A stretch of DNA of 44,520 nucleotides, taken from positions 1 through 44,520 of the forward strand of contig JASCXY010000005.1 in NCBI GenBank assembly GCA_030012235.1. The letters are read 5' to 3'. How positions within the stretch are numbered: the stretch's first letter is position 1; each line of letters starts with the position of its first letter. Shown here one piece after another: positions 1-44,520 of the stretch. The DNA is from Balneolaceae bacterium ANBcel3 (GTDB taxonomy: Bacteria > Bacteroidota > Rhodothermia > Balneolales > Natronogracilivirgulaceae). The notes under the pieces were generated by a model. It was not told where the DNA came from and did no database searches. It was given only the letters and a program-made list of their open reading frames with translations. The position numbers and the translations under genes are program-made.

Positions 1-1901
1 CGGGCACTGAACAGGATCAGCAGATCCTCTTTCTCATGTACATCTTTCAGTGAGGATGAAACACGGTTCCAGTTGGCAATGATTTGATATTCAGCCGATA
101 GTTCCGGCTTTTGTTTTTCAATGTACTTTTGAATCAGTTTTTGATTGGATTTTGTCGTAAGAACGATAAGATTGGATCCCAATTGGTTAATAAGCTTTTT
201 TATCGTCTGAAAACTGTTACCGAAACCGGGCTCATACTGCGACATCGGTGGTATGGCTAAAACTACCCTTTCCATGGTATTAACAGGCTGCTCAATTTTG
301 GAAACGAGAATGGTTTCGTCCGATTGTTCTAGCAACTGATCCAAAACAGATCCAAAAATTCGTTGACGAGCTGTGATCTCTCCATTCCATCCAATCACAA
401 TATCTGAAATACGCAATTCCCTGGTTGCACGAACGATACCCGATGCAATGTTGAAATCAACCCGGGTCACGGGAATGACCGGAATATCTGCAGCCGCTGC
501 ATGAACTACGGCATGGCTGAGCAGTTTTTCTCCGGAGGCAACAGCAACATTAATGTTACTGCCTTCACGAGCAACGGTTAGCGGGAATATAGGTTCTGTA
601 CTGGTATTTCCACGAATCATCATCGCAATATCCATGAGCGCCTCAGAGGTATCAGGATTGGATAACGGAACCAGAATTCGCTCAGGAGAGTCCGAAATCT
701 TCAACGCTTCCTTTTCCTCTTTTATAACTACTTTTCGGCCATATATGTCTACAAGGTAGGGACCCACAAAGCAGGTGGATAATATCAACAGAACTACACC
801 GTTGACCGCAACTTCATCAAATAATCCAATTTCAAAACCGATCAAGGTAACCGCAAGCGTTGCCGCGGCCTGCGGGCTGGTAAGGCCGAACATGACCCAT
901 CCTTCATCTTTGGTCAGCTTAAAGAATACCTGCGCAGCTTTTGCAGCTATAAATTTCCCGGCGATGACAAGGAAGAAGAAGAGAACAGCAACATACCAGA
1001 CTTCTATGGATGTCAAAACCCGCACATCTACCAGCATTCCCACAGAAATGAGAAAAAACGGGATAAACAGAGCGTTGCCGACAAACTGGAGGCGGCTCAT
1101 CAATGTACTGTTTTCCGGAACCAGCCGGTTCATGGTCAGCCCCGCCAAAAAGGCTCCGATAATTGCAGCCAACCCGATCAGCTGCGCTAAATAAGCCGTT
1201 ACAAATAAGACAGATAAAAGAAATACATACTCAATATTCGTCTGATCACGGATGGTACGGAAAAACCATCTACCCAGGCGGGGGAGAATAAGAAAAACCA
1301 CCGTAAGATACAGTCCAGAGAGTCCAAGAAATGTCACCCAGAATTGGGTATTGATATCGCCATGAATGGTTGCCGCAACGATGGCCAAAATGGTAAGAGA
1401 TAGCGCGTCTGTAACGATCGTAGCGCCAAGACTCATGGTTACAGCCGTATTTTTTCCGATACCAAGACGATTGGCTATCGGATATGCCAACAGGGTATGT
1501 GAGCCGACAACAGACCCTAATAAGAGTGCACTGGTTAATGAATAATCCAGAAGCACCGGAGCAAGCAACAGGCTTCCGAGCATAGGTATAAAGAATGAGA
1601 CAAAGCCAAAGGAGAGGCTTTTTTGCCGAAATTGACTGAATTTTTCAAGATCAATGGAAATACCGGCAATAAACATCAGATATAGAAGACCGACGGTTCC
1701 TAACAGGATAATGGTTTCGTCTCGCTCCAATAAACCCAGAGCTCCCTGTCCAATGATAGCTCCTGCTACGATTAAACCTACAATTGATGGAAACCGGAGT
1801 TTATCCGCAACAATCGGGACAAGTAAAATGATTAGCATGACCAGTGCAAAAATGAGCACAGGATCACTGAAAGGAAGCTCAAGAAGGTTTAAAAGATCCA
1901 T
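1..1901 (-). CDS. CPA2-family Na+(K+)/H+ antiporter with C-terminal universal-stress region (3' end outside window)
   Basis: Reading the minus strand from the ATG at 1901 gives a frame open to base 1, about 633 codons, with the C-terminus beyond the window. The first ~390 residues are a run of hydrophobic segments typical of the Na+/H+ exchanger domain, beginning MDLLNLLELPFSDPVLIF and followed by glycine-rich segments such as GLIVAGAIIG. From about residue 420 the chain becomes soluble and resembles tandem UspA-like sequence (SDIVIGWNGE, GSVLDQLLEQ). That architecture is known for CPA2 antiporters that exchange cations for protons across the inner membrane, with the cytoplasmic part probably regulatory. 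An in-frame stop (CTA on the plus strand) lies upstream and no better start is visible; there is no clear Shine-Dalgarno. Plus-strand open frames inside this stretch are shadows. The ion transported cannot be told from sequence. Confidence 0.9.
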   Translation of the reverse strand, partial: MDLLNLLELPFSDPVLIFALVMLIILLVPIVADKLRFPSIVGLIVAGAIIGQGALGLLERDETIILLGTVGLLYLMFIAGISIDLEKFSQFRQKSLSFGFVSFFIPMLGSLLLAPVLLDYSLTSALLLGSVVGSHTLLAYPIANRLGIGKNTAVTMSLGATIVTDALSLTILAIVAATIHGDINTQFWVTFLGLSGLYLTVVFLILPRLGRWFFRTIRDQTNIEYVFLLSVLFVTAYLAQLIGLAAIIGAFLAGLTMNRLVPENSTLMSRLQFVGNALFIPFFLISVGMLVDVRVLTSIEVWYVAVLFFFLVIAGKFIAAKAAQVFFKLTKDEGWVMFGLTSPQAAATLAVTLIGFEIGLFDEVAVNGVVLLILSTCFVGPYLVDIYGRKVVIKEEKEALKISDSPERILVPLSNPDTSEALMDIAMMIRGNTSTEPIFPLTVAREGSNINVAVASGEKLLSHAVVHAAAADIPVIPVTRVDFNIASGIVRATRELRISDIVIGWNGEITARQRIFGSVLDQLLEQSDETILVSKIEQPVNTMERVVLAIPPMSQYEPGFGNSFQTIKKLINQLGSNLIVLTTKSNQKLIQKYIEKQKPELSAEYQIIANWNRVSSSLKDVHEKEDLLILFSA

Positions 1902-2075
1902 AGTCAATTCAACGGATAGGTCATTAAAGCTATTGAAAAATAGAACGTTGATTCCTGTATCAGCCTCCGGAAGGCCGGAAGGATGACATAAAAGATCGAT
2001 TGCAGCGTGCCATTAAACATAAGAAAAAATGCAGAGATAAGAATTGTTTCAAGATTAAAATAAAAACAAAATATA

Positions 2076-2093
2076 GTGACAATATGTTGTCAC
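2076..2093. promoter_or_regulatory. Palindromic operator-like site, GTGACAA-N4-TTGTCAC
   Basis: A perfect 7-bp inverted repeat with a 4-base spacer (TATG) lies in the intergenic region between the divergent antiporter gene and the 118-aa gene. It overlaps the possible -35 hexamer TTGTCA of the latter. The geometry, an 18-bp dyad next to a start region, is what a dimeric helix-turn-helix repressor would bind. No regulator gene is adjacent, so the binding protein is unknown. Confidence 0.45.
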
Positions 2094-2116
2094 CGTTCGT
2101 ATGTATCATGTAATAA
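2087..2116 (+). promoter_or_regulatory. Possible promoter of the 118-aa gene
   Basis: TTGTCA at 2087-2092 and TAATAA at 2111-2116 are separated by 18 bases, and the start codon follows 33 bases later. This resembles a sigma-70 type promoter; the host group's main sigma factor usually prefers a TAnnTTTG -7 box, so the assignment is tentative. The -35 element is half of the palindrome at 2076-2093, which would allow repression by steric block. Confidence 0.3.
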
Positions 2117-2149
2117 ACACAGACAACAACACTTAAAAAGGAGATTCTC

Positions 2150-2506
2150 ATGAATACGGCAATAACCTATGTGCACCCACCCGCGACATCGGAAGTTGAA
2201 ACATGTATACCCCGCTCAAATGAAGCTATGGGAACCAACAAAAAAAGGTTGTCATTAATATTCAGCACTGCTCACGACGAAGTAGACGTCTTTGAGTTGT
2301 TTGGATGGGAAAAGCTTCCATCCCGGCTCAAAGAAGCTGTAAGAACAGACCTGGAAGCTTATCGGGATGAAGTTCTTGGTTTATATTCTTCGAGAGATGC
2401 AGGGGTCAAGAAGCGCAGGCAACGAGTAGTATATTGGATTAAAGCCTTTATGGACGCTTTATGTACAGAAGAAACGGCTGTAGATGCGCTTCGGGTAACC
2501 CGGTGA
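2150..2506 (+). CDS. Small protein of unknown function (118 aa)
   Basis: Not recognised. It has a good ribosome binding site (AAGGAG at 2138-2143, six bases before the ATG), which is unusual here, where most genes lack one. The N-terminal ~38 residues are polar and probably disordered. Residues ~40-110 look helical and soluble, with a charged stretch (SRDAGVKKRRQRVVYWIKAF) followed by an acidic patch. There is no signal peptide or membrane segment. It is transcribed alone, divergent from the antiporter and converging on the GT2 gene, whose stop is only six bases beyond its own. The isolated position and upstream palindrome suggest a small regulated cytoplasmic protein, but nothing visible indicates its activity. 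Confidence 0.7.
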   Translation: MNTAITYVHPPATSEVETCIPRSNEAMGTNKKRLSLIFSTAHDEVDVFELFGWEKLPSRLKEAVRTDLEAYRDEVLGLYSSRDAGVKKRRQRVVYWIKAFMDALCTEETAVDALRVTR

Positions 2507-2512
2507 TTCGTT

Positions 2513-3595
2513 TTATTTCGTGAAGAACATGAGAAACCGAAACATCAGGGTTTCTATTCGACGAGACCGTTTATATGGTGCAGAAAAAAAGTGACGGACT
2601 TTAGCTAAAAAGTTGCTGTTTTCCTGAATCAGTGGCTGCATCAAATACAACTGCTCGTCATCCAATCTAGGTGCTTCCGGTGAATGTTCTGCAGGACCGA
2701 ATAAGGCGTGGAATAACCGCACCTGATCCACAATATGCTGAATACTGAAAGAGCGTTTTGAAAGGTGTTTTAATCGTCCTTTATATTCATCAAAGAAAGA
2801 GCCGGAAGCAGGGGTAGCTGTTGCGTCATGTCTCCTGAAAATCAAAGATGGTTCCGGATCATAATAATGGTTTCCGAACGCTGTACCGATAAGATACACC
2901 CACCAGTCATGCATTATAATATGGTCGACGGGGTCGTTTTTTTGGAATTCTTTATTCATATTAGAACAATGGTTCCGGATATAATCATCAGACACAAAGG
3001 GCTCAATCTCATAAAGTACCAGTTCTCTGAGTTGGGAATCGATAATAAGTGTGCAACCGGTGACCTGGTTTTGAACCAGTGCATTGGAGAATCCTATGTT
3101 TTTCGGTTCTGAGGCAAGTTGAGTCGTTTCTTTGTCGCTTCCTGTATAAGAAAAGCCTGTATGATACATGAAGGGGATGTTTCCGTATGACGAACGATGA
3201 GCATCCAGACGCTTTTTAGCTTTGAACAACTTATTTTTCAACCAGATATCGTCCTGGTCGCAGAACGCGTAGGCCTCATAGATCCCGGGTACGGTCGACA
3301 GCAGGTGAAGAAAACTGCGAGCAGGTCCGCAATTGGGTCCGGAGGAAATAGTGAATGTGTGATCGGCCTCTTTTTCCTCCCATTCTTTCTTTTTTGTATG
3401 AAGTATTTCAACCGTACGGTCTGTAGAGCCGTCATCCCGAACCCAGAGATCCCAATCCGTGTAGGTCTGCTCAAAGAGGCTGTCCAGTAGCTCCGAAAGA
3501 AAAGTTTCCCCGTTATAGGTGGATAAGACGATTGCAATTCGGGTCGCTTTTTTACCGGAAGTTGTTGTAGGTTCTTTGGAGTAGGCTTTCTTCAT
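2513..3595 (-). CDS. Family 2 glycosyltransferase (rhamnosyltransferase-like)
   Basis: A GT2 (GT-A fold) enzyme of 360 residues. The N-terminal nucleotide-binding segment reads IAIVLSTYNGETFL with a WVRDDGSTD motif around residues 51-59. The metal/nucleotide motif is CDQDDIW at residues 112-118, the form common in O-antigen rhamnosyl- and related transferases (RgpB/WbbL-like). The C-terminal third has no strong transmembrane helix, so it probably acts on a lipid-linked glycan from the cytoplasmic face. It is the last gene of the minus-strand glycan operon, starting 15 bases after the stop of the fused GT4 gene. The donor sugar cannot be assigned from the sequence. Confidence 0.93.
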   Translation of the reverse strand: MKKAYSKEPTTTSGKKATRIAIVLSTYNGETFLSELLDSLFEQTYTDWDLWVRDDGSTDRTVEILHTKKKEWEEKEADHTFTISSGPNCGPARSFLHLLSTVPGIYEAYAFCDQDDIWLKNKLFKAKKRLDAHRSSYGNIPFMYHTGFSYTGSDKETTQLASEPKNIGFSNALVQNQVTGCTLIIDSQLRELVLYEIEPFVSDDYIRNHCSNMNKEFQKNDPVDHIIMHDWWVYLIGTAFGNHYYDPEPSLIFRRHDATATPASGSFFDEYKGRLKHLSKRSFSIQHIVDQVRLFHALFGPAEHSPEAPRLDDEQLYLMQPLIQENSNFLAKVRHFFSAPYKRSRRIETLMFRFLMFFTK

Positions 3596-3610
3596 AAGAG
3601 CGAGAAAATG

Positions 3611-6022
3611 CTACTTTTTAACCAGAAGTTCATCGATCAAATGTTCGATCGTATGAGTGTACTGCTGCATATTGAACATATTTTTCACAAATGCATAGCC
3701 TTCCTCAACCAGACGCTCACGTAATTCAGGTTGTTGCATCAGGGCCTGGATTTGAGATTTGAGGGCTCCGGTATTCCCGGGACTGTAAAGAAGCCCAGTT
3801 TTTTCATGAAGGACGATTTCCGTTAACCCTCCGGCATCCGAGCTTATTACGGGACAGCCATGGATAAGAGCTTCCACAGCGGTTCTTCCAAACGTTTCGA
3901 TTTTGGAACAAATCAGCAGGGCATCGCTTTGTTCAAAGATTTCGGAAGGATTCTTGTATCCCTCAAATGTGACATGTTTTTCAAGGTTGAATTGTTGGAT
4001 TTTCTTTTTCAGCCATTGAATACCGGATCGTGGACCGTCTCCATAGATGTGTAACCGGAGGTTGCTGTAATTCTTCCGGAGCTCATTTATGGCCAACAGG
4101 GCATCGATATGATTTTTTAAAGGAGTAATACTGCCTATCATGGCAAGGACAAAGTCATTGTTTTCGGAGGATTCGGATGGCTTTACCTTTACTTCTGTTC
4201 GGTCTACATGAAACCCATTGTAAATAGTCTTTATTGGCACGACAGAAGTAACGGATTGTAGTAGATTCTTGATTTGACTTGCCAAAAAGCGGGAGTTGGT
4301 CACCATATAATCGGTATGTTCAGCGATATAAGACCAGGCTTTTTTTTCCTGAATATCAAAAAAACCAAAATCTGGATGTCCCGGCAGTTCACGTGCATGC
4401 CATATATGAGGAGTTGCTGGTATTTGGGCTTTAAGAAGTGCACCAAGGGGTGATGCAAGCGTGTTGGAATAGATCAGATCCGGTCCAAAGTCCAGTGCCT
4501 GCTGATAAGCTTTTTTAAAGGTCCACTTTCGCTGGATGTGACGAATAATCCGGCCCATTGTACGCAGCCGCAGTCCGGTCCATCGCACAACCGGAACGAT
4601 AGTGTTTGGAATCCCTTTGTGGTCTAAAAGCTCTTTCAGTGGCCCTTCATCCGGAAGAAAGACAAGAACATGATATTTCCCGGTTTCATGCAGGCCCTGA
4701 ACAAGGTCTGCCAGAGATCGTTCGGCACCGTACAGAGATGAACTATGTGATATGAAAAGTAGTTTAGGCGGACGATCCGAACCAGTAGACAGGTTGACGG
4801 AGTGCTTTTTTCGGGGAGAATCAGCGGTGGCGGGTACCCGTTGGGCGTATATATCTGCTAATCGTTCACCTTGCTTTTTAGCATTAAAGTCGGACTCAAT
4901 ATGACTTCTGGCCCTTTCCGGAAGTGTATACCACAAATCCCGATTGGAAATAAGTGTACGTATGGCCTGTTCAATACCATGTATATCATGTTCATCGGTA
5001 AGCAGGCCGGTTTCTCCATCCTGAATGATTTCAGGAATATCACAATGGCGAGATGCAATTACCGGCATTCCGGATGCGGCCATTTCAATCAAAGACACGG
5101 GGGCGCCACCTTCACTATCACCGTCACTGGCTGTTACACTTGGGGCAATATGAAGGTGATGATCTCTGGCAAGAGCATTTAACTTCTGCTGTGGTATAAA
5201 CCCTTTTAAATCTACAATAGACTCCATCCTGTATTCCTTGATCACATTCAGGATTCTCTTTTTTTCCTGCTCCGAAGATGCGGTTTGGAGTTGATCTCCG
5301 ACAAGAGTGACTTGTACAGGTATGGTTTCTGATACCCCCGAAATAGCTTTCAATGCGTAAGTAAGTCCTTTCTTTTCTCTGAATGCGGATGCAAGAAGGA
5401 TCTTGAGAGGTTCTTTTTCCGGGAAAGGGCGCACGGTAAAAGGGATAGCATCCAGGTCAACGCCCAGGTGGTGAACGATTACTTTTTCAGGTGGACAACC
5501 GGATTCTATGATTTTACCAGCCATAAAAGGGCCTTCGCAGAGAATCAGATCCGTCTCCTTGAAAAGTTGCAGGTAACGTTTCTTCCAGGCCGGTTTTACT
5601 TTAGGAAGATGATCCACATCCTGGCCATAGAAGGTTACAACAGATATCGGTTTCTTTTTTCCATATCCGCGAAGAAAAAGGTTGTTTTTCCAGGCAACCG
5701 GGCCAAAGTGAGAGTGCAGGATGTCCGGTTGAAGCGTTCGAATTTTGAACCGTACATAGGCGTGATAATCAGCATGTCGGAACAAGCGTGTGGTAATATC
5801 GCTGAAAAACGAGGCTCTCCCCATCAGTGAATGAATACCAGGAAGGGAAAACTGATCCAGGTGCTGTGTAACCTTGCATATAATATCAGACTGAATATGA
5901 TCCGGCAGAAAGCGAACCTGATTAAATAACCAGGTTTGAGTTTGTGGCAGCCAAACGGGAAAGCTGTGAGCAACGTTTAGCCTGTGAACTTTAGAATCCG
6001 TTTTTTCCATGCAATAATTCAA
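3611..6022 (-). CDS. Fused double family 4 glycosyltransferase (GT4-GT4)
   Basis: An 803-residue protein made of two complete GT4 (GT-B fold) enzymes. The first (residues ~13-395) resembles colanic-acid WcaL-type transferases and carries the SEGGAPVSLIE donor-binding signature at 303-313. A polar linker of about 25 residues follows (~396-420). The second (~421-803) starts LLFISHSSSLYGAERS, has GSITPLKNH around 632, and carries the classic E-x7-E motif (E709, E717). Both halves keep their acidic pairs, so both are probably active. Typical GT4 enzymes are 350-420 residues. ATG at 6022 was used; a second Met four codons in is equally possible. It lies 14 bases downstream of the flippase gene and 15 upstream of the GT2 gene, in the same operon. 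Likely role: two successive sugar additions to one acceptor. Confidence 0.92.
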   Translation of the reverse strand: MNYCMEKTDSKVHRLNVAHSFPVWLPQTQTWLFNQVRFLPDHIQSDIICKVTQHLDQFSLPGIHSLMGRASFFSDITTRLFRHADYHAYVRFKIRTLQPDILHSHFGPVAWKNNLFLRGYGKKKPISVVTFYGQDVDHLPKVKPAWKKRYLQLFKETDLILCEGPFMAGKIIESGCPPEKVIVHHLGVDLDAIPFTVRPFPEKEPLKILLASAFREKKGLTYALKAISGVSETIPVQVTLVGDQLQTASSEQEKKRILNVIKEYRMESIVDLKGFIPQQKLNALARDHHLHIAPSVTASDGDSEGGAPVSLIEMAASGMPVIASRHCDIPEIIQDGETGLLTDEHDIHGIEQAIRTLISNRDLWYTLPERARSHIESDFNAKKQGERLADIYAQRVPATADSPRKKHSVNLSTGSDRPPKLLFISHSSSLYGAERSLADLVQGLHETGKYHVLVFLPDEGPLKELLDHKGIPNTIVPVVRWTGLRLRTMGRIIRHIQRKWTFKKAYQQALDFGPDLIYSNTLASPLGALLKAQIPATPHIWHARELPGHPDFGFFDIQEKKAWSYIAEHTDYMVTNSRFLASQIKNLLQSVTSVVPIKTIYNGFHVDRTEVKVKPSESSENNDFVLAMIGSITPLKNHIDALLAINELRKNYSNLRLHIYGDGPRSGIQWLKKKIQQFNLEKHVTFEGYKNPSEIFEQSDALLICSKIETFGRTAVEALIHGCPVISSDAGGLTEIVLHEKTGLLYSPGNTGALKSQIQALMQQPELRERLVEEGYAFVKNMFNMQQYTHTIEHLIDELLVKK

Positions 6023-6036
6023 CCAACGGGAATAAA

Positions 6037-7494
6037 TTATAAAGTAGGTTTACGACCAGCGAATGATGAGAAGAAGTCCCGTATCAGGTCTGAGAAGAAA
6101 TACCATACCAGGGGAATATAGAGGATTAGAAAAACAGAAGTAAGAGAGAGCAGCATAGCTATATCCGAAAAATCATGACACAACAACGACCGTATCCATA
6201 TAACTGCAGCAGAAGGAATACTGAGAGCAAAGAAAAAGGGAAGGATTGACCGGGCAAATCTGATCCAGGGTAACTCTATGATACGATTAACCATAAGGTG
6301 CTGTCCCAATAAAAAATATAAGACATTGGCAGCGATAAAAGACCAAAGTAAGATAAAGATACTGAAGTGTGCGGCAATCAAAAAGAGCAAGGTATTGGCA
6401 AGGGCGACAAAAAGAGTCCAGTAAAAGGCAAGGCGTGCTCTTCCTTTGGCAAGAATGATGTTTCCACAGGGATTACCGAGCATTCTGAAGAAAGCAATAA
6501 GCGCCATTAACGGAATCATATGGATGGCAAGTTCCCAGCCATCTCCAAACAAAAAAGGCACCAGCCAGGGAGCGGTGACTGCCACAAGAAGCAAAAAGGG
6601 AGTTATCAGGCTGCTGATGGCCTGAATAAGTTTCAGATACCCGTTTCGTATAAAAGCATGATCGTCTTTTTTCCCGGCAAAGAGGGGAAAGGCCACCCGG
6701 TTTAGTAACGGACTTAGCCGAATGACTGGAAATAATACGATTTGCCAGGCAATGTGATAAGCGCCAAGTATCTCAGGGCCAAAGAAACGGCCGATAATCA
6801 ACTGGTCAATTCGGGTGGAATAGACATTCAGTCCACGTTCTCCCATTTGAAATAAACCGAACTTCAAGTGAGAGCGAACCAGGTTCGGTTTAAAATAAAA
6901 CGAAGGCTTGCAGAATTTAAGGCCGGCCATTGCAAAAAGCATGGACATAATCCCGGCGGTGATAATGTTTGCCCATATAAGAGCGTAAACGCCAAAACCA
7001 GAAATCCCAAGTACAATTGCAACGATCAAACCTGTTAAAGAACCCGATATTTCCGCAAAGGCAATAGACTTAAATAAAAGATTTTTGCGGAGAAGTACTT
7101 CAAAAAGAGCTCCAAAAGCGTAAAGGGGAAGAATAAAAGCGGCAAGCATCAGTATCGCACTTATTTCAGGCTGTTTGTAAAAAGCAGCTGCGGCAGGAGC
7201 AATAGCGATGGCTGCAAAAAAAAGTGCCCATCCGGCCAGTATGTTAATCCAAAAGAGGGTTGAGAGAGCCTTATTGCTTTGTCCGTCAAAGTGAATGACA
7301 GCATTACTGGTACCACCGTCAGAGAAAATTTTCATAATACTGATGAGGACCATCGCCATAGCCAGTAAACCAAAGTCAGAGGGATCCAGGATACGGGCCA
7401 GAAAAATGTATTTAAGCAGCTCCAAAGCGTTGGCCGTAGCTCCTGATAACCCGCTCCATCCAAATCCGGAATATGCTTTTTCCCGTAAACTCAT
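6037..7494 (-). CDS. Wzx-type polysaccharide flippase (MOP superfamily, WzxC-like)
   Basis: A 485-residue integral membrane protein with about 12-14 predicted hydrophobic helices, the usual length of the family. The start, MSLREKAYSGFGWSGLSG, and the internal RNLLFKSIAFAEI / RIDQLIIGRFFG segments match the WzxC/polysaccharide-biosynthesis group, which moves undecaprenyl-linked oligosaccharide units across the inner membrane. Its ATG overlaps the stop of the acyltransferase gene by four bases, implying translational coupling, and the double glycosyltransferase starts 14 bases after its stop. No Wzy polymerase or Wzz is visible in the window, so polymerisation is either encoded elsewhere or absent. 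Confidence 0.93.
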   Translation of the reverse strand: MSLREKAYSGFGWSGLSGATANALELLKYIFLARILDPSDFGLLAMAMVLISIMKIFSDGGTSNAVIHFDGQSNKALSTLFWINILAGWALFFAAIAIAPAAAAFYKQPEISAILMLAAFILPLYAFGALFEVLLRKNLLFKSIAFAEISGSLTGLIVAIVLGISGFGVYALIWANIITAGIMSMLFAMAGLKFCKPSFYFKPNLVRSHLKFGLFQMGERGLNVYSTRIDQLIIGRFFGPEILGAYHIAWQIVLFPVIRLSPLLNRVAFPLFAGKKDDHAFIRNGYLKLIQAISSLITPFLLLVAVTAPWLVPFLFGDGWELAIHMIPLMALIAFFRMLGNPCGNIILAKGRARLAFYWTLFVALANTLLFLIAAHFSIFILLWSFIAANVLYFLLGQHLMVNRIIELPWIRFARSILPFFFALSIPSAAVIWIRSLLCHDFSDIAMLLSLTSVFLILYIPLVWYFFSDLIRDFFSSFAGRKPTL

Positions 7495-8507
7495 GTTGGC
7501 AAAATCGAAGAGGTGAAGCGTTTAACCAGCGTGCTGCTTTTTTCCAAAAAATGAAAGAACGGACGTTTTTTGATGAAAAGTGGAGCCGCTTTTTTAGTGG
7601 CCCCGAAGGAGGCTTTGAATTGTTCCACTCCTTTCAACCCTGCACTGGGATTGAAATCATACCACTGTACTCCTTCATTGCACTGAGTTATGATGATCTG
7701 TGTATGTAACAGGTTGGCTGCGCGAAGGTGACTGTAGTTTCTGTCGGTAGCACCCAGCCAATAGGCCCAATGATTGATTCCCCGGGCTACAATCGCACCG
7801 GCAATGACCTTGTTTTCGTATTCTGCGATCCATAAGTCAGCAGAACCTGTATCCTTTAAAAGGGTTGCAATAAACTCCGGTGGATAGATATGACCGGGTG
7901 GCGGGTTCCATGTTTCGATACAGGATTTGTAAAGGGTGTAAAAGCGTTCAATGTCTGTGTTTTGATCGGTTCTGTGAATACATACTCCAGAAGTTTCTGC
8001 TTTTTTGAGTTTTCTGCCAAGCTTTTTTTTCCATCGTTTCTCAAGAGCTTCCAGGCCAATCCGAGTGTCCAGGATATAGGTCTGATCGGGTATGCAGCTG
8101 ATGCCAGCACCGGATACATTGGTAAAAGGCCCGGAGTCATTTTTTTGTTCCAAAATTAAAAAAGGGGAAAGCCGGAGAACCAGAGTTTCAGAAGCTTCAA
8201 AAAGGGTTTTTAAAAGGAAGGCCGTCTCTTCCGTATCCAGGATTGAGCCATCTTCGGTCAGCCATCCACCATACGTTCCAGCAGGAGAACTATGTAACAT
8301 ATGAGTGCTTCCAAAGAAACAGGACTGAGATACACAGGGGATTAAGGCCCGCTTTTGGGACGGAAGTGTGATCATCATGGGAGAAGCCCTGTAGATAGGG
8401 TAGATGTTCTCCCAAAGCAACGCCCATTTAGGTGATAGAAAAAAGGGGGAATGGGTACTTTTTTCGTAGAAAACGTTCCAATCATCTATGTGGGCGGATT
8501 GAAGCAT
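7491..8507 (-). CDS. FemAB/BioF2-like GNAT-fold N-acyl- or aminoacyltransferase
   Basis: A 338-residue soluble protein of the FemAB-related, double-GNAT acyltransferase group (Acetyltransf_6/BioF2-like). Visible features are the basic segment WKKKLGRKLKKAETSGV (~178-195), the core beta-strand segment ADLWIAEYENKVIAGAIV (~243-260), and the YDFNPSAGLKGVEQFKASFG motif (~300-319) typical of the family C-terminus. Members transfer amino acids from aminoacyl-tRNA or acyl groups to amines. It sits directly after a sugar aminotransferase and overlaps the flippase start by four bases, so the probable substrate is the amino group that enzyme makes, the role WecD plays in enterobacterial common antigen synthesis. 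That substrate is inferred from context. Confidence 0.85.
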   Translation of the reverse strand: MLQSAHIDDWNVFYEKSTHSPFFLSPKWALLWENIYPIYRASPMMITLPSQKRALIPCVSQSCFFGSTHMLHSSPAGTYGGWLTEDGSILDTEETAFLLKTLFEASETLVLRLSPFLILEQKNDSGPFTNVSGAGISCIPDQTYILDTRIGLEALEKRWKKKLGRKLKKAETSGVCIHRTDQNTDIERFYTLYKSCIETWNPPPGHIYPPEFIATLLKDTGSADLWIAEYENKVIAGAIVARGINHWAYWLGATDRNYSHLRAANLLHTQIIITQCNEGVQWYDFNPSAGLKGVEQFKASFGATKKAAPLFIKKRPFFHFLEKSSTLVKRFTSSILPT

Positions 8508-8597
8508 GTTGATCGTAAAAAAAAGATTGAGTTCGTTTGGTTTAGCTCAGATGATCAGAAGACGGATACAACACAGAAAGCTTTAACATCAAGAGGG

Positions 8598-9779
8598 TTA
8601 GTGATTCAGGAAATACGAGTGAATCACTTCTGAAACCCGACCGGCAATTTTATCAGCGTTTGTTGCAAGATCGGGATATAAAGGGAGTCTTATAATTGAT
8701 TCTGCCAGTTCTTCAGTTGCAGGAAGAGTGCAGGAGCCTCTGGATATTTTTTTTGCATAGGGACTATTATGAAGAGGGATGTAATGAAAAGTGGCATCAA
8801 TGCCGGCTTTTTTCAGTACATCCAAAAGCGGGTTTCTGTCTGCTTTTCTTTTCGTTAAAAAATAGAACATATGATAATTTGAGGTCGAGTAGGATGGAAT
8901 GACAGGTAAGGTAATCCATCCTTTGTTTTCAGCTTCCTGAAGGGAGGCCCGGTAGCTTTCCCATACCGTTTTACGGGCATCAACAATAGCATCCTTTTTT
9001 TTCAACTGAGCCATCAACACCGCAGAGAGAATATCAGAGGGGATATAACTGCTTCCGGAACTGATCCAGGTATATTTATCCACTTCTCCACGCATGAAAG
9101 CAGAACGATTTGTTCCTTTTTCACGAATCCATTCAGCTTTTTCCGCAATTTCCTGACATTGTGTTAAAAATGCGCCACCTTCCCCGGAAGTAAAATTCTT
9201 GGTATCGTGAAAACTGAAGCATCCCATTTCCCCTATGGTTCCGAGTGCCCGGCCCTTCCATCGGGCACCGACCCCTTGTGCCGCATCCTCCACTATAGTT
9301 ACCCTGGACGGGTTAATGACAGAAAAAAGTCCGTCAAAGTCAGCCGATATTCCTGAGTAGTGGACGGGAACTATAGCTTTGGTTTTTGAAGTTGTTTTCT
9401 TTTCCACATCTTCGGGGTCGATCATGAGATCCAATGGCCTTATATCCGCAAAAACAGGCATGGCACCCCGGGTCCTGACAGCGTTGGCTGTAGAAACAAA
9501 AGTAAAACCGGGCATGATAACCTCGTCTCCGGGGCCTATATCAAGAATCATCATGGCCATTTCCAATGCATGGGTACAGGAAGTGGTAAGGAATGTATAC
9601 TTTGATCCCAGCCATTCATTTATAAAAGCTTCGGCCTCACGGCCTGCCGGCCCGTCACCTCTCCAACAGTCACTTTTCAATACTTGGATAACCGCATCAA
9701 TTTCTTCTTGTCCTCTGAAAATTTTATTAAAAGGAATAAATTCATCCATTTTTTTGCGGTTTTCAAATTGATGGTTCAC
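8598..9779 (-). CDS. wecE: dTDP-4-amino-4,6-dideoxygalactose transaminase-like (WecE/RffA)
   Basis: A PLP-dependent DegT/DnrJ/EryC1/StrS aminotransferase of 393 residues that aligns along its length with E. coli WecE. Conserved segments include IMPGFTFVSTANA, IVPVHYSGI, VEDAAQGV, FSFHDTKNFTSGEGGA, IREKGTNRSAF and VDKYTWISSGSSY. The PLP Schiff-base lysine is K194, with D165 and Q168 as cofactor contacts. WecE makes dTDP-4-amino-4,6-dideoxy-D-galactose from the 4-keto sugar using glutamate. The start at 9779 gives ~11 extra residues; the second in-frame Met (MDEFIPFN) fits E. coli better. It is the first gene of the minus-strand glycan operon, divergent from guaB, with 90 bases before the next gene. 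The exact sugar stereochemistry is inferred from homology. Confidence 0.92.
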   Translation of the reverse strand: MNHQFENRKKMDEFIPFNKIFRGQEEIDAVIQVLKSDCWRGDGPAGREAEAFINEWLGSKYTFLTTSCTHALEMAMMILDIGPGDEVIMPGFTFVSTANAVRTRGAMPVFADIRPLDLMIDPEDVEKKTTSKTKAIVPVHYSGISADFDGLFSVINPSRVTIVEDAAQGVGARWKGRALGTIGEMGCFSFHDTKNFTSGEGGAFLTQCQEIAEKAEWIREKGTNRSAFMRGEVDKYTWISSGSSYIPSDILSAVLMAQLKKKDAIVDARKTVWESYRASLQEAENKGWITLPVIPSYSTSNYHMFYFLTKRKADRNPLLDVLKKAGIDATFHYIPLHNSPYAKKISRGSCTLPATEELAESIIRLPLYPDLATNADKIAGRVSEVIHSYFLNH

Positions 9780-9834
9780 ACACTCGGATTAATTTCGTAA
9801 TTTACATAAACGCCAATCAAATGTTAGCTATTTC
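9780..9834. promoter_or_regulatory. Divergent promoter region between the glycan operon and guaB
   Basis: These 55 AT-rich bases must hold the promoters or leaders for both wecE (leftward) and guaB (rightward) unless promoters lie inside the coding sequence. No perfect TAnnTTTG box was found on either strand; TAACATTTG on the minus strand is the nearest, with one base too many. No palindrome stands out. Confidence 0.4.
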
Positions 9835-11313
9835 ATGAATTTTATACCTACCCCTGATAAAATCACACGTCATGGTCTTACGTATGACGATGTACTTTTA
9901 GTCCCTTCTTATTCCAAAGTGTTGCCCCGCGATGCCGATCTTACGACGGATCTTGCCCCGGGCCTGACATTGAATATACCCCTGGTAAGTGCGGCTATGG
10001 ATACCGTTTCCGAGTATCGTCTGGCTATAGCATTGGCTCGTGAAGGGGGAATATCCATGTTGCATAAAAATATGACCATTGAAGAGCAGGTAGAGCAGGT
10101 TCGGCTGGTCAAAAGAAGTGAAAGCGGAATGATTGTCGATCCGGTCACACTACATAAAGAAGCCACGATTTATGAAGCCAAGGAATTAATGAGGCAGCTG
10201 AAAATCGGCGGAATTCCAGTTGTGGACGAACATGGAATGCTAAAAGGCATTGTGACCAACCGGGATTTAAGGTTTGAATCAGATGCTGGTAAGCAAATCG
10301 GTGAAATTATGACTTCCGAAAACCTGATTACAGCGCGGGAAGGAACAACGCTGGAAAAGGCGGAGAGTTTACTGCAGGAGTTTAAAATTGAAAAGCTTCC
10401 GATCGTAAATAAACATGGAGCTTTGGTCGGCCTTATTACGTTCAAGGATATTGAGAAAAAGAAAAACTTTCCGAATGCCTGCAAAGATGAATTTGGAAGG
10501 CTTCGGGTAGGTGCTGCCGTTGGAATCGCTCAGGATACGTTGGAGCGGGCCAGTGAACTGGTCGATGCCGGAGTCGATGTGGTGACGGTAGATACTGCAC
10601 ATGGCCATTCACAGGGGGTACTTGATACCGTTTCTATGCTGAAAAGCGAACTCCCCGAATTGAGGATCATAGCAGGAAATATTGCGACAGCGGATGCCGC
10701 GAAAGCATTACACAAAGCCGGTGCCGATGTGGTTAAAGTAGGTGTTGGCCCGGGTTCTATTTGTACCACCAGAATTGTCACTGGTGTCGGGGTGCCACAG
10801 TTGAGTGCTGTAATGGAAGTCGCAGAGTATACAGAGAAGGCAGGGATAGGAATGATTGCTGACGGAGGTATTAAACAAACCGGTGACATCCCGAAAGCTT
10901 TGGCAGGTGGGGCTACGGCTATTATGATTGGATCCTTATTTGCCGGAGTGGACGAAAGCCCGGGTGAAACCATCATCTATGAATCCCGGAAGTTTAAAAG
11001 CTACCGAGGAATGGGTAGTCTGACTGCGATGGCTCAGGGTAGCAAGGATCGATATTTTCAGGATGTTGAAGAAGATGTTAAGAAACTCGTACCCGAAGGA
11101 ATTGAAGGAAGAGTGCCCTATAAAGGCCATCTCTCCGAAGTGGTATATCAGATGACGGGTGGACTCAGGGCGGCTATGGGGTACTGTGGAGCCGCTTCCA
11201 TCCAGGAGTTGAAAAAAGCAGAGTTTGTGTACATTTCCGCTGCAAGTGTTCATGAAAGCCACCCTCATTCTGTACATATTACTCAGGAAGCACCGAATTA
11301 TTCGGGCAGATAA
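9835..11313 (+). CDS. guaB: IMP dehydrogenase
   Basis: A 492-residue enzyme that oxidises IMP to XMP with NAD+, the committed step of guanine nucleotide synthesis in the cytoplasm. The TIM-barrel N-terminus (LTYDDVLLVPSYS, SAAMDTVSE) is followed by a two-CBS regulatory insert at about residues 97-205. The catalytic loop GPGSICTTRIVTG carries the nucleophile C310, and the IMP-binding segment is DGGIKQTGDIPKAL. The flap and C-terminal KEP-like activating region are complete. Length is normal for bacterial GuaB. It begins a plus-strand run of co-directional genes; the next start is 12 bases past its stop. Confidence 0.97.
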   Translation: MNFIPTPDKITRHGLTYDDVLLVPSYSKVLPRDADLTTDLAPGLTLNIPLVSAAMDTVSEYRLAIALAREGGISMLHKNMTIEEQVEQVRLVKRSESGMIVDPVTLHKEATIYEAKELMRQLKIGGIPVVDEHGMLKGIVTNRDLRFESDAGKQIGEIMTSENLITAREGTTLEKAESLLQEFKIEKLPIVNKHGALVGLITFKDIEKKKNFPNACKDEFGRLRVGAAVGIAQDTLERASELVDAGVDVVTVDTAHGHSQGVLDTVSMLKSELPELRIIAGNIATADAAKALHKAGADVVKVGVGPGSICTTRIVTGVGVPQLSAVMEVAEYTEKAGIGMIADGGIKQTGDIPKALAGGATAIMIGSLFAGVDESPGETIIYESRKFKSYRGMGSLTAMAQGSKDRYFQDVEEDVKKLVPEGIEGRVPYKGHLSEVVYQMTGGLRAAMGYCGAASIQELKKAEFVYISAASVHESHPHSVHITQEAPNYSGR

Positions 11314-11325
11314 AAGTGAAGTGAA

Positions 11326-12195
11326 ATGATTGACTTTCTGTCTAAGCTCTTTAAGCGTAGAAAAGAAAACATAACGGTATTACTTTTAGACCATGAGAAT
11401 CCTCATCATCAGGAAAACTATACCTTAAAACCGGTATCTTTGTTTTTCTATATGTTTTTGTTTTTTATGCTGATGCTGATTCTGGTCTTTGGCATTTTAT
11501 ATCTGACTCCGGCGGGTACTTATCTCTTTAATAAAGAAGACAGGGCAATGAGAAGTCAGATTATTGAAGTTAGTGAGCGAATCCGTTCACTTCAGGACTC
11601 ACTATATGTACGTGATCAGCAACTGTATCAGATTCAGAGGATTATCAGAAACAGCGATGACACATTATTTCAAGTGAGTCCCACTCCCGAGTGGCAGCAG
11701 GTTTTCGGTCAACAGGACGAAGAAGGAACCTATGCGATGACTTTTCGTCACCCCGATCTAACCAGCCTGCAGTCACTTACGGAAAATCAGATTTTAACAT
11801 CCGGTATTATGAACAATGGTACAAGTTTTCCGGCTGAGCCACCGGTCAGGGGTTCTGTTACGGCTTCATATCAGCCGGATTATGGCCACTTTGGAATCGA
11901 TATTGCGGCAACCATCGGTTCTGATGTCAGAACTATTGCCGATGGTATTATTATCAGCTCAGACTGGACGATTAACAATGGATATGTTATCCATATACTT
12001 CATGAAAAAGGATTGGTTTCCGTGTACAAGCATTTCTCAAAAGTGTTTTTCAGAGCCGGAGATGTCGTAAGAAGAAACGACATTATTGGAACCGTTGGTG
12101 AAACCGGCCTGCTCGCCTCTGGTCCGCATATCCACTTTGAACTCTGGAAAGATGGAATTGCACTTGACCCGGCACAATATATCAATTTATATTGA
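11326..12195 (+). CDS. Membrane-anchored M23 (LytM) peptidoglycan endopeptidase
   Basis: 289 residues. A short cytoplasmic N-terminus precedes a single membrane helix (~37-62), then a periplasmic coiled-coil-like stretch (~70-110). A C-terminal LytM domain (~165-289) has a complete zinc site: H188 and D192 in GHFGID, H236 in VYKHF, and H268/H270 in GPHIHFEL. Such enzymes cut peptide crosslinks in peptidoglycan. It sits between guaB and a bactofilin gene; M23 peptidase-bactofilin pairs are known in cell-shape modules (for example Csd1/CcmA in Helicobacter), where the cytoskeletal bactofilin positions the hydrolase. The intact site suggests it is enzymatically active rather than a degenerate activator. 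Confidence 0.93.
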   Translation: MIDFLSKLFKRRKENITVLLLDHENPHHQENYTLKPVSLFFYMFLFFMLMLILVFGILYLTPAGTYLFNKEDRAMRSQIIEVSERIRSLQDSLYVRDQQLYQIQRIIRNSDDTLFQVSPTPEWQQVFGQQDEEGTYAMTFRHPDLTSLQSLTENQILTSGIMNNGTSFPAEPPVRGSVTASYQPDYGHFGIDIAATIGSDVRTIADGIIISSDWTINNGYVIHILHEKGLVSVYKHFSKVFFRAGDVVRRNDIIGTVGETGLLASGPHIHFELWKDGIALDPAQYINLY

Positions 12196-12238
12196 CCTCT
12201 TCGAGTAATCGTCACTATCTATCCCGATTCCAATCAAT

Positions 12239-12688
12239 ATGTTTTCAAAAAATTCAAAAAAACCGGCCCATACTATGAAAAATGATTTTGCTGGACAGCC
12301 TAACGTAAATATCATCAGTAACGGAACTACTGTACGAGGGGAACTTAAAACCAAAGCCGATTTGAGGATTTCCGGTACGGTGGACGGAATGGTAAATGCA
12401 GAGAGCAAGTGTATTGTTGCAGAATCAGGGTTAATCAAGGGCGATTTAAAATCAAAAGAAGCGGATATAGCAGGTACTGTTGAAGGTGAATTGCATATTG
12501 CAAACCGACTCATTTTAAGAAGCAGCAGCAGGATCAAAGGGGACGTTTCAACCAAGGTTATTATGGTGGAGGAAGGAGCTCAGATTGACGGTGCTTTTAA
12601 AATGGGCGAGAGTAAAACAGCGGATCAGGGTTCAAAAGGAGAACAATCATCGAAAAAGCCCGAAGGATCAAAGCCCCAGGCAAAGTAG
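12239..12688 (+). CDS. Bactofilin
   Basis: 149 residues with a polar N-terminal tail, a right-handed beta-helix core (~25-120) built of short hydrophobic/glycine repeats (DLRISGTVDG, SGLIKGDLKS, ADIAGTVEGE, SSRIKGDVST), and a disordered Ser/Lys/Gln-rich C-terminus. This is the bactofilin (PF04519-type) layout: nucleotide-free polymerising cytoskeletal proteins that attach to the inner membrane. It starts 43 bases after the M23 peptidase gene, its likely functional partner in shape control. No membrane helix is present. Confidence 0.93.
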   Translation: MFSKNSKKPAHTMKNDFAGQPNVNIISNGTTVRGELKTKADLRISGTVDGMVNAESKCIVAESGLIKGDLKSKEADIAGTVEGELHIANRLILRSSSRIKGDVSTKVIMVEEGAQIDGAFKMGESKTADQGSKGEQSSKKPEGSKPQAK

Positions 12689-12776
12689 GAATCCTTTTTT
12701 AGCCGTTGTTTTCCGGGAGGTATGATGTGTGTATACCGTTCTTCGTATATATTCAATATGACTGTTGTGGTTCCTC

Positions 12777-13019
12777 ATGAAAGGCCGGCATATTTCGGAA
12801 TATGGTAAGTATCTTACCCTTGGAGCTCACATTGCAGCATCCATGCTGGTTCCGGTATTGATAGGTATTTACCTGGACAAAACGTTTGATATCAGTCCAC
12901 TGGGTATCATTGCCGGGGCATTGTTGGGATTTGGTGGTCTTATCTCCATCGTTTTGAAACTTGCTGCAGAAGAAACAGCCAGAAAAAAACAGAAAAAAAC
13001 AGAAAAATACGGGAAGTAA
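12777..13019 (+). CDS. AtpZ/AtpI-like F0F1-ATPase assembly or Mg2+-transport protein
   Basis: An 80-residue protein with two membrane helices (~12-30 and ~38-58) and a very basic, Lys/Gln-rich C-terminal tail. The motif GIYLDKTFDISPLGIIAGALLG is cut here to its core GIYLDK...PLG, which is typical of the AtpZ/AtpI small-protein family found in front of bacterial ATP synthase operons. An upstream TTG at 12765 would add four residues; ATG at 12777 was chosen. Its stop overlaps the next start by one base (TAATG), so the two are translationally coupled. AtpZ/AtpI proteins help c-ring assembly or form an ion-permeation complex; which applies here is not known. Confidence 0.82.
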   Translation: MKGRHISEYGKYLTLGAHIAASMLVPVLIGIYLDKTFDISPLGIIAGALLGFGGLISIVLKLAAEETARKKQKKTEKYGK

Positions 13020-13384
13020 TGAGTCGGTTTATCAAATGGATCCTCCTGATCGATGTAGCCCTTGTCCTTCTTTTTGGGCTGCCGGCCTGGTTATATTCGG
13101 GTCTGGATCTTCTCCTTCCTCTCTTACTTTCTTTTGCAATTACTTCGGTGTTGGCTATTGTAAGTTTTATCCCGTTTACACGAATTAAAAAGAGCAGCAT
13201 GAATGCCTACTTACTGGCTATAATGGGTGGAATGCTGATGAGAATGTTCTTTATTGGTGCATCACTCGTGGTTGTGATTCTATTTACAACTTTGAACAAA
13301 GTTACCTTTACAGTTGGATTATTATTTTCCTATATTTTCAAATCCGTTTTAGAAACATACATTTTGACACGTAACGTCAAATAG
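13019..13384 (+). CDS. AtpI-like four-helix membrane protein
   Basis: 121 residues with four predicted membrane helices and almost no soluble part. There is a conserved-looking Asp in helix 1 (ILLIDVALV) and an ILTRNVK tail. Size, topology and position, between the AtpZ-like gene and atpB, match the poorly conserved AtpI (ATP synthase protein I) group, which aids c-ring assembly. Its start overlaps the preceding stop. The identification rests more on context than on sequence motifs. Confidence 0.75.
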   Translation: MSRFIKWILLIDVALVLLFGLPAWLYSGLDLLLPLLLSFAITSVLAIVSFIPFTRIKKSSMNAYLLAIMGGMLMRMFFIGASLVVVILFTTLNKVTFTVGLLFSYIFKSVLETYILTRNVK

Positions 13385-13398
13385 AATCTTACCGGGCT

Positions 13399-14466
13399 GT
13401 GATGAAGTTTTTTTTAATTGGTATCCTGTATACACTGTTGCTCTTGACTGGCTTTGTAAATGAAAGCAAAGCAGGTGAAGCAGAGGAAAACAGGGTAGAT
13501 TTGATCGGGAAGGTAGTCGACCATTACTACCTTGATTTTAAACCGGCGGGAACCATCGAGCTTCCCAGGATAATATATGACAGAGGCAGCTTTCATTTCT
13601 ATGCCTCAACCACCCGGCTTATAAATAAGAGTGAACACTTTACGGATGCCCACTACTTTGGTTCAACGGATATGCAGGAGGGAAATCTCAAGCCTTCCAG
13701 TTATATCATCGTACGAACAGAAGATGGAACCGCTCCTCAGCTGGATCTTTCCATTACATCTCATCTGGTCTTTTTCTGGCTGGCAGGCGCTCTTGTTTTT
13801 ATTATATTCATACCGCTTTCGAGAAAATATCAGGCCGGCACCGGGAGTGAAACCGAGCCAAAAGGGGCATTGCAAAATATGTTTGAAGTCCTGGTGCTGT
13901 TTATAAGAGATGAAATTGCGTTGCAGAATATTGGTCCCAAAAAGTATCTCTTTTTTACTCCCTATCTGCTGACGGTCTTTTTCTTTATCCTTTTTATGAA
14001 TTTCTTTGGCCTGATGCCCTGGGGAGTGTCATCTACGGCCGATATCTCCGTGACCGCCGTTCTTGCACTATTTACATTTTTAGCAACTCAGATTTTTGCA
14101 AGTAAGGATCACTGGAAACATATCTTCTGGTTCCCGGGGGTTCCGGTACCCATCAAGTTCATGCTCATGCCTGTAGAACTTATGGGGTTACTTACCAAGC
14201 CATTTGCTCTGTGTATCCGACTTTTTGCAAATATGGCATCAGGGAAAATTTTAATCTTTTCCATTTTGGGAACCATTTTTATCTTTTCGGATTTATTTGG
14301 ACCCGGTGTAGCGTATGGTACATCCTGGATCTGGGTTCTTTTAACGTTGTTCGTGTATCTGATCAAGGCGCTGGTAAGTTTTATACAGGCCTATGTTTTT
14401 ACCATCCTTTCAGCATTGTTTATCGGTCTTGCTGTAGCGGATCATAGTGAGGAACATGCACATTGA
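13399..14466 (+). CDS. atpB: ATP synthase F0 subunit a
   Basis: 355 residues, longer than the E. coli protein (271). It has a cleavable-looking signal peptide ending near SKAG and ~95 extra periplasmic residues before the first conserved helix; such extensions occur in the Bacteroidota group. The proton-channel helix contains the essential arginine, R274 in FALCIRLFANM, preceded by the conserved PVELMG segment. The C-terminus ends in a histidine-rich tail (DHSEEHAH). It begins the atpBEFHAG order. A paired Met-Met start (13399 and 13402 in alternative phase of MM) leaves a one-residue ambiguity. Confidence 0.96.
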   Translation: MMKFFLIGILYTLLLLTGFVNESKAGEAEENRVDLIGKVVDHYYLDFKPAGTIELPRIIYDRGSFHFYASTTRLINKSEHFTDAHYFGSTDMQEGNLKPSSYIIVRTEDGTAPQLDLSITSHLVFFWLAGALVFIIFIPLSRKYQAGTGSETEPKGALQNMFEVLVLFIRDEIALQNIGPKKYLFFTPYLLTVFFFILFMNFFGLMPWGVSSTADISVTAVLALFTFLATQIFASKDHWKHIFWFPGVPVPIKFMLMPVELMGLLTKPFALCIRLFANMASGKILIFSILGTIFIFSDLFGPGVAYGTSWIWVLLTLFVYLIKALVSFIQAYVFTILSALFIGLAVADHSEEHAH

Positions 14467-14501
14467 TTACATTTTTACGTTTTTTGTTCATTTAAATTTA
14501 A

Positions 14502-14741
<240 letters not shown>

Positions 14742-14790
14742 TAAACACCCGTCCTGTTCTTGCTGACGATAACTATTTAAGGATAATTAT

Positions 14791-15303
14791 ATGAATCCTG
14801 TACTTGCTCAAGGCTTGCTTGACGTTGACTTTGGCCTGGTAATCTGGGTAGCCATAACTTTTGCCCTGTTTATGTTTCTGCTCACAAAGTTTGCCTGGAA
14901 ACCTATTCTTAAAGCACTTGATGACAGAGAAAAGGCTATTAAAGATTCGTTAGAAGACGCAGAGAAGGCTAAAAGTGAAGCCGAACAGATTTCTACGGAA
15001 AACGAAAAGGCTCTGAAAGAAATCGAGGCAATTTCACACAAGATTCGCAAAGAAGCACAGGAAGAAGCGGATAAAATCCGGGCTGACCGGCTTGAAAAAG
15101 CAAAAGCAGACTCTGAACTGCTTCTGGAACAAACCAGGATCGCAATAGAGCAGGAAAAAAAGCAGGCCATGTCCGAACTTAGGGAAGAAGTGTCCCGGCT
15201 CGCTGTTGAAGCGGCCTCCCGCATTTTGAATGAGGAAATCGACGAGAAACGAGCTAAATCGATCGTTGACCGCTTTATAAAGGATATTAACGGTGTACGC
15301 TGA
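14791..15303 (+). CDS. atpF: ATP synthase F0 subunit b
   Basis: 170 residues: one N-terminal membrane helix (~12-32) followed by a long charged coiled coil (~40-155) rich in Glu, Lys and Ala with regular heptads, the peripheral stalk. The KFAWKPILKALDDRE segment just after the helix is the family signature. There is no second, diverged b-prime copy in the operon, so a homodimeric b2 stalk is expected. It begins 49 bases after atpE and ends five bases before atpH. Confidence 0.95.
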   Translation: MNPVLAQGLLDVDFGLVIWVAITFALFMFLLTKFAWKPILKALDDREKAIKDSLEDAEKAKSEAEQISTENEKALKEIEAISHKIRKEAQEEADKIRADRLEKAKADSELLLEQTRIAIEQEKKQAMSELREEVSRLAVEAASRILNEEIDEKRAKSIVDRFIKDINGVR

Positions 15304-15308
15304 TCGCT

Positions 15309-15854
15309 ATGATTGTATCTAAAGTTGCTAAAAGATATGCTTCTGCTTTGTATCAGGAAGCCGCTTCCTCAGGAAATCTGGAGACGGTTGCTAAAGATCT
15401 GACTCAAATACGCTCCGTCATAGATCAGAGTAATGAGCTTTTGCCTTTTCTAAAAAGTATGATCATTTCCAGAGAAATCAAGAAGGAAGTCTTAACGCAA
15501 CTTTTTGGGAAATCTGTTTCAAAACAGACCCAACACTTTATCCTGCTGCTCCTGAATAAGCGAAGAGAACTCTTTTTTTATGAGATAATTTTGGCTTTTC
15601 AGAGTCTTTATAAAGAGGAAAAAGGCATTTTGGATGTAGACGTCCTGGTGATTAAAAAGCCCGATTCCGATCAGGAAAAAAATCTCATTGCCGCCTTAAA
15701 GAAAAAGACCGGCAATGAAGTCCAGCTCCGTTTTATCGAAGACCCCTCATTGATCGGAGGGATGGCGGTCAAAATAAAGGACACCATCATTGATGGTACT
15801 ATAAAGAACAAATTACAAAAATTGGAAACCACGTTTCAGAAAACAGGTATTTAG
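15309..15854 (+). CDS. atpH: ATP synthase F1 subunit delta
   Basis: 181 residues, usual for delta/OSCP. The N-terminal helical domain starts [13 protein letters not shown] and the C-terminal region contains the family motif [20 protein letters not shown]. It links the F1 head to the b stalk. It lies between atpF and atpA in the standard gene order. Nothing unusual was seen. Confidence 0.95.
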
Positions 15855-15889
15855 CTGTTTGTTCGAAACATATTTACAAACCCCTATAT

Positions 15890-17506
15890 ATGAGTCACGT
15901 TAAACCCGAAGAAGTTTCTGCAATTCTGCGTAAACAATTAGCAGGATTTGACCAGCAGACAGATACGTATGATGTTGGTACGGTTCTGGAAGTAGGTGAC
16001 GGAATTGCACGTGTGTATGGATTATCCAAAGTTCAGGCCGGAGAATTGGTCGAGTTGCCGGATTCCAAGGATGAAGAAGGCAAACCGATTCGAGGAATGG
16101 TTCAGAACCTTGAAGAAGATAATGTAGGTATTGTCCTTTTTGGCGGTGCCCGGTTTATCAAAGAGGGCGATAAAGTACAACGTACCGGAGAAATTGCGTC
16201 TCTTCCGGTGGGGGAAGGAGTTCTGGGGCGTGTAATAGATCCATTGGGACGGCCAGTTGACGGTAAAGGGCCTATCGCAGGGGAAACCTTCAATTTACCG
16301 CTTGAACGAAAGGCTCCGGGTGTGATTTTCAGAGAACCCGTTTCAGAGCCCGTTCAGACCGGATTAAAAGCGATAGATGCTCTGATTCCTATTGGACGCG
16401 GACAACGGGAGCTGATTATTGGAGATCGACAGACCGGTAAAACAGCCATCGCTATTGACACAATTATTAACCAGAAAAGAACGCAGGGTGGAGAAAAACC
16501 AGTTTTTTGCGTCTATGTCGCCATTGGACAAAAAGGTTCAACGGTTGCTCAGGTTAATCAGGCTTTGGAAGAAAACGGTGCCTCCGATTACACCGTTGTT
16601 GTTTCTGCTCCTGCATCTGTAGCGGCACCGCTTCAGTATATTGCTCCCTTTGCCGGTGCTGCCATCGGGGAGTATTTCCGCGACACCGGCCGCCACGTTT
16701 TGGTTATATACGATGACCTTTCAAAACAGGCAACCGCATATCGTGAGCTTTCCCTGCTTCTGAGAAGGCCTCCAGGAAGAGAAGCGTATCCTGGTGATGT
16801 TTTTTATCTTCACAGCCGCTTACTAGAGCGGGCTGCGAAAATTATCTCAAACGATGAAGTCGCCCGGCAAATGAACGATGTTCCTGAGGTATTGAAAGAT
16901 AAAATCAAAGGAGGGGGTTCGCTGACCGCGTTGCCTATTATTGAAACTCAGGCCGGGGACGTATCTGCGTATATTCCGACCAACGTTATCTCTATCACCG
17001 ACGGACAGATCTTTTTGCAGACAAATCTTTTTAACTCCGGGGTGCGTCCTGCGATTGATGTCGGTATCTCCGTATCAAGGGTGGGAGGGTCTGCACAGGT
17101 TCCTTCCATGAAAAAACTGGCCGGTACCATGAAGCTGGACCTGGCTCAGTATCGTGAACTTGAAGCGTTTGCTAAATTTGGATCGGACCTGGATGCTTCC
17201 ACTCAAAGGCAATTGAACCGTGGAGCCAAAACGGTTGAATTATTAAAACAAGGCCAGTACGAACCTCTTCCGGTAGAAAATCAAATAGCGTTGCTTCTGG
17301 CAAATACAAAAGGAGTTCTTGAGAAACTGCCTGTTGAAAAAATTGCTGATTTTGAATCCCAATACATCGAAAGTATTCACATCAAGTATCCGGATGAGAT
17401 GAAAGCATTGAGTACTTCCGGAAAACTGGAAGACTCACTTTCAGAAAAACTGGTAAAAGAAGCAGAAGCCGTTCAAAGGCAATTGTTAAGCGACGAAGGA
17501 AAGTAA
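15890..17506 (+). CDS. atpA: ATP synthase F1 subunit alpha
   Basis: 538 residues. It has the beta-barrel N-terminal domain, a nucleotide-binding core with the Walker A motif GDRQTGKT at 178-185 and the alpha-subunit signature [14 protein letters not shown], and a C-terminal helical domain. About 25 residues longer than the E. coli protein. Alpha binds nucleotide non-catalytically and forms the hexamer with beta. The beta (atpD) and epsilon (atpC) genes are not in this operon or elsewhere in the window. Confidence 0.97.
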
Positions 17507-17511
17507 CCCTT

Positions 17512-18429
17512 ATGGCCAACCTACGAGATATACGAGACCGGATATCATCGGTCAAAAGTACGCAGCAGATTACTCGTGCCATGAAGATGGTGGCAGCTGC
17601 CCGAATGCGTAAAGCACAGGAACGTATGATGGCTGCACGTCCATATACTCGTCAGCTTAAAGAAACCATTCAAAAGCTTGTTGAAAGATCCGAAGTTAAA
17701 AATCCACTCTTTCGTGAATCTAAAGAAATGCCCAAAGTCCTGGTTTTAGTAATGGGCTCAGACAGAGGACTCTGTGGCGGGTTTAATACGAACTTATTTC
17801 GGGTAATTGAACACAATCTTCATGAACACTTTGATGAACACATGAAGAACAAGCAACTGTCCATGATCTGCTTTGGGAAAAAAGCCAATGACTTTTTTAA
17901 AGCAAGAAAATATCCCGTCATCAAAGACTATGTTGGTTTTTTCGACCATTTACAATATAAGCAAGTTCAGACGGTTATGGATCAGATCATCGATGAGTTT
18001 CAACAAGGAGAGTGGGACGAAGTGTACCTCGCCTATAATGAGTTCAAATCGGTGATTTCGCAAAAAAAACGTTTTATAAAGGTTTTACCGGTTGAGAGTC
18101 CCGGAGAGGTGGTATCATCCGATAAAAAAGCAGAAAATTCTGAAAATAATTCAAAAGATTTATCAGATATTGATTATCTTTACGAACCAGATCCGGAAAT
18201 CATTCTGGATTATGTTTTGCCGCTTTTTGTTAATGTACAAATGTGGCAGGCCGCACTGGAATCTTATGCAGCTGAACAAGGTGCAAGGATGACCGCAATG
18301 GACAGTGCAACAGAGAATGCAGGTGATATTATCTCTGATCTTCAATTGGCTTATAATCAGGCCAGACAATCAGCGATTACCACAGAAATATCCGAAATAG
18401 TTTCGGGTGCAGAAGCGTTATCTGAATAG
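17512..18429 (+). CDS. atpG: ATP synthase F1 subunit gamma
   Basis: 305 residues, a little longer than the usual ~290. The N-terminal helix ([20 protein letters not shown]) and the C-terminal helix ([20 protein letters not shown]) form the rotor coiled coil. The Rossmann-like middle carries [13 protein letters not shown] polar Ser/Asn/Asp/Lys-rich insertion of ~25 residues follows SPGEVV (about residues 200-225), as seen in related phyla. It is the last gene of the operon; a tRNA gene follows 22 bases after its stop. Confidence 0.96.
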
Positions 18430-18436
18430 TTTTTTG

Positions 18437-18444
18437 TATCTTTG
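18437..18444 (+). promoter_or_regulatory. Bacteroidota-type -7 promoter box of tRNA-Ser
   Basis: TATCTTTG matches the TAnnTTTG consensus of the primary sigma factor in Bacteroidota and relatives, and it ends eight bases before the mature tRNA 5' end, a sensible distance for transcription initiation. A clear TTG-type -33 element was not found at the expected 19-21 base spacing, so the call rests on the -7 box and its position. Confidence 0.55.
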
Positions 18445-18451
18445 ATAATAT

Positions 18452-18536
18452 GGAGAGATGGCAGAGTGGTCGAATGCGGCGGTCTTGAAAACCGTTGAGC
18501 CGCAAGGCTCCGGGGGTTCGAATCCCTCTCTCTCCG
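18452..18536 (+). tRNA. tRNA-Ser(UGA)
   Basis: Cloverleaf drawn by hand. The acceptor stem GGAGAGA pairs with TCTCTCC (18529-18535) and the discriminator base is G536. The anticodon stem GCGGT/ACCGT has loop CTTGAAA, giving anticodon UGA, which reads UCA. The long variable arm GAGCC-GCAA-GGCTC marks a class II tRNA, as expected for serine. The T arm is GGGGG-TTCGAAT-CCCTC with one G-U pair. The 3' CCA is not encoded. Confidence 0.97.
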
Positions 18537-18539
18537 CTC

Positions 18540-18570
18540 AAAAGCCCCCTCTCTGAGGGGGCTTTTTTTA
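18540..18570 (+). terminator. Rho-independent terminator after tRNA-Ser
   Basis: A perfect 9-bp stem AGCCCCCTC / GAGGGGGCT (18543-18551 with 18555-18563) with a three-base loop TCT, followed by a T tract. It should end transcription of the tRNA and any read-through from the ATP synthase operon. Confidence 0.95.
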
Positions 18571-18584
18571 TTTATGAATGCTAA

Positions 18585-20012
18585 ATGCTATTCTCTTATA
18601 TGAAAGATTCGCCGGTATGTATGCCAGTTATTATCGCTTTGTGCACCTTACTTGCTGTATATAAACCTCTGCAGGCTCAGGATACCATACGTGTTCATTT
18701 TGATGCATTTGTTGAACGGGCTATTGAACATTCTGCCCAATTAGAAGCTCGTCAAAAACAGGTTGCATTGGCAGAAAACAGAATTCGGGAAGCTCAGTCT
18801 CTTCGTGTATTGCCAAATCTCAACCTGACTACCGCGCACGGATTTGTGCCAGGGGTAAAATCACGAAATCCGGATCTGTCTCCGGGACAGTATTACCTGG
18901 ATCCCGATCTGGAGAACGATTGGGAAGATTGGGCCTTTTTTACCCAGGCAGAAATAAGCGGACTGCAGCCTATTTATACCTGGGGTGCCATATCAAATGC
19001 TATAAAAGCAGCAAGAAGTGGAGCCGATGTGGCCCGACATGAGTTTCATGTACAAAAAGAGAGTTTTAAAATTCAGCTTTTTGAGCTTTATCAATCTGCC
19101 ATACTTGTCAAGGAATTGGAACGCCTTGTTTCAGATGCCAAGTCTCAGTTAAATCAGGCAGAAAGAGAGCTGGAAAAAATGAGAGAAGAAGGAGATCCGT
19201 CTCTTGAAGAAAAAGATGTCTTTGAATTTTATATCTATAAGGAAGAGTTCCTGGCTCTTGAGCTGGAGGTTCAGCAAACCGCACTTTTTGTTCAAAGGGC
19301 ATGGAATGTCGTGCTGTCAGCTGGCAGAGATGAACTATTTTTGCCCAAAGAATCGTTTCTTGACCCTGTACCTGTACACATTCAGGATATAACGTTTTAT
19401 CAGAGCAGCGCCATAAATAACCGGCACGAACTTCGCGGTCTCTCGGCTGCACAGGAAGCTGCCCGTTATGGGGTTTCCATCGCCCGTTCTCAGTATTATC
19501 CCAGCATGTTTATGGGGCTCAGTGCCGGAATCGGATATACTCCAAACCGACCCCGGCAAACCAACCCGTTTATAAGAAATTCTACCAACTTCCAATCTGT
19601 CCGGGCAGGGATCGGTTTTCAACAGAATTTGAACTTTTTACAGATACGGAGCAACGTCCAGCGTTCTGAAATTCAATTAAGACAGTTGAGAGATTATGAA
19701 GATGCGGCTAAAGACGGAATCATGCTGGAAATCCACGATGCTTATATGGATGCAAAAATTGCAGAAGCTCGAAGAAGCAGTAAAAATAATGCGCTTCGAA
19801 TCAGCAATGAATGGCTTCGAACGGAACAGATTGATTTTGATATTGGTTTTGGTGATATAAAAAACCTGGTAGACGCCGTTAAAAAGAAAATGGAACTCGA
19901 GTTTGAAGTAACACAGTTAACCTATGACTACAACTTGAAACTCGCCAACCTTTACCACCAGGCTGGATTGAAGTTGCAGGAGCTCATTACTACTGCAACA
20001 AATAAAGATTAA
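18585..20012 (+). CDS. TolC-family outer-membrane efflux protein
   Basis: 475 residues with an N-terminal signal peptide ending near LQAQ, then the tandem outer-membrane-efflux repeats: long amphipathic helices (~40-80, 150-250, 370-470) and beta segments (~90-130, ~310-345). The repeated tyrosine/glycine strand FMGLSAGIGYTPNRPRQTN, and DYNLKLANLYHQAGLKLQEL near the C-terminus, are typical. TolC-like proteins form outer-membrane channels for export or lipid trafficking systems. ATG at 18585 was taken; ATG at 18600 gives a shorter, equally good signal peptide. The MlaC-like gene follows after 58 bases, so they probably share a transcript. No inner-membrane pump is nearby. Confidence 0.9.
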   Translation: MLFSYMKDSPVCMPVIIALCTLLAVYKPLQAQDTIRVHFDAFVERAIEHSAQLEARQKQVALAENRIREAQSLRVLPNLNLTTAHGFVPGVKSRNPDLSPGQYYLDPDLENDWEDWAFFTQAEISGLQPIYTWGAISNAIKAARSGADVARHEFHVQKESFKIQLFELYQSAILVKELERLVSDAKSQLNQAERELEKMREEGDPSLEEKDVFEFYIYKEEFLALELEVQQTALFVQRAWNVVLSAGRDELFLPKESFLDPVPVHIQDITFYQSSAINNRHELRGLSAAQEAARYGVSIARSQYYPSMFMGLSAGIGYTPNRPRQTNPFIRNSTNFQSVRAGIGFQQNLNFLQIRSNVQRSEIQLRQLRDYEDAAKDGIMLEIHDAYMDAKIAEARRSSKNNALRISNEWLRTEQIDFDIGFGDIKNLVDAVKKKMELEFEVTQLTYDYNLKLANLYHQAGLKLQELITTATNKD

Positions 20013-20070
20013 AAACGTTAGATCTGTATTAAGTACATGAACAGGATCATCTTCTGAAAGACGTAAAATA

Positions 20071-20661
20071 ATGAGTAAACTATTTTTAATACTTTTTCTT
20101 TTTTTGGCTGGAACCACAAGTGAACTCGCTTTCGCTCAATCTCCGGAGCAGGAAGTTCGAAGTATTCTTGAAGAAAGAGACCGGCAAATAAAAGATCTGC
20201 TTGGTGATCGAAACAGTGACTACACCGAAGAACAAAGGGAAAAACTCCGTGGGATTGTAAATGATATGATGGATTATAAGTCCATGGGAAAGTATGCCCT
20301 GGATGCTACCTATCAGGAGCTTACAAGAGAGGAACAAGAAGAGTTTATCGATCTTTTTTCTAAAATTATCAGAGATCAGTCTTTACAGCAACTGGATATT
20401 TATCGTGCAGAAGTTATCTATGACCAAATTACCGTTGATGAAAATAGGGCAAAGGTAACAACAACAGCTATTTTGGATAACAATCGTGTTCCTGTCTTAT
20501 ACCGAATGGAACAGATGGATGGCGAATGGGTAATCATTGATATGTCTGTTGATAATGCATGGACGGCAGAATCATACCGACGGTCTTTTCAGAATATTAT
20601 TCGCAGACGCGGTTTTGATGCACTTATGGAGAATCTGCGAAGACGTGCAGGACAAGTATAA
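20071..20661 (+). CDS. MlaC/Ttg2D-family periplasmic phospholipid-binding protein
   Basis: 196 residues with a signal peptide ending near LAFAQ. The mature protein has the family pattern: an N-terminal helix (EQEVRSILEERDRQIKDLL), the segment DMMDYKSMGKYALDATYQEL resembling the MlaC 'D...R...LG..W..LT..Q' block, and EQMDGEWVIIDMSVDNAW near the C-terminal beta sheet. MlaC shuttles phospholipid between the outer-membrane MlaA complex and the inner-membrane MlaFEDB transporter. MlaD, MlaE and MlaF genes are absent from the window, so they would have to be elsewhere. Association with a TolC-like gene is a recurring but poorly explained arrangement. Confidence 0.85.
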   Translation: MSKLFLILFLFLAGTTSELAFAQSPEQEVRSILEERDRQIKDLLGDRNSDYTEEQREKLRGIVNDMMDYKSMGKYALDATYQELTREEQEEFIDLFSKIIRDQSLQQLDIYRAEVIYDQITVDENRAKVTTTAILDNNRVPVLYRMEQMDGEWVIIDMSVDNAWTAESYRRSFQNIIRRRGFDALMENLRRRAGQV

Positions 20662-20846
20662 GCAGAAAGACCTGCAGCGCTGAAGGTACCTTTAATTGTT
20701 TATTACAGAGACAAAGAAAAAGCGTAAGGAACAGTATAGAAATATGACAGAGTGTGCTGTTATCACAGCTTGAGAGTGAGTAAGGGTTTCTAAAAGTACG
20801 ATAACCCACAGAAAAGAATGAAAAAGCAAGCGAACATACACCCTGG

Positions 20847-21740
20847 TTAACTTGCCGTATCAAATAACCCTAGTGCCTGAGTTTCACGTAAATACATCTG
20901 AACGTGCTCTTTTTCTTTTTGGGTAAGGCGAAACTGAGGATGATAACTCAAGTTTTTTCCGGTGCTTTTTAACAACGTATACCAAAACAGATTTACCGGG
21001 GTTTTTCGGAGGCCGGAGTAGAACATCCTGAGCGCCTTCGATTTTGGTTGGACCTTCATGTGGCGAATCAAATAGGAAGCGTAGGAGTGATCCAGTCGTT
21101 TATAAAGGTGCTCTTTCCAAAGAGAAAGAAAATGACGGTATGGATTCCGTTTGCGATCAGAAAAAAAGAAAGCCGGATTGTTTTTAAACATGATCCCCGG
21201 AGCATACCCACCTATTGGAGCATGCACATAAGGTTGATGAAAATGCTCGGGATGGTCAAGGTGATACAAGGTGGATCCAAACCAGCACATATCACACCCG
21301 TCTGAAAGTACCTGAGCTTGCTTTTCCAGGCGCTCAGAGTGGCTCCATTCGTTTTCGTTGAAAAGTGCGACAAACTGTCCGCGTGCTTTCTGAAGGCCGT
21401 AATTCAGCAGAGATATGGTATCTCCGGGTTCTATTTTGGTTTTATGGTGTTCATACATTCCAGGATGCAGGTCCTCCAGCAAAGGGGACAGGTCCTCGTT
21501 TCCTCCCTGTACAAGAATCAATACTTTGTTAAACCAGGTTTGGTTCTGAAAGCAAAGTATGGAGCGTGCTGTTTGAGCATGATTTATCGAAGCAGGAAGA
21601 ATACAGCTGATTTGTCCTGGTTCATGTTGCATGATGAAACGGTTTGGAGTTTGATAAGAGTTCCGATCCGGTACCTGATGGTATTGCCGGGGTCTTATTT
21701 TATATAGGGTAAAGAGACATAAATTCCAATACCTTATCAT
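20847..21740 (-). CDS. GT2-like protein with a degraded catalytic DxD motif
   Basis: 297 residues. From about residue 43 it follows the GT2 pattern (ISCILPASINHAQTARSIL, then GQFVALFNENEWSHSERLEK), but the usual DxDD triplet is NENE at 128-131, and the earlier DDGS motif is replaced by QGGNED. It may be inactive or use other residues. The first 36 residues look unlike a GT2 start; Met37 (start at 21632) is a credible alternative and would leave a 108-base leader including the hairpin at 21741-21775. It is transcribed alone, divergent from the TagF-like gene. There is no signal peptide or clear membrane helix. Confidence 0.75.
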   Translation of the reverse strand: MIRYWNLCLFTLYKIRPRQYHQVPDRNSYQTPNRFIMQHEPGQISCILPASINHAQTARSILCFQNQTWFNKVLILVQGGNEDLSPLLEDLHPGMYEHHKTKIEPGDTISLLNYGLQKARGQFVALFNENEWSHSERLEKQAQVLSDGCDMCWFGSTLYHLDHPEHFHQPYVHAPIGGYAPGIMFKNNPAFFFSDRKRNPYRHFLSLWKEHLYKRLDHSYASYLIRHMKVQPKSKALRMFYSGLRKTPVNLFWYTLLKSTGKNLSYHPQFRLTQKEKEHVQMYLRETQALGLFDTAS

Positions 21741-21775
21741 AAAAAGAGTAAAAACTGTTTTTACACTCTTTTTTT
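21741..21775. repeat. AT-rich hairpin abutting the GT2-like gene start
   Basis: GTAAAAA (21748-21754) pairs perfectly with TTTTTAC (21758-21764) around a CTG loop. A second set, AAAAAGA (21741-21747) with TCTTTTT (21767-21773), extends the stem after a two-base bulge. On the minus strand it would end directly at the ATG at 21740 and could hide the translation start; on the plus strand it has a T tract but lies over 1 kb from the nearest upstream plus-strand gene. Confidence 0.6.
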
Positions 21776-21968
21776 ATGAAAAAGAATGATACTTTTTAAC
21801 CGGAGAAACTTCGGATTATTTTGTTTTAACAGAGAACGAATGTATATGAACCTTTCTATATAAAAGAAACGGTTGGTATGGGCTTGAAAAGGTCTGTGTT
21901 CTGCAGGGCTTGTCTTTTTCAATCTATGTTGCAAAGTGTGATATTTTAATATGTTAGCCAGATAAACC

Positions 21969-23132
21969 ATGAAAATATTAGTGTATGCCACATCTTTAGG
22001 GGCAGACTTGCTTTCAATGGTTCGCTTTCTGGAAGCCAGACAGAATGTTGAAATTAAAATTCTGGTAAATAATCCGGAATTGATCATGAAAGAGCCTATG
22101 CTCAGAATCTGGCCTCTTAAAAGTGAATTGATCTCCCGGACGTTTCTACGTTCATTTATTGGAGTACGTGGGTTTAAGCCGGATATTACCATCATGGATA
22201 ATCATCTGCCCTATAGGAAAACCTCTCCTAAAGCATTGATTTTGTGGCATGGGTTTGGGTGGAAAGGCCCGAATGATGTGGAAGAGTTTAAATGGCTTCA
22301 CAAACAAATTAAAAGCAACTGGGGGGATGCTATGCAGCCCAATCCCCATTTTGTGTGGCAATGTTTCGGTCCATGGGACTTTGAACACCGAACCCAGGTG
22401 AGCGGTTTTCATCCTGATAATTGCAGAGTTCTGGGAGCAGCCAGCCATGATGAACTTATCCATCCATTTGACAAATCACTTGCAGCTGAATATTATCCCT
22501 TCGATATTCAAAGCCGAAAAAATGTACTCATAGCGCCGACCTGGCACTATGGAGAAGTGTTTTCACACTGGGGAGGCGACCGGAAAGTCCTGACAAACAT
22601 GATTCAGCAACTTGGGGAAAAGGACGCGAATATCATCTTGCGCCTTCATGATTCTTTTCGTTTTGAGAAGAGCTATGTAAAGTGGCTGAAATCGTTAGAA
22701 AAAGAGCATCCCAACCTGTTATTGAAATTTAAAGATGTATATCCGGATAATTATCTGGATATCAAAGTATCTGACTTGCTGATCACTAACTTCAGCAGCA
22801 TAGCCAACTTATTTTATGCTACAGGAAAGCCTGCGATTCACGTTTATCCGGTAACAAGTGCAGACGAAGCTTTTTTATGGAGAAAACAAACGCTTATTGG
22901 ACAGCGAATGAAGGAAATACCCAGCGCCAGATACATTTGGAAGTTGCCCCCTGAAGAGAATGGTGGCTGGATGGCGAAGAATGAGAAAGAGTTACTTGAT
23001 ATGACTAATATCGCTTTAAACGATGAAACATGTTGTGCAAATGAAAGCCGGTCGTTTCTGGACAAACACATGCTTGGCGCTGACGGAAAAAACAGAGAAC
23101 GGATCTGGAAAGTGATGCAGGAAATGTTTTAG
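21969..23132 (+). CDS. TagF-like CDP-glycerol/CDP-alditol phosphotransferase
   Basis: A 387-residue GT-B-like protein. The C-terminal half carries the CDP-glycerol:poly(glycerophosphate) glycerophosphotransferase (PF04464) signatures: LIAPTWHYGE (~177-186), ILRLHDSFRF (~216-225), and VSDLLITNFSSIANLFYATG (~267-286). The N-terminus, MKILVYATSLGADLLSMVRF, is a Rossmann-like start. Relatives transfer glycerol-, ribitol- or other alditol-phosphates from CDP donors to cell-surface polymers; in Gram-negatives they modify capsule or O-antigen. It has no membrane helix. It is a monocistronic plus-strand gene, divergent from the GT2-like gene. A gene for CDP-glycerol synthesis is not present, but a CDP-inositol-forming enzyme lies 8 kb downstream. 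Confidence 0.85.
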   Translation: MKILVYATSLGADLLSMVRFLEARQNVEIKILVNNPELIMKEPMLRIWPLKSELISRTFLRSFIGVRGFKPDITIMDNHLPYRKTSPKALILWHGFGWKGPNDVEEFKWLHKQIKSNWGDAMQPNPHFVWQCFGPWDFEHRTQVSGFHPDNCRVLGAASHDELIHPFDKSLAAEYYPFDIQSRKNVLIAPTWHYGEVFSHWGGDRKVLTNMIQQLGEKDANIILRLHDSFRFEKSYVKWLKSLEKEHPNLLLKFKDVYPDNYLDIKVSDLLITNFSSIANLFYATGKPAIHVYPVTSADEAFLWRKQTLIGQRMKEIPSARYIWKLPPEENGGWMAKNEKELLDMTNIALNDETCCANESRSFLDKHMLGADGKNRERIWKVMQEMF

Positions 23133-23442
23133 TGAGAGACGACGAGAAGCAAACTAAAACAGATCAAAGGATAAACGAAATGAGCTGGCCTGCTTGTTCA
23201 TACAACAAAAAGGGAGACATACTTTGACAGTCGAAAGAAAAAGGAAAAACGCTTGAAAGCTGAGAGTGGAGCCTGAGTATGGTCGTGTAAAAAATGGGCT
23301 ATACATTACACCGAGCATAATGATGACTATTCTGAAATACGATATAAGTATTTCTGTAATCCGTTAAGTACCCGTTACGGGTATTTAAAAGTATGTACTA
23401 AAAGCGAAGAATTTTTATGCGTTTGGTGGATATGCTTTCGTA
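23133..23442. other. Intergenic region between convergent TagF-like and GT4 genes
   Basis: 310 bases without a convincing coding frame. It holds a small perfect hairpin, TACCCG-TTA-CGGGTA at 23369-23383, followed by an AT-rich run; this could be a weak terminator for the TagF-like gene but lacks a proper T tract. No tRNA, repeat array or conserved RNA was recognised. Confidence 0.5.
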
Positions 23443-24522
23443 TTATGATGTCTTTTTAAGTGCGCGGAAAAGGAGCATCATATCGCGAAGGGCACGGGAA
23501 GAGGATGTGTGGTTCCAGCGTTCCTGAGCGTATTTACGAGCATTCTTTGAGAGTGCTTTTAAACGTATTTCATCGGATAAGAGGGCTTGAATTTCAGTAG
23601 CAAATCCCTTTTTAGAAACGCGGAGTCCGATTTCTTCCGGAATAACATCTTCATGAATGACCTTTTTGAAAGCAACCGGGGGGATGCCGCAGGAAGATGC
23701 TTCGGCAATCACGCAAGGGAAATGATCCCCGAGGCCGGTATGGAAAAACAGTCGCCCTTTGTTTAAGTAGTCAGGCACTTCATGGTGCGGGATGGTACCA
23801 AACCATGTGATCTTGGGGTAGTTGTTTTTAAACGTTTCATACATGGGTCCACCACCGATTACTCCGATTTTCAGATGGTGTGATAACCGGAACAGGGCGT
23901 CATAATTCTTATTGTTAGGCAAAAGACGACCCATAGCAATGACATCAAACTCTTTTTTTATTCCTGAATCGGGAGAAAAGTGTCGGGTGTCAACCGATTT
24001 TTCAAGATGGATTAACTTCTCTTCATCTATAACAGGACGCCAAAAGCGCAGGCCCCTGGTGGAAAGCTGTTTTTTCTGCCCTTCCGTTTCATAGAGAATG
24101 GCAAATGCATGTTTAAGAAAGGGATGATACCATATACCATCAAGGATAACTGCAAAAGGAATGTTATTTGGTATTAAAACTTCCCGAATTAATTGAAGTC
24201 CGACTCCTCCGTCCGCTCCTTTGATTACAAAGAATGAGGCTGCTTCTTTTTTTGCCGCTTCGCAGAGTTCGCGTGATGTATGTTCCCTGGATTTTGAAGA
24301 GTTCTTGTCTGCTTCGAAAATTCGTACAGGTAGGGATGGCAGGTCATCATATTGCCACTCTGTTTCAAGAGGAACGTTACCGGCAGCCCACAGGCTGGAT
24401 GGGTATCCTTTTTGAATACATAAAGCGGGCATCCACTTATCCCTGTTTGCGAGATCAGGGAAGTCCTTTTCTTCAGTCAGATCGTGGTAAACAGGATAGG
24501 ATTGAACAAAAATGATATTCAT
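23443..24522 (-). CDS. Family 4 glycosyltransferase
   Basis: 359 residues with a GT-B fold. The N-terminus (MNIIFVQSYPVYHDLTE) is followed by the hinge and donor-binding half with FDVIAMGRLLPNNKNYDALF (~190-209), IGVIGGGPMYETFK (~221-234), WFGTIPHHEVPDYL and the DHFPCVIAEASSCGIPPVA region (~273-291), in which E281 is in the position of the GT4 carboxylate. The second glutamate of the canonical E-x7-E pair is not obvious. It is monocistronic on the minus strand, facing the TagF-like gene, with a long leader upstream. Acceptor and donor are unknown; the context suggests surface glycan synthesis. Confidence 0.88.
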   Translation of the reverse strand: MNIIFVQSYPVYHDLTEEKDFPDLANRDKWMPALCIQKGYPSSLWAAGNVPLETEWQYDDLPSLPVRIFEADKNSSKSREHTSRELCEAAKKEAASFFVIKGADGGVGLQLIREVLIPNNIPFAVILDGIWYHPFLKHAFAILYETEGQKKQLSTRGLRFWRPVIDEEKLIHLEKSVDTRHFSPDSGIKKEFDVIAMGRLLPNNKNYDALFRLSHHLKIGVIGGGPMYETFKNNYPKITWFGTIPHHEVPDYLNKGRLFFHTGLGDHFPCVIAEASSCGIPPVAFKKVIHEDVIPEEIGLRVSKKGFATEIQALLSDEIRLKALSKNARKYAQERWNHTSSSRALRDMMLLFRALKKTS

Positions 24523-25093
24523 TATTTCGGGATATTTTTGAAAATAGGGAAAAATACTCGGGTACTTTAATATATAAATCTAATACTTCACGAACCTGCG
24601 GGAAAGACGAAAACGTGGATGTCCGGACAGATTACCCCGTAGGTTTCGGTAATATATGAAAAGAGACCGATTGATAGGTGAATTTCAGATTCAACGAATA
24701 AATTGTGTTTTATTCCAGGTGTTGTTTCCGTGAAAATAACGGATAAAGAGTTCGGCATTTTCGGAAGGGAGTTGTTTATAGCGTTTTTTTCAGCTTTTCA
24801 AATACTCGTTATCTTCGGAACGCCTGTAATCCGGATAGCGGAACGATGATGCATCTCATAGATGCATGTGTACTCTTCCGAATACTATGGAATCCGGCTC
24901 ACTAATCAAATAGTCAATATGTAATATTACGGAAATGATACGTGGTGATTTTCTTTAAGCCAAAATCTGGACTGTTCCAGGATAAAAGGTGTGTATTGAT
25001 TTTCAATTGGCCTAAAGTCCATACATTCAAACTCAACCTTCGGACTTCAGGTTAGCTACCTGTTACCTTCTTTTTATCGAAAAAAGCTTTTTT
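24523..25093. other. Long intergenic region upstream of the GT4 gene
   Basis: 571 bases with no credible protein-coding frame. It contains the nested inverted repeat at 24831-24897 and, next to the stop of the LPG-synthase-like gene, the 14-base palindrome of six A, GC and six T at 25080-25093, which may end that transcript. The remainder should hold the promoter of the leftward GT4 gene. No transposase, tRNA or CRISPR unit was seen. Confidence 0.5.
24831..24897. repeat. Nested three-block imperfect inverted repeat
   Basis: Three blocks pair in order around a CAT loop: CCGGAT (24831-24836) with ATCCGG (24892-24897), CGGAA (24839-24843) with TTCCG (24876-24880), and ATGCATCT (24849-24856) with AGATGCAT (24860-24867). 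Nineteen base pairs in 67 bases could form a bulged hairpin in RNA or a cruciform. Its flanks are not target-site duplications. Confidence 0.55.
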
Positions 25094-26080
25094 CTATTCT
25101 TTATTCACGGGAACGGGATCTTTAGAGTAATAGGAAATAATCAAAAATAACAACAAGTTAGATCCTTTTTTTAAAGCACTTGTTACCAGTAGCATTCCCG
25201 CAACACCAGCGGTAGAAACGGTAAGATACCTGGATAATTCTATCCCTGCCCATAAAAAAACCAAATCCCGGCTTGGAATAAATGGAATACGATTTATGAT
25301 GATAATCAGAGCAACGAGCAAAAACCATTCGTTTATCGGGATTAATGGAAATACAATAGACCATTGCAGTATTAATAATCCATGATGAAGAATAAAACGA
25401 GAGAAATAGATGGAAAAAATCAGAGAAGCTTTTTTAAGGCTGAGTGAAAAAAGATACTTCCGGAACTGGAAAAGAAGTGCTCCGACTATTACAAATAAAA
25501 CCAGAAAGAAAAGAAGGTAAAGTATATTCAGATGGTCAAAAAAAATATCAGGGTCTAAAATTCCCAAAAATAATAGAAGACCTACCAGTAGAAAGGCAAC
25601 TATATTGGAGGTTATTGAAGAGAGGATCGAATTATCCCGAATGTCAGCGAGTATATTCAGGTCTTTTTTGTCAAGTTGCTTTCTTCCCCAAGTGAACAGG
25701 TGCAGCTCACCGGAATACCCCATAACCTCTTCGTTGTAAACCTTTTTTATGATCATTGTTTTAAAAAGGTCGAACTTCTTTAATGGCCACACTTGACGGT
25801 AAACCATAACTTCTGCTATTGGGAGGGTCAGGTACAGAATAATAAAAAGGACATAAAAAAGAGGCTGTCCCGGAAGAGATTGCAAAACTTCATTCCATCC
25901 AATTTTATAAAGATTATAAATAATGAGGGCAATAATAAAAGCCAACAATCCTTTTCGAAAATAAGAAATGGATTTTTTCACATTTGGATGATCGGCATAT
26001 CGGGCTTTGAGACCCTTGATCCTTTCTCGTAAAAGGGAAATAAGAGGCCGGTTTTCTCTTTGCGGATGTAGCTTATTCAA
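25094..26080 (-). CDS. Polytopic membrane protein, LPG-synthase-TM/UPF0104-like
   Basis: 328 residues: a basic cytoplasmic N-terminus (~40 residues), then about eight hydrophobic helices. The LPG_synthase_TM-like (PF03706) hallmark here is the GYSGELHLFTWGR segment (~122-134) after helix 3, with a charged KKVYNEE stretch before it and a late RIPFIPSRDLVFLWAG segment. Related proteins are flippase-like or accessory membrane proteins in envelope lipid and glycan pathways; the catalytic LPG synthetase domain is absent. The gene starts inside the end of the Stealth phosphotransferase gene (eight-base overlap), which ties the two functionally. It is visibly AT-rich compared with the ATP synthase block. 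The exact activity is unknown. Confidence 0.75.
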   Translation of the reverse strand: MNKLHPQRENRPLISLLRERIKGLKARYADHPNVKKSISYFRKGLLAFIIALIIYNLYKIGWNEVLQSLPGQPLFYVLFIILYLTLPIAEVMVYRQVWPLKKFDLFKTMIIKKVYNEEVMGYSGELHLFTWGRKQLDKKDLNILADIRDNSILSSITSNIVAFLLVGLLLFLGILDPDIFFDHLNILYLLFFLVLFVIVGALLFQFRKYLFSLSLKKASLIFSIYFSRFILHHGLLILQWSIVFPLIPINEWFLLVALIIIINRIPFIPSRDLVFLWAGIELSRYLTVSTAGVAGMLLVTSALKKGSNLLLFLIISYYSKDPVPVNKE

Positions 26081-27068
26081 AATACCCCTTAATTTGGTCT
26101 AAATATTTTTTTCTAATTCTTTCGGCGCCCTGCAAACACAAAAAGTGGACTTTTTTCTTTTTCATTTTATTTAATTTCCACCGGATAGTAACGAAGAAAT
26201 CCATTTCTCCATGGATCATTATGGCATTGGAATCATCTTCCAATAGTGCATTTTGATTTTTAATTTCAAGATGATGAGCCAGGAAAACAGCAGAAAACTG
26301 GTCTGTATTTCTGAATTTGTAGACTATATTCTTCTCAAAGGCATCGACATTAGCCTCAAAAAAATGTTTAAGTGTTGCTGTTCGTATTGGATGGGGCACA
26401 TGGGGAGAAAGAAAATATTTTTTTTTAAAGCCGGCTAAACATGCAGAGCGCATTTGTTGAAGCAGGTGCATGGATCGGGTAATCCCGAGTATGTTTTTGG
26501 AAATGTAATTAAAAAGATTATTTAACTTCATTCGAAATAAACCATAATGCCTCATTTTGGCCCATCTTCCACGTAAAACCGGTTTGCCCTCCTTAAAAAA
26601 ATCATGTGGTTCCACAGGTTGAACAAGAAAGAAATCGTCGTTAAAATAAATAAATGAAGGTGCCAGATCCGGAATTCTCCAAAGAGCAGTTTCTATCGTT
26701 CGTGCATTAAATGTCGGAAGTACTTGTTCATAAGATTCAAACAGTGTGGTGTGATCAACTATTGAAATCCGAAGCTTTTTTTGCATTTCAGGAGTTAAAA
26801 ACGATGGCACCTGATCGTCTGTAATTAAATGAATCTTCCTTACCCAGGGTGCATATTTATGAATAGATTGAAGGCAACAGTATATTTCACCATTATCCAA
26901 AAAGCGGGTTTTGTCTTTTCCGGTTAACAGGTCGTTTTCTTTAACTTCTTCACTTCCATTAAAATAACGGTTTCTTTTCTCTATATATCGCTCTTCATTG
27001 CCATCTACCCAAGTAATAACGATATCAATATCCGGTGAAGATGTTTTTGATGTGTCAAAATCTTTCAT
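26073..27068 (-). CDS. Stealth-family sugar-phosphate transferase (capsule phosphotransferase)
   Basis: 331 residues with the conserved Stealth regions in order: CR1, IDIVITWVDGNEERY (residues ~14-28); CR2, NGEIYCCLQSIHKYAPWVRK (~59-78) through FNARTIETALWRIPDL to YFNDDFFL (141-148, NDD at 143-145); then a shorter CR3 near PHVPHPI (~222-228). Stealth proteins (for example capsule phosphotransferases of Neisseria and GlcNAc-1-phosphotransferases) transfer hexose-1-phosphate from a nucleotide sugar to a glycan acceptor, giving phosphodiester-linked polymers. The protein is cytoplasmic with no membrane helix. It is the upstream gene of an overlapping two-gene operon with the LPG-synthase-TM-like membrane protein. 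The donor sugar is unknown. Confidence 0.93.
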   Translation of the reverse strand: MKDFDTSKTSSPDIDIVITWVDGNEERYIEKRNRYFNGSEEVKENDLLTGKDKTRFLDNGEIYCCLQSIHKYAPWVRKIHLITDDQVPSFLTPEMQKKLRISIVDHTTLFESYEQVLPTFNARTIETALWRIPDLAPSFIYFNDDFFLVQPVEPHDFFKEGKPVLRGRWAKMRHYGLFRMKLNNLFNYISKNILGITRSMHLLQQMRSACLAGFKKKYFLSPHVPHPIRTATLKHFFEANVDAFEKNIVYKFRNTDQFSAVFLAHHLEIKNQNALLEDDSNAIMIHGEMDFFVTIRWKLNKMKKKKVHFLCLQGAERIRKKYLDQIKGYFE

Positions 27069-27265
27069 ACAAATTTATGTCGGGATGGATAAGCTTTTTG
27101 GTAAATCATTTGAAATAACGGGTAAAGATATCGTATATATAAATACACTTTAGTTAAATGCAAACAACCTAAATCAAGAGAACAAGATAAAGATTGTAAG
27201 CTTTTTTTTCAGGTTGGCCATTATGTTCGTAACTTTTGCATATCCTGTGGCAGTAGGAGTATTTT

Positions 27266-28888
27266 TTGTTATTTAGCATCATGCTCAAATTAATCTTTTT
27301 TTTTATCCTTCTTTTCTCCTTTTTTCCCGAAGATGCAGCGGGAATAACGGACGAAGATCTTTCTCCGGGATTTAAAAAAGATATTTTAGAAAGCGAGAAT
27401 CAAAAGCAGCCGGATACTCCCCAAAGAGTTTTTACCTATGGTACAATGATTCAGGCAGGGGGAGGAACCGCAGGAGAGATGCCCTTTTGGCTCCACTCAA
27501 ACCGCTTTGGAAGCCTTGATCGATATAGTCAAAACTCATCTCTTCATCTGTTTGGTTCGTGGAAGGAAACTATCTTTGACCGATTAGTACTTTCGGTTCA
27601 TTTTGACCTGCTCCTTCGTGATGCACATCAATCAAACGCCTGGTTCCAGGAAGCTTATGTACAAGGTGAATACGCTGGGTTTGTATTTTTTGCCGGCCGA
27701 AAAATCGAACATTATGGCTTGGTTCACCCCATGCTTTCTTCTGGTACCATGGATCTGTCACACAACGCAAGGCCTATGCCTAAAGTTGTTTTTTCTACAA
27801 AGGATTTTCGTCCGGTTCCATTTACGAGACGTGTTTTTTATTATGACGCATCAGTTGCCCATGGGTGGTTTGATGATAATTCATATCGCTTTACAGATGA
27901 TGTCTTGCTTCATCAAAAACACCTCTATATCCGCATGTTTTCGGAAGATGCTCCTATTGTACCACGTGCAGGACTAAAACATTTTGCACAATGGGGTGGT
28001 TTTTCTCCTTTAACCGGACAAGCACCTGTAAACTTTCGCTCTTACATAGATGTGTTTTTTTCATTGGCCTCCGACTCAAAAGAAATTTTACCCGGTGGAA
28101 AAACATCCAATCATTTTCAAAACCATATAGGTACTTATGATTTTGCTTTGATGTTAAATCTGGGGAGTTATCGAATTTCTTTAAGTCGCCAGTTTATTTT
28201 GGAAGATACTCCTAATGCAAGGTTTGGTACGCCCTGGGATGGCATGTGGGGCGCATATATCGAACTTCGCCCCGATTCCCGAACACGTTGGCGGTCTGAC
28301 CGTCCAGCTGATTGGAGAACAGAACACCGGCCTCTTTTAAAGGCTGTTCATTACGAATACCTTGACACAAAGGAGGGAATCGGCCGCTTTCCGCATCGAA
28401 CGATGAGTAATTATTTTGACTATTACAACCACTGGGCATATCGCGGAGGATGGACGTATCATGGAAGAGTGCTTGGAAATCCTCTTTTCAGTGGAGATCC
28501 TGAATATTATGGAGTGGTAAATAATATTCTCATTGGCCATCATGTATCTATGATGGGGTATGCCGGCCCGATTGACTGGCGTTTTTTTACGACGTATAGC
28601 AGAAACTATGGTTCCGGGCTTATTACGGAAAAAAATAGTGGCGACAGGCTCAGAGGGTTAACCGAGCGCCGGGACCAGTGGTCTGTTATGCTTGAACTGT
28701 CTTCTTATCTCTTTTCTGGAGGAACTTCTTACTTTAGTGAAACAGGAACGCTTAAAAATAAAACAAAAAATTCCTTCACCCGCCCTGTGCGGTTAACACT
28801 TTCATTGGCGTATGACTTTGGAGAGCTTTACCCCCAAAATTTTGGAATACTGGTTGGTTTCAGATGGGAAGGGAAGCGAAATCGCTAA
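27266..28888 (+). CDS. Wzi-family capsule assembly outer-membrane protein
   Basis: 540 residues with a signal peptide (hydrophobic ~6-24, DAAG end), then a beta-rich, aromatic/glycine-rich body consistent with an 18-strand outer-membrane barrel. The Wzi family (PF14052) signatures include EMPFWLHSNRFG, AYVQGEYAGFVFFAGRK, GAYIELRPDSRTRWRSD and HYEYLDTKEGIGRF. The C-terminus ends near LSLAYDFGELYPQNFGILVG, a barrel-like close. Wzi anchors or organises capsule polysaccharide at the cell surface. AGGAG(T) at 27255-27260 best fits the TTG start at 27266; ATG at 27281 is the alternative and removes five residues. It sits divergent from the Stealth/LPG pair, supporting capsule assembly for this block. 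Confidence 0.9.
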   Translation: MLFSIMLKLIFFFILLFSFFPEDAAGITDEDLSPGFKKDILESENQKQPDTPQRVFTYGTMIQAGGGTAGEMPFWLHSNRFGSLDRYSQNSSLHLFGSWKETIFDRLVLSVHFDLLLRDAHQSNAWFQEAYVQGEYAGFVFFAGRKIEHYGLVHPMLSSGTMDLSHNARPMPKVVFSTKDFRPVPFTRRVFYYDASVAHGWFDDNSYRFTDDVLLHQKHLYIRMFSEDAPIVPRAGLKHFAQWGGFSPLTGQAPVNFRSYIDVFFSLASDSKEILPGGKTSNHFQNHIGTYDFALMLNLGSYRISLSRQFILEDTPNARFGTPWDGMWGAYIELRPDSRTRWRSDRPADWRTEHRPLLKAVHYEYLDTKEGIGRFPHRTMSNYFDYYNHWAYRGGWTYHGRVLGNPLFSGDPEYYGVVNNILIGHHVSMMGYAGPIDWRFFTTYSRNYGSGLITEKNSGDRLRGLTERRDQWSVMLELSSYLFSGGTSYFSETGTLKNKTKNSFTRPVRLTLSLAYDFGELYPQNFGILVGFRWEGKRNR

Positions 28889-29471
28889 AAACTCTGACTT
28901 TTCATTCGGATAGAAGCCGTTTATATGCAAATAAAGAATACCGAAACGTACTGCTGAACTAATAATGCTTGCAAATATGTCCCGCAAAGGTGTTTTTTAG
29001 GAACAATATTGCTGAGGAGTGCTTTTTTGCTTCGTTAAGGAAGGAAGAGTCGTTTCTAACTAGTACGATGAATTTATTATCATGTTTGCAATGAGGTATG
29101 TAAATATGCGGCCGTATTTTTAATCCGAATACGAACTCATCCGGGAAACATGGCCATCATCCGGTTACGTTCTAAATAAAAGGGCCGCTTTTTTTGTTGT
29201 TTGCTTAATCGAGAGGCCGGTTTTTAGGTATCACTCGAAGGAGTACTTTTTGGTCCTGCCTCAGACATACAAATTAGGGAAGGACCAAAAATCTTTGCTG
29301 ATTCCCAGTATTAAAGTTCCTATTTTTGAGGTCATTTTAGTTTATGGCCATAACAAAATGGCTATTTACAAAAGGGTAGCCGATCACGGTACAAACCTTT
29401 CTCCATTGGTTTCACAGGTGGCAACGGCCTATTTCAGTGATTCGTTATTTATTATTAAAATATTTTCTTTT
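28889..29471. other. Intergenic/leader region before the inositol-phosphate synthase gene
   Basis: 583 bases if the synthase starts at 29472. The first ~350 bases show no coding frame worth reporting and only weak GC-rich stem material near 29183 (AAAGGGCCGC then a T run). The last ~225 bases hold a long hairpin (29247-29291), and from a TTG at 29250 preceded by AAGGAG an open frame runs in phase into the synthase for 74 codons, but its translation has no resemblance to known family members. Confidence 0.5.
29247..29291. repeat. 11-bp perfect inverted repeat in the leader of the inositol-phosphate synthase gene
   Basis: TTTTTGGTCCT at 29247-29257 is the exact reverse complement of AGGACCAAAAA at 29281-29291. 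After one mismatch the stem continues with CC/GG and a possible T-G pair, leaving a loop of about 15 bases. With no T tract after the stem on either strand it is not a normal terminator; it could be a leader-RNA switch or a protein-binding dyad. Confidence 0.6.
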
Positions 29472-30788
29472 ATGTCAGATTCTACAATAAAGCCTCATAA
29501 AGGTAAACTTCTTGTATTGGTTCCCGGAATGGGAGCTGTTGCCACAACCTTTTTTGCCGGTGTTGAATCGGCCCGGCAAGGACTCACAAAACCATTGGGG
29601 TCACTGACTCAAATGCAGACCATTCGGCTCGGAGCCCGTTCTGAAAACAGAAACCCGCTGATAAAAGAGTTTCTTGATCTCGCTCCTTTGTCAGATCTTT
29701 CGTTTGCCGGATGGGACGTTTATAAAGACAATGCCTATGAGGCAGCGAAACGATGCGGTGTATTGACTCCACAGGACCTGGATCCGCTTGCCGACTTTAT
29801 GAGCGGAATAGAAGCCATGCCGGCCGCATTTGACCCATCGTATGTCAAACGACTCAATGGAGATAATGTAAAGTCTTATAAGGATAAAAAGGAGCTAACG
29901 GATGCGGTAAGAGAAGATATCCGTGGAAAAATGGCAACATCCGGAGCCGAACGTGCCGTTATGGTCTGGTGCGGATCAACAGAAATCTTCCAGCAACCCA
30001 AAGCCTGTCATCAGTCTCCGGAAGCGTTTGAAAAAGGACTCAAAGAAAACGACCCGGCGATTTCTCCTTCACAAATCTATGCCTATGCTGCGATAATGGA
30101 AGGGGTGCCTTACGCAAATGGGGCACCAAACCTGACCGCCGATATACCGGCTTTGATTGAACTTGCGGAACAAAAACAGGTTCCAATTTGTGGAAAAGAT
30201 TTTAAAACCGGACAGACATTGATAAAAACGATTTTAGCACCCGGTTTTAAGACGAGAATGCTTGGTGTGAAAGGGTGGTTCTCTACCAATATTCTTGGGA
30301 ACAGAGACGGAGAAGTCTTGGATGATCCCGAGAACTTCAAAACCAAGGAGGTTAGTAAAGCCGGTGTTTTGGATACCATTCTTCAACCGGAGCTGTATCC
30401 TGATCTTTATGGAGATCTGTATCACAAAATCAGAATTAATTATTACCCGCCGCGGGGAGATGAAAAAGAAGGCTGGGATAATATTGATATTTTCGGATGG
30501 ATGGGATATCCCATGCAGATTAAAGTGGATTTCCTTTGCCGGGATTCCATTCTTGCGGCACCCATTGTACTGGATCTGGCATTATTTCTTGATCTGGCTC
30601 AGCGATGTGGCCGGTATGGTGTTCAGGAGTGGCTTTCCTTTTACTTCAAGAGTCCACAGGTGGATGAAGGCCATATCCCGGAACATGATGTATTCATACA
30701 GCATTTCCGACTGAAAAATACCCTGAGAGTTCTTGGTGGCGAAAAACCATTGACTCACCTTTCAGAGAAGTTGGATTTTGATGAATAA
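29472..30788 (+). CDS. ino1: Myo-inositol-1-phosphate synthase
   Basis: 439 residues. NAD+-dependent enzyme converting glucose-6-phosphate to L-myo-inositol-1-phosphate in the cytoplasm. Visible hallmarks are the N-terminal Rossmann segment KLLVLVPGMGAVATTF, VMVWCGSTEIF (~157-167), NGAPNLTADIPALIELAE (~217-234), the CGKDFKTGQTLIKTILAPG active-site loop (~243-261), and the GWFSTNILGNRDG signature (~272-284). ATG at 29472 was chosen because MSDSTIKPHKGK precedes the conserved core as in bacterial relatives; the frame is open upstream to a TTG at 29250 but that extension looks non-coding. The CTP:inositol-1-phosphate cytidylyltransferase gene follows after 69 bases on the same strand, so the product is probably activated to CDP-inositol. 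Confidence 0.95.
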   Translation: MSDSTIKPHKGKLLVLVPGMGAVATTFFAGVESARQGLTKPLGSLTQMQTIRLGARSENRNPLIKEFLDLAPLSDLSFAGWDVYKDNAYEAAKRCGVLTPQDLDPLADFMSGIEAMPAAFDPSYVKRLNGDNVKSYKDKKELTDAVREDIRGKMATSGAERAVMVWCGSTEIFQQPKACHQSPEAFEKGLKENDPAISPSQIYAYAAIMEGVPYANGAPNLTADIPALIELAEQKQVPICGKDFKTGQTLIKTILAPGFKTRMLGVKGWFSTNILGNRDGEVLDDPENFKTKEVSKAGVLDTILQPELYPDLYGDLYHKIRINYYPPRGDEKEGWDNIDIFGWMGYPMQIKVDFLCRDSILAAPIVLDLALFLDLAQRCGRYGVQEWLSFYFKSPQVDEGHIPEHDVFIQHFRLKNTLRVLGGEKPLTHLSEKLDFDE

Positions 30789-30857
30789 CCCCCTAAGCCG
30801 GAGAGAATCATCTGCTACTCAGGATGGATCTGTCCGGGTTTCTCAGGAAAAAGACCT

Positions 30858-31577
30858 ATGCGTACAGGTATCATTTTAGCCGCCGGATTTGGCTCACGTC
30901 TCGCCGGCTCACATAACGAAACCCGTCTTAAGCCGCTTACACCGGTTGCGGGAAAACCATTACTGATTCGGACATTAAACAGCCTTGAAATGGCTGCTTG
31001 CCATAACGTTATAGTTGTGGTCGGATATGGGGGCGAAGAAGTAAAAAAGGCTTTGAACGAGTTCTACTCAGGGCCCTTGTCGGTCGACTTTGTTTTTAAT
31101 CCACACTACGAAAAACAAAACGGGTTGTCTCTTCTTGCAGCAAAAGATCATGTAAGTAATGATTTTGTTCTTACTATGGCAGACCATGTCTTTTCCGATG
31201 ATATCATGAAATTGGCCGCGGTGCACCAACCACCCGATGAGGGTGCTACACTATTTGTGGATTATAATATTGAAGATGTTTTCGATCTGGATGATGCCAC
31301 AAAAGTATATGTGGATGAAAAAGAGAGAGTTGTTCGAATAGGAAAACAACTGGAAAAATTTAACTGCATAGATACAGGCCTGTTTATCGGGACACAGGGA
31401 ATGATAGAAGCCGGTAATTCTCTTTTTAAAGAAAAAGGGGACGCTTCGCTATCTGAAATCGTGGAAGCATTGGCCGGTAAAAAGAAAATGAATACGAAAG
31501 ATATTAAGGAGTCTTTCTGGCAGGATGTTGATACGCCCGAAATGCTGGCTTATGCAGAACAACAGCTGATGGCATAG
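30858..31577 (+). CDS. CTP:inositol-1-phosphate cytidylyltransferase (stand-alone IPCT)
   Basis: A 239-residue nucleotidyltransferase of the MobA/RmlA-like fold. The nucleotide loop LAAGFGSRL (~7-15) is followed by a KPLTPVAGKPLL segment. The middle and end match the IPCT half of archaeal/Thermotoga IPCT-DIPPS proteins closely as I recall them: EKQNGLSLLAAKDHV, FVLTMADHVFSDD, KFNCIDTGLF, SLSEIVEALA and DVDTPEMLAYAEQ. The reaction is CTP plus inositol-1-phosphate to CDP-inositol plus PPi. The second, membrane-embedded CDP-alcohol phosphotransferase half of the fusion enzymes is missing, and no such gene is in the window. Position just behind the inositol-phosphate synthase strongly supports the substrate. 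MobA or generic sugar nucleotidyltransferase is the main alternative. Confidence 0.87.
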   Translation: MRTGIILAAGFGSRLAGSHNETRLKPLTPVAGKPLLIRTLNSLEMAACHNVIVVVGYGGEEVKKALNEFYSGPLSVDFVFNPHYEKQNGLSLLAAKDHVSNDFVLTMADHVFSDDIMKLAAVHQPPDEGATLFVDYNIEDVFDLDDATKVYVDEKERVVRIGKQLEKFNCIDTGLFIGTQGMIEAGNSLFKEKGDASLSEIVEALAGKKKMNTKDIKESFWQDVDTPEMLAYAEQQLMA

Positions 31578-31617
31578 TACCCATTTCGAGTTAACGGCCT
31601 TGTTATACCCACGGATT

Positions 31618-31908
31618 CTAAGTTCGAGATTTCCAGTATCCCGGTTTACGCCTTAAATTCATTACAGCAAATATTGTAATCTGATCTTCTTCAACTGAGT
31701 AGATAATTCCATAGGCAAAGCGTGACACTAAAAATCTTCGTTCAGTTTTCGTGATTTTAGTCCCCGAAGCTGGCTGCTGCTCGATTACATCCAGTACTTT
31801 TTCTACTTGATCAATAAAATCACTCCCAAGGCCAACTACCTGCTCCTCGTAATATTCAGCTGCTTCAATAAATTCTTTTCTGGCTTCCGAATGAAATTTA
31901 ATAGTCAC
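31618..31908 (-). CDS. ParE/RelE-type toxin
   Basis: 96 residues with the ParE-family plan: an N-terminal strand and two helices (FHSEARKEFIEAAEYYEEQ, here ~4-22), then beta strands with FLVSRFAYGIIYSVEEDQIT and a final VMNLRRKPGYWKSR typical of ParE/RelE plasmid-stabilisation toxins. The start codon is GTG and overlaps the antitoxin stop as GTGA (31905-31908), so toxin is translated only after antitoxin. ParE toxins poison DNA gyrase, RelE toxins cut mRNA; the sequence favours ParE. It lies convergent to the cytidylyltransferase gene, 40 bases past its stop. Confidence 0.9.
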   Translation of the reverse strand: MTIKFHSEARKEFIEAAEYYEEQVVGLGSDFIDQVEKVLDVIEQQPASGTKITKTERRFLVSRFAYGIIYSVEEDQITIFAVMNLRRKPGYWKSRT

Positions 31909-32138
31909 TTTTGAAAACGTTTTCTTGCCTCATTGATGACATCAGAAGCAGAATGAAGGGAAGCCTTACCTGATTTAAGTGATTCTTTTCTCTTTTGAAC
32001 TTCATCAATCCAGGCCTGTTCTATTTTCGTATCTATTTTGCCATGAATACTTTGCAATAATTTGTCAGCCAGACGTGCTTTATCCTTTTTGTTTAGATTC
32101 AGGGCTGAATTTTCAATCTCTTTTAAATCGGTGATCAT
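31905..32138 (-). CDS. Addiction-module antitoxin (Unstab_antitox-type)
   Basis: 77 residues, small and charged, matching the putative addiction-module component group (TIGR02574/PF09720) in pattern: LNLNKKDKARLADKLLQSI (~13-31), then EQAWIDEVQKRKESL and VINEARKRFQK at the end. These partner ParE-like toxins. It precedes the toxin in the operon, overlapping by four bases. No separate DNA-binding domain is visible. Confidence 0.88.
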   Translation of the reverse strand: MITDLKEIENSALNLNKKDKARLADKLLQSIHGKIDTKIEQAWIDEVQKRKESLKSGKASLHSASDVINEARKRFQK

Positions 32139-32223
32139 AGTAAAAGTGTTTTGTTTACCTGAATGTAATCATTAACGTTTAAAACCGGAAGAAATTAGAT
32201 TTATTGATAGTGGGTATAATTTT

Positions 32224-33282
32224 CTAATGAACGATAAGCAGGTTGTAATTAACCGGAGTCGATCCGTTATCAATGCTGCCGGTTCCAACATACTCAATAA
32301 TCTCTCCTCCCAGAAAACTGCGAACCAGTCGTTTTCTCAACCCGCTGACTTCCTCAAGAAAAGAAACATCCTGGAAATGATTTTCCCGTTGAAAAGACCG
32401 GGTAAAGCCATCTTTATAGGTTATTTTTACGATTTCAGGAACACGTTTTCCAGAAATAGATGATTCTTTTTGAATGGAAAGTTCTACAGGATGCCGGACT
32501 GTAAAGCCATCGTTGTTTTTTTCAACACTCAGTCCAATGACCGGCCGCTCTGAGCGTTTTTTGGGAATCAAATAATAACCCGCGATAAAGCCATCATCCG
32601 AATGACTTACATACCGTAAACTTTTATCTACGATCTTGGATGAAAGATCGGTTTGGTATGTATGATCCATATATGCCGTACCCTCCACACTTAGAGTATC
32701 GTCGTTTATTGCCACCGTCCCCTTTACGCGGGCTTTGGGAATGTGGAAATACATACCCATGTCATCTCCCCCTACGTTCAGGACTCCGGAACCGTAGGCA
32801 AACCCGGGTTCTATATCAAAAAAGTTCAAATCAACCAGATAGGAGACCCCGTCTTTTGATGTTTCAAAATAAACGCGATGTTCATGAGGCAGCTCCCCTG
32901 AAAACCAGATATCTCTGCCATCATGCAATCGGAATACATGGTTTTCTTTATCTATGTCGAGACGTTCAAGAGTAAATTCTCTGGAAACATGATAGTTTCT
33001 TCCCTTGAAATTGGACACGAAAAGCTTTCCGCCGCTTACTGCACTTTTAAAGGTTCCAAAATTAGCCATAGAAAACGTCATATGCAGGTGAAGGTCGTCC
33101 TCAAGGAATAGGTGATACATCCAAAATTCATTATAGTAACTGCCCTCTCCGGTATGAGGCAACACATCGGACCAATCGGTGGCACGAAGACCCGTGCTGT
33201 CCGACGCGTTGCTTTTACTTTCAAAGCCGGTAGAGACAAAAGGGAAGAGAAGAAGGAGCAAGAAAAGGAATGGTCGTTTCAT
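32224..33282 (-). CDS. Secreted AttH/CrtC-type lipocalin-like protein
   Basis: 352 residues with a clear signal peptide (KRPFLFLLLLLFPFVSTG). The body is beta-rich and fits the AttH/CrtC/Svf1 double-lipocalin group (PF07143-like): the YYNEFWMYHLFLEDD segment (~49-63), MTFSMANFG, the DMGMYFHIPKARVKGTV stretch (~175-191), and the signature GTAYMDHTYQTD (~206-217). Members bind hydrophobic ligands or hydrate carotenoids; the enzymatic role cannot be assumed. It would reside in the periplasm or outer envelope. It is divergent from an MMPL/RND transporter gene, which raises the chance of a shared lipid-handling role. Confidence 0.78.
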   Translation of the reverse strand: MKRPFLFLLLLLFPFVSTGFESKSNASDSTGLRATDWSDVLPHTGEGSYYNEFWMYHLFLEDDLHLHMTFSMANFGTFKSAVSGGKLFVSNFKGRNYHVSREFTLERLDIDKENHVFRLHDGRDIWFSGELPHEHRVYFETSKDGVSYLVDLNFFDIEPGFAYGSGVLNVGGDDMGMYFHIPKARVKGTVAINDDTLSVEGTAYMDHTYQTDLSSKIVDKSLRYVSHSDDGFIAGYYLIPKKRSERPVIGLSVEKNNDGFTVRHPVELSIQKESSISGKRVPEIVKITYKDGFTRSFQRENHFQDVSFLEEVSGLRKRLVRSFLGGEIIEYVGTGSIDNGSTPVNYNLLIVH

Positions 33283-33638
33283 AAATTCAGCGTAAATGAG
33301 AAAAAAGCTAAAACAGAATATGAAATTAATCGTATATATTATACGTGCTGAAAAAGTCGTTGGTATATAAACAAAGTATCAAGTTTTTCCGGTTCATTCA
33401 GGAAAACGCCTGCTAATGGGGCGTCCCGAATGGTTTCGGTCTTCATTGAAGAGCAAAACACAGATAAAATCAGCCAGGTTATATCTGCTCTTAAAACCTA
33501 TAGTGAATGTTACCTGTATCAACGAACATAATAAAAATTAAGTACCTTTACGTTCAATTGAAAACAGGGACCCGACTGTGAACATTCTTTGATTTTTCGT
33601 AATTTTTCATCCGCATTTAATTTTATTTAAGATCATTC
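33283..33638. promoter_or_regulatory. Divergent intergenic region between the AttH-like and MMPL genes
   Basis: 356 bases, no credible coding frame. It contains a small perfect palindrome, CGTATA-TAT-TATACG, at 33331-33345 near the AttH-like gene, and TACCTTTA near 33542, which differs from the TAnnTTTG -7 box only in its last base and lies about 90 bases before the MMPL start. Both are candidates for promoter/operator parts; neither is strong. Confidence 0.4.
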
Positions 33639-36155
33639 ATGAGTTTTTTTCTAAAACTGCTCCGGCCTTTGGTGCAGCTCAACTATCGGTACCCTATCGC
33701 CGTTTTATCGGTATCACTCGCTCTTGCCATATACTCCGGGTATTATGCCACAAAACTGGTTATCGATACAGATCTGACAAGCCTTCTGCCGGATGATTAC
33801 GAGAGTGTTATCGCTCTTGAGAAATTGAGAGAATCTGTGGGTGGTGAAACACCTCTCGAAGTTGCTGTTAATTCTCCGGACTTTGAAGCAAACAAAGCCT
33901 TTGCCGAAGCTCTGATACCTAAGGCTATGGAGCTTTTCGATGATCGCAGAGAGGACTACTTTGTAAACAGATATGAGTTTCAGAGAGACGTAGACATTCT
34001 GAAAGATTATGCGATTTATCTGGCAACCGATCAGGAAATCGATGATATTATTTTTTATCTGGAGGAAGAACTGGAAGAAGCTCGCCTGGAAGCCAATCCG
34101 TTTTTTATAGATTTTGAAGATGATTTTGATGACGATGAAGAAGCCTATGAGGATGATCGCCTTGAACGCTTTGAACAAATGTATCGGGAAATCATCCCTT
34201 CCGAATACCCTGTAAATGACGACAGTACCAGCCTTGTGGTTCGTTTTTTTCCTACCGGTTCTCAAAATGACCTAAATTATATCCGTGATTTGTTTGCTGC
34301 TTTTGAAGGCCTTATAGCGGAAATGGACGTTCAGCAATTTCACTCTGAAATGGTCGTTCGATCCGGTGGGCGCCTCGAACGTCATTTGATGGAAATAGAT
34401 TCAATTATTCGTGATGTCACGACCAGTTTTGGATCGGGGATTACTGCCGTAATCTTATTGGTCGGCTTCTACTTTATGATTAAGAAAATTATCAACTACA
34501 GGAGAGGGTATTTCAGACATGTAAACTACTCTTTCTGGTCTCATTTGATTCGATTTCCGGTTCCGATAATTGTAATTGGTGTTCCACTTCTAATCAGTTT
34601 GTCTGTAACCTTCGGAATTACTTATGTGGTCTATGGATCCCTGAATACAATGACCTCTGTATTGTTTGTTATCCTGTTTGGTTTGGGAATAGATTATGGG
34701 ATTCATTTTTATGCGCGTTATCTCGAAAAACGTTCAAGGGGTGAGCTGATCCGTAATGCGCTTCTTAAAACGTATGAAAGTACTGGCGCAGCCATTATGA
34801 TCAGTGCTTCTACCACAGCGGTAGCTTTGTTTGTTTTGGTGATTGCGGACTTCAGAGGGTTTTCTGAATTTGGTTTTATCTCGGGCCTTGGAATCGTTCT
34901 GGCGTATTTATCCATGCTCTTTATCATGCCGTCAATTCTGGTGCTGTTCGAAAAGTATAACATCATTTTGATCAATAAAAATGAGAACGTTGATGCAACA
35001 AAAACTGCGGGCAGCTCCGGTTCTTTTCCTTTTGCAAGAGCCATTTTTATTGTTGGAACGGTGATTGTTGCCGTGGTTCTGTTCCAGAGCCACAGGTTGT
35101 ATTTTGAGTACAATTTTAGTGAACTGGAACCGGAGTTTCCTCGCTATGAAGAGTTCAGAAGCATACGTGGAGAAATAGACCAGACCGGAAGAAGGAATCC
35201 GGCCTACTTCCTCGCAGATACCGATGAAGAAGTGCGTGAAATTCTGACTACGATTCGTGCCATGAAAAGCGCCAATCCGGAAACGACCATTTTGGATGTG
35301 GAAGCCCTTCAGGAACGTTTTCCTGTAACTCCCGGGGAACAACAGTTTAAATTGGACAAAGTAGCTGAGATCAGGGCTATTCTTGAAGATCCCTTTCTGA
35401 AAAACCAGGAAAGTGAATATCTGGATATTTTAAGGAGGGCTTCAAAGGTTACCGAACCGCTGGATATCAACGATGTACCGGAGTTTTTAAAGAACCGGTT
35501 TCTTACCCGTGATGGTGAAATCGGACGATTTGTTATGGTGTATCCGTCGGTCGGGCTCTCTGACGGAAGAAAGTCTATTGCCTTTAAAAATGAAATCGGT
35601 GTCATCCAAACAGAAAGCGGAAATACCTATCATGCGGCCAGTACTTCTATTGTAGCTGCCGAAATGCTTGAGCTCATGAGGAAGGAAAGTCCCTATATGG
35701 TGATTGCCACGTTTCTTATGATTTTTATACTCGTTTATGCGGGTTTCAGATCCTTTAGATGGACCATTATAGCGATGCTACCTCTGTTAATTGGCCTGAG
35801 CTGGACGTTTGGAGCCATGATTATCCTTGGACTTTCTTTCAATATGTACAATCTTGTTGTCTTACCGGCGATTTTGGGTATTGGTAATGATAACGGGGTG
35901 CATCTGGCCAGCCGCTACAGAGAAGAAGGTAGAAAAAGCATGTCGGCCGTTTTAAAAAGTACCGGGCAACATATTACCATTGGCTCATTTACGACCATGC
36001 TGGGTTTTGCCGGACTGTTGCTTACCAGCCATCCCGGACTAAATTCTATCGGGGTTTTAGCTGTTGTTGGAATTGGCCTGACGCTGTTTTCCGCACTTAC
36101 ATACCTTCCTTCATTGGTTCAGCTTCTTGAGAACAAAGGATGGATTCGTTTTTAA
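33639..36155 (+). CDS. MMPL-type RND superfamily exporter
   Basis: 838 residues with the RND duplication. One helix near the N-terminus (~18-38) is followed by a large periplasmic domain (~40-265), then five to six helices (~270-440). A second copy follows: a helix ~465-485, a periplasmic domain ~490-685, and a final five-helix bundle (~690-835). The paired transmembrane signatures are GLGIDYGIHFYARYLEKR (~348-365) and GIGNDNGVHLASRYREEG (~747-764), whose Asp residues mark the proton relay. An unusually acidic loop (FEDDFDDDEEAYEDDR, ~165-180) sits in the first periplasmic domain. Related exporters carry lipids, hopanoids or other hydrophobic molecules. recO starts 20 bases later. No membrane-fusion protein is nearby, typical for MMPL proteins. 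Confidence 0.9.
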   Translation: MSFFLKLLRPLVQLNYRYPIAVLSVSLALAIYSGYYATKLVIDTDLTSLLPDDYESVIALEKLRESVGGETPLEVAVNSPDFEANKAFAEALIPKAMELFDDRREDYFVNRYEFQRDVDILKDYAIYLATDQEIDDIIFYLEEELEEARLEANPFFIDFEDDFDDDEEAYEDDRLERFEQMYREIIPSEYPVNDDSTSLVVRFFPTGSQNDLNYIRDLFAAFEGLIAEMDVQQFHSEMVVRSGGRLERHLMEIDSIIRDVTTSFGSGITAVILLVGFYFMIKKIINYRRGYFRHVNYSFWSHLIRFPVPIIVIGVPLLISLSVTFGITYVVYGSLNTMTSVLFVILFGLGIDYGIHFYARYLEKRSRGELIRNALLKTYESTGAAIMISASTTAVALFVLVIADFRGFSEFGFISGLGIVLAYLSMLFIMPSILVLFEKYNIILINKNENVDATKTAGSSGSFPFARAIFIVGTVIVAVVLFQSHRLYFEYNFSELEPEFPRYEEFRSIRGEIDQTGRRNPAYFLADTDEEVREILTTIRAMKSANPETTILDVEALQERFPVTPGEQQFKLDKVAEIRAILEDPFLKNQESEYLDILRRASKVTEPLDINDVPEFLKNRFLTRDGEIGRFVMVYPSVGLSDGRKSIAFKNEIGVIQTESGNTYHAASTSIVAAEMLELMRKESPYMVIATFLMIFILVYAGFRSFRWTIIAMLPLLIGLSWTFGAMIILGLSFNMYNLVVLPAILGIGNDNGVHLASRYREEGRKSMSAVLKSTGQHITIGSFTTMLGFAGLLLTSHPGLNSIGVLAVVGIGLTLFSALTYLPSLVQLLENKGWIRF

Positions 36156-36175
36156 TTCTACGGTAACCTGCCAAC

Positions 36176-36943
36176 ATGCTGACAGATACGTCTGCCGTTG
36201 TACTTAGATCTGTTCCGTTCAGTGAAACCAGCCTGATCGTAACGATGCTTACAGAAAAGCACGGGAAGGCCGCCCTCATGGCAAGGGGTGCACGGCGTAA
36301 CAAGAGCAAATTCACGGGGTTGATGGAACCCGGGTCTTGTGTGGATGTTTCTTATTACTATAAACCATCCAGAGAGGTACAGAATATTAAGGAAGCAGCA
36401 CAAATAATGCCGACATGGAATATCTATCAGGATATAAAAAAGATGGCTGTTTCCATGGCCACCCTTGAGTTAAGCAGCCAGTTATGTCACAGCTATGAAC
36501 CCATGCCGGAAGTGTTTCAGTTCCTGAAAAGTGTACTGGGCTGGTTGCATTCAACCACCGCGGATTCATCCAATATTTTACCCTATATCCAATTCCGGCT
36601 GGCACAAATGAATGGGTTTGCTATTTCCGCAGATGAATCCCTGTTGCAAGATCTTGCCGAGGAACCACGGGATGGGAAGCCATGTTATCTCAATATTGAG
36701 ATAGGATTGATATCGAATAAACCTGAAAACGGCCTGCATATTCGTTTGACCGATATTCAAGCCAAATATTTTAGATATATCCTGAAAAATAAAAAACAGG
36801 CTTTGCTTAAAGCATCTTTTCCGCCAACAGAAATAAAAGAACTGATACGGCATATGGATACCTATTTTCAATTTCATGTCGAGGATATGAAGCCAAGAAA
36901 GTCGGATGCAATTTTCGATCAGATTTTTATGAATACACCTTAA
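36176..36943 (+). CDS. recO: DNA repair protein RecO
   Basis: 255 residues. The N-terminal OB-fold has the family start VVLRSVPFSETSLIVTMLTEKHGKAALMARGARR, given here in part as SETSLIVTMLTEKHG, followed by a helical C-terminal domain. RecO loads RecA onto SSB-coated DNA with RecR. The CxxC-type zinc site of some RecO proteins is not seen, as in other members of the phylum. It lies 20 bases after the MMPL gene and 67 before the protease gene, all on the plus strand. Confidence 0.93.
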   Translation: MLTDTSAVVLRSVPFSETSLIVTMLTEKHGKAALMARGARRNKSKFTGLMEPGSCVDVSYYYKPSREVQNIKEAAQIMPTWNIYQDIKKMAVSMATLELSSQLCHSYEPMPEVFQFLKSVLGWLHSTTADSSNILPYIQFRLAQMNGFAISADESLLQDLAEEPRDGKPCYLNIEIGLISNKPENGLHIRLTDIQAKYFRYILKNKKQALLKASFPPTEIKELIRHMDTYFQFHVEDMKPRKSDAIFDQIFMNTP

Positions 36944-37010
36944 ACCGGCCTCACTACGGGCAATGCCGGAACATAATTAGATTCAGTCGTCAGGTTACAT
37001 TTGACACTGT

Positions 37011-38546
37011 ATGTCCAAATATTTAAAACAGATGAAAAAACATCAAATTATCCTGACGGGAATTCTGCTTTTACTCATCGGAGTGCTGCTCGGTGTACTG
37101 ATGATGGTTACAAGAGGATCATGGATTCCCCCGGAACGGATAGAAGTTCGTTATACCGAAGTAACAAGAAGCAGTGAACCGTTGCCTGTATCCGGACCAA
37201 ACCATCCTGAAAATGCCTTTCGGGCGATAGCAGACAGCATCGTGCGTGGTGTGGTGTATATCGAAACCGATGTTAGAAGGCAAGGTGTTACAGAAACAGA
37301 ATCCGGTGATGGTGCTTTTTGGGATCGGATCTGGCCCCAAAGAAGAGGGCAGAGTATTGGATCCGGAGTGATTATCACCAAAGACGGATACATTATCACA
37401 AATCATCATGTTATCCACGGTTCCGGCGAATCCATTCGGGTTTTAACTCATGATAACCGTTATTTTGAAGCTAAAGTTATTGGCTCTGACCCTTCAACAG
37501 ATCTTGCCGTATTAAAAATTGATCTTCAAAATGGCCAACCTTTGGTAATCGGTAATTCTGATCATGTGGGAATAGGAGATTGGGTAATGGCGGTCGGAAA
37601 TCCGTTTCGTCTGCGCTCAACGGTTACCGCAGGAATAATCAGTGCCATTGGAAGAGACGTGGATATCATTAATGAGCGAATGAGGATCGAGAGTTTTATT
37701 CAGACCGATGCGGCCATTAACCGGGGAAACAGTGGCGGAGCTTTGGTAAATATGTATGGAGAACTTATCGGAATCAATACCGCCATTGCTTCAGAAAGCG
37801 GTGCTTATCAGGGATATGGATTTGCCATACCGGTTAACCTTGCGATGAAAGTAACTCAGGATCTCATCCAGTACGGAGAGGTGAGAAGAGCCTATATGGG
37901 AGTGGAAATATCCAATCTGGACTTCGATCAGGCACGAAGATCCGGCCTGGATCATATCTCCGGCGTTGTGGTCCGTTCGTTGGTTAGGGGAGGAAGTGCA
38001 GATCTTGGAGGGCTTGAACAGGGAGATATCATCCTTGAAGTAGACGGATATCGTGTAAATCAGGCAAACAGGCTTCAGGAGCGTATTGCTTTGCTTCGGC
38101 CGGGTGATTTGGTAGAACTGACTATCTGGAGAAACCAAAAAGAACAATCCATTGCATTTCCTGTGGCAGGTATGGATAATGAAGCCATTAGAAGTTGGGC
38201 ACAGGTTGAACAAGAGAAGGAAAGCGACCGGATCGAAATGGAGCAAGAGGATTTGGGGGTTCGCCAGCTGAACGTAGAAGAGTATGGTTTCAGCGTTGCT
38301 GAACTGGCTAATCAGGAGGATCTTTCTATTATGGAACTGGTCGTTATTTCTGTTAAGGAAAGAGGAGAAGCGTATTATGCCGGTCTGAAAGTAGATGACA
38401 TCATACTGAGAATAAACGGTACAGACATCCAGCAACTGGATGAGTTTAAACGAATTTGGGACACATCTGCCGGACGCCAGGAACCTGTGCGGGTAGATGT
38501 AAAAAGAAACGGAGAAATCCACTTCCTTTTTTTTGATGCTGGATAG
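37011..38546 (+). CDS. degQ: Do/HtrA-family periplasmic serine protease with two PDZ domains
   Basis: 511 residues. An N-terminal membrane helix (~13-32) without an obvious cleavage site suggests a membrane-anchored, DegS-like attachment, but two PDZ domains (~300-385 and ~430-508) match DegP/DegQ. The trypsin-like domain has a complete triad: H133 (TNHHV), D164 (STDLAVL) and S241 (GNSGGAL). It degrades or refolds misfolded envelope proteins. A linker rich in Glu (EQEKESDRIEMEQEDLG, ~403-419) separates the PDZ domains. ATG at 37011 was taken; Met8 is a possible alternative start. It probably shares a transcript with recO and the lipoprotein gene. Confidence 0.93.
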   Translation: MSKYLKQMKKHQIILTGILLLLIGVLLGVLMMVTRGSWIPPERIEVRYTEVTRSSEPLPVSGPNHPENAFRAIADSIVRGVVYIETDVRRQGVTETESGDGAFWDRIWPQRRGQSIGSGVIITKDGYIITNHHVIHGSGESIRVLTHDNRYFEAKVIGSDPSTDLAVLKIDLQNGQPLVIGNSDHVGIGDWVMAVGNPFRLRSTVTAGIISAIGRDVDIINERMRIESFIQTDAAINRGNSGGALVNMYGELIGINTAIASESGAYQGYGFAIPVNLAMKVTQDLIQYGEVRRAYMGVEISNLDFDQARRSGLDHISGVVVRSLVRGGSADLGGLEQGDIILEVDGYRVNQANRLQERIALLRPGDLVELTIWRNQKEQSIAFPVAGMDNEAIRSWAQVEQEKESDRIEMEQEDLGVRQLNVEEYGFSVAELANQEDLSIMELVVISVKERGEAYYAGLKVDDIILRINGTDIQQLDEFKRIWDTSAGRQEPVRVDVKRNGEIHFLFFDAG

Positions 38547-38623
38547 TCAATGGCACAGGTGTTACCTTTCAAACGGTAAAATCAAGATCTGTTCACAAAG
38601 AAATATTAGGTATTGGAGGTATT

Positions 38624-39118
38624 GTGAGGTATAATAAATGTCTTGTTATGTGCGCTATCTTGTTGAAAGCCTTGATTATAGTGTCTTGCGCCCCGACCGA
38701 GAAAGTCACCGGGGAAGATGTGGTGGATGACGCCATCGAAGTTGAAGAAACTCCCACAAAACCATCATGGTTCAAGAGCGAACGGCCAGTATGGCAACAA
38801 GGTGATACGATTTATGTAGCTGTAGCAGCGGTTTCTGGTGATTCTCTGGATGCGGCAGATTTTGGCCGTCTGGCAATGACTCAGTATCAGCAGGAAGCCA
38901 TTACCTGGCTTCTTCAGAAGGAAGAAAGGCCTGTTGCTTTCGATGATTTGTCCGATGAGCAAAAAGAGGAATGGATTGCAAGGCTGGTCGGACCAGGATC
39001 TGGCGTGCTTTCGGAAAAAGCCGTTTTTGAAGAAGAAGCCTTTTTTAGTGAGGATGGCGTTGTCCGGTTTTATTTAAAAAGGGCGTTTCTGGCCAGTGAA
39101 CTGGAAGAAACTTTATAG
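38624..39118 (+). CDS. Small outer-envelope lipoprotein of unknown function
   Basis: 164 residues from a GTG start, four bases after a good GGAGG (38615-38619). The N-terminus MRYNKC...LIIVSC ends in a lipobox (I-V-S-C) with Ala-Pro after the cysteine, so it is a lipoprotein; the residue at +2 (Ala) favours outer-membrane sorting by E. coli rules. A short acidic linker follows, then a compact domain (~45-164) with PSWFKSERPVWQQGDTIYVA and a closing VRFYLKRAFLA strand. A Trp-Phe/GD pattern recalls LPP20-type proteins but that is not secure. Last gene before the strong terminator at 39139. Confidence 0.8.
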   Translation: MRYNKCLVMCAILLKALIIVSCAPTEKVTGEDVVDDAIEVEETPTKPSWFKSERPVWQQGDTIYVAVAAVSGDSLDAADFGRLAMTQYQQEAITWLLQKEERPVAFDDLSDEQKEEWIARLVGPGSGVLSEKAVFEEEAFFSEDGVVRFYLKRAFLASELEETL

Positions 39119-39138
39119 GGGTAAACCATAAACCGGAT

Positions 39139-39171
39139 AAAAAAAAGGCTGCAACGAGGCAGCCTTTTTTT
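39139..39171. terminator. Bidirectional rho-independent terminator
   Basis: Stem GGCTGC (39147-39152) with GCAGCC (39159-39164), loop AACGAG, extended by seven A-T pairs, so a T run follows the stem on both strands. It lies between the convergent lipoprotein and icd genes and should stop transcription from both sides. Confidence 0.95.
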
Positions 39172-39185
39172 AGATTCAGCTCATT

Positions 39186-40436
39186 TTAGTCCATATAGCT
39201 GATAATTCGCTCTCCGAACTCTGAACATTTCAGAAGAGTAGCTCCTTCCATCAGACGCTCAAAGTCGTATGTGACTTCTTTGTTACTGATGGCAGCTTCC
39301 AGTCCCTTTTCGATCAATCGGGCCGCTTCGGACCAACCCAGGTGATCCAGCATCATAACAGCAGACAAGATCAGTGAACCCGGGTTTACTTTGTCCTGTC
39401 CCGCATATTTTGGTGCGGTGCCATGTGTTGCTTCAAACAAAGCAAATCCGGTGTCGTAATTGATATTTGCTCCCGGAGCAATACCAATACCACCAACACA
39501 TGCCGCCAGGGCATCGGAGATGTAATCCCCGTTGAGATTGAGCGTTGCGATGACATCATACTCAGCCGGGCGGGTCAGAATTTGCTGAAGAAAAGCATCT
39601 GCGATCACATCTTTAATAATGATACCATTGGGAAGCTCACACCAGGGGCCGCCGTCTATTTCTTTTGCTCCATATTCTTCTTTGGCTAATTCATAGCCCC
39701 AGTTTTTGAAGCTTCCTTCCGTAAACTTCATGATATTGCCTTTATGAACCAGCGTAACGCTCTTTCTGCCGTGTTCTATGGCATAATCAATGGCAGATTT
39801 CACGAGACGGTATGTTCCTTCTTTGGATACCGGTTTGACTCCGATCGAAGCGGTATCCGGGAAACGGATATTGGTCGCTTTCATTTCATCAATAAGGAAA
39901 GCTTTTACTTTTTTAACCTCTTCGGTTCCGTGCTGATACTCGATTCCGGCATAAATATCTTCTGTATTTTCTCTGAAAATAACCATGTCGGTTAATTCGG
40001 GTTGTTTAACCGGACTGGGGGTTCCTTTGTAATACTTCACAGGACGCACACAGGCATACAGATCCAGGAGTTGTCTAAGCGCAACATTCAGGCTTCGTAT
40101 ACCACCACCAACCGGTGTCGTCAATGGTCCTTTGATGGCTACACGAAAGGCTTTGATTGCTTCAAGCGTATCATCCGGAAGCCAGGTATTATCACCGTAC
40201 TGGTCCAGCGATTTTTCACCGGCATAGATCTCCATCCATGAGATCTTTTTATTTCCGTTGTATGCTTTTTCTACAGCACTGTCCACAACCTTTTTCATAA
40301 CCGGGCTGATGTCCAGGCCGATTCCGTCTCCTTCAATAAAAGGAATGATCGGTTGATCCGGCACGATCAGCGTTCCGTCTTCTTTCACAGATATGGTTTC
40401 ACCTTTTTCCGGCACAATTACTTTATCAAATTTCAT
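39186..40436 (-). CDS. icd: NADP-dependent isocitrate dehydrogenase
   Basis: 416 residues, aligned throughout with E. coli Icd. It oxidatively decarboxylates isocitrate to 2-oxoglutarate in the TCA cycle. The substrate loop [18 protein letters not shown] (~111-128) includes the serine that is the phosphorylation site in E. coli. Metal and substrate segments are [27 protein letters not shown] and [18 protein letters not shown], and the cofactor region includes [19 protein letters not shown]. An AceK kinase is not in the window. It is monocistronic, convergent with the lipoprotein gene. Confidence 0.96.
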
Positions 40437-40799
40437 AGTCCTATTACAAAGTTTTAATTATTCTTGACAGTGCACAAAGATAAAAAACAAAAAGGAAATA
40501 AATCGGATATGTTTTTTAAGTCAGCGGGAACGGCTTTTCGGAACAGATTTTTGCATTCAATTCACACACTAAATTGGTATATTTAAAGATAGTTTCGCGG
40601 GAAATCGATGTCATGGCTAGCGTGCGGGATTAAAAGGGATAATAACCCTCGTTAAATACCGTATAAAGGATAGGCTTTCTGATAAAATAAAACGGATGAC
40701 CGATGTTCATTCGGGATCCGGTTATACATACCGGAAAAAAGATGATCCATGGTATCTGTTGGAATACTTAAATAATTACATGTTATGCTGTCTCCGTTA
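40437..40799. other. Intergenic region between icd and the small membrane protein gene
   Basis: 363 AT-rich bases that must hold the icd promoter (leftward) and a promoter for the small membrane gene and mutL (rightward). No strong box or hairpin was seen. The right third is covered by the candidate 34-codon frame at 40696-40800. Confidence 0.45.
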
Positions 40800-40800
40800 A
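40696..40800 (+). CDS. Candidate 34-aa leader peptide coupled to the downstream gene
   Basis: A short open frame from ATG at 40696 translates to MTDVHSGSGYTYRKKDDPWY and 14 further residues, ending with TAA at 40798-40800. Its stop overlaps the ATG at 40800 of the small membrane protein as TAATG, the arrangement used for translational coupling elsewhere in this window (AtpZ/AtpI-like pair). There is no ribosome site and the length is within chance. The frame is open for 25 codons further upstream without a start codon. Weakly supported. Confidence 0.3.
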   Translation: MTDVHSGSGYTYRKKDDPWYLLEYLNNYMLCCLR

Positions 40801-40970
40801 TGGGCAAGAGACCCTCACATAAACGGTTTAATTATCAATATCGATATTATAAACCGGATCCGCTCAAACCGGACAGAATTAAGTTTAAACGACTGACCCG
40901 CCGTGGTAACTCAGGCTCTATATTGCTCTATGCGTTGATTTTATTTCTTATTTTGTGGATCATAACCTGA
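40800..40970 (+). CDS. Small tail-anchored membrane protein (56 aa)
   Basis: Not recognised by name. It begins MGKRPSHKRFNYQYRYYKPD: about 38 very basic, tyrosine-rich residues, then one C-terminal membrane helix (SILLYALILFLILWIIT). The basic N-terminus should stay in the cytoplasm. An upstream in-frame ATG at 40785 would add five residues (MLSPL); the shorter form is preferred because it is cleanly basic and overlaps the preceding short frame. mutL begins 35 bases after its stop, so they may be co-transcribed. Base composition and hydrophobic pattern look coding, but the family is unknown to me. Confidence 0.65.
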   Translation: MGKRPSHKRFNYQYRYYKPDPLKPDRIKFKRLTRRGNSGSILLYALILFLILWIIT

Positions 40971-41005
40971 CGTTTCTTCTCATCATTTCTGAATAAATAC
41001 CTGTT

Positions 41006-42847
41006 TTGTACGAATCTGAATCACGTTTTTCGATAATCAAGAAGTTATCCCCGGAAGTATCGAATAAAATTGCTGCGGGGGAAGTCGTGCAAAGGCCGGC
41101 ATCGGTTGTCAAGGAATTGCTTGATAATGCCATTGATTCAGGCGCAGATCATATCTCTATTATTCTTGAAAACTCGGGCCGAACCATGATTCAAATCCGG
41201 GATAATGGATGCGGAATGTCTCCGGATGATATGAGGCTTTGCTTTGAAAGACATGCTACTTCCAAAGTTTCCCGGATAGAGGATTTAATGGATATCCGAA
41301 CGCTGGGATTTCGTGGTGAAGCCATGGCATCCATTGCATCGGTAGCTCATGTTACACTTAAAAGTAAACAGGCTGGTGATGAGAATGGATATGAACTTGA
41401 ATTGAGAGGAGGGGAGGAAATTCGCTTTGATCCCGTAGCATCGGAAGACGGAACCACGGTGACGGTCAAGAACCTGTTTTTTAATGTGCCGGCACGGAGA
41501 GCTTTTTTGAAGACAGATGCCACGGAATTCAGACACATTCTGCTTGCAATACATCAGGCGGCTATCGCTCATCCCGAGTTTACGTTTCAGTTGGTTTCGG
41601 ATGGGGATACCATCTATAACCTTCCTCCTCAGACGGTGGAAGAGAGGGTTTCCGCACTTTTTGGAAAAGCATATAAGGCCAGCCTCATCCCGCTGAAAGA
41701 AACTACCAGCCTGTTTCATATCCATGGCTGGATTGCCGATCCAAACTTGGTTAAGAAAACCAGAGGCGAACAATTTCTTTTTATCAATAAGCGTCCATTT
41801 CAGCACAGACACTTAAACTACATCATCCAGGAAACGTATAAAGACTGGATCCAGCCCGGCACGTATCCGTTTTACGCTCTTTTTTTTGAAGTAGATCCAC
41901 AAACCGTGGATGTGAATGTCCACCCTTCGAAGCTGGAGATTAAGTTTGAAGATGAACGTGCCGTATCCTCATTTACACGGTCAGTAGTAAAAAAAGCCCT
42001 TAGTAGCCATATGAATGTTCCTTTTTTCGAACGGGGGGATTCTTCTGAAGTGGGTTTTGGACGCCGTTTTGAAAAAGGATTTGTATCCGGGAGAAAAGGA
42101 GGAGAGGAGTGGAAGTGGGACACCCGGCCTCAGATGAATCCTTCGATTCCGAAAGATGTCGCTGAAACATTGTATGGAGAGGAATCATCTAATGATAAAA
42201 ACCGTGAAGAGCTATTCAGACATCAAACATCAGAATTGCCGCATCCATCGTCCCATGAAAGTTCCTCTGCTCAGCAAAAAACAACAAGAAGCAGTTTCTG
42301 GCAGATCCACCAGGAGTTTATTATTACACAAACCAGAAACGGAATGTTACTGGTTGATCAGCATGCAGCACACAAGCGCATAATCTATGAAAAGGTTTTG
42401 AATGAAGCAGAAAGCGGACTTCCATCAACTCAACAGCTCTTATTTCCAAAAACCATTCATTTTTCCGCCACCGACTTTTCTCTTCTAAAAGAAATTCATC
42501 CAATCATTCAGAAAATGGGTTTCAATATTCAATTACTAAGCGGCAATGCAGCGATGATCCTTGGTGTTCCGTCTGATATTCGCCTGGAAAATGAACAGCA
42601 TGTATTGGAATCGGTCATGGAACAATACAAAAATATGAGTTCCTCTTTGTCGTTGAGCGAAAAAGAGCGAGTAGCTTTTGCTTTGGCGAATAAAGCCGCT
42701 ATTTCCAGAAGTAAAAAGCTTTCGGAAGAAGAAATGGAGGCATTAGTCGACCAGTTATTTGCCTGTGAGAAGCCATTTAAAGACCCGCTTGGAAAAGCCA
42801 CGGCACGATCGCTTTCTGTAGAAGATTTAAGAGCGCTTTTCAGATAA
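41006..42847 (+). CDS. mutL: DNA mismatch repair protein MutL
   Basis: 613 residues. The N-terminal GHKL ATPase has LSPEVSNKIAAGEVVQRPAS (14-33), IQIRDNGCGMS, RHATSKV and TLGFRGEAMASIASV in order; the transducer domain (~210-330) and a variable linker (~340-430) lead to a C-terminal dimerisation domain (~430-613). The only workable start is TTG at 41006, as an in-frame stop lies four codons upstream. Two oddities: the usual catalytic Glu of motif I is Asp (D40 in ELLDNAID), and the DQHA endonuclease motif reads DQHAAHKRIIYE, with Lys in place of the first Glu. The C-terminal CPHGRP motif is absent (DPLGKAT instead). MutL couples MutS mismatch recognition to strand removal. Confidence 0.95.
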   Translation: MYESESRFSIIKKLSPEVSNKIAAGEVVQRPASVVKELLDNAIDSGADHISIILENSGRTMIQIRDNGCGMSPDDMRLCFERHATSKVSRIEDLMDIRTLGFRGEAMASIASVAHVTLKSKQAGDENGYELELRGGEEIRFDPVASEDGTTVTVKNLFFNVPARRAFLKTDATEFRHILLAIHQAAIAHPEFTFQLVSDGDTIYNLPPQTVEERVSALFGKAYKASLIPLKETTSLFHIHGWIADPNLVKKTRGEQFLFINKRPFQHRHLNYIIQETYKDWIQPGTYPFYALFFEVDPQTVDVNVHPSKLEIKFEDERAVSSFTRSVVKKALSSHMNVPFFERGDSSEVGFGRRFEKGFVSGRKGGEEWKWDTRPQMNPSIPKDVAETLYGEESSNDKNREELFRHQTSELPHPSSHESSSAQQKTTRSSFWQIHQEFIITQTRNGMLLVDQHAAHKRIIYEKVLNEAESGLPSTQQLLFPKTIHFSATDFSLLKEIHPIIQKMGFNIQLLSGNAAMILGVPSDIRLENEQHVLESVMEQYKNMSSSLSLSEKERVAFALANKAAISRSKKLSEEEMEALVDQLFACEKPFKDPLGKATARSLSVEDLRALFR

Positions 42848-42866
42848 AATAATCGTGTTGCCGAGT

Positions 42867-44520
42867 TCAGAGTTCACTTAGCATCTCAGCCGCAATGGAG
42901 CGATTCTCATCGGACATGTCTAACCCCGCTGTACCAAAGCGGGAAGAAGCATATTCCAAAGCCTTTTCCTTTACTTCAGGATCACGAATACGCTGAATCA
43001 TGAGTAGGGTATCGGTTGCGGCTTTACCTACTTCTGTCGAATCTCCTTTGCTCATCAGATGAACCGTAAGATCGGCTAATGCAAGAGATCTCCAGTAGAA
43101 GTTTCGTATCGTATAGGATAACTCCGTTGCTTTTGTGGTGTTGGATTGCTTCAAATAAAGCTGGCTGAGAGCATAGAGATGAAGATGCTGACGTTGTTCA
43201 TCCATTATAGCTAACGCACGAGCCAGAGAGTCATATTCCTGTTCAACAGACTGTGCCATTAGTCCGTTGATTTGATCTGAATATTGTGATCCGGAGGGAC
43301 GCATTTTTTCTGCCAGGGTTCGTGCACGGTCCGGCCTGCCGATGATTAGCCATTGTTCTATGATGGATACAGCCAGAAGATTAAAACTGTCTGCATTTGT
43401 GATTCCGTCAAGGGAAGCCTCTGCCTGCTCCAGGAAATCTGCAACCACCGACATAGGCCGGTCTATACGTCGGTTCATTTTCGAAACCTGTATCAGTATT
43501 CGCGTTCGTTCCATTCGGGACGGGATTTCACGTATCCACGGTAAACTGGCTTCAAGAAGAGAATCGCCCCGTTCAAAATCGTGAAAATCATAAAGTGTAC
43601 ATGCGATATTGACATGGGCGATCGTCTTGTCAGAGATGCTGTCCGGAATCTGTTCCATCAAAGTTAATGCATCTGAGACCCAGCCTTGTTCAGCCATGGC
43701 CATCGCAATTCCGGAAATTGCAGAATGCCTGAAATAGTCGGTATGCAAAGAATCGAGAAGAGAAACAGACTGCGCGTGGTCACCGTTTTTTGACAGGGAG
43801 ATTACATGATCCCGAAAGGCAAAATGGTAGGTTGTTTCGTCCAGTGCCTTCATCCGGTTTAAGAGGTTCGATGATGTCTCATACAGGCCCTCAGCAGCAA
43901 AAAGTGCATGCAATCTCATAAGTTTATGCAAATATTCATTTTGCTGTTGAGGAGAGGAAATCTCCGGCAAAGATTCCGCCAGAGAACGGGCACGATCGTG
44001 GTCCTCTGATGTGAAAAGAAACTCAGTCAATAAAGCAGTGAGGCTCAGATACTCTGTCGGATCTACATAGTCTAATAAGGATGTAAAGCGGTTTAGAACC
44101 TCTTCAGAGGAATTATCGACGGTTAACTGTAAAGCAATCTGTTCCAGCGCCCCGGCGATAAGCTGCTGATTTCTTATGCGATTGGTAACGCTCAGGGCAT
44201 CTTCAGATTTATTTGCCATCATGTAATACGGAACCATCGAGTAATAGATGGAGTCCGTTATTTCTGTATTCCAGTGACGGTCTGCGGAGGTACGGAGGTG
44301 TTGCATTTTTTCTGAAAATGCCCGTTCTCTTTCGGCATTATGTAGCCATTCTGCCTGTTGAAGGTGTCTTGAAGCTCTGGCCACTTCATTGCTTACTCGG
44401 TTTATCAGGTAATTGGATAAAGGCATAAAGCCCGATAGTGCATTTGCACGGGTTTGAAGAAGCGGCAGTTTTCTTCGCAGCTCACCGACCGTCATATCGC
44501 CGATACGTGTTTGATGCTGG
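42867..44520 (-). CDS. Helical-repeat (TPR-like) protein of unknown function, 5' end outside window
   Basis: The frame is open from the stop at 42867-42869 to the window's right edge. Met at 44495 gives 542 residues, but the codons before it (QTRIGD) continue openly, so the true start is probably outside. The chain is almost entirely alpha-helical with repeated ~35-residue units such as EYLHKLMRLHALFAAEGLYE and HVNIACTLYDFHDFERGDSL, plus several QGWVSDALTLMEQIP-like lines. This resembles TPR or similar solenoid scaffolds used for protein contacts. No signal peptide is visible in the part seen. It converges on mutL, 19 bases from its stop. Confidence 0.75.
   Translation of the reverse strand, partial: QHQTRIGDMTVGELRRKLPLLQTRANALSGFMPLSNYLINRVSNEVARASRHLQQAEWLHNAERERAFSEKMQHLRTSADRHWNTEITDSIYYSMVPYYMMANKSEDALSVTNRIRNQQLIAGALEQIALQLTVDNSSEEVLNRFTSLLDYVDPTEYLSLTALLTEFLFTSEDHDRARSLAESLPEISSPQQQNEYLHKLMRLHALFAAEGLYETSSNLLNRMKALDETTYHFAFRDHVISLSKNGDHAQSVSLLDSLHTDYFRHSAISGIAMAMAEQGWVSDALTLMEQIPDSISDKTIAHVNIACTLYDFHDFERGDSLLEASLPWIREIPSRMERTRILIQVSKMNRRIDRPMSVVADFLEQAEASLDGITNADSFNLLAVSIIEQWLIIGRPDRARTLAEKMRPSGSQYSDQINGLMAQSVEQEYDSLARALAIMDEQRQHLHLYALSQLYLKQSNTTKATELSYTIRNFYWRSLALADLTVHLMSKGDSTEVGKAATDTLLMIQRIRDPEVKEKALEYASSRFGTAGLDMSDENRSIAAEMLSEL

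Follow-up and report, generated by a model that had tools for sequence, protein, structure and literature searches.

A Stealth-type phosphotransferase gene next to the gene of a membrane protein with a predicted MprF fold

In the window, i.e. the whole stretch of 44,520 nucleotides that was analysed, a gene for a Stealth-type phosphotransferase is followed on the same strand by the gene of a membrane protein whose predicted fold is that of MprF. The pair recurs in the order of this genome. Tentatively, and with slightly less than even confidence, we read the membrane protein as a stand-alone MprF-fold lipid translocator that works with interchangeable adjacent transferases; in the window this transferase would be the Stealth enzyme, whose lipid product would be flipped. 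The flipping itself, the nature of the lipid, contact between the two proteins and the way of export are what we infer for the pair.

The gene pair and its locus

The window is a contig of a 3.2-Mb genome that was assembled in 490 contigs. The pair consists of the following elements:

26073-27068, minus strand: Stealth-type phosphotransferase gene; 331 aa, ATG to TAA; with CR1 and CR2, and with CLQG in place of CLND/CIND in CR4
25094-26080, minus strand: membrane-protein gene; 328 aa, TTG to TAG; predicted fold like MprF/LPG_synthase_TM, no Pfam or NCBIfam model
26073-26080, minus strand: 8-base overlap TTGAATAA between the stop of the Stealth gene (TAA) and the start of the membrane-protein gene (TTG)

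Both open reading frames are present and share these eight bases, as the sequence-only reading had stated. The TTG at codon 1 is probably the true start of the membrane protein and the sole plausible candidate, because the frame opens at 26098, only six codons ahead of it, no further in-frame ATG, GTG or TTG occurs before codon 34, and the sequence AAGGGG lies about 4 bases ahead of the TTG. In 18 loci with the Stealth gene directly upstream, the gap between the two genes, computed from mechanical gene starts, ranged from -14 to +105 bases and was negative in only three, the window among them. The idea that the overlap is conserved and points to translational coupling was therefore rejected. 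Conserved are order, strand and closeness of the two genes; the eight-base overlap is not. A fusion of the two proteins was not found: two long Stealth frames (L029 and L039, 478 and 508 aa) were inspected, and their extra parts are by eye unlike the membrane family.

The pair is surrounded by these genes:

18585-20012, plus strand: TolC-like outer membrane protein
20071-20661, plus strand: MlaC-family periplasmic lipid carrier; best NCBIfam model HpnM, below its cut-off
20847-21740, minus strand: GT2-like glycosyltransferase; below the Pfam cut-off, clusters with GT2 proteins of related loci
21969-23132, plus strand: Glyphos_transf (TagF-like) protein; in locus L157, the gene of a cluster-mate shares 4 bases with the membrane-protein gene
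23443-24522, minus strand: GT4-type glycosyltransferase; next gene downstream of the membrane protein, at 571 bases; a cluster-mate lies directly upstream of it in five loci of genus g9
27266-28888, plus strand: Wzi-like capsule assembly protein, divergent from the Stealth gene
29250-30788, plus strand: myo-inositol-1-phosphate synthase
30858-31577, plus strand: nucleotidyltransferase; best NCBIfam model inositol-1-phosphate cytidylyltransferase, E=3.8e-46, 157.9 of 580 bits, below cut-off
32224-33282, minus strand: CrtC/lipocalin-like protein
33639-36155, plus strand: MMPL/RND lipid exporter; HpnN/BstA-like, below the NCBIfam cut-offs

The pair thus sits between the TolC and MlaC genes and the MMPL gene, an interval that it shares with the genes for the GT2-like, TagF-like, GT4 and Wzi-like proteins, the inositol-phosphate synthase and the cytidylyltransferase. 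Many genomes of the order share the arrangement AtpG-TolC-MlaC ... MMPL (18585-36155 in the window) and differ in the genes between, as if a fixed site harboured a variable glycan/lipid island. With respect to gene calls, the inositol-phosphate synthase probably starts downstream of its listed TTG; its relatives begin nearer to KPHKGKLLVL. A small open reading frame at 31618-31908 on the minus strand resembles by eye a RelE/ParE-type toxin.

Both the MlaC-like and the MMPL protein have hopanoid-related proteins among their best models. Squalene-hopene cyclase (PF13243) was found in none of 40 genomes searched, that of the window included; a control search was positive in two of 14. A hopanoid export locus was rejected for this reason, and the lipid handled at the locus is probably not a hopanoid.

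Recurrence of the pair and its partners

The gene for the membrane protein was found in 81 of 128 genomes of the order, a Stealth gene in 48, and both in 41. In 20 of these 41 genomes the two are immediate neighbours on the same strand, and in 19 of the 20 the Stealth gene comes first; three further genomes have one gene in between. A neighbourhood survey had been proposed as a check, and it established that the pair is not unique to this genome. The number of unlinked cases is an upper bound, as the genomes are partly fragmented, but the two genes lie on different contigs also in the good assemblies G004, G007, G023 and G026. A Fisher test of co-occurrence (41/40/7/40, 128 genomes) gave p=5.6e-5, a value that is confounded by kinship and was not counted as evidence. 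Forty genomes have the membrane protein but no Stealth gene, seven show the reverse, and the membrane protein has other tight partners elsewhere. The pair therefore recurs but is not obligate, and the idea of a dedicated two-gene Stealth module was not supported.

The membrane family was found only in the order and class of the window: a sample of 395 genomes of the phylum contained 72 with the protein, all of which belong to this order or class. The partners of the family were determined in 80 loci plus the window, with mechanical gene calls and omission of open reading frames shorter than 100 aa. In genus g9, the GT4 gene is directly upstream of the membrane-protein gene in five loci, with gaps of -4, -4, -4, -4 and +1. 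In L157, the gene downstream that overlaps it by 4 codes for a TagF-like protein and is followed by the inositol-phosphate synthase gene. DUF3047 is encoded directly downstream on the same strand in nine of 20 class-level loci, i.e. loci from outside the order. At least one gene for a glycosyltransferase, a Stealth, a TagF-like or a c8 protein is within the retrieved flanks of 60 of the 81 loci, and MMPL or MlaC is within those of 28; 18 loci have none of these.

The main alternative, which we regard as possible but somewhat doubtful, assigns these partners to a shared pathway only. The membrane protein would serve the MMPL-MlaC-TolC envelope locus as a lipid transporter of general use, with Stealth as one of many mobile glycan-decorating genes that pass through this locus. 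This agrees with the differing transferases that the TolC-MlaC-to-MMPL interval holds across genomes and with the 40 genomes that have the membrane protein alone. It also agrees with the class-level loci, where DUF3047 is within the flanks of 15, GT4 of 14, MMPL of 12 and Stealth of none of the 20. Against it speak the immediate pairs, which share the strand and are Stealth-first in 19 of 20 cases. Moreover, when linkage is mapped onto a tree of 81 membrane proteins, 17 of them linked, three changes of state are required, at least two of which are forced by starred branches. The envelope locus alone does not explain the linkage, since the linked loci L171-L185 lack MMPL and MlaC in the flanks retrieved. 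The tree kept 81 of 83 proteins, those under 230 aa being left out, and the first alignment omitted one duplicate (L024, whose contig equals in length the G025 contig of L003). The tree of the Stealth proteins is too poorly resolved for counting gains of linkage.

The neighbouring genes suggest a further reading, that the locus makes a phosphoinositol lipid or polymer from CDP-inositol, with the membrane protein as a member of this pathway and Stealth as a side branch. In the window, the inositol-phosphate synthase and the IPCT-like cytidylyltransferase genes are 2.2 and 3.8 kb upstream of the Stealth gene. In L186, the genes for the TagF-like protein, the synthase and the cytidylyltransferase are contiguous between two Stealth genes, and in L157 those for the membrane protein, the TagF-like protein and the synthase are contiguous. 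The trio suggests a putative CDP-inositol-dependent phosphoinositol transfer, and an LPG-synthase homologue is common to Bacteroidetes inositol-lipid clusters according to the available text of PMC9246714. Nevertheless, we consider this reading very improbable: the inositol-phosphate synthase is present in only three of the 81 loci, and the score of the cytidylyltransferase is so far under the NCBIfam cut-off that inositol phosphate is only a candidate substrate.

Near GT4 and DUF3047-MMPL genes, at L143:6054-7444, L144:3633-5020, L145:1939-3326 and similar loci, two small membrane-like proteins are repeatedly encoded as a pair, one of about 300 aa (cluster c14) and one of 161 aa (cluster c18); Pfam assigned neither of them to a family, and NCBIfam gave no family for c14. 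In L231, L236 and L237, a Stealth protein of a different clade, with C(L/M/I)ND, is encoded near MMPL and a MobA-like nucleotidyltransferase, and the membrane protein was not found in these three genomes. L231 and L236 additionally encode GT4 and, as judged by eye, CDP-alcohol-phosphotransferase-like and PLD-like proteins.

Properties of the two proteins

The earlier assignment of the upstream gene to the Stealth phosphotransferases was borne out, as CR1 (PF17101, 37.1 bits, cut-off 27.2, E=2.5e-9) and CR2 (PF11380, 117.1 bits, cut-off 39.4, E=5.5e-34) are both above the Pfam cut-offs. Its relatives of solved structure, as found by sequence, are GlcNAc-1-phosphotransferase (GNPTAB) chains and mycobacterial CpsY. 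Among 43 Stealth sequences of the order, from which proteins under 280 aa were left out, residues E126, N143, D145, H223 and R253 are kept in 98, 95, 100, 100 and 100%, and D144 is invariant too. E126, N143, D145 and R253 match the active-site residues E305, N322, D324 and R419 of CpsY (CR2/CR3), an equivalence that was partly read from HMMER alignments and partly inferred; numbering and roles follow the available text of PMC10668966. The same text describes the CR4 tetrapeptide CLND/CIND as almost universal in Stealth proteins. In contrast, the protein from the window has CLQG, and its clade of 39 sequences mostly shows C(L/I)Q(G/A) or near variants at this position. C(L/I/M)ND is retained in a separate clade of four Stealth proteins. 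The protein is a divergent member of the Stealth family and is filed there by CR1 and CR2 only.

The membrane protein was less easily assigned. It reached no Pfam cut-off, and NCBIfam gave nothing at E<=1. In a search of its own genome, PF03706 (LPG_synthase_TM) scored 10.1 bits (E=0.83, cut-off 33.4), whereas four other places matched this model, three of them over the cut-off. A Pfam scan of 62 homologues yielded nothing convincing, and PF03706 was absent from the 14 families listed at E<=0.1. Profile-profile comparisons of the family, represented by 24 and 62 homologues, with 22 LPG_synthase_TM proteins were insignificant (probabilities 2.7 and 1.5). These 22 reference proteins contain a PGGxG motif at the 7a/7b break, in which P279, G280 and G283 are invariant and G281 is nearly so; the membrane family has PS(K/R)DL instead, and the protein from the window PSRDL. 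Membership in LPG_synthase_TM by sequence was rejected, given that the direct HMM search, the profile-profile comparisons and the scan of the homologues all failed. DUF4271 (E=0.0034, 17.7 bits versus a cut-off of 29.7) was not adopted, and profile searches among the sequences of solved structures produced chance matches only.

The structural comparison gave a different picture. The AlphaFold model of the membrane protein has a mean pLDDT of 84.7 and a pTM of 0.76. Foldseek alone found no match at E<=0.001. When VIA-align 2 was run on the best 508 Foldseek chains, four MprF entries came out on top with Z values of 16.9, 16.6, 15.9 and 14.9 (rmsd 3.7-4.3 over 269-280 residues), and the next chain had 4.8. 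Because helical bundles can reach Z values of 13-14 from their arrangement alone, L047, a genuine LPG_synthase_TM (PF03706) protein encoded in this genome, was modelled as a control (pLDDT 88.4). It matched six MprF entries at Z values of 15.4-18.9, the next one having 4.5. The control aligns inside MprF residues 26-341, whereas the range of the window model ends near 630-650; part of the latter, perhaps the C-terminal tail, was aligned elsewhere on MprF than the control.

The model contains eight helices and two inverted half-membrane hairpins (TM3a/3b and TM7a/7b), by which the MprF fold is recognised. The lengths of the helices in the protein and the control are practically the same (TM3a 17/17, TM3b 13/13, TM4 32/32, TM7a 15/16, TM7b 13/14, TM8 29/32 residues). 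Their order is that of subdomain 1 of RtMprF, for which the available text of PMC8131360 gives TM1, TM2, 3a, 3b, TM4, TM5, TM6, 7a, 7b, TM8. According to its model, the membrane protein is therefore built like MprF. It is not filed as a member of PF03706, since the profile-profile comparison is insignificant and PGGxG is replaced. The label LPG-synthase-TM-like, proposed from the sequence, thus holds for the predicted fold and fails for the sequence family. The description as an eight-helix protein without a synthetase domain was sustained by the Pfam scan, which detected no fused aminoacyl-phosphatidylglycerol synthase domain in the 328 residues, and by the predicted lipid flippase/scramblase fold.

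In an alignment of 62 of the 83 membrane proteins, picked for diversity, N116, Y122, G124, D149, R228, P245 and P266 are invariant. K112 has a single exception, and position 305 holds Lys or Arg throughout. In the model, N116, Y122 and G124 are located at the 3a/3b break, D149 in TM4, R228 in TM6, P266 at the 7a/7b break and residue 305 in TM8, a pattern that would fit a lipid-handling core. For RtMprF, a gate formed by Glu280 and Arg304 at 7a/7b and TM8 is described in the available text of PMC8131360; that K305 with D272 or E281 might be the counterpart is a guess.

These positions bear on the question whether the protein transports anything. It could instead be a docking platform at which the soluble Stealth enzyme, or a different transferase, is kept near its lipid acceptor, in line with the solubility of the transferases at the tight gene junctions and with the absence of PGGxG from the family. 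Against this, the invariant charged and polar residues lie at both helix breaks and in TM4, TM6 and TM8, in the predicted membrane region and not only in loops. Furthermore, the MprF fold is known as that of a lipid translocator, as stated in the available texts of PMC8131360 and PMC11980842. We judge a platform to be distinctly improbable.

Under the preferred reading, a translocator with exchangeable partners, the soluble Stealth enzyme would act at the cytoplasmic face, with a nucleotide sugar as the donor of sugar-1-phosphate and a membrane lipid or a lipid-linked glycan as the acceptor. The translocator would take the lipid in via its two re-entrant hairpins and pass it to the outer leaflet, and the products of the adjoining MMPL-MlaC-TolC-type genes would carry it onward to the outer membrane. 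The pair may produce an unusual lipid of the cell surface and turn it over. A more far-reaching version combines all these steps into a split phosphosugar MprF, in which Stealth provides the headgroup, the new MprF-fold family flips and MMPL-MlaC-TolC exports, so that a surface phosphoglycolipid results; GT4 or TagF-like partners would provide other headgroups. This full version appears rather unlikely to us.

If the preferred reading is true, bacterial Stealth enzymes of this type gain an exit route across the membrane. The available text of PMC11980842 proposes that the physiological role of MprF-type transport domains may follow from the joined enzyme. With partners that switch among Stealth, glycosyltransferase and TagF-like proteins, this idea becomes testable by partner swaps on separate chains.

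Comparison with known systems

MprF is the closest counterpart by predicted structure. The membrane protein resembles its subdomain 1, including the two inverted helix-break hairpins, and in both cases a lipid-modifying enzyme and a translocator would form the working unit. In contrast to MprF, it has no fused aminoacyltransferase domain and no detectable sequence similarity, and its partner, a Stealth phosphotransferase, is a polypeptide of its own. By analogy, the pair would fit a two-chain version of an MprF-type domain plus enzyme, with Stealth as the enzyme. MprF transport domains are described as widespread; fusions to O-antigen ligases or glycosyltransferases are frequent, and some of the domains are unfused, as in YbhN (PMC11980842, available text).

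The LPG_synthase_TM/UPF0104 proteins (PF03706; YbhN, C-terminal domain of AglD) are likewise stand-alone membrane proteins near lipid- or glycan-modifying genes, and the modelled control shares the lengths of the hairpin helices. The low PF03706 score, the missing PGGxG motif and the insignificant profile-profile comparison set the membrane protein apart from them. The available text of PMC5898192 predicts the whole UPF0104 family to be flippases with a part in glycosylation.

The Stealth protein has CR1, CR2 and the residues equivalent to the four active-site positions of CpsY in common with the sugar-1-phosphate transferases CpsY and GNPTAB. It differs from them in CR4 and in being encoded alongside a flippase-like membrane protein.

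The hpnL-hpnM-hpnN genes of hopanoid clusters are similar in that an MlaC-like protein (best model HpnM) and an MMPL protein (HpnN/BstA-like) are encoded beside an MprF-fold protein. They are dissimilar in that squalene-hopene cyclase was found in none of the 40 genomes searched and that the HpnM and HpnN models stay below their cut-offs. HpnL is a UPF0104-type protein. The function of hpnL itself is given as unknown in the available text of PMC12583986.

In the open-access literature searched, no description was found of Stealth paired with a UPF0104, LPG synthase or MprF-type protein. The general kind of system is known; the combination of Stealth with an MprF-fold protein is new, and so is the membrane family, which is one without any Pfam or NCBIfam model so far.
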